DNA of 64,000 bases from positions 8,727,964 through 8,791,963 of the forward strand of contig CM026431.1 of the NCBI GenBank assembly GCA_014871385.1, written 5' to 3'. A model generated the notes under the pieces. It did no database searches, had not been told where the DNA came from, and worked only from the letters and a program-made list of their open reading frames with translations. Origin of the DNA: Ceratodon purpureus (lineage: Eukaryota; Streptophyta; Bryopsida; Pseudoditrichales; Ditrichaceae). A program made the translations under genes and the position numbers. Of the stretch, positions 1 to 64,000 are shown piece by piece (the stretch's first letter is position 1; every line of letters starts with the position of its first letter).

Positions 1-3000
1 ATTCTCTCAGAAGAATTGATTATATCTTCGGAAGCGAGCCATTGCCAGGCAGCTGACTGTAAAGAATCGCTCAGTATGCCAATACCAACATTGAAACCTA
101 GACAAGGCAGGACATGGATAAATTTGCAGATACATTGAAACAATTTTCTGTTAGCAAGTGCTTATGTTGCTCATTTTACACATACTGCACACAATTATTG
201 TGATTTGACGGACAGCAACATGGTTTCTAATTCCCTTCCTATTCCAGGAATATTTTCCTTATGCACATCCTCCATAGAAGTCATAGCAGGTTACAATTCA
301 AATGGGGGAAAGTAGCGACTTGAAAGAGAAAGTTGTCGACACAAGGGACTCAGTGTTCAGAATCAAAATAAGGCTCAACATCTCATCTTATTAAACCACT
401 AGGAGCTCGCCAACTGACATTGATTTCAGCCATATCCATGTCCAGGGTGCCATGAGAAACAAAACCGTCACTCTAGGCTGTAGAGTGCATACAAGCTGGG
501 CTGCCAAAGCGCCCTCCTCGCCATGTCCCAGCCAATGTCCCAAGAATGCACGAGTGGTTTCTGCATCTCAGCACGCAGTGTCCGCCCTCCTTCACAACCA
601 CTGCATAGCCCCCGCGCAATACTTATCCTTGGTGCACATGAGTGACATCCATGGCCAGGGGTCCCGAATGGCGCATTCTACCCCAATGGGTCAATAGCGG
701 GGTAGTGTATCCGCGACGCCATTCTCTGGTATGAAGAACACTCCTGTGCTCACATTGTAAAGGCCAATTCCAGGCGAGTACTAAAATAGTCCTCGGTTGA
801 GCAAGGCGAATCCGATCCCTTCGGTGTGCTCCACGTACAGACACATTGGTGTATATTTCAACGCATCAAAGGCGTCCCGGCTTCCATCTCCAAGACAGAA
901 TTCTTCGAAATCTCAGCTGCAAAGTACAATTCAGTGCCTTAGTACAATTATCGTATCACCTAGCGCGCAAGGATTACAAACACTATGATGGCAACCAAAA
1001 CTTTTGAAGAGAAGTAGTTGAAGCGTACCATCCTTTACCTCCAAAGACAACATCCAATCAGTACGAATTACTCTTTTAGGCAGCCCACAAAAACTCAGAA
1101 AAACTCATTATGGTAAGCAGCACGCAGCAAATATCTAGTGTGGGCGGGAGTACGTGCATACCGGTAGCACGCATGCCCAGAAAATACATTCGGATTAGAT
1201 GAGCTTGTGTGAAGCATTAACGTTCTCTCATGTTATGTAAGCAGTGGACTCCATGTGCCAGAACTCTCCTGTCTACTTCTTCTTAAACAATATACCGGTA
1301 TATAACCCCTGTTTACCAACATGTGGGTGCTGGAGTGCATGTTCGAGGCTCCAGCATGATTCAACTATGTGATTAAGGGTGTATGTATGATTAGCCAAGT
1401 TTGCTTGTGAGGTAATTAGTGCTTGGGTATGCACTCAGAAATTTCGAATGTATGATATGCTAAATTTCGAATGTGTCTATTAACATCAGAAATCTCTGTT
1501 GGAAAGAAAAATCGGAATAGATATTGATGATGTATGATTACTCAAGTGCCTCGCTCCCTCGTTATCCATTTCGTGTAGGGGAAGTTATTCGTAGATATTT
1601 CTGCTTCAAGGTGTGACTTATGTCTTGAACTTGATTTCGGTTGATAGTGAGAATGTCAGCTAGCATAGATCACGCAGATTTTGAGTGCTTGTTTACATTG
1701 CTACGACCTGTACCAGAGATGTACATCACTGTGGAAGAGCTGACAATTGTTTGCACTTGGAAATATTGGTGGGTGAATGAACTGTAAATTGTTGATTAGC
1801 ATGGTTGGATTGTGACATTTGTTGTTAAATTTGATGATTCTCAATACTGGTACAATAGTGAGCCTGGTTAAATGAAGTATGAATAGTGAGGCCGATTGAC
1901 TAAAAATCTAGCTCGCTGCTTTTGACAAAGCAACAACTTAAATCCATTTCACAATAGATGATTGGCATTCCAGGGCAGAAAGTCCAAAAGCAAGCACGAA
2001 GATTTTTTAGGGAAAAGCACTTTTCTAATTTCTCCAATGAAGTGACTGCACTGGTACTCAGCTCTCTTGTGCAATGACGACCCACAGGATAAAATCATGT
2101 TCATCTCATATTGTGGAAGTTAGAGCCACAAACAATCGAATTTAACAATCTAAGTAATATTAGATCATATGTTCATGAATCTTGTATTCTTGAAAGTCAA
2201 GGTTTATAAGTACATGAACCTGGCTATGATCCAATCGCATGGTGGACGTCGGGGATACCGTCAACTGATTGCATACCACGTTTGTAGACGTGAGCACGAA
2301 TTGACATTGCAACTCATGACCATATTGAGCCCTGAATAGGGTAGTAGAAGGAATTCTACACTTAGGAATTCAGATGTCATGAAATCGAATGAAGTACTAC
2401 AATGGAGTTGCAGTAAACAAATTTGTGAACGAAGTAGACGAAGCCTGATTTTCAGCTTGTAGGCACGAGAGTGACATGTTGGCGCAGGAGTCGTGAGGTG
2501 GACTACTGCCGTCACAATACAGCTAGCGTTTCTCTCGGCACTGCACGCACTTGCAAAAACTGGATCACGGCCACACGAAGAACTTGAACTCAAATTCGAT
2601 TTCCAACCAGCTTGATGGTATTAGAATCTAGACTTGGAATTCGAAAATGAGCAAGTATGCATAATCTCCTGCAAACATAGCTAAATAACAGTATTTGAAA
2701 CATCGAAACAGTTACTGACAAATATTTCAGTACCAGTAGTTTTGAAGTATCATCGACTGGACATGTCTAAAACAGAGTTTTCAAAACCATGAGCTACCAA
2801 TGCTGTCTTCGACAAATGCAATATTCAAAGGTTGAATTTACAGTGTGAGACTCTGAGTAGATTCCATAGAACTTAGGATATGGGCCTGACATGGAAAATG
2901 TGATGAGAAGATATCCAAGTAACTAATTGGATATCACATTCAGATAGAAGATTATGATGTGTTGATATGTCCATGATCTTGCCATTTCTTACCCCAATCG

Positions 3001-3254
3001 CTTGCAAATACGCCATCAGTGTTACAAGCGTTCCTTGGCAGAGAAGAGAAAATCGCTTCTTCTGCCAAGGAACGATCTGTCCAAAGGTCAAGTAGAACAT
3101 AAAATGTGTTCAATCAATGGCAGCTACCTTGACAAGGAAAAAGACGGGGTTCATATAAACTGTACAATTTGCATTCACATAATCTGTTGCAGTAGCTGCA
3201 CATTTCTGGCACCCAAAGTGTGGACTCTACCACACCGCATTATCTACTCTCGTT
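1..3254. other. Non-coding stretch, no gene recognised
   Basis: I see AT-rich sequence without a convincing coding region. Short open frames on both strands (for example 452-697 and 2261-2593) overlap each other antisense, have no recognisable motif and no matching exon structure. The only structured item is an inverted repeat at 3029-3074, listed separately. Confidence 0.6.
3029..3074. repeat. Short perfect inverted repeat (hairpin)
   Basis: Two perfect 14-bp arms, CGTTCCTTGGCAGA at 3029-3042 and its complement at 3061-3074, are separated by 18 bp, part of which can extend the stem (GAAG against CTTC). The transcript would fold into a hairpin of about 46 nt. That is shorter than usual plant miRNA precursors, so a small MITE remnant or chance palindrome is equally possible. 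Confidence 0.6.
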
Positions 3255-3611
3255 TCAATAATTTGAACTAGAATCATAGTTATTATTGCGTGCTGAGTAG
3301 TGAGAGATAGCTTCATATCCACCAAAGTCCACTGGCCCCATTACCACGCCCACGCCCATGGAGAAGTAGGCCGCGGTGCCCCTGCCACCTTCAGAATTGT
3401 CCCCGGCGTTCTTCAACAGCTCCACAAACACATTCTTCATCTTCACCAGCGGCCTCAAAACCTTCGAGTCTCTCCCTCTTCTAGACCTGGACTTCTCCAA
3501 TGATCCAGCAGCCACCCCACCATCACCCAAGCCAGAACTGTCGCACACTTTCACCTGGCGGTGCTCCGCAATCGGCACCAATGTCGACTTCAATCCCTTA
3601 CTCGAACCCAT
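3255..3611 (-). CDS. Hypothetical small protein, 118 aa, weak
   Basis: An intronless open frame starts at MGSSKGLKS and ends NNNYDSSSNY. The stretch is clearly more GC-rich than the AT-rich DNA around it, which is why I keep it. The N-terminal half is basic and serine-rich (SLEKSRSRRGRDSK), followed by a short hydrophobic-amphipathic stretch (MKNVFVELLKNAG) and a glycine-rich tail. I recognise no family. Overlapping plus-strand frames at 3300-3503 and 3376-3627 are weaker readings of the same DNA. It could be one exon of a longer gene. Confidence 0.3.
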   Translation of the reverse strand: MGSSKGLKSTLVPIAEHRQVKVCDSSGLGDGGVAAGSLEKSRSRRGRDSKVLRPLVKMKNVFVELLKNAGDNSEGGRGTAAYFSMGVGVVMGPVDFGGYEAISHYSARNNNYDSSSNY

Positions 3612-3849
3612 GTCGACCCCAATGTAAATTCAACTACAACCAAGCCCAAAACAACACCTGCCTTGAGCTAGCAACAACTACACTTTCACAACTCTATCTA
3701 CATACCCCGGAATACTGTAGCATTTGCACAGAAACTGCAATTTATAGCACTGACATTCCAAAGAACTCCCACATAGATTCACAGACTAGAGAGGAAGCCA
3801 TGAAAGTACAAAAAATCTGAACTGAAAGGCACAAAACGTGAGTCTCGCA

Positions 3850-6800
3850 TACAAACCTGAAACCACATGAGCAAGACAAGATCTTTCTTTTATGTATGGA
3901 GACACACACCAGGGAGCTGGAGCTTGGCCCTTTCCCTGCCGCTGATCGCACGCGCCACTGTACGCAAATGATCATGAGCTGAAAATGTGCGCGTGCTACA
4001 GGCGTGGTGCTTGACTCCATCATATGCATACGCTGGATATACGTTGCGCGTGATCACATACTAGCCTTTCTTTAGGAAAAGTTAAGAGAATATTAAGAAA
4101 TGTTTTAGAAGAATTCCTTGAGGACAAGTGAGCGTGACCCAGTTGTGAGGATCTCGTTGGGAAGGGTAACTAATGATGCGTCGGCGAGCACTGTTAGGAG
4201 CTCGTGTTTTGACTTCCTACTTTTGCATCTAGTCACTCAGGTTTTTACGTTATAAAATATTATCTGAGCAGACAGGCAGTAACTGTGGTTACCTTTGCTT
4301 TGTTAACGTTTCTATGAGCATATTGGCACAAGGGTAGGATAGCTCACGTTGCTATGAGGTAAATCATGCATCATGCGGCCGCACAAGATGCGTTGTTTGG
4401 TTGAGCACGCGGGCGGATTGTTGGACTGGGCACAGGTTTGGTTGCTTGTGTGGTATGGTTTTGCTTTGTTTGGAGCTGACCTTGTCTTGGCTGCCCGAAC
4501 GTAGGATGCGCTCCGTCCTCGTGGTGGCTATATTCCCTCGGCGTCTCCGTCGACGGAGTCCCCACTCAGTCAGAGAGGGCTCTATAGCACAATGAATTTT
4601 TTTTACGAGGAACTCTATATTCATAAAATTGGCCAATCTTGTTTATATTGGCCGCCATATTAATTTGCAAAATAAGTGTAATACGCAAATCTCAAGTTTA
4701 CTTTCACGATTTATGCTTAATGGTACTGTAACATGGACAAGCTCTTGCGAAGGCAAAGATTCTTTTTTCTATCCGAAGTGGATGCCCTTCTGGTCAGGAC
4801 CCACACTCGAGGCATGACTCACCTAGGTGAACTAGGCCCAGCCTTGTACTCTTGGCAGATTTGGCTACTCAGCTCTGGGTGTTTTCTGAGTAACTCCATG
4901 ATCAGTTGTTACCGAACGTCAATAGCAGGTTTGTTCACCCTTCAATGTATATTTATTTTTTATGGAAAATACGGTAAGTCGTCCAAATTTTAAGTTTTTG
5001 ATCTTCTTTCCAAAAACAAATATTGAAAATAGTATAAAATGATTTTAAATAGACAAATACCACTAAAAATAATTTCTTATATTTTTATTTTTCCATCCTT
5101 AAAATTTTTAACTTTTTTCCTTATTTTATAATGATTTATGCTATCTATTATATAGTGCAAATTGGATTGTCTCACTCAACCGTTCCGTGATAGAATTCGT
5201 CAAGGAAACGAACCAAGTTGCGACAATGTGCTCAACGGCACAGGTCGCACTAGTTAAGATACAACGTTGATGTTCAACTCAAATCCTTATCTTTTTCTTT
5301 TTCTTCTTTTTACATGACATAATTGAAACTATTTTAATTTTTAATTTTTTTGAAACAAATGAAAGTTTCAAAACAATTTATTTCACTGCGAATAACAGTT
5401 CCAGCAGCCTTTCCTGATTCAAAAACTGAGCCAAGATCACCGAAGCTGCTCAAATCTTCATCTGTGCAGAGTTAACGAGCCAGCTCTGTTTTTAGCACAG
5501 AAAAACGACCCAAGCCAACAGAGATAACGTATTTCTAAGGTGAAGTAAACAACACAATTCCTGTTGTTACTAGAACGGGTGACAGCTATGTCGCATGGTT
5601 TGGACCAATAATGGATCTTGCGTTTGCAAAACTGAAGTGTTTTCCGCTGACCTTATATTCCGAAACTCCTCATCGACCTTGATATGCCCACTTACGGAGT
5701 CAGCATAGTGCAAGAGATTAGGTTCACTCCCCGCTACTTAAGTCATCACATCGAGATTACTTGGTCATCACTTTGAGATTACTGAGTCATCACAGCAGAT
5801 TAGCAAACTGCTCTACCGACATGCAGGATTATTGCACCGTCAGAGGGTCCCGTGGCTCTATGAGAAGATAGTATTACAGATAAGCATAGATTGGGTCATC
5901 TCCACTTCACACTTAAGTTTCGGAGCCGGCTGTTGCTAGAACATTCACGAATCACACCGGTGCCGCAGTTTCAGTTACGTCTACAGGACATGCTTCACAG
6001 AAAGTTGTAAAATTGTTTTCAGTTTATTGTTTGATGAAGAAGCGTTAGCAGGTGACGCAAATAAAGTAATTAGAATACCCACACTAATCTCTGGGATCTA
6101 TTCGAGGGGAAGATTTTAGCATGTAGCGGTTCAGGTTAGGCTGATCTTGTTCTAGTCTTGGGTTGGGAAAAATAAAATTATGTGTAAGCGAACAAAGATT
6201 GAGTGGGCAGTAAGTTCTCTGGCTCAGGTTATCGACACATTGGGGTCCGCCAGAATAGCCTTAATCCATCGTCAGCAGTATCCATTTCTTTATCCATATG
6301 CCTACTAACATGCACAACTGGGGCTGCCCAAGTGGAACCGCGGCCAGTTCAGTCCTCCGAGCATCCGAATCGGTGCTAACTCAGAATGTCATTACATGTT
6401 CAGCAGTATATATTGCAAGTAGACGTCAAGTTCGCTAGATGCGCCAGCAGCCGCTTTCACTACACTTAAACTTAAAACAGCAAGTTTCAAGCTGCATTTG
6501 CCTGCCTGAAAGATAGCACAATTTGGGTTGCGAAAGTGATCCAGATGCTATCCTTGAGCTCTCGGCTTGCAATGAGTTATAATGAAATATCTAGAGCAGC
6601 TATGCATGCATGCATTAGATGATTTAGTTCTTTGAGTTCAGAGCTGATGACTTGCATACTTCGTGAAGGACGTGTTTCGAGCTGAATCCTAAATGTTTCA
6701 TTCGAAATCTGTGTTCTGTCAATGTCTGGAGAAAGGTCGGAGTATGTGTTTTGAGTGGAACTAGAGTTTACCCTGTTCTTAGCCAGGGGTTTTCGTTGCA

Positions 6801-7050
6801 GAAACGCATAGAACTGGAGCAGGTATGATGCGGCCATCAGCTCGAGACACGAAAGAAGTCCACTTATTTCACCGAACGTCTCACGAGTGCTGGCACTTCT
6901 TGATGATCAATTTCCAATCCAGTTATTGGGAAGCGTGCTCAGAGAATTTGGGCTATGAGAGGGATCGACTTCGTACGCGTATCACCTCATCCGCATCTAT
7001 CTGATTTGTAAAAATTTCGACTTCGTGACTCTACTTCCTCACACCAGGGC
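3850..7050. other. Intergenic region, no gene recognised
   Basis: Mostly AT-rich, with long A/T-only runs around 4960-5160 and 5280-5400. A GC-richer island at about 4360-4600 is open in several frames on both strands but has no domain or splice signals I trust. The last 150 bases before 7090 become GC-richer and probably contain the promoter and 5' UTR of the ATL gene. Confidence 0.5.
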
Positions 7051-7089
7051 GAGGGTTAATTCACGAGTGCGAGACAACCCGCTGCTGCG

Positions 7090-8370
7090 ATGGGGAGGAT
7101 TCTAAGCGACACGAGCAGCGGTGCCACTCTTCCATTCTCGAACTTCACCATGGACACGAAAGCCACGACCACGGCGCCAACTCCTCCAAACAACCTCACG
7201 AGCCAGGTCGCCGCAGAGACGATGCGCAAGGGGGGGAATTTCAATCCCACTCTGGCGGTCGTGGTGGGCGCCATGATCATCTCCTTCTTCGTAGTGGGCT
7301 TCGCTTCGGGTTACCTGAGACGGTGGATCTGGGGGTACGAAGACGAAACGCGCCATAGCGAGCTGATGCGTCGACGTCGCCTGCTGAACAACATCCGAAA
7401 CTCGGGAACCCACACAAAATCCCAGCCCGGTCTTGACCCCGAGGTCGTTGCCGCCATGCCTCTCGTCCACTTCAAGGATTTGCCAGCAGACCAGCGGGAG
7501 GGAAAATACTTCGACTGCCCAGTGTGCTTGGCGGTGTTCGACCCAACCGATAGCTTGAAGCTGCTGCCTCTATGTGCTCATGCGTTTCACTCTGACTGCA
7601 TCGACGAATGGTTCCGCTCCCACTCCACTTGCCCTCTCTGTCGTGTCTCTCTCGCACGCTCAGCTCACAAATCGAGCTCTGAAGGCGACGCTAACCCAAG
7701 TCACAGCATTCGCGTAACGGCGGACTTCGACGTCGTAGACGTAGAAGCTGTTTCGGGATTTGAATCTCAAGGTATTAATTTCTAGCTGTCGCACATTTTC
7801 ATATCCTTCTCTACGCAATTGAAACCTCATTCACATCATTCAGATGAGTAGGATTTTTAAGATGGAACGGCTTCGTGCAGGCATAATTTATGGATTGGGA
7901 TTCGGTTTGCTGTAAATGTTTTGCTGAGCTCTTAATAATTCCTCATCTGCGAAATTCACTCTGCAGCAGAGATTCCAAATGTGGGTGCGCCCACGGCAGA
8001 AGCATCTGCAAGCGAGGAGCTGCAAGTACATTCCCGTCCAATTCTCCGTAGCAACACAGGAGGGTTTCCATCTTTCGTACCTGCGATTCGAGTTGACATT
8101 GCCTCTGCGAAAGCCGCGCTAGCCACCATCCGGCGTTCAAGCTCTGTGGGCACCAACCTCCAGCTTCTCCGCCATACCGGCTTCGTCGTCGACAGCGAGG
8201 GCACACAGCACCACCGGAACTCTCAAGTTCATGCTACAGCTATCGACGACCGAGGTAGGAGTGGCCCCTCGACCAAAGTGACGGGCCTGCCGTGCTCGAA
8301 TTGCTCCCGGACGTGCGTTTGGTGTACGAGACGGAGTTTTCCTAATTTGAGGCAGATTGAACCAGTTTGA
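7090..8370 (+). CDS. ATL-type RING-H2 E3 ubiquitin ligase, two exons
   Basis: Exon 1 is 7090-7771, with donor CAAG|GTATTA. Exon 2 is 7967-8370, with acceptor CTGCAG|CAG. The split codon g+ca keeps the frame, giving 361 residues. A single membrane segment (about residues 54-75) is followed by basic residues and the GLD motif typical of ATL proteins (residues 114-116). The RING-H2 finger has all eight metal ligands in C3H2C3 order: C143, C146, C162, H164, H167, C170, C181, C184, with the conserved Trp after the sixth ligand. ATL proteins are membrane-anchored E3 ligases that recruit E2 enzymes and ubiquitinate targets, often in defence or stress signalling. Without splicing the frame ends at 7785 as a 231-aa protein that still has the whole RING. 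The 134-residue tail from exon 2 is Ser- and Cys-containing with no known domain. Many ATL genes are intronless, so the intron is a little unusual. This looks like an intact host gene. Confidence 0.9.
7772..7966 (+). other. Intron of the ATL gene
   Basis: A 195-bp, AT-rich intron with canonical GT (GTATTA) and AG (CTGCAG) ends. Retention would add only a few residues before a TAG stop at 7783, so an intron-retained transcript would encode a RING protein without the second-exon tail. Confidence 0.75.
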
Positions 8371-8399
8371 AACTTACTCAGAGGAGTCCAGAAGCCAGT

Positions 8400-9600
8400 C
8401 TAACTAGACTTGATCATGGACTTTTCTAGATCATCTCACTTTTCCCAGCACTTGGAATCCTTCTCTAGATTACTCGAGCATCAACACTTTGGGGAAATTA
8501 TTTAGTCTTTTGTTGAACCATTCCAAATGTACTTAGGAATTGAATCACTTTGTTTGACAATGTTCAAATGTATAATATGAAGGATGCAAACCTCTCTTTT
8601 TTTGGCGCTTGTAGTCAAAGGGACGTTGGCAGTTGTACATATTTTCTCGTTTGTGAATTGTCACCGGTATAGTTGTTAACGGAGTGGTGGTTTATGCGAA
8701 AGGAAATTGGTGCTCGAGCGAGGTTGATGGTGGCCTTCCCCTACAGATGACCGTCTTAGATTTCAGATCTGACCTCAATCAGCATTGAATATGCTTCTTT
8801 TTGAGAATGCTAGTTCTTGAAATTCTTGTGTTATACAGAAATAGATACTCCTCGCATGAAGATGGGTAATTTTGATCACATGAAGGTGAACATTGACATA
8901 TCATTGCCTGATACTACAATTTTCGTATTCATGAAGTTTTGTTTTATTACGCCCTGCTCATGCTAGGGCTCAGATTCAAGTGAAATCTTTCATTCGTAAG
9001 ACTTTGTCCTGTGAGTCACGGTATACATGTGCGCAAAGTGCACTGTTCAAGGTATCTGCGCAAATTTACAGTACTTAATGCCACTAAACTTGGCATAGTG
9101 GATATTCTGTCGTGCTGCTCAGCAGCTCACACTGTTACAGCTTGCACTCAACTTTCGAAGGCCCAAAGCTGTGGAGCCGCAAGTAGACTGAATAAAATAA
9201 TGAAACGAGAACGGCGTATTCATCAAGCGATGCCCTGACTCAGTGCTGTCGGCATTTCCTGAGAAGATGAAGACGATTATGACGACGATCCGGGGCAGTT
9301 GACAATGGAGTTCCCGGCAATCTAAACCGTGAGCACCAAGTCATCTAAACCTACATAAACCCGGGTAAGACTCATCGGGCTTATCTACCGACGGCCATTA
9401 CGGACTCCGAGACTTGTTTAGAAACTCCACAACTTTGATGACCCAAGTTTCTGGCATTTGATCAAGAGATTGTTTCAGAATCTACTCTCCTTTTCAACTT
9501 AGTCGACCGTTCAAGATTTTACTCTGCATTTTGGCGAGAGGTCAGATTGGGTTCCAACGTTTTAGACTTGTCTGTTTGAGGGCGTGTACGTATAACCACC
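8400..9600. other. Intergenic, nothing recognised
   Basis: Downstream flank of the ATL gene. There is no open frame with a recognisable motif on either strand. The short frame at 9011-9238 is unremarkable. Confidence 0.55.
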
Positions 9601-9603
9601 ATT

Positions 9604-11326
9604 ATGGTGGCACTTGGGGGGAAGACGACTGAGATCTGGGACAAGCGTTTAGATCATTGGAATTGTAGAGCCCGATGGAGAAGAGGTTCCCGACGTCCTC
9701 AGACGCACGTTCCCTGGCCGACTCTCTGCGATGATCGCCGCGTGCTGAGGGTCCTTGATCCCATCGCAGACACAGAAGCTGAGCGAATCCTGAAGAAAAA
9801 ATACTACGAAGAAGAGAGGCGCAATTCCAATGGCTTGAACATTCCTCGATGTCCCTCGAAAGGATATGCAGGCCGTCACATGAGCAGAGTTCAACGTCGA
9901 TGCACGACCTCTAGCAAGAGTTCCTCCCCCATTCTCTTCACGGTATGAATAATCCACTAACGCAATCTTTTTTCTCACCCACGTCCTTTCGTATTGTGAG
10001 TTACTCTCGCCTTGCAGCTATGTACTCAGTCTGTGCAGTCCGCGACGTAATTGCTGTCGTCGCGCCGAATTTGACGATCAATACCAGTTCCCTTTTTCCA
10101 CAATCTGAAATGGAAAGACAGTACGTTCTGTGAAGATATATTTTGATTTGTTGAAAGCCGGTGCAACCCCTTAGTGAACCCTACACTAGGAGTTGATGTT
10201 CGAGATCATTGGCCATGAATGAGCTCATGGATTCACTAATGTAGACTTTTTGTATGAGCAGATTCCGAACTTTCTGACACCAGGCGATTGTGAGCGTTTA
10301 ATAGCCGCATCCAATCAACAGCTGAGCTATCATCACTCACATTTGGATCCTGAAGGAGCCAGTGCCGCATTCTGTTGCATTTATAGTTCGATTGTTAATA
10401 TGTGGACATCAGGATTGAAGGCGGTGTTCGCGGGCATCAGAATAAAAGAAGAGAGGAATGCATTTGCAGTTGGTATCGGACCATATGTAAATTTCATGAA
10501 GTACGTCTAAATCCTACGACCTTACTCTCACATTCCGATCAACCTCTGTTTCTAACCTCAAGTTTTCTTCTTCAAATGAGATGCTCCACATACATTTTGC
10601 TGATTTGTAAATAAAATGGAGAAAACATGCGGTTCACTGCTTACATTGTGGATGCCTTTGGATGGAACCAGGTATGAAAATAGTGGAGGGTATGAGCTAA
10701 GACCATTCGATCCGCAGAACTACAAAAGGGTCTCACAAGCCTCGCCAAAGTTCTACACCTTTTACGGATACAGTGTGCTGGTTTACTTGAATGGCAGCCG
10801 AGATGATGTTGATTCTCATACTGGATCATCAAGAGATGTGGTTGGAGGAGAGACCCATGCCTTCTACTCACGGCAACACGGTGGGAAGTCCAAACAGCAT
10901 ATTGCTAAGGTAGGCAAACTTGCCAATTAGCTCACCACTTCGTTGTTTCGGGGCATGTTGATTGTTTTCGAGAGAATCTCATCCTTGTCGTTGAATTAAG
11001 CTATGTACTGATGTGTGGGTTACATTATTATTTGTGCTGTTTTAGACGCGATCACTGACGATGGTAAATGAATCCAGATAGCACCAAAGACAGGGATGGC
11101 TGTGTGCATTGCACGTGGAGACCGCGAACCCTCACCAAAAACAGGGATGGCTGTGTGCATTGCACGTGGAGACCGCGAACCCTCAATTGAAGTCACGCCT
11201 GTTGCAGATGGTGTTATGTACATGATTGATTTCGATGTTGATTTCTCCAATTTCACAAATGAGGAATTTGTAAGATGCATGTCTGAGCAGAAAAAAAACG
11301 GAAAGCAAAAACCGCGATCAACGTAG
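9604..11326 (+). pseudogene. Degenerate prolyl 4-hydroxylase-like 2OG-Fe(II) oxygenase
   Basis: Several exon-like pieces together resemble the catalytic half of plant prolyl 4-hydroxylase-type oxygenases. About 10,261-10,500 reads IPNFLTPGDCERLIAAS, the usual start of the domain, and ends at a GTACGT donor. 10,616-10,911 contains YTFYGYSVLVYLNG and GGET, the core strands. 11,080-11,326 contains APKTGMAVCIARG and the last strand YMIDFDVDF. Intact enzymes bind iron with His-x-Asp and a distal His. Here the first site reads R-P-F-D, with no His before the Asp, and the distal site reads GDREP, where family members have His. A 51-bp segment (11,088-11,189) is tandemly duplicated in frame. The piece at 9604-9957 may be a 5' exon but I do not recognise it. 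Exon junctions are uncertain. It is either a pseudogene or a non-catalytic relative. Confidence 0.55.
11088..11189 (+). repeat. 51-bp in-frame tandem duplication
   Basis: Two consecutive 51-bp units differ at one base (AAAGAC versus AAAAAC). They encode two copies of a 17-residue segment containing GMAVCIARGDREPS within the oxygenase-like gene. The near identity implies a recent duplication. Confidence 0.9.
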
Positions 11327-11524
11327 GGTATTCCAAAAATTCATGTGACTGCTTTTATTGGATTGAAGAAGTCAGCCTAAGTTGTAGAGACTTGAATTCA
11401 GGAAGGCCTTGAGTAGAAGCAAGGGTTGTGGCTCACACAGATTTGTACTGTTCTCTTCCTGATTAGTAAGTGGTAAAACAAACATCATGCACTAGTACAG
11501 GACCCGTCGTTCCTCATTCCGTGT

Positions 11525-12050
11525 GGGGGGAAGCACAATAAAGTGTACCAAAAAAGTGGTCCGCTCATTGCCAATTTCAGCCCTTATCGCAAAGACATGA
11601 AAAAGTGGCATATCGGTTGAGTTCGGGTATAGAAAATAGACTTGATTATCTAGAGTGCGGGAGAATATGGTACGAATTCGAGTCTTCTACAATGCCGTAT
11701 GGGAACCCCAAAGTGCGACAAAGTGAATGTCAGTACATTGAAAAAGTGAGAAGAGCAAGGGTCAATTGTTGTCGGAAATCACTTTTGATTCCACCGGGAA
11801 CCCCGATTGTGAATTGCGGTTCTAGAAATGGGAATGACCACTTCGAACAAAAGTCTCGGCGGATGAGAAGTATTTCAAACAAGTTTTCGAGACACATTTG
11901 CACGTGAAACTTTTTGGAGTGTGAACGGAAAATATTGCGACATTGGAATATGTTTTCGTGAACACTTTCTTCATATCGATTTCCCGGGGAAAAAAAAAGT
12001 GAAAAAAAATAAAATACAGAAAAGGTATTTCACTTGAAATTCAAGGCAAA
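11525..12050 (+). mobile_element. Fragment of small TIR element, abutting the CACTA insertion
   Basis: The left end, GGGGGGAAGCACAATAAAGT, and the following sequence match the reverse complement of the complete 741-bp element at 61,554-62,294. Shared blocks include GCTCATTGCCAATTTCAGCC and AAAGTGCGACAAAGTGAATG. The fragment stops at 12,050, exactly where the CACTA element begins. I do not find its missing right part just beyond 40,774, so the CACTA probably landed in an already truncated copy, or the far side was deleted. The open frame 11,605-11,907 inside it is not a credible gene. Confidence 0.75.
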
Positions 12051-13740
12051 CACTATGGCAGAGATGCGTCAAAGATAACGCCGTTTAACGCGGTTTTTAA
12101 CGCGGTTTAACGTGGATTTTTAGACTAATCAAAAGTGACGCGCCCTGTCACATAGGTCTTTTGATTATGACGCGACGCGTCATAATACGTTAAAACGTTT
12201 TAACGTGCGCACGTCATCTCTGTTAAACCACGTTACTCGGAATTGCCAGAAGTTACCTGGGGTCAGTAAATTGAGGGAGTTACTTTTTGCCACGTGAGCA
12301 TTTCCCGCTGTTTTTCATTCCACGTTGGAGTTTACGTGGATATTTCCCTCCATTGTCCATTCCACGTCAGATATTGCGTGGCAGTTGACGTGGCACTTGA
12401 TTTCAACGGTTGAGATGGTGACACGTGTCATGATCACGGATCGTAGAATATTCCCGGATGCGTTTACGGTGTCGGGTTTTGTATGTTTACAAAAACGGTT
12501 TATGTTGACGGTTTTTGTGTGTTTACGTAAACGTAGTGTAGACGTTCATTATAACGTGTTTTGACGCTGATAAACGCATGTTTCACGTATTTGAATGCGT
12601 TTTAAAAAACGGACGTAGACGGAAGTTGACGTTCGCGGTGTCAACTGTTTGTGACATCAAAGTGGAATTCGGATGTTCACTGAAACACGATTTAATGTTT
12701 ATCCAGACGCATTGCTCATGATCATTGTGACACATACAAACACTATTGAACGTGAGCGATAACGTTCTGTAACGCAAGAGAACGTCATTCAAAACGCAAA
12801 CGAAGCGTCAATTAAAACACAATTAAATATGCTGTAACATACAGCTCAACGCTCTGTAATACACAAATGAAACGCGCTGTAACACACAATTCCACGCTAT
12901 GTAACATACGGTTAAACGCTTTGTAACACAAAATGAAACACGTTATAACGTCGTTAAAAACGTGCATATCACATCTAGAAATATGCATATAAACAGCAGT
13001 AAACGGAGCATGGGTGTAAGAATGTGCACTTCACTGTGCGCACAAAGAAGTGTGCTACAATATGAAAAAATCTGGATTGCATTTAAAACAATACGGATAC
13101 AGTGAAGAGCAATGTCAAATACACCAGAACCTAAAGGCAACCTGCTGAACGTAGATGCGTACAGCTTTCTACCAAAATCAATGGATCCACCTCCTCGAGA
13201 TGCGGTTGACATGTAAACAAAGCAAATCGAGCGTACATCCCGAGAGTCATGCTCAGTTCTTCTTGATCTGCATGGCGAACATAATCAAGGGAACGGTGAG
13301 GTCACTGCAACATATCAACCAAACAATCCATGTAATGGAAAAGGATCATTGAGCGCATACCCGTTTAAAGCATTTCACCGGCAGTGCTGCTTTCTGTCCC
13401 GTCAACTTCACCGAACCCCCACCTTCTTCCTGTATACACAACTGCGTCATCATCAGGGTAGAGGAAAGAAATGGCCTCGACCAATGCCTTCAAATGGGAT
13501 CTACTTTTCTGCTCAGTTCGTGATTCGGGTGCCCGAGACCGTAGACGAATGAAGCGCTCCTGCGTATTGGAAAACACCGCCCCTACGCTTGCATCAAAAC
13601 CCATACTGCACTAAAGGAGAACACTGTCTAAAGTAACGCTGTTTAACGCAGTTTAACGCACATGTTATCCAAGGGTGACATACACGTTAAACCACGTTAA
13701 ACCGCGTCAAACATTACTTGTGCATCAAGGTGAGGGAGTG
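12051..13740. repeat. CACTA left terminal and subterminal repeat region
   Basis: It contains the 23-bp inverted repeat and then many short motifs with ACGT cores: GTTTAACGC/GTTTAACGTGG near the end, TTCCACGT around 12,315-12,370, and dozens of AACGC or GTAACAC words to about 12,980 and again at 13,630-13,715. In CACTA elements such repeats are where the TNPA-type protein binds to pair the ends. No coding sequence is convincing here. An open frame at 13,365-13,604 on the minus strand could be a last exon of the TNPA-like gene, but the splice phase I tried does not fit. Confidence 0.8.
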
Positions 13741-16700
13741 TGAAAACTGACCTGTTGTTTGTTGTTAAATGCAACTTTCTTAGGCAACTTCCTTGTATCC
13801 TCCTTCGGCTTCTGATTCTGTGGAGGAGACTTGGCCGATTCCTTCACTGGAGACTTGAGTTTCTTTGCACCAGCTCGTGTTGTTGCTCTCCCATGTGATG
13901 CTGCATTGGTGGCGTTGGAGTCAGGAGCGGCCGTAGTGGCGTCACTAGCGCCTCCCACTGCCTTCGATGGTTCTTCAATTGGGGCGTCCAGGAGTCTCAT
14001 GTCTGTCGCAGGCCAGCGAATGAACCAGCCTATGGCTTGATTCATAGAGAGGACGTTTTCATCCTCCACAGGACACTGAAGCTCGTGGTCGTCTTTGAGG
14101 CTGGACTGCACCTGGACGGAGAACTCGTCATCTTCTATGGTCATGCAATGGATAGACTCTCCAGGCAGTCCATGCAACACTCCTGCTCCAACAACTTCGG
14201 ACTCGGGGTCGTCACGAGGTTTGCTCAACAATTGAACCGCCACTCCTTTCGCAAATCCACCCTACAATACAAACAAGGCATTAAGTGAACTAACAAAGAC
14301 TCGGTGCAGCACGTATGTGTAGACTGCCTCCCTCATGCCGCATGTCACTTTAAACGCAACTTCATGCCACTTTAAACGCAAGGTCATGTCAATTAAAACG
14401 CAAGGTCACGTCAATTAAAACGCAAGGTAACGTCATTCGAAACGCAATGTCACGTCATTAAGAACATAAAGTCCTGTCATTTGCAACGCAATGTACTGTC
14501 ATCCGAAACGCAACTAATATCAACTAAAAAGTGGTCTACAGATTTAGAGGCAGAGTTCCTACCGAGTAGACACTAGGCTAGTGACATAGCTAACTCAAAA
14601 ACGATGGACTTCAGATACTGCTGAAACCAATGCTTGCCCATATAGAGAGTTCAAACATCCTACTAAATTATGGAAGAAACTGAAACCATCTCATACTTGA
14701 TCTTGAGCAGCAGAGTCAGTGGAGAGCTGTGCCATCGTCTCCACAACCTGGTGCTCCTTTGCTGTTTCAGAGGGGACCTTCTCCTTCTCGGGTGCCTGTG
14801 TCATGGAGTCGAAGTCGAGCAAGTCTTCGTGGACACTCTGGGCAGTGGGGGTTGGGGCGCTCTCTCCTGTCTCGGTACCTGGATTCTTGACTTGCTCTGT
14901 GTCGGTGTCCATGGTCGCCCCCTCCGAAGCGTCATGGTCCATGGCCGCCCCCTCCCCTGCCTCGGTAGCTGCTTCGGCGACCTCCTTACCTGTCACTGAA
15001 TCTGGGTCCACCTCCTCCTCTGGCTCCATGCCAGTACCTTGAAGAGCGTCTCCCGACTCTGTGCGGCCCTCTGAGGCCTCCGCCGTCCCCAGGTCTTCCA
15101 TCGCTGCACTGACCTCCTCCTTGTCCACCGTCCTTCTCTTCGTGCTCTTCTCCTTGGCTGCTGTCCTCTTCTTCTTCTCCTTCGGCTTGGTCATCTGTTG
15201 AAGCTTGGCGTGTAACTGGTAGAACATGTCCTCTACTTTCCTCAACCTCTCGTCTTGGGCCGCACACAAGTCCTCAAGCTTCTCCATCCTCCCACGGTCA
15301 TAGTCACGACTTTCTGCTGCCTGCTGCTTCTTCACCAGTAAGGCTTCCTCTCTCTCACGTTTCCTCATGGCCTTCACCTCATTTGCAATTTCCTCGTCCG
15401 TTGGCTTCCAACCAAGCTGAATACTCTGCACAAGAGTCCCACATTCCGTCCATTTCTCTCCCATAGTCATTTCAGTAGCAACAACCATGACGAGCCATGT
15501 CACATAGAACTCATAGAGAACGTTAATTCATGGAAGATTAGAACTCAGTCACATGACGAACCGGTCACATGCGTTTATTATGACACAAAAACATGTTTAT
15601 TTAAACGTGCTATGACACAAGTAAACAGGTCAAGTTAAACGTCTCTTAACATTTCTTTCCTACCAATTGACGACTCTCAAAACACATCAATCTGGAATTC
15701 AGAAGTCAAAGTGACAAGATGGAAAGTGGGAAACTTACCAGTGCCGAGATCGCCGCTAAGGACTGCGTCCAGGTGTTGCCATTCTTCGACGGCCTCCCAA
15801 GAGATATGCTCGACATCATGAGCGACTTCTCCTGCACTGCTGGGTCGTCTTTCAGTTCCACTAACTTCTCCCAATGCTCCAGAGCTATGTCGGCCGGCGG
15901 AGCGTGTCCCTGCTTGATGAGCTGGTTGAGTTGGTATTTGACCCGTGTCATGCACCTCGACATCCGGGTGTTGAACCAGCTCTCACTCAGTTCGTCTGTC
16001 TCGCCGTAGAACTCGAATTCAGCCCGCACTCTTTGAAGCAACGCCCTCTTTGCCGCCATCGTCTGTCCGTGCCAGCAGGGAGTGGCGGTCGGATCTAACC
16101 GTCTTGCAAACTTCTGGAGCTCCCTGGCCAGCATTGGCTCGTGGGGGCCAACCGGCTTCCCGCGACGGTCTAGCTTAATGCGTAGCGGCTCTTTAGGCTG
16201 GTCATCCTCTTCCTCCTCTTGATCCTCCATGTCTTCTTCTTCCTCCATGTCTTCATCCTCAAACTCTTCCTCTTCCTCCATCTCTTCATCCTCGAACTGC
16301 TCCTGTGATGCAGACTCGGAGCTGCGCTTGGCCGACGTAGTCCCAGCCCGTGGCTGTCCTTTTCCTTTGTTGCCGTGGATGCCGTGCCCAGAGGATGTGT
16401 CCGTGCTGGCAGCGCGCCATGGAGGAGTAAGATCGTCACTGTAGGATAGCGAATGTCTGCCCGGGGATTTAGCCGGTATCCTCCTCATGTACCCTACAGT
16501 GAGGAAATAGGTTTAGTAGTTACTAGGTAGCTTGGATTCACATTCACAACACACAGAATTAGAAGGTACGTAATTGTAAATCAGAACTTGACCAAGCTAC
16601 CACCATTACCATACCATCCAAACCGACAGAGTGTTACATTTCCAAACCACACATAAGTGCACTGCCAAGTAACTGTCATTAGAAACGCAAATCTATGTCA

Positions 16701-19356
16701 ATTAAAACAGAGGGTCATGTCAAGAAGAACGCAAGGTGACGTAACTGTCGTTAGAAACCCGAAACCACAATCATTTGAAACGCAATGTCTATTGATCTGA
16801 AAATAAATGAAATCTTAAATCAGAACTTGACCAAGCTACAACCACAACCATACCATCCAAACCGAGAGAGTGCCACATTTTCAAACCACACATAAGTGCA
16901 CTGCCAAGTATCTGTCATTAGAAACGCAAATCCATGTCAATTAAAACAGAGGGTCATGTCAAGAAGAACGCAAGGTCACGTACCTGTCGTTAGAAACCCG
17001 AAACCACAATCATTTGGAGGATTAGCCGGTCGGGATCATAAAGACAGAAGAGATGAATACAAAAAAATCCAGGTCATACAGAGTAGAGAGGAGAGAGTAA
17101 GAATACGACATCATTCAGTTAATGAAGTGCTGAAAGCCAAAAAAAAAAAGTAAAAGAAAAGTAAAAGCCATATAGAAGAGGAAAAAATCTGAAACAACAG
17201 AATCAGAAACGAAATGGGAGGCGGAGCAAAAGGTGAAGTGATGTGAGAAAAAGAAAAAAAAAAAAAAAAAGAAAGAAATGAGCAAAATAGAAAAGGGACA
17301 ACATCTGAAACAACGGAGATCAGAAACGAAATGGGAGGCGGAGCAAAAGGTGAAGTGACGAAAGAAAAAAATTAAAAAATAAAATTAAAAAATTAAAAAT
17401 AAAATACTAAAAAAGGGCAAGATGGAAAAGGAGCAACATCTGAAACAACGGAGATCATAGGAGACGGAGCAAAAGGTGAAGTGACGAAAGAAAAAAAAAA
17501 AAACCAAAAAAAAAATAAAATAATAAAAAAGGGCAAAATAGAAAACGAACATCTGAAACAACGGAGATCAGAAACGAAATGGGAGGCGGAGCAAAAGGTG
17601 AAGTGACGAAAGAAAAAAATAAAAAAATAAAATAAAAACAATAAAAAAAAAATACTAAAAAAGGGCAAGATGGAAAAGGAGCAACATCTGAAACAACGGA
17701 GATCAGAGGAGACGGAGCAAAAGGTGAAGTGACGAACGAAAAAAAAAAAACCAAAAAAAAATAAAAAATAAAAAAGGGCAAAATAGAAAACGAACAACAT
17801 CTGAAACAACGGAGATCAGAAACGACATGGGAGACGGAGCAAAAGGTGAAGTGATGATAGAAAAAGAAAAAAGAAAAAAAAGGAAATAGAGGAGGAACTA
17901 CCTCCGAAAGTATCGAGATCAGACATAGAAGAAGAGGCCGCTTAAAAAATGTAGTGAAGAACGCCAAAAAGAAAAAAAATTAAAAAAACAAAAAGGGAGC
18001 AAAATGGGAGAGAGAAGAAGAGAATACATGAGAATTGAAGAAACGAAATAGACCTCAAGAACTAAACTTCTATAGAAACCAGACACGACAAGAAGACATG
18101 GAGGTATGAATCTGACATTCTAGTGCGTGTTTCATGACGTTGCGTCACGTTTAGGAAGACACTCCATCACGTTTCAGATAACGCACTATCACGTTTCAGA
18201 TGACGCACTATCACGTTTCAGATGAAGCACTATCACGTTTCAGATGACGCACTATCACGTTTCAGATGACGCACTATCACGTTTCAGATGACGCACTATC
18301 ATGTTTCCTAGACATGAATGATGACAGAATTGACTGAAGGCATTGACAAAAGCACGATATTCAGAACATAGTATTCGAAATCCAGTTTTGTCTCAATAAG
18401 GGCAGCTACTGAAATCATTATAAAATCCTATATGCACAGTTATGTTACTCAAATCCAAGAAAACCTCACCCTCCTAAACCAATCCCTCGCACATAAAACT
18501 AACCCAGCACTCACAACAAACACTCTGCACATCGCACACCATATCTCAAACCGAGCTTACATCCAGAGCTCGATCTGCCATCCACCCTCACGACCCCAAC
18601 ACACATAAAAAAAAAAAAAAAAACTAACACATGAGCATGTGTCCAGAAACCGACGATGCAGTTAGACCTTCCTCACAGTCACCAAAGCCGAGTGCAGGCA
18701 CAGTGGAAGCTTTAAGCAATTCAGCGAACAACAAAGAACACGAAAACCTCCGGAACATGAAGTGAGCTCATGGCAAGTGAAGACATGAAGGTCGAACACC
18801 GCGTTTCCAGTGACGTTAAATCTGACATTCTAGTGCGTTTTTCATGACGTTGCGTCACGTTTAGGAAGACACTCCATCACGTTTAGGAAGACACTCCATC
18901 ACGTTTCAGATAACGCACTATCACGTTTCAGATGACGCACTATCACGTTTCCTAGACACAAATGACCACACAGTTGAATAAACGTATTGGGAGAAGCACA
19001 AAGGTCTAGGGTTTCAATACTGTGCAATTCCCAGAAGGAAGGGGGCACGTGCGTAACAAGTTACCTGCAGGTTTGCGTGGCTGAGGTGCTGGTGAACCCC
19101 TACCACCTCCACTGTGTGCGTTCTTGGGAGGATGCATTGCTTCACCAGCCATGGAATCCATCCAAGAGGGCTCCACGCGCCCACGTCCTCCTTGACTCCG
19201 ACTCCTCTTTCGACCCCTCCTACCGTCGTCCTCCCACTCCTCCATTGCTGATCGCTTCACCCCTTCCCCGGAAAGAGCTGCTCGCAGCGCTCGGACTGAA
19301 GTAGAATTGGGTCTAGAATAAACCCTAGAAGGTCTCTGCCGCCACGCTTCAAACAA
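13725..19356 (-). CDS. TNPA-like CACTA protein (Transposase_24 / DUF8039-type), multi-exon
   Basis: The gene reads from right to left. The putative first exon (about 19,356-19,067) has basic RGRKRSRS stretches and ends at CTGCAG|GTAACT. A 2.6-kb intron full of tandem repeats follows. Exon 15,739-16,495 begins after CACTGTAG, has long Glu/Asp runs and then the helical region (LARELQKFARRL, SESWFNTRMSRCM, ALEHWEKLVELKDDP, EKSLMM) typical of plant Ptta/En/Spm transposases. Exon ending at 14,691-14,700 is coiled coil (WKPTDEEIANEVKAMRKRE). Exon 13,752 to about 14,243 has GFAKGVAVQLLSKP and AIGWFIRWP, as in the C-terminal DUF8039-like domain. The product should bind subterminal repeats. Acidic and coiled-coil parts fit dimerisation. 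Exact exon ends, especially first and last, are uncertain. Confidence 0.65.
14340..14530. repeat. Subterminal-type repeats inside an intron of the TNPA-like gene
   Basis: Six to eight tandemly arranged, variable copies of a roughly 22-bp unit, GTCAnTTnAAACGCAAnGT. The same unit returns at 16,675-16,790, 16,910-17,015 and 19,995-20,080. They belong to the ACGTCA/AACGCAA family of this CACTA. Confidence 0.8.
17160..17880. repeat. Minisatellite of about 122-126 bp with dimeric order
   Basis: The landmark GCAAAAGGTGAAGTGA recurs at about 17,226, 17,343, 17,469, 17,591, 17,717 and 17,839. The spacings are 117, then 126, 122, 126 and 122 bp. Alternate units share variants (GGCAAGATGGAAAAGGAG versus GGCAAAATAGAAAACGAA), so the true unit appears to be a dimer of about 248 bp. 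Each unit ends in an A-rich tract. It lies in the long intron of the TNPA-like gene. The phenylalanine-rich minus-strand open frames here are artefacts of the A-rich tracts. Confidence 0.85.
18111..18303. repeat. 22-bp tandem array, copy 1
   Basis: About six head-to-tail copies of a 22-bp unit, TCACGTTTCAGATGACGCAC plus TA, preceded by one diverged unit with TTTAGGAAGACACTCCA. GTTTCAGATGACG is the reverse complement of the CGTCATCTGAAAC repeat at 20,700-20,865, so the same CACTA repeat occurs in both orientations. Confidence 0.85.
18600..18980. repeat. 22-bp tandem array, copy 2 (duplicated block)
   Basis: From about 18,822 the sequence restarts with the same lead-in as the first array (TCTGACATTCTAGTGCGT, then TTCATGACGTTGCGTCACG). 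Two TTTAGGAAGACACTCCATCA units and two TTTCAGAT(A/G)ACGCACTATCA units follow. The whole block is a duplicate of 18,105-18,303 that has expanded differently. Confidence 0.8.
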
Positions 19357-19979
19357 CTCTTTGCTTTGCTTACGGGTCTGTGAACATAGAACAGTCCATT
19401 GAGGGTCAGCACGACTAGGGTTTAGGTCTAGGGTTTTCAGAGTCGCTCAGGGCAATTGGAGAGAACACATGAGAGAGAGACAATTCAGATAATCCAAGGA
19501 GACTTACTAGAGCTCTCAGATTTGTTGGCGGCTGCGGTGCTTCAGGAGGAGTCGCCTCGAGAGTTGGGCGCCGCCGTGTGCTTCGGCGTGGCACAGAATT
19601 GAACTCCTCCGATTGCTGTCTCCCTCAATCGCGATTCAAGGCTGGTGCACTGGATGACTTGATGGAGGAACCTGCATGAGCACTAGGAAACAGTGAGTTG
19701 CAGAAGTCCTGATCCTTGAAACCCTGCCTCTCTCAAACGCAATGCCACCTCGATCCTGTTCCTCGTAATTCTCTCATCACGTAGCTGTTCGTAGTGAGGA
19801 ACTGAATTAGCCGCCTCCATGTCTGCAGGGATCATCACGATCAATTGCGAATGGCGGCCGCCATAAGTGAGGTGGAGTAGAGGGCCCTATTTCCGTGACG
19901 GCGGCGGTGACCAGGTAATTATTCCCTATTTCCGTGACTGCATTCAGAACTCTGAGCCTTTGTGTGCCGTCTACAGAAA

Positions 19980-20865
19980 CGTGTTATTACGTGAGTTTAC
20001 ATCATTTGAAACGCAATGCATGGTCATTAGAAACGCGATGTAATGTTTTTTGAAACGAGACGAAACGTCATTTGGAACGCGATTATAATAGGAGAACAAC
20101 TAACTCAACTATCACTCACAATCTCTGTCTATTTTTTTAATCTCAATGCATGTCATGTCCATGCACAATTATGTGCTCGGTTTTGGTTTGTAATACATGC
20201 ACTAGCCATGGAATGTTCAGTAGTACTTCATCTGCTCATAATCTATCATCCGGAAGACATTTCTGACTTGGTGACTTAAATCTAATGGTGTTTGACTCGT
20301 AGTATCAGAATGAAATTGCAACACTGAGTTTGTTAATTGTGAACTGAAGACTCTAAAATCTTGAATTTGAATGAGTTCTCAAACAACAATCACTGAATTT
20401 ATACTAACACAGAGCTTTAACTCTGCAGCTTACGCGGTTTTTTTGGGTCGGTCTTCAAGAAGTCCTCCGAAGTGGACAGAGATAACATCATCAAGTTGCA
20501 AAGAGCCTGAGTAGTAAGGTTTGTAAATCCAGAGCCTTCAACGGATGTATTTTATAACATTTGTGCCATATGTTTAGGGACACTTGAAATATGCTCTATG
20601 TTCTCCTAAATGACTTTTTACAACTTCATGGACAAACCATCATGTGAACCATAAAAATGAACTCCGCTACCACACTTGATGTATAAAGATAAGTTAGAAT
20701 ACAGTCAGGATACAACGTCATCTGAAACAACATACAACGTCATCTGAAACCAGATACAGTGTCATCTGAAACAAGATACAGCGTCATCAGAAACGTTGCT
20801 GAACGTCATCTCAAACAAGACACAACGTCAATTGAAACGTTGCTAAACGTCATCTGAAAACACAC
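19980..20865. repeat. CACTA internal repeats left of MULE-1
   Basis: Copies of AACGTCATnTGAAAC(GCAA) are at 19,995-20,080 and, densely, at 20,700-20,865, where five to seven units of about 21 bp run head to tail. The stretch between has no gene. The array ends at the MULE-1 target site, so MULE-1 inserted right at the edge of the repeat array. Confidence 0.75.
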
Positions 20866-20875
20866 ATTAACATCA

Positions 20876-21100
20876 GGACGTAGCTTGTACGTGAGCGGAG
20901 AGCGCAGAGCGGAGAGCGGTGAGCGCAGATTTGGAGAGCGGAGAGCACAGAATGGGGGACAGAACCTTAAAATAGCAATTTTTTTACTAAAAATAAATTA
21001 TAAAATTAGAAGATTTGAATATTCTTAGTATATTTTTAGAAAGTTACTAATTTTAGTACTTTTATTGACCCTATAACCGTGGATTAATTACAGTATTTTC
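20876..21100. repeat. MULE-1 left terminal inverted repeat
   Basis: Starts GGACGTAGCTTGTACGTG and continues with an array of the near-repeat GCGGAGAGC (five or so variants to 20,950). It keeps patchy similarity to the right end up to a shared GACCCTATAACCGTGGA block at about 21,067. The short GC-rich repeats are good candidates for transposase binding. Confidence 0.8.
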
Positions 21101-21550
21101 ATTGAATTTGTAGTTCATTTTCTCTTTTCTTGGTGATTAATTTTTTAGTGTGCACCAATTACTATGCTCCAGCTCCTTCTAACTAGTTCAGGTATACATT
21201 AATTTCCCTTATCTCCTCAAATTTATATGCAAATTACTACTTAAAATGTATTCGTATTGAACCTCTTAAAAGGAATCAAGTAACATTTAATTTCCTAACA
21301 TTTTCTTAACATTGCTAGAATTCATCCGCCATAGTCTACATGCCTTACAACTTTTTATCTTTTATTTTTTATATTAACTTCCATTATTCTATCTATCTTG
21401 TTAAAGGGGTCAAAAGAGTCTTTTCCTTTAATTCTCTTTCATTTGATTTTTCTCTTTTATTTTCTCAATCGCCTTCATATTTTTTTCAACCTTAATATTT
21501 ATTTTTCCTTTTGTTTACTTTTCCTTTTCTAATTTCATTTTTTATAATTT

Positions 21551-21551
<1 letters not shown>

Positions 21552-21596
<45 letters not shown>
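21552..21596. repeat. Poly-T homopolymer of about 45 bases
   Basis: An uninterrupted T run, followed by four near-copies of TTTTTTATAATT, in the AT-rich region between the left terminal repeat and the first ORF of MULE-1. MULE-2 has shorter T runs at the same place (about 43,420-43,700). Confidence 0.9.
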
Positions 21597-21599
<3 letters not shown>

Positions 21600-21841
21600 T
21601 TTATAATTTTTTTATAATTTTTTTATAATTTTTTTATAATTTTAAATGCTAAATGACTTCTGCTCAACCCTCATCCTTTTTCATTCATTTTAAGACGACA
21701 ACTTTCGAATCAATGAAAAGCCGGTTTTCAAGGGCGCCAAGCATCATCTTCACGGATATTTAAGGTGGGATTATTGTATGTCTCTTCCTCTTTTCTGTTG
21801 GTGTTTTGTGAAGCTCTTTTCCGTAGTGCGGGACAGCAGTT

Positions 21842-22294
21842 ATGGAAGACGTTAGAGATATTGTTGTATCACTTGCTGACGGTGTTTGTCCATTTCAACC
21901 ATATGTTGAGGTCGAGGACGAAGAAGAGGTGATGGCCAACAGCCAAGGGCGTCCTTTGACAACGGATGTTGACGTACAACCGGATGTAAGAGCTGACCCT
22001 CCACGTTCAGAAAATTCGGATGATATCAGAGTGCTGGAGGAGAACGCAGATGTGCCTTTGCAAACTCATGCATACTCCAGGGTTGGAAAGATCCCAAGGG
22101 GAACCTATTCTAGGGAATCAGTTAATCGGAGGCGGGGAGGTGGGCCATTGCTGAAACGTTCATACCAAGGACACTTGCCAAATGTTGGAACGAAAGTGAA
22201 TGCAAATATAGTTTGTCCTGCAGTACAGTCAGAGGTTCGCAGCCCTGCTGATAGTGTAGTGGGCAACCCTAAACGTGTTAGGTTCGAAGATTAG
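21842..22294 (+). CDS. Conserved MULE-borne 150-aa protein with C-terminal KRVRFED
   Basis: A single-exon ORF beginning MEDVRDIVVSLADGV. It has an acidic stretch (VEVEDEEEVM), a disordered middle, a basic RRRGGGPLLKRSYQGHLP segment and the end NPKRVRFED. The same ORF, same length and mostly the same residues, is in MULE-2 at 43,931-44,383. The changes between copies leave the frame open, which suggests it is a real protein. It has no catalytic domain I recognise. KRVRF fits the RVxF docking motif of protein phosphatase 1 partners, but that short motif also occurs by chance. It is convergent with the transposase gene. Confidence 0.7.
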   Translation: MEDVRDIVVSLADGVCPFQPYVEVEDEEEVMANSQGRPLTTDVDVQPDVRADPPRSENSDDIRVLEENADVPLQTHAYSRVGKIPRGTYSRESVNRRRGGGPLLKRSYQGHLPNVGTKVNANIVCPAVQSEVRSPADSVVGNPKRVRFED

Positions 22295-22547
22295 GACATC
22301 TAATAACAAGTATATGTTTGCCTTAATAAAGGGTACATGTCAGGGGATACAAATATATATTGCAGTTCTTCAAGATAGAATGTATTGAAATAGAGTGCAA
22401 TCAATGCGAACGACAAAGCCTTTAATATAATGAAAAAGTCAATACAGCTTCTGAATAGCTGACTTAGTACATGGTATATTACTAAAATCATTCACTACGT
22501 GACAAATGGCCATTGTGGAAACGGCAGTTCTAAAGTAGGAGGGCTAC

Positions 22548-25500
22548 CTACTTCTTCGCCAAGGGGTGACGCAAGATTCCACTCTCTAAGAGAAGCTTGA
22601 CCTCGTTGAAGCTAAAGGTAGGCGCATGGATGAAAAGCTCGGCCTCGGGATCACGGTTGCAGACCTTCAAGAGTATGTAGTAAAGGTGCTTACAATACGT
22701 GAACTGAGTCCTGCCTTTGAACGTAGTCATCGTCTTCTTGAATGCTGGGCAAGTGCAACCAGGGTAAGAACTGATGGTAATCTGGTAACGTGTGATGGTG
22801 GAGCGACGCCCGAATCCAGCCCAATGATGCAACCGTGGCCCGGCTCAGGTATCATGGTGACGGAACGGAGGCGCGCTTTGAGAGACTCGGAGGAGCCCAT
22901 GGATAGTCGCTGCGCCGGATTGGGACGAGTGGCAGTGCGCTTCACCATCTTGCCGTCTCTCTTGCCTGGGTAGCGGTCAGCGTCTGCAGGGACTGGCACC
23001 GAGTTGAGATTTGCAGGGGGCGGGGCACAGGAGAAGAGGCGTCTTGGGGAGACCGGCTTCTTCGGCGGAAGTTGAAAGCCTGCTGCTTCGAGGGCAAGAA
23101 TCTCAGTCAGTTTTAGGTTAGTACCTAGTTTCACTGGCCAGACCTCAGGAATGGAGGGGAATTCCTGGTCCTTTGAGTAGTGCGCTACCCACTTGCGCTT
23201 AGAGCCTTTCACGCAGCGCTCAATATCGTCGGAGCAGAAGAAGAACTCTGTCTTCTCGACTGTGTTCCTGCGATAGTTAGTCCACAGCCCAGTGTAGGTC
23301 GGTGCAGCTGTGCAAAGGGGCCCCCTGACGATTCTCTCAGTGCACTTCTTCTTCGTTTCAGCTCTTTGGGCCCAGCAGCACTTCGCAGAAAGTTTGTGAA
23401 GTCTCGAAATGTGCCATTCCTTCACGTCGACCTTGGTTTCTTCAACCGCGTTGACATGGCGAATGCCGCCCTTGTTCACAGGTGAAGGTAAAGGGGAATC
23501 AACTTCCTGGGCAGGAGGTTGGGTACATTGTACCTCGGTGTCGTGTTCGGAGTCGTCTTCCACAATGACGGGCATCTGCATAGGGCGAGCCCTGACGGCA
23601 CGTCTTGGGCCTCTTGGGCGTGAGAAGTTTGTCTTGTCCGGGCGATGAGACTCCTCGTCAGCTCCGATGGGGACGTCGGCTTTTCGCTTCTGTGAACCGA
23701 AGACTTCCGCTCCAGGCATGATAGGCTGACGGGTGCAGAACTCATCCGCGCCTGGCATATCGAGCATGGGCTTATCAAGCAGTGTAGGATTTCCCCATTT
23801 CATCGCGTTGCGTTCAGCCATCCGGAGCCTGAGTTCCTTCTTGGACGGTCCTGTTCCGCCGACGTCACCTTTGAGGAACTGATAGTAGTTAACAACCTGA
23901 AGAAAAGCCCGAACGAAATCGTCCACGGTAGCAACGTAGAGGTCGTTCCCGTTGTTTCCAGAAGCTTGAAGCCACTTGTTGTGAACTGTTTCGGCGAGGT
24001 TACAGGTGGGCATCTCTGTGAGTTCTTCTTTCGTGAATTTCTGCAGGTTTGACAGTAGGTGCCGTTAGATTCACGGATTAGACTTTTGTAGGTTAGGGCT
24101 AGGAAACCAGTATCAAAAACATCAAAACAGAGTGCAGAGATCGTACCTCGGTCATGAATCCCCCCCACTGGCGGAAGCGGTGGTGCCAGAATGACAGCCA
24201 CTGATCGAGTTTGATGAGCCCGCTCTCGCCAACGACCCCGGTGGATGCCCACCATGCTCGCAACGCGTGGTACAGAGTTTCCGCCTCTGCCATGCTGGTC
24301 GCATTCTTGTACTGAGTGCACATCTTCTTGTGCTGTTCCCAGAGTTCTTCGGGAAAGTGCTTCTGCGTATACGCCACCATGTTCTCAGTCCAGTGGAACA
24401 AGCACGACCTCTCCCGGTCCTCCATTGGGTCCTCTTTGTTGCCATTGCCGTAAAGGATTCGCACTGCATTCCAATTCGCCTGTGCGTTATCCGCCATGAA
24501 CCCCTTGAAGTTCGGCGCTGCAACGCCATTGATCTCCATGACCAGGTTCAGGTTTTTCCAGAAGACGAGCTGGGCGTCCGTGTCCTCGGACTGCATGTCG
24601 CAAGTGGCGATTGTCATCACGCGGCAGTAGGTGGCGTCGTACACATGGCACGCCATCGTCGACCAATTTTTGACGCGTTTGACATGGTCGAACATGATCC
24701 ATGCGTTCTCCAAATCGCCACCAGCTTGCATACGGCTGACCAAGTCGACACCACTTCCCGGCCCGACCTCCGACATCTTGAAGACAAAGACTTTGTCACG
24801 CATCGATCCCTGACCAGGAAACCTATTCTCCTGGACATACGCCCAGAGACTGTTACCACGGAGCTTGGTGATACCGTCCATGATTCCGTACCTTACGAAT
24901 TTTTTGAAGGTGGCAACTTTGTTGCGGATGTTGGGCGACGCCATGTCTTTGCATCGATCCAGAACAGGAACCAGCTCCTCCATCGTCAGTTTCCTCGGTG
25001 GTGCATCCTCGGGCTGTAGAAGGTAGCTCCCGATGAGGAGTTTGCTCGCCTCCAGGACAACGGCGCTCTTCGTTGCTTTGTTGTTCATCTCTACCTGCTC
25101 TTCTATTAAGCTACTAATCTCTACTTTAGAGTCTCTGTAGTCTCCAACTTTCACTGGATGATCATGTGTTCCTATGTGAATACACGCTCTAGTCTGATTC
25201 GGTTTGCCCACAACGTAATAAATCTTAGCCTCGCATGTAGCTACACATGATGGAGGTTCTTTACATACCTTGCACACTAGCGTGGAGTCAGATGGAGGAG
25301 GCTGGTCCATGACAAAAGCTTGCAGGGTACAGCCTTCGAACTCAGTCTCGTTGACCTCGAAGATCTTGGGAACACGCTTGAGAAAGTCACACTCCTGGTT
25401 GCTGCACCGGAGCCATCCGACGCAGGTGGAACTTCGAAAAGAGAGTCCGAAGTCGTTTTTGATGTTTGTTGTGATGGTCTAGGTCCACAAGTGTCCGTCG

Positions 25501-26225
25501 TATCGTTTGTCCATTCCCTGCATAGACTTGGCGGCGAGCTTAGAGGAACCTGCAGCAGCTGGGGGCAACTCAAAAAGAACCGGACCATCAAACTTCGCAG
25601 GCAAGTACTCTACTCTCTCGTGTCTAATAGTGGAATAGTCTATCTTCTTCAAAATGTTTTTGGACCCACGCGTCTTAGCAATCTCTTTAAGGAGCGGAAC
25701 AATGCTAACTGTGACCTGGGACAATGGAGGAGACACATTGGAAGGAGGAGCATCTGCGTGGACCTTAGGCACCAACTTGACGGGACTGACTTCGTCATCA
25801 GAAGAGAGAGATATGACGGTCGGAGGAGGTTTCTCTACATCTGAAGTCTCGGTACCAGGCTCGACCTTGACTTTGACATCACGAGGTAAGGGAGTCTGAA
25901 TTGTGCAAGTAGAAGAGCGACGGGGGGTGAGGATCTCAGTGGATGCAGCCATAAGAGAATCAGGAAGACCATAGACTCTATAGGATCCAGGGAAGAGTCT
26001 CCACTGCAACATATTGTTCTCATCTCTCAGTGAAGGTTGCCCGAGGGTGTGGGTAACCTCCGCAGTAACGTCATCAAAGATCTCCTCCTCTATACTGATG
26101 GAATCCTCACGGAAATGGAATCTGAGACTCAGGCGAAGAGAGGAAACTGTAGCTAGACCATCGTCATCAACGCGAAACCTAAGGGGGATGCCCATGCCTT
26201 GGGCGTACAGACAGACCATCCCCAT
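22548..26225 (-). pseudogene. MULE transposase with SWIM zinc finger (MULE-1 copy), stop and frameshift
   Basis: Read leftward from the ATG at 26,225 (MGMVCLYAQGMG). The N-terminal region has a SUMO-interaction-like TVISLSSDDE. A Cys/His zinc-binding region follows (CVGWLRCSNQECDF, CKVCKEPPSC, GTHDHPV), of WRKY-GCM1 style. The MULE core includes FKGFMADNAQANWN and RSCLFHWTENM. A 106-bp intron (24,041-24,146) joins GGFMTE to KFTKEELTEMPTCNLAETVH. Near the C-terminus lies a SWIM finger, CTCPAF...YCKHLYYILLKV. The length is about 1,190 residues. Two defects are visible: an in-frame TAG at 25,479-25,481, just before the zinc-binding region, and a frame change near 22,800-22,815, just before the SWIM finger. 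I found no GT-AG intron that removes either. The same defects occur in MULE-2. Readthrough or frameshifting cannot be excluded. Confidence 0.8.
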
Positions 26226-26862
26226 ATTCGCAGGCAACTCAGAGATACTACAGGAAGAAGGGAGAAGAGGGAGTTTACTAGCGAAGCAGTATCGTGAGAG
26301 CAAAGTGAGAGGAATGATGCATCGCTGTTGATCTTTTTATTCAAGGTGGAATGTCCATGTCAACAGTTGGGGATTGATTCTGTCTGTTACGTAACGAATG
26401 TATGATTAAAGAGAGACGGCGCTAACTAATTACAGTGCCACTTTATGCAGGTCTAAGTATATGAGGTAAGGTTTATTTAACTCTACTTTAAGATTTGAAT
26501 CGTGGAGCCGATTCTATTTGTCATGAAGTATTATAAGAAAAGAATGAGCCGTCAATTCAAAACTACATTTAAATCAATGAATATAAAAAAGAGCATGATT
26601 GAAGTGCTTGATTCAGATCCTTCAATTTATAGTGCACTTAGATATATTCCTTAAAATCAGAGGTTGATATTTTAAACCTAGCTTCAATTATAGAATTGTT
26701 TATATTACTCTTAATTTAAAGTGGACAGACAATGTGTCAGTGGTTGAGATTGTATATGAACTTAGGGTTCTAGGAAAATAGTTGTAGGTGAGAGGTATTT
26801 AAGCTAGCAGGAAGTTCTCATGAAAGTCTTTTTGTGAGAGAGTCCTTCCTTTGGTTAGACAC
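26226..26862. promoter_or_regulatory. Divergent intergenic region of MULE-1
   Basis: This AT-rich spacer separates the leftward transposase gene from the rightward cargo gene, so promoters for both must lie here. A TATA-like TATTTAAG is at 26,796-26,803, about 60 bp before the rightward start codon. The spacer differs greatly from the MULE-2 one, unlike the adjoining transposase. Confidence 0.5.
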
Positions 26863-29520
26863 ATGAAGCAGAGTGGAGGGCCATCTCCCTCCACTTATGT
26901 TACTCCTAAACAGAGAAGGAAACCTGGCCGCACGGATTTTACGAATAGAAGAGCTAGAAAGAGGAGAGCATCACGTAAGAAGGTAGATTTTAATAGTGAC
27001 CATTTGAGTGCACCCGTAAAAGGGAGAGGGGGTGGTCTGCCTGTAGCTTTGAAGTTTTCTAGCCTTCGCAAACTCATTCTAGACTGTATAGTAGAGGAGG
27101 AAGAAGAATTATTAGAGAATACAGTCGTCGAGAATCACGAGCAGGAACAGGAGGTACTTTTAAGTAGAGGAGAACGTGAGGACATGACGGAAGAATTAGT
27201 CTTTAATTGTAGTCAAAAAGTAGAGTCTCCGTAACCGTCGATTTCATTCAACGAGTTTTCGACAGGGGAGCCTGATTCTCAATCAGATAAGGTAAGTATT
27301 TCTAATCCGTCGAGAACCAAGCTATTGTGAATTATGAATTATAGACTATATTAGGGAAACGCTATTCATTAACTAGTTTGATTGAAGAGAGTGAGGTTTG
27401 CTCTAAGTCTCAGTGAGAGGGGCCGCGGCACTTGACACAGTCGAAGCATATGTCTCAAAGAGAGGGGCCGCGCCATCCATCCATGGATTCAAATGTAAGC
27501 TATTTTTATACAGAGCACAATGTGGATGAGAGGGGTCGGGGATCGGGTTGGAGAGTGCATTGAACTGGAGCATCTCCGAGTCGAAGCGAGGAGAGCCAGG
27601 CAAGAAATCTTAGAAGCAGGAGAAGGAGGGAAAATCATGGCTGCGCAGATAGAGCTGAATCTCGGAGGTCGCGGCGATGGTGATGATGAGCAGATTGCCC
27701 CTGCCGCGCAAGTCGGCGACATTGATGGGAGAGTAGAGCTTGAGGACCAGCTCGAAGTTGAGCAAGCGGACCAGGTCGACGGCCAACTCGAGGACCTGCA
27801 CGACGACGACGAAGACGACGAGGTAGGCGAGCTTTGCTGTTTGGTTAAACTACTTGTTCAAGGCTTGTTGGGAGTTCGTGGGGAAATGTTGTGAGATTGC
27901 AGGGTGCTTGGGTGAGTGGATATTGTGAGTCTGCTTGCTGGGTGCTTGGGTTTGATGGGTTTGCTTGGGGATTCGAAGCTTCTTGCGTTTAGCTTAAGTA
28001 TTGGTGATTCGCGGCTGTTGAGTGATGGGAAGATTCGAGGATTAGAAAGTTGCGGATTGGGGGTTCTTTATGTTGGGGGTTCGGGTCCCGTGGTTGCCGG
28101 GTTGTGTGGGGAAGTTGGATTCTGGAAATACTTGTCTTTGATGAAGATTCGCAACTTGAGGATTTGAAAATCGGATTTCGGAACTTCTTTGGTCTGTGAT
28201 GTGTGTTGAGGCGTGTGTGTTGGGGATTGTGTTGGACAATGGGGATTGAGACTTGAATCTTGAGGCCCACTTATGCTGCTTGCTCAGGGTGAATATTGGA
28301 TTCGGGTTTGCTGTGCGGAACTCGGATTCATTTGAGTGCTCGGATTCAAGTTGGGAGTTCGGGTAGCTGGGGAGTGTGGGGAAACTCATGAGTGATTTAA
28401 TAGTCGATACTGAACCAGGCCGAGAAGGCTCTAAGCCTTCAATGAGGCTCACATTATTATTTTTTTAATTTAATCCAATTCGAATGAGTCGGCACCGTGT
28501 CTGCTTTCGGAGCAGACACGAGTGCCGCGGCCTCATTCAATTTTGTTTATTTTATTTTTTTGCTTTTTAACTTATTTATTTTGGTTGGATTCAAGTTGGG
28601 AGTTTGGGTAGCTGGGGAATGTGGGGAAACTCATGAGTGATTTAATAGTCGATACTGAACCAGGCCGAGAAGGCTCTAAGCCTTCAATGAGGCTCACATT
28701 ATTATTTTTTTAATTTAATCCAATTCGAATGAGTCGGCACCGTGTCTGCTTTCGGAGCAGACACGAGTGCCGCGGCCTCATTCAATTTTGTTTATTTTTA
28801 TTTTTTTGCTTTTTAACTTCTTTATTTTGCTCGCGGGAGAGAATGATTTTAATTAATGACATCAGTGGATTTTCTATGACGTATAGGATACTTCACAGCA
28901 GAGCATGGGGACCGAGAGTGAAAGCAAGGGACCTGAGGAGACTGAGGTATAGTTTTTGATGTTATATTTGTTGGATACGCATGTTCTTCATTTCTGAAAT
29001 AATTGAAGTTGAGCTTCTTAAAGTTCTTTCAAATGATTTGAAAACTCTAACTTCCTCATGTGCCTTGTACTTGCAGGTAGGCTCTGATGCTCCGGACATG
29101 TCTGTCAATTCTCCAATCTCTGTAATCAACCTTTCAGACCTGTCAGACCCAGAGGATGAGCGTCTCTGTACCTGTGATTTAGCCATTCCTTTAGGTGTAG
29201 ACACTGAACTTTTTGAGGTCCAGTCACCCCAGTACATGCCTACTTCGCCTGTTTATGAGCCCACCTCTCCTGTGTACATGCCCACCTCTCCAGTGTACAT
29301 GCCCACCTCTCCACGTCTTGGCACACCGCCGTCTTCGCCTAATCCCCCAGTTTCACCTTTGGTGTTGAGGAGGCCAGCCCATGTAGTGTTTGCCCTTCTG
29401 GCAATACTGCCCAGCGCTTGCCGTCAGACCAGGCGATTTTGGAGGAGGCGCCATCATTGGAATAGTAGAGAGGCTAGACAGTACTATGGAAGAGCTCCTC
29501 GTAGAGTGGCACGGCCTTGA
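26863..29520 (+). pseudogene. MULE-1 cargo gene 5' exons plus CTD-heptad terminal exon (gene A)
   Basis: Exon 1 (26,863-27,291, donor AAG|GTAAGT) encodes a basic protein start, KRRASRKKVDFN, and an acidic second half. Exon 2 (27,514-27,822, donor GAG|GTAGGC) has EARRARQEILEAGEGG and a terminal Asp/Glu run. The terminal exon (29,077-29,520, acceptor TTGCAG) encodes SPISVINLSDLSDPEDE, a SUMO-interaction-like motif, then heptads YMPTSPV-YEPTSPV-YMPTSPV-YMPTSP, and a basic aromatic tail ending at TGA. The heptads match RNA polymerase II CTD (YSPTSPS) at Y1, P3, T4, S5 and P6. Exon 1 carries a TAA at 27,232-27,234 where MULE-2 has CAA, so this copy is broken. I do not find the 60-nt third exon of MULE-2. 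Confidence 0.6.
28344..28833. repeat. 245-bp tandem duplication containing a long palindrome
   Basis: Two adjacent copies (28,344-28,588 and 28,589-28,833) are almost identical. Each contains a 10-bp perfect stem, CGTGTCTGCT/AGCAGACACG, around a TTCGG loop (first copy 28,496-28,520). Imperfect pairing extends outwards through GGCAC and GAATGAG. It lies in the intron before the CTD-like exon of MULE-1 and is absent from MULE-2. Confidence 0.85.
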
Positions 29521-29659
29521 TTCTTGGTGCTATAGATGAAATTTGAGATGTTTTTTTTTACTCTTTCATTTATGAGAAAATCTTTATGTGATTGGTAAAT
29601 TCCATTTCTCAGTATCTACATTGTTGTGTTTGATTGTTCATTTCCATTGCTTACGGCAG

Positions 29660-32600
29660 GTACCCGAGTTGACGCAAACACAGGACGTGTTGCCATCATC
29701 ATCAAAGCCTTTGGACTTGAAAGACGCTGTTGAAGGGGAACTGCTTCATCGAACACATCATAAAGTTGACTCGATCAACGTCATCAATGCCGTTCGTATT
29801 CAGCCCTTGAGGAAGTCTCGCCTGCTGGTCCCATTGTGTAGAATGGTCGCAATGGCAAAAGTCAGACCGGTTGGCGAAATGGGCGTGCAACATCTGGAGA
29901 GGGAGTTCGTGAAGGGCTACAGAGATGGGGACCGCGTGATGTACATTTCCATGTTCAACACTGAAGAGATGTCAATGGATGTCACGGAGGAAGTGAAGGC
30001 AAAGTGGAGCCCGTGCTGGCGCAGGGCTAACGAAGCCTTCGAAGCCGACCTCCAAGGTGACGATGACCTCATTCAATTCAGTGGCAAAATGTTTTTTGTA
30101 TGGGAAGGTAACCATCGCCTTTCAGCTTGGTTACGGCACATCAACAAGCATCATGCCGACGACCCAGCTTGGCACATCTCCGTGCATTGCATCATATTGG
30201 ACCCCCGCGGCCAAGTGGGCAATCTTCTCCATGCCATGCACGACATCAACTGGTAAGAATTTTGGTGGAACAATTTTTCAATTTTGATTTCGGATCATCC
30301 TTCTATTATGATGTGTTTTCTAAACTGTTTATTTTGTCCACAGGTCTACTGAGAATGACCATGTGAAGAGTAATCTTCCAGCGAAGTTATTCCGCATCCG
30401 CTCTTTCGGTGTCATGAAGTTAGAAGAATTCAAAGATCTTCTAAGCCCCGAAGAGTTTGAAATCTGTGTGCAGAATAAACACGCAAAGGACCGATGGTTC
30501 ACCTTGACAACAAAGGTTTTCATTGCGTTCCTATACCGAGTAAGAATTTATACCATGACTCAGCAAGTACATTCGTCTGATCCATATACTTTAAGTAATG
30601 CATTTCAAGTGGTTTGTACATTGATTTTAATATAATGTATCTCCATGTACAGAGAGAGATTGCAGTCGCCTCGGATCAGGCCGCAAGAGCCTACAAGGAG
30701 AACACGCCAATAGACGATCAATCTGGATCTGGAGTGTGGGATGCGATGACGACAGCGTCAAACAACTACATCGAGGCCGTCAAGAAGAAGGACTTCACCA
30801 AGTACTTGGCCATTGCGAATCCCAAAAATGGTGACGACTTCCTTGCCGAGGTGAATCCTTAATCACTTCATCTTAAGCTATTTTATTCTTATCTCCTATG
30901 TTTTCTTGATTTCATAATGCTAACAGTTCTGTTCTAAATGCAGATTAACCGCCACTTCAGCGATCTCAACAAACCTGAGATGACATTGGACAAGCTGCAG
31001 AAGATTGTGCCGGCGGCAGTGGAACCCAAGTACAAAGCTCGTTGGTTGAGGTGGTGGAACTCCTCTCCGACTTCAAGGCAGTCTTATAGGTTCCCACCAC
31101 CGGAGTTCAAGGAAGCTGACCTCGACCGTTGGCTAAACAGGGCTTCATTCTGGGCAGGGGTATGCTCCCTTATTTCCAGAACTGATAATGTCTTTGTCAT
31201 TCTATCACTTTGATTGTCGTAGACTAATTTTGCTGACTGTCTCTTGTAGTTGGAAGAAGCGGTCATCCATGAGTTCGAGGACCTGTGTAAGGCGGAGGAG
31301 CTGGACATCAATTGGAATGCCTCCCCTGATGTTCAGCGACCAGGCGATTACGTGGAGAGCTGGCGTATTCTGCTTTGGGACAGAGCATTCCCGGCATTCC
31401 TTGGATCCAAGGCGAAGAAGACTTTTGATAAGAAGTCGATTTTCACGAAATTCCCTGGAACGGCCGATGTTGTCAAGCGAGTCATCTACCGGTATGAATC
31501 TTTACTCAAACATGTGTGCATTTTGAATCCTGCATTTCGTCTCTCCCACATACTAAGTATTTTAAAATTGGCCCACATTAGGTACTTCAAGAGAGAGCTT
31601 CTTCCCAAAGGAGCCGTCACTGTCCACCAACTCCCGAAGTACTTTCCTTTATGGATCCAGAGAGGCACGGACGAGTGTATCTACTCTGCTCAGCAATTGA
31701 AGAGGTACAAAGCTCCCCACTTGGAGGCAGGATGTTGGTATCTAGATTGCCTCCGTGGTTTTACAGTCGATTCTGAGGCCGATGTCAAATCATCACTTGA
31801 TCTTCGAGCGCCAGTAATCGGAGACTCCAACGACGGTTCTGAAGAAGACGAAGAACATCAAAGTCAATCATCTGCACCTCAACCAAAGAAAGGGAGAGCT
31901 CGGCGACTGCGAACACTGGGTTCGAAGTCACAGACCTCACAAGATACTGGGGCTGAGTCTTCCTCACCAGGGAAGGAGACGGGCAACGCTTCTCCAACTG
32001 TAGACGTCCCAATGCCAACGTCGACCACAGCGACTGCGCCTTCATCCATTGGTGCTTCTGCGATCACGCGAAGTCTCATTGAGCAGAGGAAGGCCAAACT
32101 ATATCCTCAACCAACTTCTTCCGCTGGAGCTTCGATTTCCACACATGTTTCCGTCTTCAACTCATCTGTGGATTCCATGTTACGGCGAAATAGGAGACAG
32201 GAGAGAAAAGGTGGCGACCCGGATTGGATCAAGACTCAAGACTTCATTCGCAAGGTTTGTTCCTATATTTCGACATTTAATGGATTCTGCCACCTCTACT
32301 CGCTATGTAGTTACTAACTCTCCTTTCTTGTTTCCTCAAGTTTGGAGCAGGCCGCGAAAACGAAGTTCCGGACCGGTGCAAACAAGAGAACCATCTGGGA
32401 GTCGACTTGATCATTGCCGACATCCCTGAGAATCTTCCCGTCCCATCCGTTTCCGTTCCCCCCACGAGTATTCCGCCTTGGAACTCTCGCTACAAGGATT
32501 ATTTGTACGACATCTTCCGTTTTGCAGATGATTTCCTGCAGAAAGATGGTGCCATCTGCCTCATCTACAACACTGATCAGAAGCTGGCTAAGGATATCGA

Positions 32601-33657
32601 CGAAGAAGCTGCTGGTGGTGACTACGTGCTCTTCAAGGACTGGTGGGGCGTCAATGTTCTCGGCCTCACTTCTCCTACGAACCCCGAGAACTTGGTACTT
32701 TTCCTAAACATACCCTTCTTTTTACTTACTGATAACCCTTCCGCTTAATTTTACTCACTAGTTCTGCTTAACTGCAGACTATGCGGTTCTGGATTCGCGT
32801 CTACGTTCGTACTGGCAGTACTTTCTCCTTCCAGACGAAGAAGGAAGACCTGATACATGGGCTCCTCAACATTACCAAGAGTGATGCCATTTTCAACTTC
32901 ACCGATGCCGAATCTCAAATCATGAATGGGGAGGTGCCGTGGAGAGGCCCAAGGGAGAAATCCCCTGAGATGATGCAGAGCATCATTGAGGAGCTGTCCA
33001 AGCCCGGCGACATAGTCCTTGACTGGAATGCTGGGACAGGTAACTCTTCTTACATATCTCTGCTTCATTTTTCCTCTCGTTTTTTCCAAAGTTTCTCATT
33101 TCTTTGTTTCTCTTCGAGTTTCAGGGGCCTCCATCAAGGCCGCCCAGGCTGTTGGTCGTCACATTCTCGCTTTTGAGGAGGACGAAGCCATATTCAACGC
33201 CCTTCTCAAACCATCAGCCATGGGTCCTCCTAAACATCCAAGGCCGGCAGCAGCAGGCGAAGCGCCTCCTAAGAGAGCAAGACCTGACAAGTGGTGTAAG
33301 TCTTCTATTCTTTGTTCAAATTATCCAATCATTACTTCTCTTTCCAGCTCTACGTACTCTATCTAACCACAATCGGTTCTCTATTGCAGAGTAGTTTCAG
33401 CAACATCGCCACGTGGGCCAAGAGCAGTGTCCACTCCATCGTGGCGTCTTCATTCCAGCCCGATTCAGCCTTTCATACTTCCGGACTACGCAGAGGACTT
33501 AGCACAGGCGTTTCAATCTGGAGCCCTAACATATGTTCCTAGTCGGCCAACTACTTTTGATCCCAGGGCCCTTCTATTCGTCGATGACGAGGCGGTAGAA
33601 GGAGATTCAGAGTCATCTAGTTCTGAGAGTGGAAGTAGCGATGGTAGCATTTTCTGA
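29660..33657 (+). CDS. ParB-like domain fused to DNA N6/N4-methyltransferase-like domain (MULE-1)
   Basis: Ten exons, all GT-AG: 29,660-30,252; 30,344-30,539; 30,653-30,850; 30,944-31,159; 31,250-31,491; 31,582-32,254; 32,341-32,694; 32,778-33,039; 33,125-33,295; 33,392-33,657. They join in one frame of 1,056 codons. The first exon has the ParB/sulfiredoxin-fold signature VWEGNHRLSAW. The middle has a Ser/Thr/Pro-rich linker. The C-terminal 250 residues read like a beta-class methyltransferase: a motif IV position GVDLIIADIPEN (DPPY replaced by DIPE), then REKSPEMM...KPGDIVLDWNAGTG and GRHILAFEED (motifs X, I, II). The last exon has an acidic Ser-rich tail. ParB plus adenine methylase is a known prokaryotic and phage combination. 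With the catalytic motif altered, this could bind DNA or SAM without methylating. The 5' end is probably supplied by the gene A exons. Confidence 0.75.
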
Positions 33658-33789
33658 GTTTGAAGGAGGCTTCGGTCTTTCATTGTTTTCATTGGATTTG
33701 ATTTGATTTAATTGGAGTTCATTGCGTAATCCTTCGTCTACTCTACTACCCTGAATCTATACTTGTTACGATTCTCATTTCCAAATCGT

Positions 33790-34900
33790 CTCCTCCTATG
33801 TAGAGGATGAAATGTCACAACCGTAATGCTCAAAATATAATATGAAGAATGAAATGTTACAAAAGAAATGCTCAAAATTTAAATTGCGCTGTAACTTATA
33901 TTTTAACCATTCAAAATCCCACATTTCCTAACCATGTTACCTATTCTTGACTTGGTGTACATCTTGGTTTCTTCTACTCCATTATTCTACACGAACTCTG
34001 AAATATTCCACGGACTTCTAAGACCATTTCCTTTAGTTGCTTTTTCTTTTCTTATTTCTAGAATCATCTATATCATCTAAAACCATCATGCTGGAATAGT
34101 CGTATCTAGATCCAATAAATGACCAAATCTTAAGGATTGTATTCGAACACCCCGCTAGACTTCACAGTACTAATCCTTTGGAGGATATACAGTCCAACTC
34201 TTGTCCATATCAAACCAGCAAGTTTCGCCATCCGATATGATCACTTCGGGCAGCTGAACAACTGGATTCTCATCGACGTTCGATAGCAAGGGATACGGGA
34301 TTAGGGACAACTCCATAATACGGAGAAGCTCATTGGTACAAAGCACTGTCCAACGCCATTCACCTTCACCAACATGGAGGCTTCCGATGTGCCTAAACGG
34401 TGGCAGGTCCATGCCTCGTTCCCTGGCGCGCTCCACCTCCAGCAGCCACGGCCGCAGCTCCTCATAACTCGCCGGTGCCTTTGGGGGCAAACCTACAGCC
34501 GCTCTCGTCCTCCTGGATCTCGCATTACACACCTTCGGCATCGCGCAACACACTGAATTCTTGTAGTCTTCAAACGTTACAGTCAAGCTTGTAGATTGAC
34601 ATCCCCGAACTCCTACGCTACCTTCGCATACAGCACAGCATGCCAAGGACTGTGTCACTATCCAAATACGCCACCTACAGACAAGCTCAAGAAACCAAGA
34701 GTGACCTCCTTCTCTGTAACCCAGCTTACCAAGTGTTGTTTGATGATGAAAATCTCCTACTTGTATCACTCAAATGAAGATGCTTTGCTGCCTACGAAGA
34801 GAGAGTAATCTTCGATGAAGACAAGGACTCTAACAAGGTATATCTTGGTTTCAGCAGTTCAGATATTATACACGAATTTTGAAATATTCCAGGAAGTTTT
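33790..34900. other. MULE-1-specific 1-kb segment between short direct repeats
   Basis: MULE-2 lacks this DNA: at 55,800-55,830 it passes directly to the shared CCTTGCCTCCTTTATGTTCT. In MULE-1 similar sequence (ATCTTGGTTTC, then TAcACGAA and TGAAATATTCCA) occurs at about 33,969-34,015 and again at 34,846-34,895, bracketing the extra segment. It holds the minus-strand ORF listed next. Confidence 0.6.
34170..34769 (-). CDS. Hypothetical ORF in the MULE-1-specific segment
   Basis: A 199-codon frame. The C-terminal two thirds look coding: MPKVCNARSRRTRAAVG, then SYEELRPWLLEVERARERGM, a strand-rich part (HVGEGEWRWTVLCTNELL) and the end SWTVYPPKD. I recognise no family. The first 75 codons are less convincing, and the true start may be the internal Met. 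It may be a captured host gene fragment, since it is found only in this MULE copy. Confidence 0.4.
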   Translation of the reverse strand: MIQVGDFHHQTTLGKLGYREGGHSWFLELVCRWRIWIVTQSLACCAVCEGSVGVRGCQSTSLTVTFEDYKNSVCCAMPKVCNARSRRTRAAVGLPPKAPASYEELRPWLLEVERARERGMDLPPFRHIGSLHVGEGEWRWTVLCTNELLRIMELSLIPYPLLSNVDENPVVQLPEVIISDGETCWFDMDKSWTVYPPKD

Positions 34901-35169
34901 CAAACCTTGCCTCCTTTATGTTCTGTGAAATTTGTTACTTTCCTTTTGCATTTACATAAACCTATGAAAGAATTAATTGTTTGATCTAGAACTTAACGCC
35001 TGATCATTATATCTTGCCTAAATCCATGAGAAATCTAACAAAATATATGCATGACGTCATCATGACATCAGCCCTAATTTGTATCTTAGAGAACAAACGT
35101 AATAAATTCTTACCAGAGATAATCCTAATTTCCACGGTAATATACTCTTTTCCTAAAAAAAGTGTCAAA

Positions 35170-35311
35170 ATCAAGCCTTAATTTAGTAATTTTCCACGGT
35201 TATAGGGTCTACTTTGCTTTTGAAAATTTTCCTAATTGTCAATTCTGTGCTCTCCATTCTGTGCTCTCCGCTCTCCGCTCTACGCTCTCCGCTCACATAC
35301 GAACTTTCCCC
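35170..35311. repeat. MULE-1 right terminal inverted repeat
   Basis: Complementary to the left end. It contains an array of CTCTCCGCT words and ends GTATGTGAGC (complement) ...AACTTTCCCC at 35,311, followed by the ATTAACATCA target duplicate. The inner shared block GGTTATAGGGTC is at about 35,199. Confidence 0.8.
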
Positions 35312-35371
35312 ATTAACATCACTAAACCCAGGAACTCAAATTGCTAACCTCTGTTTGCCTTGCGTGCAGCC

Positions 35372-38300
35372 ATGGTATCCCCCAATCGGAGACGCAAATG
35401 GAGATCAACTGCGGAAATTATTCATCGCCATGAACTTCAGTTTGCTGCAACTAGGGATGTCCCAATAACGAGATGGTCATGCCCGTGCACATACTGTCAT
35501 GGAGGCCGACGTTTGCCTGTGCGTGCTATAACACGGCATCTCACCTCTTATGGCCGCGACCAATTTCTGAACCACTCCATGATTGGCGGGGATCCTCCAG
35601 GGGGGTACCCAGAGCGTGGGGCTTGGTACTACAGCGACGAGGAATGGACAGAGGACAATGTCTACAGCAATGAGGAAGAGTTTCAGCAGATTCCACCGAA
35701 AGACCCAGATTGTGAACCACATGGCCTCCACGATGTACAGCAACAGTTTGAGGACGCCATTAGAACCGCTGAAGAGTTAGAAGAGCTGACACGGGACTCT
35801 GAGAACATGGAGAGAGACGATGAACATCCCGCAGATTTACCTGACCCCACATTTGAGGCTTTGGAATTATTGTCTGCACAGGCCTCACACCCACTTTATC
35901 CAGGTAGTTCTGTGAGCTTGATTTCAGCAGTGGTCGTTTTGATGACATTGTGCACCACGCATGGAGTGAGTTTGAAACTGAGCTGCTTCACTATCTGACA
36001 GTGGAGCTGCTTCCAGAAGATAATGTGTTGCCTGCAAACCATTACCAAGCGAAGAGGATGCTGCAGGCACTTGGACTCGCATACAATGTAATACATGCCT
36101 GTCCGTCAGGATGTGTCTTATTTCGAGGAGAACACAGCGATCTGGAATCGTGTCCCAGTTGCGGAAAAGGAAGATACAGAGAAGGTACAAAGACAGCTCC
36201 GATGAAGGTTATAAGACACTTTCCCCTCATTCCGAGGTTTAGGCGCATGTTTGGATCTCCCGCAATTGCAAAGCTCCTGAAATGGCATTCAGAGCGTGGG
36301 GTGACCACGAACAGCGATGGTGAGATTGTAATGGAGACCGTAGTTGACAGCCCCGCTTGGAAACACGTTGGAGTCATAGATCCCACATTTCAAGCGGAAA
36401 ACCGGAACGTACGCATGGCACTGTCACTTGATGGAGTGAACCCTTTCTCGGTTCGAAGTACCTCACATTCAACGTGGCCTGTTCTCTTGGTTATTTACAA
36501 CCTGCCACCGTGGTTGGTGACAAAACGGTTTTTCATCATGATGAGCATTTTAATATCCGGCAAGGAGTCTCCAACAGACAAGAATTTAGATATCTTCATT
36601 GCTCCTCTAGTGGAAGAATTACAGCAGCTATGGGAGGGAGTAGAAGCGATAGACGCTTCAGCTGAAGACGTGCAAAGAAGATTCACTCTTCGGGGTATAC
36701 TTTTATGGACTATTTCAGATTATCCTGCTTATGGTTTGATTTCTGGACAGCAAACTAAAGGATACAAAGCTTGCACCGTATGCGGCCCAGACACTGTTTC
36801 TAGAAGCGCTAGAGGCCCCAAAGGTGAGAAGATAGTGTACGTAGGTGCACGCCAGCGCCTTCCAGAGGACCATGCTTTTCGTGAAGACCTGCGGTTCAAT
36901 GGGCTTCAAGAAAAGGAGGTTTCCAATTCGAGAATGTCTGGCGAAGATGTTTTACAGTTTGCAGTAGAAAGGGAGTCATACCTTGCCTCGGGAGGAAGGG
37001 CAGAGGGTCCAGAGGACCCTGTGAGGACGCACGGGGTGAAAAGGCTTTCAATACTCTTTACTCTCCTGTATTGGAAGGTGAGTGCTCTGAGTTGCTCTGT
37101 TTCATGTCTTGCTCGTCTTTCTTTGTCACTAGGCATCCCAGTAAACATGGGAGATACACCATAAAACAAGTGAAAACAGTCATTCACGTCTATAAGAAAC
37201 GCGCTTGTCTAGAAATGCGTTGACGTCAAATTGTGTTATTCAACGTCCCAATAAACATGACCGACTGACTGCTGAAAGCTTTTCCTCGCTTTAGATCGCT
37301 ACGGTTGTTTTCCAACTCGGATACATACAAATTATTTACAGCCCCATGAACATATTCAATGTGATGCAGGACTTGCTCATACGACACACACTGGACGTCA
37401 TGCACTGCGAGAAAAACCTATGTGAAAACATAGTCAAGACCTTGTTTGGAGAGACGGATTTTCCACGAGGACGGCAGGACTACAAAGACATGGGAGTCAG
37501 GCCTGACCTATGGCTGAGACGAACACACGGTACAGACGGGCAACTCTTCATGCCGCATGCGCCCTACGTACTCTCTCCCCAAGCGAAGGCAGACATGCTT
37601 GCTGTGATAGCATCAACAAGGGTGCCCACAAATTTTTCTTCCGCAATTCATAAACGAGTTTCTGACGGGAGACTCAGGCTTCTGAAATCCCATGACTTTC
37701 ACATCCTCATGCAACACGTAATTTAAGTTCACGTTAACTTGTACCAACTTTGCGTTCAGAACTGTTTAATGTGGCAATGCTACCTCACGATGTGGATATT
37801 TCTTTTCGTCAGAATATTCATTTCAATGATCCAAAATATCTACGTTAAAGGAAACTGTTAAAACTCGCGTTAAAACACGTCCTTTTTGACGCAGCTCTGA
37901 TGTGGTGCGCGTATAATTTAACATGATGGCAATATGAGCTCAATCTTTATTTCTGGAAAATAATCCTTTACATCATGTCAATTTTCAGATACTACCCAAT
38001 TCACTACGGAATGTTGAAATGAACGCAGCCGTTCGGCTGTGTATTATGAGGGTCAGCAGAGTATTCCGACGCCTGTGCAGTGGCTCAGTGGATATGTCTA
38101 AAGAAAAAGAGTACACTGAAGACGCAAATGAGACGCTTTGCATGGTTGAGCGAGAGTTTCCTCTAGGATCCATGGTCATCATGACGCACCTATTTGTGCA
38201 CCTCATGGAGGAGCTCTTTATATGCGGCCCAGTTCACACCCGCTGGATGTATCCAATGGAGCGATACATGAAGACCCTTAAGGATTATGTGCATTTGAAG

Positions 38301-39747
38301 CAAAATCCAGAAGGTAGCATGGCAGAGGCGTATTATATGGAAGAAACCCTCGGATTTTGTTCAGAGTATATGGAACGCTACGGGGCTACATCTCGAAGAG
38401 TCTGGGATGCAAACGAAGAGCAGTCAATGTATGATGAGATGGTAGAGGGCAAGGGAATAAGACGCCCTATGTCTCGGACTCTCCGTGACTGGATTCACAA
38501 CTTTGTGATCAGAAATGCTGGCACACTTCAGTACTACAGAAGGTACAATCATATATACTCCACGATAATAGCATTTCCGGAATCTTACTTACAGTTTAAC
38601 ATGTCTGAACGTGGATTAACTTGCCTGAACGTGATTTAACGTGCCTAAAACGTGGGTTAACATGTATGCAACGTTTTTAGTAACGTGTACATTCAGGGCA
38701 ACGTTACAGTCCTTGTCTTTGGTGACTACTATGTCAGTCTTGAAACAAGAAAATGCGTTAAAATGTCCCGTTAAACTACGTCATTTTCCCCAATGCTTTC
38801 CTATAGTGAATTGCACGGACCATGGTCAGTCCTTTTCATGTTTGCACGCACTACTAATGCATTTTGCACACCGCAGGGTGTATGAAGCAGAGCAGAATTC
38901 TAGGAGCACAGAACGCCGCTTGAGAAATTGCGCAAGACGTGGACGAAGAAGACGGAATTCCTCAGACATTCCTTCACAGTTGAGGCCTTTGGCCCCATTT
39001 CCGGATTGGTTGAAACAAACCGTTGAAGCCGATCGGAGAACACGCTCTCGGACCATCGATCAAACCACTTATGATCTGTTGAGACCCCCCTCGCTGATTG
39101 CAACTGCTTATCGATCAATGAAGGCTTACGGCATGCACCTCCGCTGTCGCTCAGTTGAAGCTTCCAGGACTTCTATGGACAGTGGAGTACATGCAATATT
39201 CACCGACGATGCAGGAGAAGAGACGGAGGAGTATGTAGGTTGGGTTGAAGAAATACTGGAATTAGAGTATAGGAGCACGTGTCTCGTTGTTCTTCTCTGT
39301 TCCTGGGTGAAAGGAAAAATGGGAGGCGCTTCACCAACAATGAAGCGGGATCAACATGGATTTCTGTCCATGAATTTTTCGGCAAACTGCCTTCTTCCTT
39401 TGGGTCCCCACTCTTTCGCGTTCCCCATTCACACACATCAAGTGTTTTTTATGGCGGACCAGGGGCCATGGAAAGTGGTGTGCAAGGCAAATGTTCGAGG
39501 CAGCCGCAGAGGTCGTGCCTTTGCTGCAGAATACAACGATGCAGAGGCACAATTACCCGACTCAAATTCACCACATGCCAATAACACAGAGCTGTGCACA
39601 GGACAGCCTTCACATTCAGACGTCTCAGCTTACGGGTCCTTTGTAGAAGAGCAGGAAGGCGAGCCAGTGGCAGGGGAGGGAAGTGATGAGGATGACGACC
39701 GGATCATGGGTGATTCATCTGATAGTGAGTTTACATCAGAGGATTAG
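35372..39747 (+). pseudogene. TNP2-like CACTA transposase with DUF4218 and DUF4216 regions
   Basis: An acceptor (GTGCAG) lies just before the ATG at 35,372. The N-terminal domain reads WRSTAEIIHRHELQFAATRD and SCPCTYCHGG. PLYPGSSVSLISAVVVLMTL is followed at about 35,966-35,973 by an apparent 1-base frameshift into EFETELLHYLTVELLPEDN. The core has IHACPSGCVLFRGEHSDLESCPSC. The next exon (about 37,342-37,717) has LDVMHCEKNLCENIVKTL. Exon 37,989-38,542 is DUF4218-like (FPLGSMVIMTHLFVHLMEEL, GPVHTRWMYPMERYMKTLK). The last exon, 38,877-39,747, has a DUF4216-like WVEEILELEY and ends in an acidic tail. The phase at the 37,077/37,342 junction also does not fit as I read it. TNP2 proteins cut and join CACTA ends. 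This copy looks inactive, and MULE-1 lies 60 bp upstream. Confidence 0.85.
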
Positions 39748-39749
39748 GC

Positions 39750-40774
39750 TTCCTACAATATCGTTATGAATTCCATACTGTGTTACATTTTCATAAATGT
39801 CTGGACGTGTTTTGTAACAACTATTAACGCAGTATCTGTTTCAACTAACATGCGCGGTACATCAGATATGTAGTGTCGCGTTTTTTGTAACACATCTTAA
39901 CACACTTCCTGTTCCAAGAAACACATGCGTCAATGCCTCCTAGTCTCCCAAATTAAATATTGCTGGTCAAATACTGCATTCCACGTCAGCCAACCCATCC
40001 ACCCACACGTTCCACGTCACGGCACGCATTCCACGTCAAATAGGTTCGTCATGTTTTTTGTAACACATCTGAACGCACTATTACGTTACAAGAAACGCGC
40101 ACGTCAATGTTGACAGCCCCCCCGGGCTCTCAAACATTACTTGACCGGTCAAACCCTAAACCTTCCACGTCAGCCTATCACCCTACAACGCATTCCACGT
40201 CAGCACAGTCATTCCACGTCAGACTTCTCGGTACGTTTTTTTTAACACACTTGAACCTGGCGCATGTTACCTATGACGCCTCAATGTTATAAGAAACGCG
40301 CTGCTCTGGATACTACTATGGTCAACCATAGTCAAAACTACCTTCCACGTCAGCCATTGACTCTTCAAGCATTCCACGTCAGCGCACTCATTCCACGTCA
40401 GTCAATGTGTTACGTTTTTTTTAACACATTTTAACGTAGCACCTGTTAAGATTGACGTCCTTCATGTTATAAGAAACGTGCTGACGTGGAGACTTACTAT
40501 ATTTAGTCTTATCTAAAGTTCCTTGAGGTAAAAAAGTAGGTGAAAAATTTACTGCCCAAGTGGAACGTGTCCGTTTAATTTAACGTGATGCCGTTATTTG
40601 GAACGTATAAATTTTATTCGCGTTTCACCCATATTCTCTTTGACGCAGTGACGTTATTGGTGACTTTGTCACGTTAAAACGCTTGACGCGCGCCATGTTT
40701 AATTGGATATTTTTTCCACACTAATTCAGGATAGTGTGGATTTACGTCAAGTTTGACGCATCTCTGCCATAGTG
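39750..40774. repeat. CACTA right subterminal repeat region and terminus
   Basis: Between 39,979 and 40,400 a TTCCACGTCA motif occurs nine times. It alternates with GTTnTnTAACACnTnTTAACG and TATAAGAAACGCGC motifs, forming two to three degenerate repeats of about 170-200 bp. The last 200 bp contain CGTTAAAACG and TTTGACGCA words and end in the 23-bp inverted repeat. There is no coding sequence. The left end carries the same TTCCACGT words at 12,315 and 12,358. Confidence 0.85.
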
Positions 40775-41019
40775 AAAGAAAGTGATAGTCGATGTCAAGT
40801 GCCCTAGGACAGTGCCACGTCGTGAGTGGTGGTTTAGCAGTTCCATGGGAATGACATTGGTTGCCTTGAAGTGACTGTGCTGTCGCACGTGCGAAGACGC
40901 AGATGCTGACAGGGGACGGTACAGTGATATTAAGCAATTATGCAGATGACGCTTCAGTGGATGGAAACTCGAACATCGAGAAGGAAAACTCTAGTGTCTT
41001 AGGAGCTCTGTTCTGTAGG

Positions 41020-41535
41020 TTATGTAGTATAAGAGGCTACGGGAGATGGTGGTGTGAGGGGAGTTAATTTGGTGCATATGTACGAATAATGTAGGGAAGA
41101 TCCTGGGTTGGATAGGAATATTCAAGATACCTACCCAAAAAACGTGGACGCCTTTTGCCTGGACGTATGGAGTCCGAAGAGTACGATTAGGGTTGCGGGG
41201 AAACTAGGGATCTGCAGTACTTCACAATGAATCAACGTAGACGAGATTTGCAGGAACTCCGTGGCGGAGAAGATTCGCCAAAATGCTCAGCCCGAACGGG
41301 AGAGGAGAAGGCCGACTCACAACAAATGTTAACCCACGGCGGGGCAAAGAACACCAGGGACAGATGCCGAAGAAGGACGGGCAGAATATATTTGTACAGA
41401 GAGAAGGGGATGAGGGTGGCAGATTCAAGCGCATTGAGGACAAGAACAACTCAACGCAGACGTAGAGCTCCATCGGCGACGACCTCACTTGGTCCATGTC
41501 GACCCCAAGGGTTAGTCTGCAACTCTCACTCTTAG
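41020..41535 (+). other. Possible 5' exon of an unknown gene
   Basis: A small GC-rich stretch after a TATA-like TAGTATAAGAGG (about 41,026). It is open in two plus-strand frames: 41,227-41,535 starting MNQRRRDLQELRGG, and 41,283-41,465. It ends near splice-like CAAGGGTTAGT. I cannot identify either product, and no continuation is evident downstream. Confidence 0.2.
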
Positions 41536-41539
41536 GGTT

Positions 41540-42158
41540 TAGGGTTCGCTGTGTCAGGGCAAGAGTTCTACAAGATCGTGATGGTGTACACAGTAATTCC
41601 CCGCATGAACTGTGATTTTCCTTTTTTGCAAAATTGTGGGATCCGAGAAACTCAGAATAAACCGGAAAAGCCTCATCCGGAGTTAGTATTCCAATAATTT
41701 TTCATTTTTTTCGGTTAATTAGGTAAAAACTAGCTAGATACTAGCTGTATTAGGAGTTAACACAAACCGGATACTCCAGAAACCTTAAAACAGTTAACGC
41801 AGGAAGTATTCTCGGAACCTGAATTCCGAAACTCGGAAGAGAAAGTACGGAACGGGTGGACGATCCGAGTACTGACCGTTACTGTAACCGCGTCTAGGAT
41901 CTGAAACGACGCGGAAGTCATCATGACCCGGATAGGCGTCTAGCCCGGTACGGTGGCGGCTGCAATTACGGGCCGCCACGGCGTTTGTGATGCCTGGGGT
42001 ATATAAGCGAGGGTGTTAGGGTTTGGAGTTCCTTTTTGCGAACTGGGAGTAGAGAGTGAAAGAGCGGTGAGGTGTTTTTGTCTTTTCCGATTCACCGGCA
42101 GTTGGATTGCCGGGTTTCCTGCTGTCGGATCGTAGAGGGAGAGAAGCAAGGCGTAGAA
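41540..42158 (+). promoter_or_regulatory. Upstream region of the interrupted coding sequence, with TATA box
   Basis: TATATAAG at 42,000-42,007 lies about 150 bp before the ATG at 42,159, in a GC-rich setting after AT-rich DNA. I looked for a matching copy downstream of 57,673, which would indicate LTRs, and found none. Confidence 0.45.
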
Positions 42159-42946
42159 ATGGCGCACGTGCAGTGTAGAGTCCTTAGTCCTAGTACTCCG
42201 GTGAGGGAATCGGAGATGGAAGAGCTGATCGTCGACCTCACCCGGATGAGGTGCGAGGGGTTGTTATCACGGCCGTGGTTACTGAAAAGTGAGGTGATGG
42301 TGAGGGAGGTCCTGGAAGGACCGGACAATAGGTGGGATAATACGATCCGAGGCAAGCCCACGCTGTGGAATGCGGAACAGTAGGCGGCAGCTTACGATTT
42401 CGAGCAGACCGGGCTCCTTTGGGCGACCCGGACGGATAGATACGTGCAGGATAAGTTTCACGGAAAGATCCATAGGAATAATGGATACGAGATAGACGCC
42501 TGCAAGGATAGGAGGCAGAGGCAGGTCTTAGCCTTCCTCGTTCCGATCCTGTATTCGCTGAAACCGGAACAGGTCACCATTACGGTCGGGAACACCATCC
42601 TCGGAGCGTACTCAGGAGAACGTCCGGTAAATTGGGCCGCACTCATGGCGGAAGTTGTGCAGAAGATGGTGCCGGGGATCGGAAAGAAGCCGACCCCGAT
42701 CTCCCCTTTCCTCTTCCACATTTACAAGGCGTATGAGTTGCTGAGCGATAAGGAGGAAGAGACTTATACGGCGGCGAAGAACTTCCTCAAATTTTCGGAG
42801 ATTCCGCCCGGAATGGAAGCCGATCCGCGGGGCGAAACCTCGGATACAGCATCCACGGAACAGGAGGACGATACAAAGGAGGTTCCGAACCCCGGCACTA
42901 CTAGGGCTCAGTCCAGGTCACGATCGGAGCGTGCTGCGTCACAGCA
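42159..42946 (+). pseudogene. 5' part of a transposon-like coding sequence interrupted by MULE-2
   Basis: From the ATG at 42,159 the frame runs to the MULE-2 insertion site, with one stop, TAG at 42,381-42,383 (codon 75). Recognisable features are an alpha-helical region (RQRQVLAFLVPILYSLKPEQ, NWAALMAEVVQKMVPG, FLFHIYKAYELLSDKEEE) and an acidic-polar tail (ASTEQEDDTKE). It resembles structural (gag-like) proteins of plant repeats, but I do not know the family. The frame continues exactly at 56,245 if MULE-2 and one target duplicate are ignored. Total length would be 739 codons including the terminator. Codon use is CGG/GGA-rich and unlike the MULE genes. Confidence 0.6.
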
Positions 42947-43170
42947 GAGGGAAGCTTGTACGTGAGCGGAGAGCGCAGAGCGGAGAGCGGTGAGCGCAGA
43001 TTTGGAGAGCGGAGAGCACAGAATGGGAGACAGAACCTTAAAATAGCACTTTTTTTACTAAAAATAAATTATAAAATTAGAAGATCCGAATATTCTTAGT
43101 ATATTTTTGGGAAGTTACTAATTTTAGTAATTTAATTGACCCTATAACCGTGGACTAATTACAGTATTTT
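42947..43170. repeat. MULE-2 left terminal inverted repeat
   Basis: Nearly identical to the MULE-1 left end, with the same GCGGAGAGC-type short repeats (42,965-43,020) and the GACCCTATAACCGTGGA block at about 43,139. Confidence 0.8.
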
Positions 43171-43930
43171 CATTGAATTTGTAGTTCATATTCTCCTTTC
43201 TTGGTGATTAATTTTTTAACGTGCACCAATTACTATGCTCCAGCTCCTTCTAACTAGTTCAGGCATACAGTAATTCCCCTTATCTCCTTAAATTTATATG
43301 CAAATTACTACTTAAAATGTTTTGGTATTGAACCTGTGAACAGGGATCAAGTAACATTTAATTTCATAACATTTTCTTAACATTGCTAGAATTCATCCAC
43401 TATAGTCTACATGCCTTTCTCCTTTTTTTTTTTTTTTTTTTAAATTTTTTTGAAATTTGTTTTGTATTTTTTATAAAATTTTCTTTATTCTATCTATCTT
43501 GTTAGAGGGGTCAAAAGCCTCCTTGCATTTGATTCTCTCCTTCATTTTATTTTCACAATCATTTTATTTTCACATTCAATTTGTTGATCTCCTTCATATT
43601 ATTTTCAACCTTCATTTTAAATATTGCTATTTTTTTCTTTAATCTTTTTAATTTCAATTTATATAAATGTTTTTTTTTTTTAATTTTTTTTTTTTTTTTT
43701 TTCATTCTTTAATTTTTAAAGAAAAAATTAAATGCTAAATGACCTCTGCTAAACCTTCATCTTTTTCCATTCGGTTTAGGAGGATGACAACTTTTAAATG
43801 AATGAATAGCCGATTTTCAAGGGCGCCAAGCATCTTCTTCAGGGATATTTAAGATAAGAGTAGGGAATGTCTCTGCCTCTTTTGTATTGGTGTTATGTGA
43901 AGCTCTTTTCCGTAGTGCGGGACAGCACCT

Positions 43931-44383
43931 ATGGAAGACGTCAGAGATATTGTTGTTTCACTCGCTGACGATGTTTGTCCATTTCAACCATATGTTGAGG
44001 TGGAGGACGAAGAAGAGGTGATGGCCAACAGCCAAGGGCGTCCGTCGACATCGGATGTTGCGGTACAACCGGATGTAAGAGCTGACCCTCCACGTTCAGA
44101 AAATTCGGATGAAATCATAGTGCTAGAGAAGGACGCAGATGTGCCTTTGCAACCACATGCATACTCGAAGGTTGGAAAGATCCGAAGGGGAACCTATTCC
44201 AAGGAATCAGTTAATCGGAGGCGGGGAGGTGGGCCATTGCTGAAACGATCATACCAAGGACATTTGCCAAGTGTGGGAACGAAAGTGAATGCGAATGTAG
44301 TTTCTCCTGTAATACAGTCAGCGGCTGGCAGTCCTGCTGATAGTGTAGTGGGCAACCCTAAACGTGTTAGGTTCGAAGATTAG
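43931..44383 (+). CDS. Conserved MULE-borne 150-aa protein (MULE-2 copy)
   Basis: Same length, start and end (NPKRVRFED) as the MULE-1 ORF at 21,842-22,294. I count roughly twenty substitutions by eye, concentrated in the disordered middle. The acidic block, the RRRGGGPLLKRSYQGHLP block and the KRVRF tail are kept, which argues for selection on the protein. Confidence 0.7.
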   Translation: MEDVRDIVVSLADDVCPFQPYVEVEDEEEVMANSQGRPSTSDVAVQPDVRADPPRSENSDEIIVLEKDADVPLQPHAYSKVGKIRRGTYSKESVNRRRGGGPLLKRSYQGHLPSVGTKVNANVVSPVIQSAAGSPADSVVGNPKRVRFED

Positions 44384-44637
44384 GACATCTAATAACAAGT
44401 ATATGTTTGCCTTAATAAAGGGTACATGTCAGGGGATACGAGGTATATAGTGCACTTCTTCAAGATACAATGTATTGAAATAGAATGCAATCAATGTGAA
44501 CGCCAAAGCCTTTAATATAATGAAAAAGTCAATACAGCTTCTCAATAGCTGACTTAGTATATGGTATATTACTAAAATCATTCACTACGTGACAAATGGC
44601 CATTGTGGAAATGGAAGTTCTAAAGTAGGAGGGCTAC

Positions 44638-47600
44638 CTACTTCTTCGCCAAGGGGTGACGCAAGATTCCACCCTCTAAAAGTAGCTTGACCTCGTTGAA
44701 GCTGAAGGTAGGCGCATGGATGAAAAGCTCCGCTTCGGGATCACGGTTGCAGACCTTCAAGAGTATGTAGTATAGGTGCTTACAATACGTGAACTGAGTC
44801 TTCCCACGGAACGTAGTCATTGTCTTCTTGAATGCTGGGCAAGTGCAACCAGGGTAAGAACTGATGGTAATCTGGTAACGTGTGATGGTGGAGCGACGCC
44901 CGAATCCAGCCCAATGATGCAACCGTGGCCCGGCTCAGGTATCATGGTGACGGAACGGAGGCGCGCTTTGAGAGACTCGGAGGAGCCCATGGATAGTCGC
45001 TGCGCCGGATTGGGACGAGTGGCAGTGCGCTTCACCATCTTGCCGTCTCTCTTGCCTGGGTAGCGGTCAGCGTCTGCAGGGACTGGCACCGAGTTGAGAT
45101 TTGCAGGGGGCGGGGCACAGGAGAAGAGGCGTCTTGGGGAGACCGGCTTCTTCGGCGGAAGTTGAAAGCCTGCTGCTTCGAGGGCAAGAATCTCAGTCAG
45201 TTTTAGGTTAGTACCTAGTTTCACTGGCCAGACCTCAGGAATGGAGGGGAATTCCTGGTCCTTTGAGTAGTGCGCTACCCACTTGCGCTTAGAGCCTTTC
45301 ACGCAGCGCTCAATATCGTCGGAGCAGAAGAAGAACTCTGTCTTCTCGACTGTGTTCCTGCGATAGTTAGTCCACAGCCCAGTGTAGGTCGGTGCAGCTG
45401 TGCAAAGGGGCCCCCTGACGATTCTCTCAGTGCACTTCTTCTTCGTTTCAGCTCTTTGGGCCCAGCAGCACTTCGCAGAAAGTTTGTGAAGTCTCGAAAT
45501 GTGCCATTCCTTCACGTCGACCTTGGTTTCTTCAACCGCGTTGACATGGCGAATGCCGCCCTTGTTCACAGGTGAAGGTAAAGGGGAATCAACTTCCTGG
45601 GCAGGAGGTTGGGTACATTGTACCTCGGTGTCGTGTTCGGAGTCGTCTTCCACAATGACGGGCATCTGCATAGGGCGAGCCCTGACGGCACGTCTTGGGC
45701 CTCTTGGGCGTGAGAAGTTTGTCTTGTCCGGGCGATGAGACTCCTCGTCAGCTCCGATGGGGACGTCGGCTTTTCGCTTCTGTGAACCGAAGACTTCCGC
45801 TCCAGGCATGATAGGCTGACGGGTGCAGAACTCATCCGCGCCTGGCATATCGAGCATGGGCTTATCAAGCAGTGTAGGATTTCCCCATTTCATCGCGTTG
45901 CGTTCAGCCATCCGGAGCCTGAGTTCCTTCTTGGACGGTCCTGTTCCGCCGACGTCACCTTTGAGGAACTGATAGTAGTTAACAACCTGAAGAAAAGCCC
46001 GAACGAAATCGTCCACGGTAGCAACGTAGAGGTCGTTCCCGTTGTTTCCAGAAGCTTGAAGCCACTTGTTGTGAACTGTTTCGGCGAGGTTACAGGTGGG
46101 CATCTCTGTGAGTTCTTCTTTCGTGAATTTCTGCAGGTTTGACAGTAGGTGCCGTTAGATTCACGGATTAGACTTTTGTAGGTTAGGGCTAGGAAACCAG
46201 TATCAAAAACATCAAAACAGAGTGCAGAGATCGTACCTCGGTCATGAATCCCCCCCACTGGCGGAAGCGGTGGTGCCAGAATGACAGCCACTGATCGAGT
46301 TTGATGAGCCCGCTCTCGCCAACGACCCCGGTGGATGCCCACCATGCTCGCAACGCGTGGTACAGAGTTTCCGCCTCTGCCATGCTGGTCGCATTCTTGT
46401 ACTGAGTGCACATCTTCTTGTGCTGTTCCCAGAGTTCTTCGGGAAAGTGCTTCTGCGTATACGCCACCATGTTCTCAGTCCAGTGGAACAAGCACGACCT
46501 CTCCCGGTCCTCCATTGGGTCCTCTTTGTTGCCATTGCCGTAAAGGATTCGCACTGCATTCCAATTCGCCTGTGCGTTATCCGCCATGAACCCCTTGAAG
46601 TTCGGCGCTGCAACGCCATTGATCTCCATGACCAGGTTCAGGTTTTTCCAGAAGACGAGCTGGGCGTCCGTGTCCTCGGACTGCATGTCGCAAGTGGCGA
46701 TTGTCATCACGCGGCAGTAGGTGGCGTCGTACACATGGCACGCCATCGTCGACCAATTTTTGACGCGTTTGACATGGTCGAACATGATCCATGCGTTCTC
46801 CAAATCGCCACCAGCTTGCATACGGCTGACCAAGTCGACACCACTTCCCGGCCCGACCTCCGACATCTTGAAGACAAAGACTTTGTCACGCATCGATCCC
46901 TGACCAGGAAACCTATTCTCCTGGACATACGCCCAGAGACTGTTACCACGGAGCTTGGTGATACCGTCCATGATTCCGTACCTTACGAATTTTTTGAAGG
47001 TGGCAACTTTGTTGCGGATGTTGGGCGACGCCATGTCTTTGCATCGATCCAGAACAGGAACCAGCTCCTCCATCGTCAGTTTCCTCGGTGGTGCATCCTC
47101 GGGCTGTAGAAGGTAGCTCCCGATGAGGAGTTTGCTCGCCTCCAGGACAACGGCGCTCTTCGTTGCTTTGTTGTTCATCTCTACCTGCTCTTCTATTAAG
47201 CTACTAATCTCTACTTTAGAGTCTCTGTAGTCTCCAACTTTCACTGGATGATCATGTGTTCCTATGTGAATACACGCTCTAGTCTGATTCGGTTTGCCCA
47301 CAACGTAATAAATCTTAGCCTCGCATGTAGCTACACATGATGGAGGTTCTTTACATACCTTGCACACTAGCGTGGAGTCAGATGGAGGAGGCTGGTCCAT
47401 GACAAAAGCTTGCAGGGTACAGCCTTCGAACTCAGTCTCGTTGACCTCGAAGATCTTGGGAACACGCTTGAGAAAGTCACACTCCTGGTTGCTGCACCGG
47501 AGCCATCCGACGCAGGTGGAACTTCGAAAAGAGAGTCCGAAGTCGTTTTTGATGTTTGTTGTGATGGTCTAGGTCCACAAGTGTCCGTCGTATCGTTTGT

Positions 47601-48315
47601 CCATTCCCTGCATAGACTTGGCGGCGAGCTTAGAGGAACCTGCAGCAGCTGGGGGCAACTCAAAAAGAACCGGACCATCAAACTTCGCAGGCAAGTACTC
47701 TACTCTCTCGTGTCTAATAGTGGAATAGTCTATCTTCTTCAAAATGTTTTTGGACCCACGCGTCTTAGCAATCTCTTTAAGGAGCGGAACAATGCTAACT
47801 GTGACCTGGGACAATGGAGGAGACACATTGGAAGGAGGAGCATCTGCGTGGACCTTAGGCACCAACTTGACGGGACTGACTTCGTCATCAGAAGAGAGAG
47901 ATATGACGGTCGGAGGAGGTTTCTCTACATCTGAAGTCTCGGTACCAGGCTCGACTTTGACTTTGACATCACGAGGTAAGGGAGTCTGAATTGTGCAAGT
48001 AGAAGAGCGACGGGGGGTGAGGATCTCAGTGGATGCAGCCATAAGAGAATCAGTAAGACCGTAGACTCTATAGGATCCAGGGAGGAGTCTCCACTGCAAC
48101 ATGTTGTTCTCATCTCTCACTGAAGGTTGCCCGAGGGTGTGGGTAACCTCGGCAGTAACGTCATCAAAGATCTCCTCCTCTATACTGATGGAATCCTCAC
48201 GGAAATGGAATCTGAGACTCAGGCGAAGAGAGGACACCGTAGCTAGACCATCGTCATCTACGCGAAACCTAAGAGGGATGCCCATGCCTTGGGCGTACAG
48301 ACAGACCATCCCCAT
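44638..48315 (-). pseudogene. MULE transposase with SWIM zinc finger (MULE-2 copy)
   Basis: Collinear with the MULE-1 gene at a constant offset of 2,090 bp. Start ATG at 48,315, intron 46,131-46,236, SWIM finger CTCPAF...YCKHLYYILLKV close to the C-terminus at 44,638. It shares the in-frame TAG (47,569-47,571) and the frame change near 44,890-44,905. From 44,822 to 47,955 I see no base difference from MULE-1, in coding or intron sequence. Outside that window substitutions appear at once (for example in the first 140 residues and in the last 60). Transposase function is expected to be cut-and-paste of elements with these terminal repeats. Confidence 0.8.
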
Positions 48316-49112
48316 ATTCGCAGGCAACTCAGAGATACTAGAGGAAGAACGGAGAAGAGTGAGTGTACTAGCCAAGCTGTATCGCGAGAGCAAAGTGAGA
48401 GGAATGATGCATCGCTGTTGATCATTTTATTCAAATTGGAATGTCCATGTGGACGACTAGGTAATGATTCATTCAGCTACGTAACGAATGTATGATTAAA
48501 GAGAGACGGCGCTAACTAATTATGATGTTGCTTTTTGCAGGCCCATAAATATGTAGGAAGATTTTTAGAATATTGCTTCGCGTATTTGAATGGTGGAGCA
48601 GATTCTATATTTTATGGGGTGTGATTGGATTAAAAAGAGCCGTCTACTCTTTCTGCATTTAAAACAATAAATATATAGAATTTGAATTAATCAAATTCAT
48701 GCATTAGTTATATATTTATAGGACTAATGCAAGCATATGATTTATTCAAATTCTATATTTTATTCAGTGTTAGAGTTCCTCAATATTCATAATAAATTGC
48801 TGGACAGACAGACTGTGAGTGAGATTAGAGTGAGCCGTCACTTGCATCCATATTTAATACAAGTATTCCTGTGCTTAATTCAAATCTTTTAATATTATGT
48901 GGGCTTGGTTTATTCTCTTCAAATATAGATTGATCTCATCAGCTTTAATTCAAGTTGCAATTTATTTATAGTTTTCATTAATTCAAGTAGGTTTAGAATA
49001 TGGGAAGTATTTAGGGCTGAGTCAGGGGGGTTGCAGGTTTGGGATACATAAGTTAGAGGAAAGTTAGGAGGAGAGCTATATTGTGAGGAGAGTTCTCTCG
49101 TTAGTTAGACAT
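48316..49112. promoter_or_regulatory. Divergent intergenic region of MULE-2
   Basis: An AT-rich spacer between the leftward transposase and the rightward cargo gene. After the first 150 bp it shares little with MULE-1. It contains repeated ATTCAA/TTCATAT words, including a near-palindromic ATTTGAATTAATCAAATTCAT at about 48,677. TATTTAGG at about 49,008 is the nearest TATA-like word to the start codon. Confidence 0.45.
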
Positions 49113-51526
49113 ATGAAGGAGAGTGGAGGGTCAGCTCCCTCCACTTATGTCACTCCTAGGCGTAGAAGAAAACCAGGTGGTACAGATTTTACTAACAGGA
49201 GATCGAGGAAGAGGAGAGAATTACGTAGGAAGTCAAAGTCGAAAGGCAACCTCTTGAGTGCACCTCTGAAGGTTCGAGGAGCTGGGCTCCCTGTGGCAAT
49301 TAAATTTTGTAGCATCCGTAAACTCATTCTAGAGTCCATAGTAGAGGCGGAAGATGAGGTTTTAGAGGATACCGCAGTTGAGCATGAGGAGCATGAAGTA
49401 ATAAGTAGCGGAGAGAAACATCTGGAGATGACGGAAGAGCTAGGGTTGAATTGTAGTCCGACTTTGGAGACACCGCAACCTTCTTTCGGATTCAAGGAGT
49501 GTTCGACAAGAGGGACGGATTCTCAGTCGGGCGACCATGGTAATATAGATGTGGTAAGTTTCAGAATCCATCAATTAAAAGATATTAAATGTAAATTATA
49601 GTTGGTTTGAAGTAATGTCTTTGCTGCGGGTTCGTTGTTTTACTGTTTAGAATAGTGAAGCTGCATGAATCTGAACGGTTGTTCAAAATAAAAGTGGAGT
49701 AGTAAATTTCGTCTTAGTCCTAAACATTTGCGCAGATTGGCGACTCGTTTAGGATTGAGCAAGACGTTGAAGAGGAGAAGACGCCAGAAGTGGGTACGGG
49801 CGAGGAGTCAGATCATGAGACGTTGAGAAAAGTCGCTAGGAGAGCGAGACGCCAAATTATGGAGGCGGGCGAAGGTGGGGAACTACTTGCTGCTACACGA
49901 GCGGGGCGAGGGCACCCGGGAAGTCCTACTGAAACTAATGGGGAAGATAGTGATTCGCTCGACATTGCGGTAGGCCCAGGAGAAGCGGTCATTGATGAGG
50001 GGTCGGCCCGAGGGAGAGGTCGAAGGGGTGAGGTGAGGGGTCCTGGGAGGGGTAAGGGTCGAGGTGGGAGGGGGAAAGGCCCTTCGCAAGCCCCATTGCT
50101 TCACACACCCGCGGCCAGAGAGAAGATCGAGAAGGAGATGGAGGGGCGAGGAGAGGAGCGTGAAGAGCAAGAGATGGCGAGTGAGGGAGGTGGCACGGAC
50201 CGCGGCCCTGCTACTGATCAGGTGAGCATACTTCAAGTGTAATTGGGGTTGTTTGGAACTTGGGTAGATAGATGTGTTGGAATTGTGGGTGTCGATGCAC
50301 TTGGAGAGAGGAGTGAATTCTTGAGAGAACAGGTCGCGGGGGGGATTGTGAGGGAGGAGGGGGAGAATGTGGGGGGGGATTTATTTGGTGGGGAGCTGCT
50401 CGAGCCTGCAGCCATGGCCGCGGCCCTCGCAGCCCATGTTGGAGCAGTGGAGGCTGGAGCTGTGGAAGGAGCCCCGGGGGAGGAGCCCCTCGCATGGGCG
50501 CATTCGGATCCGAAACCCCCCCACGAGGAGGGGGAGAATGTGGGGGGGGATTTATTTGGTGGGGAGCTGCTCGAGCCTGCAGCCATGGCCGCGGCCCTCG
50601 CTGCCCATGTTGGAGCAGTGGAGGCTGGAGCTGTGGAAGGAGCCCCGGGGGAGGAGCCCCTCGCATGGGCGCATTCGGATCCGAAACCCCCCCACGAGGA
50701 GGGGGAGAATGTGGGGGGGGATTTATTTGGTGGGGAGCTGCTCGAGCCTGCAGCCATGGCCGCGGCCCTCGCAGCCCATGTTGGAGCAGTGGAGGCTCCA
50801 GCTGTGGATGCCGCCCCGGGGGAAAATGATTGGGAAAATGATTTGTGTAATCTGCAACTCCTTGTTTTATTCTATTTCTTTTATGCTTTGTATATAAATC
50901 TCATAAAATGCATACCGTTTGTGTTGTAGGAGCTCACTGAGCAATTCACCGCAAGTGACTTTGATGGCCCAACTCCAGCAGAAACTGAGGTAATCTGTTT
51001 TCATTTGTTTTCGGATTTGAACATAGCCTGATTTATTGAACTTCCATAGTCATTTCTAATTTTCTGCTGAATGCTTAGTTGAGAATATGACAATGTTTTT
51101 GTTCTTTTTCTCTAGGTATTCTCAGATGCACCCTTGTCCATCAGTTCGCCGATCTCAGTGATCAATGTCTCCGACCTCTCGGATTCATTTGATCAGCCCC
51201 ATTTATGTAGGTGTGATCTGGGCAACCCTGTAGGTTTAGGTAGTGGACCTCTCGAGGTCCACTCTCCTCAGTACATGCCTACGTCTCCTGTCTATGAGCC
51301 TACATCCCCGGGGTACATGCCTACCTCTCCAAGACTTGGGACCCCGCCTATGTCTCCACCTTCTCCATCCTCGCCTATTAGAGTGAGGAGGCCAGCTCAT
51401 GTTGTCTTCGCCCTCCCAGCGATATTGCCATGCCCTGTCCAGCAAACCAGGCGATTTTGGAAGAGGCGCCGTCACTGGAACTGTAGACAGGCTAGGGAGT
51501 ATTATAGTCGTGCACGACGCACATAG
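49113..51526 (+). CDS. MULE-2 cargo gene 5' exons plus CTD-heptad terminal exon (gene A)
   Basis: Four exons, all phase 0: 49,113-49,553; 49,736-50,221; 50,930-50,989; 51,116-51,526. They give 465 residues. Exon 1 is basic (RKSKSKG) with an acidic second half. Exon 2 has VARRARRQIMEAGEGGEL and an RG-rich stretch (GRGRRGEVRGPGRGKGRGG) that could bind nucleic acid. Exon 4 has SPISVINVSDLSD, a SUMO-interaction-like core, then heptads YMPTSPV-YEPTSPG-YMPTSP and a basic tail (RRFWKRRRHWN) ending at TAG. The heptads match the RNA polymerase II CTD pattern except position 2. The copy is free of stops. Exon 3 ends in phase 0, so it can splice either to this terminal exon or to the ParB exon at 51,682. 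Confidence 0.65.
50353..50815 (+). repeat. 171-bp in-frame repeat, about 2.7 copies
   Basis: The landmark AGAATGTGGGGGGGG recurs at 50,364, 50,535 and 50,706. Units are nearly identical and 57 codons long, so all frames stay open through the array. The plus-strand frame 50,243-50,929 encodes repeats starting EEGENVGGDLFGGELLEPAA followed by an Ala-rich helix. It lies between exons 2 and 3 of the MULE-2 cargo gene and is either intron or an optional repeat exon. MULE-1 lacks it. Confidence 0.85.
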
Positions 51527-51681
51527 CGGCCTAAGCTCTACTTATTTCTGCTGCAGCTGATTGTGTTCTCAAAAGAGATGTACCAGTCTGAGAAGTAATT
51601 CTTTTATTCTACTTTATTGTTTTTGATTTGCTTAAGTTCATTGACTTCGAATCAACTCTATGTACGTATGACCTTTGACAG

Positions 51682-54600
51682 GTAACTCAAACAGAGGATC
51701 AGTTGCCAGCGCCATCTTGTCCAACTGATTTGACAAATGCAGTGGACAGTGAATTGGAACACAGGAAACATTTCAAATTGGACTCTACAACCGTCATCAA
51801 CGATCTCCGAATACTCCCAAAGACGAAGTCCCGTATGCTTGTACCCCTCTGCAGGATGCAGTCAATGGCAAGAGTGCGACCGGTAGGCGAAATGGGAGTT
51901 CAACATTTGGAGCGCGAGTTTGTCAATGGATATAGAGATGGGGACCGGGTCATGTACATTTCCATGTACAACCACGAAGAGAAGACAGCCGAAGTCACTG
52001 TGGAGATCAAGGCTGACTGGAGCCCTTGTTGGCAAAAAGTCAATGATGCTTTCGAAGATGAGCTCTTGGCCGACCCGGACTGGAAGGAGTTCTCTGGGAA
52101 GATGTTCTATGTCTGGGAAGGAAACCATCGCCTTGCCGCATGGTACAGACATATCAACAACCATCACTATGATGATCCAGCTTGGCACATCTCCGTGCAT
52201 TGCATTGTTCTTGACCCCCGCGGTCATGTGGGAAACCTTCTTCATGTCATGCACGACATCAACTGGTAAGAATTTTTTCCCTACTCTTTGTCCCCACTTC
52301 TTGAAAGCTGGTTGTACTTCAGGGCTTTAACTAACTACCATATCTTCGAGCAGGTCTACAGAAAATGATCATGTGAAGAGTAATCTTCCTGCAAAACTCT
52401 TTCGTATTCGCTCTTTTGGTGTGATGAAATTGGAGGAATTCAAGGATCTGCTCTCACCAGCAGAGTATCAATTATGTTTGAATCACAAACCATCGATTCC
52501 AGGATGGTTTACTTTGCCAACCAAAATCTTCATCGCATTTCTTTATCGTGTAAGCACTACTTCCCCACCCCCCCTTACGATTCTAAATGTCATCAATTTC
52601 CGTGCTCTGTACACTCAGAAGTTGATAATGTTTATTTTCCAGAGAGAAATCGTGGCTGCTTCAGACGAAGCAGCCAGGACCTACAAGGAGAAGACACCCA
52701 TTACAGAGCAAACTGCCGCAGGGGTTTGGGATGCTATGTCTGCTGCTTCGTCCGACATGATCAACTACATTAAGAAGAAGGACTTCACCAAGTACCTGAC
52801 CATTGCCAATCCCAAAAACGGTGATGACTTCCTTGCGGAGGTGAGTTTCGACCCTTGACATTTCTACTTTACTTTCCTATAACTATTTTCAAATCTAATC
52901 TTCCCTATCATGTATTGTTCTCTTCCCAGATCAATCGGCATTACAGTGATTTTTCCAAGCCCGAGATGACAGTGGATAAGCTTCAGAGGATTGTTCCCGC
53001 AAATGTTGATGCCAGATTTAAAGCCCGTTGGCTGAAGTGGTGGAACTCTTCACCAAGTGCACGACAATCTTACAGATTTCTGCCCCAAGACTTTAAGGAG
53101 ACCGAGTTGGAGCCCTGGTTGAACAAGGCCACATTCTGGGCTGCGGTAGAACTCTTCAAACTTCTTAACAATCACTAAAACCTCTTCTTTTTTGTTTAAT
53201 GTCCATGTTTACCTCAACGACATTACCTTTCTGTGGCAGTTGGAGGATGCTGTTACTCGGGAGTTTGATGACATCTGTAAGACCGAGAACCTTGTCATCA
53301 AGTGGAAGTCCTTCCCGGGACTGTTGCGGCCAGACGCATATGTGGAGAGCTGGCGTATTCTCCTTTGGGAAAAGGCCTTCCCCGCATTTATTAGTACCCG
53401 CGCAGAAAAGCCTTTTGATAAGAAGTCAGACTTTTCCACTTTTCCGGGAGCAACAGATGTTGTCAAGCGTGTGACATACCGGTAGGACATTTATGAACTT
53501 CGACTTTGTATTGTTTTACCTTTTCGCATTTCTTTATTGTCAATAATATGTTTCTGATACATGGCAGTTGAATTTTATTAGGTACTTCAAGAGAGAGCTG
53601 GTTCCAAAAGGTGCAATTGACCCTGAGAAGTTCCCTTCATACTTCGCGTCCTGGATTCAGAGAGGCTCTGATCAGTGTATTTATACTCCTCTGCAGCTGA
53701 AGAGGTACAGCTCGTCCCACCTAGCCGCTGGGTGTTGGTACCTCGATTGCATTCGAGGATTCGTTATTGAGTCTGAAGCGGAGCTCAAAGCTGAGCTTGA
53801 CGCGGGATCAATAGCCATCGACGATTCTGGAGACGGTTCTGATGAGGCCGAAGGCCTCCAGGATCAATCATCTGCACCTCCACGGAAGAAAGGGCGGGGG
53901 CGGCGACTGCGAAAGCTGGGTGCTACGTCCCAGGGCTCTCAGGAGACTGGTGCAGAGTCCTCGGCCCCGGAGAAGGGCGCTGCCGTTCCATCTCCTGTGA
54001 TTGTCGTTCCAAATCCGTCCCCTACTCCTGCGCCTTCATCGGTCAGTGCATCCGCTATCACCAGAGGTCTTCTGGAGCAAAGGAAGGCCAGACTTCTCCC
54101 GGCAAGCACCTCCTCCGCAGGAACTCCCCATTCCACTGGTGTTTCTATCATCAACTCATCCGTGACCCCGTTACTGGTTCGTAACATGGAGCTCAAAGAC
54201 AAGGGTGGCCATCCGGATTGGGTGAAAACTCTAGAGTTCGTGCGCAAGGTATGATTCTCTTCTTCAATAATTAATATTACGTACACTTCAATTAATTTCA
54301 TATAGTCTAACCCTATAGCGTTGTTTCTCCAGTTTGGACGTGGGCGGCATAACCAAGTTCCTGAGCGGTGCGAGGTTGAGAATCATCTTGGAGTGGACTT
54401 GATCATTGTAGACATCCCTGAGAATCTTCCTGTCCCTCTCATTTCCGATCCCCCTACAGTGATTCCTCCTTGGAACTCCCGTGAAAAGGATTATGTGTAC
54501 GACATTTTCTATTTCGCAAGTCTTTACTTGCAAAATGATGGCGCTCTGTGCATCATCTACAACAATGATCAAGCGTTGGCAACGGAGATTCTTGAAGAAG

Positions 54601-55691
54601 CTAGCGCCACTAAGTTCGTCCTTTACAAAGACTGGCGGGGCTTCAATGAGCTCGGCCTCACTTCTCCTACGAACCCCGGAAACCTGGTAATTTCATCCTT
54701 TCCTTTCCTTCAGTTTACTTAGTACTATCCCTTCCGTTTATTCATTCTGACATAATTTGGTTGATTGCAGACTAATCGGTTCTGGATCCGTGTCTTCGTT
54801 CGTGGTGGCGAGCCGCCATCTAAGTTCTCCTTTCAAACGAAGAAATCCCATGTCATACATGGCGACCTCAACATTACCAAGAGTGATGCGATTTTCAACT
54901 TTATCGACGTTGATTCTCAGCAAATGAATGGGGATGTTCCATGGAGAGGGCCAAGGGAAAAATCCCCTGGGATGATGCAGAGCATAATTGGAGAGCTCTC
55001 GAAGCCCGGCGACATAGTCCTGGACTGGAAGGCAGGAACAGGTAACCGTTCTTACATGTCTCTACAGAATTATTTCTCTGATTCCTTTCTCAGTTTCTCA
55101 CGTCTTCACCTTGCTTTGAGTTGCAGGGGCCTCTGTCAAGGCTTGCCAGGCTATTGGTCGTCATATTATAGCTTTTGAGGATGACGAAGCCATATTCAAC
55201 GCCCTTCTCAAACCGTATATGGCAGCAAAATCTCCCATGGGCCCCCCTAAGCATCCTAGACCGGCAGCAGCAGAGGAAGCACCAGCAAAGAAACAAAGAC
55301 CCACTAAGTATTGTAAGTCTTACTCTAGAATTTGTAGGTTTCGTGCAATGCATCTAGTATTATTTCTGTACGCAAATTTCCCTATTCGATCTAACCACTT
55401 CTGGCTTTCTATTGCAGAGTAGTTGTGACAACACCGCCAAGTGGGCATAGAGCCGTGTTCACTCCATCGTGGCGTCTTAATTCCAGCCCGGTTCAGCCTT
55501 TTAATCTTCCGGACTATGCAGAGGGCTTAGCACAAGCGCTTCAATGTGGTGCACTTAGATATGTTCCAAGTCGGCCCACTAATTTTGATCCCAGGGCCCT
55601 TCTATTTGTCGATGAAGAGGCTGTAGAAGGAGAGTCTGAGTCATCGGGCTCTGAGAGTGGAAGTAGCGACTGTAGCATCTTCGAAGTTTGA
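51682..55691 (+). CDS. ParB-like domain fused to DNA N6/N4-methyltransferase-like domain (MULE-2)
   Basis: Ten exons: 51,682-52,265; 52,354-52,549; 52,643-52,840; 52,930-53,145; 53,240-53,481; 53,582-54,248; 54,333-54,686; 54,771-55,041; 55,127-55,312; 55,420-55,691. They join without a stop into 1,062 codons including the terminator. Phases match MULE-1 at every junction. Five of ten exon lengths are identical (196, 198, 216, 242, 354) and the others differ by multiples of three. It contains VWEGNHRLAAW (ParB-like), an alpha-helical middle, a Ser/Pro linker, DLIIVDIPEN at the motif IV position, IPPWNSREKDY, and KPGDIVLDWKAGTG with GRHIIAFEDD (motifs I and II). Most changes from MULE-1 are conservative, so the protein has been under selection. 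Together with exons 1-3 of gene A it would be about 1,390 residues. Confidence 0.75.
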
Positions 55692-56089
55692 AAGAGGCCT
55701 CGCTCTATCATTGTTTCCATTTAATTTGATTTGATTTCAGTGGAGTTGATTACATACTGCATCGTCTACTCTATTGCAAAGCACTAAAATATTCATGATT
55801 CTCATTTCCAGTTTATACTCGTGTATACCTTGCCTCCTTTATGTTCTGTGAAAGTTGTTTCTTTCCTTGTGCATTTACATAATCCTATGAAAGAATTATT
55901 TGTTTGATCTAAAACTCAACGCCTGATCATTGTATCTTGCCCAAACCCATGATAAATCTAAAGGAATGTATGCATGACGTCATCATGACATCAGCCCTAA
56001 TTTGTATCTTTGAGAACAAACGTAATAAATTCTTACCAGAGATAACCCTAAATTCCACGGTAATATACTCTTTTTCTAAAAAAAGTGTC

Positions 56090-56234
56090 AAAATTAAGCC
56101 TTAATTTAGTAATTTTCCACGGTTATAGGGTCTACTTTGCTTTTGAAAATTTTCCTAATTGTCAATTCTGTGCTCTCTTTTCTGCGCTCACCGCTCTCCG
56201 CTCTACGCTCTCCGCTCACGTACGAACTTTCCCC
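56090..56234. repeat. MULE-2 right terminal inverted repeat
   Basis: Complement of the left end, with CTCTCCGCT-type repeats (56,172-56,220) and the terminal TACGAACTTTCCCC at 56,221-56,234, followed by the CGTCACAGCA duplicate. Confidence 0.85.
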
Positions 56235-56244
56235 CGTCACAGCA

Positions 56245-57673
56245 CGCGGAGCCTTCTACGGTTCGGGGAGATACGGAACGGAGGGAGGTCAGTTCCGAGC
56301 GGGGGTTTCCGGTGGAGCTATTCCGGGGGATTCGGGTGGAGACTCACCGGGCGCAGGCTTCTTACGATCGGATCGAGACACTGTTCCGGAGAGTCTGCAC
56401 ATCTCTGGGAGGTTGCTTACCGGAGGAGGTGATCCGAGAGGTGGAATTGTTGAAGGACGCCCCGAAACTTCGAAGTGAGAAGAAGCAGCTGGAGCTTCAG
56501 TTGCAGGAGCTGACGAAGGAACGGGCGGCGAAGAGTGAGGAGATCCGGAAGTTCCATGCCGAGCAGGAGGAGACCTTGGGGGAGCTTCGGACGTTGGTAG
56601 GGAGTTCGGGTGCGGTAATCAACAAGGCCCGGCTGTTTGATGAGAACGTATTGCAGCCGGCCGATTTTGAGAACAAGCAGAGGATCATCCTGATCCTTTC
56701 CAAATGCGAGCACTCGATGAACCAGATCCTGAAGAAGGTTCGGCAGCTGCTCAATCCGAGTACCGGAAGTCCTAGTCTCGGAGTCGCTGGTCGGAGCCTT
56801 CCGCTCCCCGGATCTCCCTCTCGGGCCGTTGTAGGAGAATCTCGAGGAGTAGGGTTCCGAACTCCAATAGAGCGTAACCTCCAGCTCGAGGAGCGGATGG
56901 CAGCCGATGCGGACATCTTCATGACGAACCGGACGATTGCGGAGGTGATCCGGGAGCACCAAGCACAGGTGGCGTCACCCGGAACCAGTACGGTCCAGCA
57001 GAGCTGCGCGATCCCCACCGGTCAGGCGGAAGTTACCGGAACTACAGTCACCGAGAGGCGGATCGAGGAGAGGACGGTTACGGAGCAGGTGACCCGATCC
57101 GTGCCGCCGGATGTTCTCCCACGACTCGGGGAGGAGGTGATCATTGCGAATTACCGAGGGGAGATAGCGGGAACGGAATGGGGACGAGCCATTTCACCAC
57201 CCGGACGGACCCGGGTAACTCAGGAGGGGGGACTTACCCCTTCACCCACAACCAAGACCGGAACGGTGACGCCTACCCCCACCGGAACGCCAGCAGCGGA
57301 TTCCCCTTCTGACAGTGTCGGTGCTCGGAGAACTTTGAGGAAGAGGAAGGAGCCGGCAGAGAAGGCCACCATTACAATTTCGGAGTCCGACTCGGAGACT
57401 TATGCGAGCTCTCCGGTTGGGACAGCCGGAACTGGGACTCGGACCCCTACGACCGGAACTCCTCCCGCACATATGTTCCCGAAGTCTCCCAAGTCTCCCA
57501 AGAACCGGATCGTTACCCGGTTGTCCTTGGAGGCTCAGGCGAAGGAGTCAAAGGCGGAACGGAGTGCTAGGCGTAAGGCGGAGCGAACAGCAGGGGTAGG
57601 CGGATCCGAGCCGCGGGTGACCAGGTCGAAGGATCGCGAGCAGGAGAGCCACAAGAAGACAAAGAAGGGGTAG
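56245..57673 (+). pseudogene. 3' part of the transposon-like coding sequence interrupted by MULE-2
   Basis: The frame continues directly from 42,946. A long coiled coil (SEKKQLELQLQELTKERAAK and onwards) is followed by Pro/Thr/Ser-rich linkers with TPTGTP-like repeats and a basic Lys/Arg tail ending TKKG at the TAG (57,671-57,673). There is no protease, reverse transcriptase, integrase or zinc knuckle in this stretch. Coiled coil plus basic tail fits a nucleic-acid-packaging or structural protein. The sequence is rich in CCGGA words, giving a base composition distinct from all neighbours. Confidence 0.55.
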
Positions 57674-58600
57674 ATTCCTCTCGCGGCCACTAGCCGTAAC
57701 TTTCCGGATTTATAGGAGTAGATTCCGGATTGGGAGATCCGGTTTAGTCGTAAAGTAGAATTCCAGGTTGATAATTAGGGATTAGGGTTTTGATTGAACT
57801 ACCGGCGTCGCCACTTTTTGTGAAAGCCCCTGCTTACTTAAACGGGGCAGGCGATGCGGTCCGGGTCTTCGTTTTTGCATGTTTTCTCTCTATATTCCTT
57901 ATCAGTAAAGTATTCGTGTTTTGCAAGTACTGTGTGTGATTTCCGGCTAAGTGTGAATGATCCGGGAAGGATATGAGAGTTCCGCTGTAGCTTGGATAGG
58001 AAGGTGATGGGAGTTGTGACGAGGCCCGAACCGGAAAGGAAATGGGATTGAGCGGAAAGATTTAGCGGATTGTCGTAGGAGTGAAGCCTCACTGTTCCGC
58101 CCCCAAATCAACCTCATACGGAATAGCCGTCGCTAGGGTCGAAGCAGATCAAGAACTACTTGGTCGGGCTCCCTGAACTTCTGAAGAGGTTCCGTGCACA
58201 GTGAGAGGGGGAGTCGGAACGTGGTACGGGTCGCCTAGGGATAATCGGATCCTGGTTCTCCCAGATCCGGATTGGTTTGTCGTTGTAGTCCCACGGATCG
58301 GAGAGGATCGTTTGTGTGACCTGCTGGCCAGAGTACTCTAGGACAGTTGTGAGACAGTAACTGATCCGAGACGTTGGGGTTTGTGGACGAAACACCTAAT
58401 GAGAGAAGAATAGAGAAAGAGATAGTTCAGGAGTTACGTTCCGAAGACACTATCCGAGCGGTGGCAAGGCTCGGAATGATTAGAAGTAACTACTTGGTGA
58501 AACACTATTGAATCCCTGGACGATACTCGGAACTAAGTGACAATACGGAAGTTTACGCCCAATCAGGGTGCTATCCGGGTGTTAGTTGTGTTTCCGTGTT
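57674..58600. other. 3' flank of the interrupted coding sequence
   Basis: The CCGGA/TCCGG-rich composition of the coding sequence continues to about 58,600 (for example 57,715-57,770 and 58,240-58,300) and then stops, which suggests the host repeat extends that far. The left equivalent begins near 41,640. I found neither inverted nor direct terminal repeats between these zones, so the class of the repeat is open. Confidence 0.4.
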
Positions 58601-61000
58601 CCGACAGAAATTATGGCACTGTGCTGGAAGAAGCAGGGACAGGCACAGATGGCTTGGCGAAGCTCGCATACGAAGAAGGGAAAGCCGTGAGGTTGTTGCT
58701 CTTTGCCAGTTCTGAAGAATTATGTTTATATCACATTCTGACCTAGTCTACACTCTGAATATGTTTTAATTCTGGACAGGCATGCGTTGTGTGGGATATT
58801 CCACCCGTTTCTTGCTTTTCTGTTGGAGAAGTTAGCATACTCATTTCGTTTTGCATGGATAATTGGAATTTTTGATTGATGAGGTAGATAAAATCCTGGG
58901 ATTACAACTGGAGGGAGTGGTCCCCATGCAGGATTGAATCGTAATTTTATTATTGACAAAGGTAGACAAGCTGAGACAACGAGAAGGCCGGGCATCTTTA
59001 TATTTGCAGAGAAACCGCAAATCATAAGCAGAGGAGTTCAAGACGACAACTTCTTGACGTTAACCCTCAGAATTGTTAGTAAGTGATTTTCGTAATCAGA
59101 CCATCAAGTTTAATATTCATGGTTATGGACTGCACATGCATATTTTTGGCACATAGTGAAATCGTTTGGGAATGATAGCCTTCGCATTTTCATCAAGATA
59201 TGTAGTAATTTGAGAGTACTGCTCCGTGCTTTTAATCACGTCATCGGTTTTTCTGCATGTAGCTACGATGAAGGTCTACACAAGTGTCTTCGACTGAGGC
59301 ACAGAGATATTGTCAGCCTGCTGCCGCCAAGGTCAGGCTTCTAAACCATGCGGGCATCTAATTTCAGGACACTTCAGCGGTAACATCTCATTACAGTTGT
59401 GGAAAGATATGCTACTTACGGGAACCTCGACGAATTCTTAGAATTCCTGGTGTCGGGTGCTGCGTATTCAGCTTTCTGCACCATTTCCACACGTTCTTGC
59501 ACATTCTTGAGTACGATTGGGGTTGCGCAGACTCAGCTATACCCCTATCTATATAATATCCTGCGTAATGGCATACAACTTCCTTAAACTATTAATTCTG
59601 TGTGCAGCGTATCCCATTGGATTCTCTGGAAGGCGATGCATCGAAAGTAGCAGTTACTTCGTATGTTCGCCCAATTTTGAAGAGAGGTTGCCTCTCCCTT
59701 TCTCTTTTTTGCTTGCTCAAGTTCATTGCGTTTATTTCGTGCATGAAGGAGTGCATTTTGGCATGATCGTGCCTCGGAATTCGTATCTTCTGTGTTTAGT
59801 TCTTGGGATGCTTCTTTCAAAGTACGAGGGGCTCCTACTTTATGGAAGAGGCGGTTCTTTCGATGGGGGAATTCTTTCTTCTAAATTTTGGTTAATGCTG
59901 TCTGCTTTCAGGGTGTGCCCCCACTTTTTACGGTCACGCAAACGCATAACAGTGACCTCGGAAAGGTATGGTATGACATAAATCCTTTTCTTTCACTGAA
60001 ATGAGTCATATTTGTCATAGTAGTTTGAGATTGTAGAATTCGTCATTGTCTCCGGAGCCGTTACGCTCGTTGGTAGGTTCATTGTAAATCTTTTTATAGA
60101 GTTGGTGCATCGCGTTTTTGACAACGTCACCTCACGACGTTGTACGAGCTCATGCCTTTTTAATTCGAGACGCATGTCATACTCTGTGCTACTGACGTCT
60201 TAGCCTTCGTTTGCAGGTTGAAATTTTGTCGTGAGTTTTCCTGGAAGTTCTCTTTACACATTCAGTGCTTTGGAAAATTTCCTACCAGGTATTATGTGGA
60301 TGCTTTTCCAATCGAAGCTTTTATTAGTGATCAAAAGAACTGGCTGGGACATCTGAAGCTAGACTACTATACCAGTAAATTGCTTCGTGCGCACATACCG
60401 CCAGAGATTCGGGGGATGAGGGAAAACCAGGTTACCTAGACGATGTAAAAGACATTGAATTCCGTGGGATTCGTCCACGGCGATATGTCTGTGCGTGCCC
60501 ATCAAAGATCCACAAGTGTTGCAGTTCTGAGTAACAGAACAGTTCATCTACAGACAATTGATTACTTTTCTAAGTTTTGGCGATCCGATGTCGAAACTCC
60601 TTCGACCTACTTTCGTACTCTTTATCTTCTTGCTCAGCTATGTTGTTCTTTATCATTCGATTCTGATTCGGTGAGCGGTCCAATTCATAACCTCTTTTTC
60701 CTTTAAGTTCCTATTAAAGGACTGTATCTTACATCTCATTTTGGTGGTGGAACCTGTCCTTGCAGCACTCCGACTGAAGACATAGACTATATGGAGACGC
60801 TCGATCTTACATCAATGAGGCAGTAGAGCACACGCCAACAGTCACTGAGTTATATCTTCTGAAGGTTTTAATCTTGGCTTGCTCTAAATTCCTTCTCTTT
60901 ATCTTCAACGCTTAGGCTCAATGTAGTACTCGGGTTCAAAGGGCTCTACCAGTATAGCTAGCCATGTTTTCGTTAGTTCGCTTCGGGGAACTTCGAAGTG
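58600..61000. other. Region with exon-like pieces, no gene identified
   Basis: Several plus-strand segments look translatable and sit next to plausible splice sites. Examples are 60,217-60,430 (after CGTTTGCAG, reading KFCREFSWKFSLHIQCFGKF) and the following LDDVKDIEFRGIRPRRYVC frame at about 60,437-60,535. I cannot join them into one frame or name a family. They may be remnants of a host gene or further repeat debris. Confidence 0.3.
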
Positions 61001-61553
61001 TAATGCGGTACCCATTTCTGTTACTCGTATTAGAGGAGTGAAAACAATTCTGATGGGAACAGGGGACAAGCAGCAGTAGATGGGTAACTTGAAGAAGGCG
61101 CGTGCAAGGGCAACGATCGAAAGACGGCGAGAAATTAGATTGGAGGACGAACAGCGTCGGGAAACAGAGATCTTGGAGCAAGCTGAGCAGGAGCGAATCC
61201 GTAAATTCAGGTATGTGTCAAGAGACTCGTTGAACCAGGGAACAGCCAGGGCCAGTGCGTACAGTAGGGCAGTGTTGTGATGTGAGCTGAATTTTCCGCA
61301 TGCTGTCGGGCTTGTTCGACGATGAAATGCTGATGGGACACTGACTGAACTGCATACGCTACAATCTGGGTGCGAACAAATTCTTCTACGAAAACAGGGC
61401 TGAGCAGAAGCGGGAACATCACCGGACATGGAGAACACGCTCAAGACCAGATGAGAGGGGGCGTGCTCTCGACGGCGCAAGTGGAGAGGGGCCATCCGCT
61501 GTAGAAGCCGAGTGTGAACCAAGCAGCAGAGAGCATGACGTTGAGGAGGGTGA

Positions 61554-62294
61554 GGGGGAGAGCACAATAAAGTGGACCACAAAGTGCAATATGTGATCAC
61601 TAAGAAGTGAATATGAAGTGTGCTGTTTTTTAAAGCTCAAAGCTGATTTTGAGCATTTTGATGAAGTTTTTGAGCATTTTAGTCACTTTCTAGGGTGTCA
61701 TAAGGTATCTTATATGCATCTTCATAAAAAGAACATCCTCAATTGAAACTAAATTTGACCACTAGTTCTAAATCATGAAAATGAACTTTTCCGAAGTCTT
61801 GATTTCTTCATTTGGTGCCCTTTATTGTCTTTAGAAGATGTTTTTTTCCAATTTAAAAAACGATGTTTGGTGAAAAAGAACTCACAAAAAGTACCGCCGA
61901 AGTGACCCTCCTAAAAAACATCCCAGATATACTTCTCATCCGTCCATACTTACGAACGAAGTGGGTGGTGCCCATTTCCACGACCACAATTCACAAACGG
62001 AGGGCACCATCCGCTCAAAAGTGTTTTCTGACAAAGTTTGCACTCTTTTCTAGCCACTTTTTCAAATGACTGCATTCACTTTGTCGCACTTTGAGGTACT
62101 CATAGGGCATCGTAAACACCTTACCTTCTTATGCAAATTTCCAGGATTCAAGATGATCAAGTCTGTTTTCTATATTCCATCCCGCTTTCAACATATCAAA
62201 AACTTATATGGCACTTTTCTTAGTGTTTACAACAATGGCTGAAATTGGCAATGAGCTGAGCACTTTTGTGGTCCACTTTATTGTGCTTCCCCCC
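61554..62294. mobile_element. 741-bp non-autonomous TIR element (MITE-like)
   Basis: Inverted ends: GGGGGAGAGCACAATAAAGT at left, and the complement of GGGGGGAAGCACAATAAAGT at right, extending to about 30 bp (GTGGACCACAAA...GTGC). It is flanked by a 4-bp direct repeat GTGA (61,550-61,553 and 62,295-62,298). Skipping the element and one GTGA rejoins the surrounding coding frame, which confirms the ends. It encodes nothing credible. A truncated relative is at 11,525-12,050. Confidence 0.85.
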
Positions 62295-62841
62295 GTGACC
62301 AGATCGCTCGTGACGGATTGGAGGAACAGGATGGCGGTCTGCCAAGCATGGAAGAGTCGCAGGAGGAAAATATTCAACCCACGCAGACGGAGGATACCAC
62401 GGGAGGTGCTGGCGATGAGAATGAGGGGGACAGAGTGACGCTGCGATACCGAAAGTGTGGGTGGGCTGCTTCGAAAGGAGTCAATGAACTCATGCAAATC
62501 CTGGATGGAGGCTTCACTGATGAAGAGAAGAAAAGTGTGCTTCGCAGGTACTTCTCCGATGAGCGCATTCGGGCAATCGACCCGGAGTTGTATGCGGCTG
62601 TGGAGAAAGTGCGCACGGAGGCTACCACGACAGTGCAGAGTTTGAGGGGAGCGCTGCATACCATACGGTCCACAAGCATACAAGGCAAGTTAAAGGTGAG
62701 AAATATAGTACTGACGGCAGCTGTCTCGAAGGGCGACTCACAGCGCAGGATTTGCAAGGCGTTGGGAGCTTCACGGTATCTAGTTCGGAAAGCATTCTTA
62801 AGGCGCACTTCAGTTGACGAAACCGGGGAAAATCTTTGGGC

Positions 62842-62865
62842 GGGGGGGGGGGGGGGGGGGGGGGG
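62842..62865 (+). repeat. G24 homopolymer inside a coding region
   Basis: A run of 24 G follows a C at 62,841. Upstream the transposase-like frame is open in one phase (…TGENLWA) and downstream in another (…DRKRRSDALSAEERS), so the run coincides with a change of frame. Slippage in the genome or a sequencing or assembly length error would both give this. Confidence 0.9.
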
Positions 62866-64000
62866 ACAGAAAAAGGCGAAGCGATGCTCTTAGTGCAGAG
62901 GAGCGGTCCGCTGTATGTGGATGGTGGGAGACGGAGACGACAGTGTCCCCTAACAAGAAGGACGTGAAGAGGCGGCGTATTGGACCTAAGGAGCACGAGA
63001 CTTATGCAACCCACTACTTGCAAATGTCGCAGGTACAGAGAAATCCAGCCCTTGCTATGTGACAGGACTGAATGTTTGTGTTTTCACCCAGTTACGAAAA
63101 CTACGTCACGAAGTTAAGAATGCTGTGAAGGTGAACTGATCTGAACTGAGACTGTACTGGATGCGTGGCCTCATGTGACTAGGGGATTGCATACCTGAGG
63201 TACTATCTACGGGTCGCGGACTGGGCAGAATTTGATGTCTGGTTTATGTGCATGTGTGGGAACTGTCAGCTAGAGTTCCACGCAAGGTTCCGGGATGCGA
63301 ATGAGGAGAGAAGGGTGGGGCTCAGAGCCTTCGAGCTGTTGAAGCCCTTCTATGTGCGAAGGCTGAAAGAGCGGAACACTTGTGCGTGCCACTACCACTG
63401 TGAGATTGCTGAGCTAAGGGTCGGGTAGAACAACATGAGGACGACTACGAAGGGAATACACGGGCGGCACTGCGGATGCGACTGCGAGGTTTGCGTGAGT
63501 CCGGTTACTGTGCAGGCATTAGAGGTGGACCACAGCAGCACATGTCATGCACATCTCTGTCACTTCACGAGAGTGACGGACATGTGGCACAGTGTCCTCT
63601 GTCCGCCCGGAGCAGATGGATGGCACGCTCCAGCGTGTATCAAAGGTGATTGCGATTTCTGTGGAGTAGACATGTTGCAGCTATGTCCAAGGGAAACGGA
63701 CGACACAGTTCCGCTTACGGTTCAATGGCATAACTTCGAGATGGTGGTCCATGGAACATCGCGAGCAAGGAAAGAGAATAAAGTCCTGAGGATGATGTAC
63801 CAGACTACGGGGGCGCGAGTATTTGTGGAGTATTTGAAACAGAAATTGCTAGCCTTCATAGTCCACAATTACATTGCCAATTTGCCAAGTGGCAAGCTGA
63901 ACAATTCAAGGTCAGCATCGATACCTTTCCTCCTGACTCGATTTTGTCTGCCGTTGATTTTGCCGAGAACTACACCTTCCAGCCCTACCAGGAAATTCAG

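Follow-up and report, generated by a model that had tools for sequence, protein, structure and literature searches.

Two transposons with MULE-like ends carry a long-maintained gene resembling algal ParB-like/methyltransferase accessory genes

Results

Two elements with MULE-like ends

The window analysed here, a whole stretch of 64,000 nucleotides, contains two DNA transposons (E1 and E2), each with a presumed transposase gene and, on the opposite strand, a cargo gene. The elements and their ends are laid out as follows.

42947..56234, no strand assigned: E2, 13,288 bp, with terminal inverted repeats and exact ends
42,937-42,946 and 56,235-56,244: 10-bp target duplication of E2, CGTCACAGCA
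20876..35311, no strand assigned: E1, 14,436 bp, with terminal inverted repeats
20,866-20,875 and 35,312-35,321: 10-bp target duplication of E1, ATTAACATCA
44820..48426, minus strand: presumed transposase gene of E2, in open pieces 47572-48426, 46192-47568 and 44820-46154
22730..26336, minus strand: presumed transposase gene of E1, laid out as in E2, with an in-frame TAG at 25,479-25,481
42964..43015, plus strand: terminal array of overlapping GAGCG(G/C)AGA units at the left end of E2, candidate recognition sites
20893-20944, 35265-35294 and 56181-56217: counterparts of this array at the other element ends

Long terminal inverted repeats combined with a target duplication of about 9-11 bp characterize the MULE family, and both E1 and E2 have MULE-type ends with a duplication of 10 bp each. 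The initial annotation had called them Mutator-like transposons. Their ends and target duplications fit that name, but the Pfam transposase models all went without a match: none of the three presumed-transposase pieces matched one at E values up to 10, and the middle piece found no match in the PDB. We describe the elements as MULE-like, a label drawn from their ends. In E2 an in-frame TAG separates pieces 47572-48426 and 46192-47568, and because a TAG interrupts the transposase frame of both copies, E1 and E2 may not be autonomous now. A 3.1-kb transposase stretch is identical between the elements and lies beside an old, diverged cargo. The window has 16 GAGCG(G/C)AGA units, all of them at the four element ends, and AGCGGAGAG occurs 12 times inside the two elements and nowhere else in the 64-kb window.

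An intact ten-exon cargo gene under purifying selection

51682..55691, plus strand: cargo gene of E2, ten exons, with a splice model, translation and purifying selection
51682-52265, 52354-52549, 52643-52840, 52930-53145 and 53240-53481, plus strand: exons 1-5 of the E2 cargo gene
53582-54248, 54333-54686, 54771-55041, 55127-55312 and 55420-55691, plus strand: exons 6-10 of the E2 cargo gene
29660..33657, plus strand: cargo gene of E1, ten exons, positions matching those of E2
51116..51526, plus strand: upstream coding exon or ORF of E2 with RNA polymerase II CTD-like heptads, ending in its own stop
29083..29520, plus strand: CTD-like exon of E1, with four heptads
49068..49601, plus strand: basic-rich conserved ORF at the 5' end of the E2 cargo module; E1 counterpart at 26,824-27,234

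A ten-exon gene with the same exon phases in both elements had been annotated at these coordinates, and our exon models reproduce it. The reading frames, 1,056 codons in E1 and 1,061 in E2, are open to a stop and interrupted by nine GT-AG introns whose positions and phases match between the elements. A chance joining of open reading frames is ruled out as the source of the gene, since no stop-free sequence arose in 2,000 base-shuffles of either coding sequence and the other two frames contain 30 and 50 stops in E1 (copy 1) and 33 and 67 in E2 (copy 2). The two proteins are identical at 739 of 1,051 aligned residues (70%), with Ka 0.198, Ks 1.21 and Ka/Ks 0.16 (bootstrap 0.13-0.20). Such a ratio at this degree of divergence indicates that the protein has been kept by selection. 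Conservation extends over the 58 codons upstream of the conserved residues CRM, at 60% identity and with saturated synonymous sites, which places the true 5' end of the gene further upstream.

The cargo gene has conserved neighbours. Upstream in E2 lies the exon with heptads YMPTSPV YEPTSPG YMPTSPR, which scores 20.0 bits against PF05001, just below the cut-off of 20.3; over 132 codons its E1 and E2 versions give Ka 0.20 and Ks 1.26 in this frame and not in the other two. The basic-rich ORF is similarly constrained (Ka 0.21, Ks 0.99 over 128 codons). Tandem repeats occupy the 5' part of each cargo module, as three 171-bp units in E2 (50,354-50,866) and as a 232-bp sequence present twice at a spacing of 245 bp in E1 (28,337-28,813).

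A ParB-like motif near the N-terminus

52111..52140, plus strand: ParB-like motif VWEGNHRLAA, E2 residues 144-153
54411..54425, plus strand: motif IV DIPEN, E2 residues 728-732, aligned with 15 phage enzymes and CcrM (6pbd)
54951..55203, plus strand: PF01555-matching stretch, E2 residues 880-935, broken by intron 8 (55,042-55,126)

The motifs picked out by the initial annotation (VWEGNHRLAA, DIPEN and DWKAGTG) are all present in the translation at the places it gave. Its proposal of an N-terminal ParB domain is weakly supported; library searches returned no match and profile support is marginal, so that a ParB-like identity, based on one motif, is suggestive only. The ParB/sulfiredoxin signature is a G-x-H/R-R motif placed between a strand and a helix. 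VWEGNHR is present in both cargo copies, and a pattern devised on it after the sequence had been seen was found in 7 and 10 of 20,000 shuffles. Pfam, PHROGs, NCBIfam (E2 copy only), the PDB and phage tblastn gave no credible match to ParB. An AlphaFold2 model of exon 1, built with two sequences, had a mean pLDDT of 36.7, inadequate for a fold search. By hhalign, the ParB-like region reached at best Prob 18 (E 0.0013, for one comparison), and the full cargo protein, compared with eight phage proteins that have ParB regions, reached Prob 26 in its motif I part with no match to ParB. A pooled ParB HMM gave scores that 75 and 52 of 1,000 shuffles reached.

Several stray matches were discarded. Exon 1 drew a phage RNA polymerase by tblastn, at E 9 in two records of a single phage, and one ribosomal protein from the PDB, at E 0.33; we attribute both to chance. 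Pfam DUF6037 (E 0.11), PHROG 3222 (E 0.25) and DUF6301 (E 0.071) fell short of significance.

It may be that the N-terminal region has no ParB character, with WEGNHR a coincidence and only the methyltransferase half of prokaryotic type. The negative library and PDB searches fit this reading, as does an HMM of 11 phage ParB regions, with which copy 1 scored at shuffle level (reached by 666 of 2,000) and copy 2 gave no score. Removing the insert from the region brought no gain either, 49 and 21 of 1,000 shuffles reaching the score. However, with the region left unshortened, an HMM of 25 actinophage-type ParB regions (24 of 37 loci after 13 near-duplicates were dropped, plus the Evaa record) placed its best alignment on GNHRL, at scores reached by 12 and 3 of 1,000 shuffles. 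The genuine phage ParB of Jeremy itself obtains just 1.6 bits with this HMM, and low scores thus do not exclude ParB. Algal proteins of this kind have moreover been called ParB-like in the available part of the published account (PMC12477816). On balance we find a coincidental motif somewhat unlikely, and retain the term ParB-like.

A permuted methyltransferase domain with an altered motif IV

Judged by its sequence, the C-terminal domain is a member of the permuted beta-class N6/N4 methyltransferase family. The initial annotation had recognized such a domain with motif IV preceding motif I, and this is borne out by a PF01555 (N6_N4_Mtase) match above the curated cut-off of 26.7 bits (31.3 bits in E2, 36.7 in E1) and by alignment with CcrM (6pbd), which is colinear across motifs IV and I (E 8e-4). 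The PF01555 match contains motif I DWKAGTG (E2 residues 904-910, the last codon split by intron 8) and GRHIIAFEDD, and is confined to positions 155-218 of the 221 in the profile, at its motif I end. A phage methyltransferase profile likewise matches the motif I half (Prob 96, E 1.5e-9). The strongest matches all lie in that half; motif IV is aligned through CcrM and through weak phage tblastn matches, the best full-length place having E 0.04.

The catalytic (D/N/S)(P/L)P(Y/F/W) motif is absent, both cargo copies reading DIPE. Motif IV is D-(P/L)-P-(Y/F) in 15 of 15 phage enzymes compared, a tally that omits Blf4 and Evaa2, which by eye are without methyltransferase motifs. With Glu in place of the invariable aromatic residue, methyltransferase activity is uncertain and the domain may not methylate.

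Degenerate methyltransferase partners that act without catalysis are known, METTL14 being of this type. The cargo product could similarly be a pseudo-enzyme that keeps the fold, and perhaps S-adenosylmethionine binding, and acts as a DNA- or methylation-reading scaffold without methyl transfer. The Glu, where all 15 phage enzymes have Tyr or Phe, speaks for this; common to copies with a Ks of 0.61 in the methyltransferase exons (against 1.21 for the whole gene), it is not fresh decay. Other positions speak against it. At the second position of motif IV, the Ile is similar to the Leu found in 4 of the 15 phage enzymes; these same enzymes have no Phe in motif I either (DN(T/C)xGSG), so DW(K/N)AGTG alone is no sign of loss; AGTG and the following strand GRHI(I/L)AFE are well kept. 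We consider complete loss of methyl transfer unlikely, and continue to allow for a domain that either writes or reads a mark.

Discussion

We propose a model in which the cargo gene, long maintained in these DNA transposons with MULE-like ends, is an accessory gene of ParB-like/methyltransferase kind whose product marks, reads or covers the element's own DNA, and we hold this model to be about evenly poised between right and wrong. The product combines a possibly ParB-like N-terminus, a large middle region and the C-terminal permuted beta-class amino-methyltransferase domain. It would recognize repeated sites near the ends of its own element, the terminal GAGCG(G/C)AGA arrays being candidates, and there the methyltransferase-like domain may write a DNA mark foreign to the host (6mA or 4mC), or read or cover the DNA. 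As a result, host silencing would fail to shut the element down, or the ends would be marked for the transposase.

Support for the model comes from the gene being intact in all ten exons twice over, from its Ka/Ks, and from the PF01555, CcrM and phage profile matches. The 10-bp duplications and end-confined repeat units are consistent with it, as is an opposite-strand gene for a protein of about 1,100 residues, an arrangement also described for Ectocarpus in the part of that report available. Anti-silencing proteins encoded by transposons have a precedent in the VANDALs, as far as the available text describes them (PMC5735166). Against the model, ParB homology is established by no library search, the terminal arrays could be nothing more than transposase sites, motif IV has Glu in both copies, and both transposase frames contain an in-frame TAG.

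VANDALs are themselves MULEs. In Arabidopsis they encode a motif-binding anti-silencing protein, and tandem repeats are reported in the introns of VANC21 and in VANC targets (PMC5735166, available part). By analogy, the cargo protein may bind short repeats in its element and remove or block host 5mC, with no need for methyl transfer of its own. It occupies the same niche, as an accessory gene of a MULE-like element, and tandem repeats particular to each copy lie in the 5' part of the two cargo modules, much as the available text reports for VANC21. Yet the methyltransferase domain, unneeded on such a reading, is conserved under selection, and the likeness to VANC was drawn by description. We would not expect so purely VANC-like a role to hold, and return to the model in which the methyltransferase-like domain matters.

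It is also tempting to speculate that an altered amino-methyltransferase with a ParB-like DNA-binding region works beside or together with the CTD-heptad protein, reading or occupying the element ends, drawing in the transcription machinery and so resisting silencing, and is not a simple methylase; we regard this as quite improbable. Pack-MULEs carry captured fragments of host genes, lack a transposase and are under relaxed selection. Passive cargo captured from a host gene in Pack-MULE style, suggested by MULE-like ends around a multi-intron gene, is very improbable and we reject it, given a Ka/Ks of 0.16 over 1,051 codons, ten exons intact in two diverged copies and a presumed transposase in the same element.

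If our model is true, whether through 6mA or 4mC written on its own element or through blocking of host 5mC, this is a transposon that supplies its own enzyme for marking or reading DNA to a genome in which transposons are silenced by DNA methylation. An accessory class known so far from brief algal descriptions, in the available part of PMC12477816, would then reach MULE-like elements in a plant-like genome, under measurable selection.

A bacterial or phage origin, as first suggested, is plausible from the domain family; pattern-based scans gave no close relative. Scans of IMG/VR viral contigs matched 41, 31, 33 and 26 stretches and one of GTDB bacterial and archaeal genomes 39, with no relative of the cargo among them. 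These scans require short conserved peptides, and so do not exclude distant relatives. With CcrM and the other beta-class amino-methyltransferases of PF01555 the cargo domain shares the permuted IV-I order, a colinear alignment and a score above the cut-off; it differs in having DIPE instead of DPPY or DLPY and in lying within a 1,061-residue eukaryotic transposon protein. Phage ParB-methyltransferase fusions, as in Verrucomicrobia phage P8625 and Streptococcus phage Javan108, have the proposed domain pair in the same order. The eight phage ParB-region proteins are shorter, however (384-511 residues), methyltransferase motifs occur in six of them, and no profile links their ParB part to the cargo N-terminal region.

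Among eukaryotes, N4CMT of bdelloid rotifers is also a permuted bacterial-type N6_N4 methyltransferase linked to transposons, but it is a host protein with a chromodomain that helps to silence them, whereas the gene here is carried by the transposon itself (PMC8885841, available part). VANC, too, is encoded by a transposon as an accessory protein and acts on that same element, with tandem repeats in the gene and its targets; the available part of PMC5735166 mentions no methyltransferase domain for it, and the comparison is by description.

The initial annotation knew of no precedent for such cargo, and this must be amended. A 2025 paper describes, in its available part, a ParB-like/methyltransferase gene in the Ectocarpus transposon Sola1-1_Ec32, encoding a protein of 1,104 residues with an N6A/N4C methyltransferase domain opposite the transposase, and refers to further cases from green and red algae (Iyer, Abhiman and Aravind 2011; Petroll et al. 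2025) (PMC12477816). No such gene in a plant MULE was named among the matches listed, which covered titles and abstract openings, with subscription literature mostly outside. Compared by description, our cargo gene looks like one of the same general kind as the algal genes: about 1,100 residues (1,061 here), a methyltransferase domain, a ParB-like call and a position opposite the presumed transposase. Unlike what the available text gives for Sola1-1_Ec32, it sits between MULE-like ends with a 10-bp target duplication. New here are these ends in a plant-like genome, the measured selection, the altered motif IV, the neighbouring CTD-like-repeat exon and the identical 3.1-kb transposase stretch beside a diverged cargo.

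Two elements with a selected cargo gene

The two related transposon-like elements, E1 and E2, share a ten-exon ParB-like/methyltransferase-like gene (the cargo gene), whose protein is, judging by substitution ratios, maintained by selection in both. Our splice model reproduced the coordinates of the initial annotation, with ten exons per copy and nine introns (83-113 nt), all GT-AG and with phases matching between copies. The products, of 1,056 and 1,061 residues, are identical at 739 of 1,051 aligned residues.

Features of the elements
20,876-35,311, E1 (14,436 bp), inverted ends from repeat search, flanking ATTAACATCA duplication on each side
42,947-56,234, E2 (13,288 bp), inverted ends from repeat search, flanking CGTCACAGCA duplication on each side
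29,660-33,657 (E1) and 51,682-55,691 (E2), + strand, cargo gene
29,083-29,520 (E1) and 51,116-51,526 (E2), + strand, conserved CTD-like exon or open reading frame upstream of the cargo gene
26,824-27,234 (E1) and 49,068-49,601 (E2), basic open reading frame farther upstream, Ka 0.21, Ks 0.99
25,479-25,481 (E1) and 47,569-47,571 (E2), - strand, in-frame TAG in the presumed transposase, common to both copies

Between the cargo copies, Ka is 0.198 and Ks 1.21, giving a Ka/Ks of 0.16 (bootstrap range 0.13 to 0.20). Together with the ratios by region, this value argues that selection has preserved the protein in E1 and E2 alike throughout a long divergence. By the same estimates, the gene's 3' end began to diverge more recently than its 5' part.

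Ka/Ks by region of the cargo gene
Exon 1: 0.10 (Ks 2.06)
Exons 2-5: 0.05 (Ks 4.04, saturated)
Exon 6: 0.19 (Ks 1.53)
Methyltransferase exons 7-9: 0.28 (Ks 0.61)
Exon 10: 0.20 (Ks 0.42)

Over 132 codons, the upstream CTD-like exon gives Ka 0.20 and Ks 1.26 when read in its own frame; the two alternative frames give Ka 0.40/Ks 0.37 and Ka 0.36/Ks 0.26. In E1 and E2 alike, the exon's frame closes with a stop of its own. It holds heptads resembling RNA polymerase II CTD repeats, Y(M/E)PTSP(V/G/R), four in E1 and three in E2, and PF05001 scores 20.0 bits on the E2 exon, slightly below the cut-off of 20.3. In E1 the frame of the basic open reading frame closes sooner than it does in E2. Within the E2 cargo module, the 5' part also contains three tandem 171-bp units of 57 codons each, with the frame open (50,354-50,866, + strand), in place of which E1 has two 232-bp copies at 245-bp spacing (28,337-28,813).

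Domains of the cargo protein

The proposed methyltransferase-like domain is borne out by PF01555, which lies above its curated cut-off in both copies, the matched stretch being the profile's motif I end. PHROG methyltransferase families match the product with E down to 6.5e-11. In the PDB, a two-copy profile matched DpnA-type chains over the motif I half (5hfj, E 1.3e-4), and also CcrM (6pbd, E 8e-4), whose alignment is colinear from motif IV through motif I, with DPPYNL of CcrM aligned to DIPENL of the cargo. Comparison by hhalign with nine phage methyltransferases gave Prob 96 (E 1.5e-9) for a stretch of 71 columns around motif I. By tblastn, the domain from E2 matched 424 phage records at E up to 1. 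With E up to 0.1, there were 212 phage records for the domain from E1, and plasmid records numbered 2,462; among the phage and plasmid matches listed, most cover the motif I half.

Motif IV reads D-(P/L)-P-(Y/F) in all 15 aligned phage enzymes (4 with L in second place) and D-I-P-E in both cargo copies. In motif I, DW(K/N)AGTG in the cargo, the usual Phe is kept in 11/15 phage enzymes; the four lacking it are the same four with L in motif IV. The Glu replacing the motif IV aromatic is therefore the sole cargo change unmatched among these 15 enzymes.

The ParB assignment fared less well. The motif itself stands, but searches of Pfam, PHROGs, NCBIfam, the PDB and phage sequences by tblastn gave no credible ParB match. 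With an HMM from 11 phage ParB regions, copy 1 came out at -3.0 bits, a score that 666 of 2,000 shuffles reach, and copy 2 received no score. One from 25 actinophage-type regions gave 2.5 bits for copy 1 and 4.1 bits for copy 2 (12 and 3 shuffles per 1,000 do as well), with the best alignment of copy 1 on GNHRL; leaving out an insert in the cargo region, 49 and 21 of 1,000 shuffles reached the scores. The signal was weaker with a pooled HMM, where 75 and 52 shuffles per 1,000 reached the scores (56 and 17 per 1,000 once the insert was left out). When ten further phage ParB regions were scored with the 25-region HMM, they ranged from 1.6 to 53.5 bits; a genuine ParB can thus score as low as the cargo copies. 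AlphaFold2 modelled exon 1, from two input sequences, at a mean pLDDT of 36.7, too low for a fold search. The motif is thus suggestive, not proof, of ParB homology.

Ends, transposase and divergence of the elements

Mutator-like elements characteristically have long inverted ends and a target duplication of about 10 bp. Both features occur here: the flanking duplications, which set the exact limits, are 10 bp at E1 and at E2, and CCACGGTTATAGGGTC and its complement pair in the inner parts of the ends too. These ends fit the proposed Mutator-like identity, but no Pfam transposase model matched any of the three open minus-strand pieces of the presumed transposase at E up to 10, nor did any PDB chain match the middle piece, and the superfamily is for this reason judged by the ends. 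Open frames at both E2 edges (42,384-42,965 and 56,159-57,673, both + strand) suggest that E2 may have inserted into a coding region.

Counted on gap-free columns in windows of 300, identity between E1 and E2 is 100% (to two digits) between 22.9 and 25.9 kb, and about 3.1 kb of transposase sequence (E1 22,732-25,865, - strand; E2 about 44,822-47,955) is without mismatch. Identity is 79-97% elsewhere in the left part, 88-96% at the right end, and mostly 73-84% by window in the cargo module (about 70% by blastn). This profile places the divergence of the cargo modules far earlier than that of the shared flanks, a pattern as expected if the elements recently exchanged flanks by gene conversion or recombination; the identical 3.1 kb is possibly an assembly artefact. 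The shared TAG sits within this stretch, and full-length transposase may therefore no longer be made by either copy. The cargo gene, unlike the presumed transposase, is open in both elements.

A small conserved open reading frame of about 150 aa lies near the left end of both elements (21,842-22,294 and 43,931-44,383, + strand; 87% identical, Ka/Ks 0.42). E1 has about 1.1 kb (33,784-34,903) with no E2 counterpart by blastn, containing a 199-aa minus-strand open frame (34,170-34,769). Between the elements are CACTA/EnSpm-type proteins (35,908-39,744, + strand; Transposase_21 E 1.2e-67, DUF4218 E 2.4e-29, DUF4216 weak and below cut-off). The window also holds a RING-H2 protein and, outside the elements, direct repeat arrays in a strongly AT-skewed region (17,131-17,983 and 18,125-18,999). 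Taken together, the CACTA-type element, the RING-H2 protein and the presence of introns in the genes suggest a plant host.

Possible function and known systems

We propose that the cargo protein most likely acts on its own element, although we infer binding, catalysis and effect alike. It would bind near the element's ends, where GAGCG(G/C)AGA arrays are candidate sites: all 16 occurrences of this unit in the window are at the four element ends, and AGCGGAGAG occurs 12 times inside the elements and 0 times outside. These arrays could equally be transposase sites. Bound there, the methyltransferase-type domain might write or read a mark, which could counter silencing or ready the ends for transposition.

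For such anti-silencing by the cargo protein, the best plant functional analogue would be VANC. According to PMC5735166, VANC proteins of Arabidopsis VANDAL elements bind short repeated motifs and cause loss of DNA methylation. PMC8885841 describes a permuted bacterial-type methyltransferase active at transposons in rotifers and mentions a Marchantia 4mC enzyme. The initial annotation had held ParB-like/methyltransferase cargo to be without known precedent, a claim that falls with the report of Dinatale et al. 2025 (PMC12477816), where the idea of self-marking is also already published. There, the Ectocarpus Sola1-1_Ec32 element is reported to have a gene, on the opposite strand to the transposase, for a 1,104-aa protein with ParB-like and methyltransferase domains, the latter predicted to make 4mC or 6mA; Iyer et al. 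2011 and Petroll et al. 2025 are cited in it. E1 and E2 differ from this element in type, as judged by their ends, and in their plant-like setting. The selection measured on the cargo gene, its altered motif IV and the neighbouring CTD-like exon may further set it apart from the algal cases.
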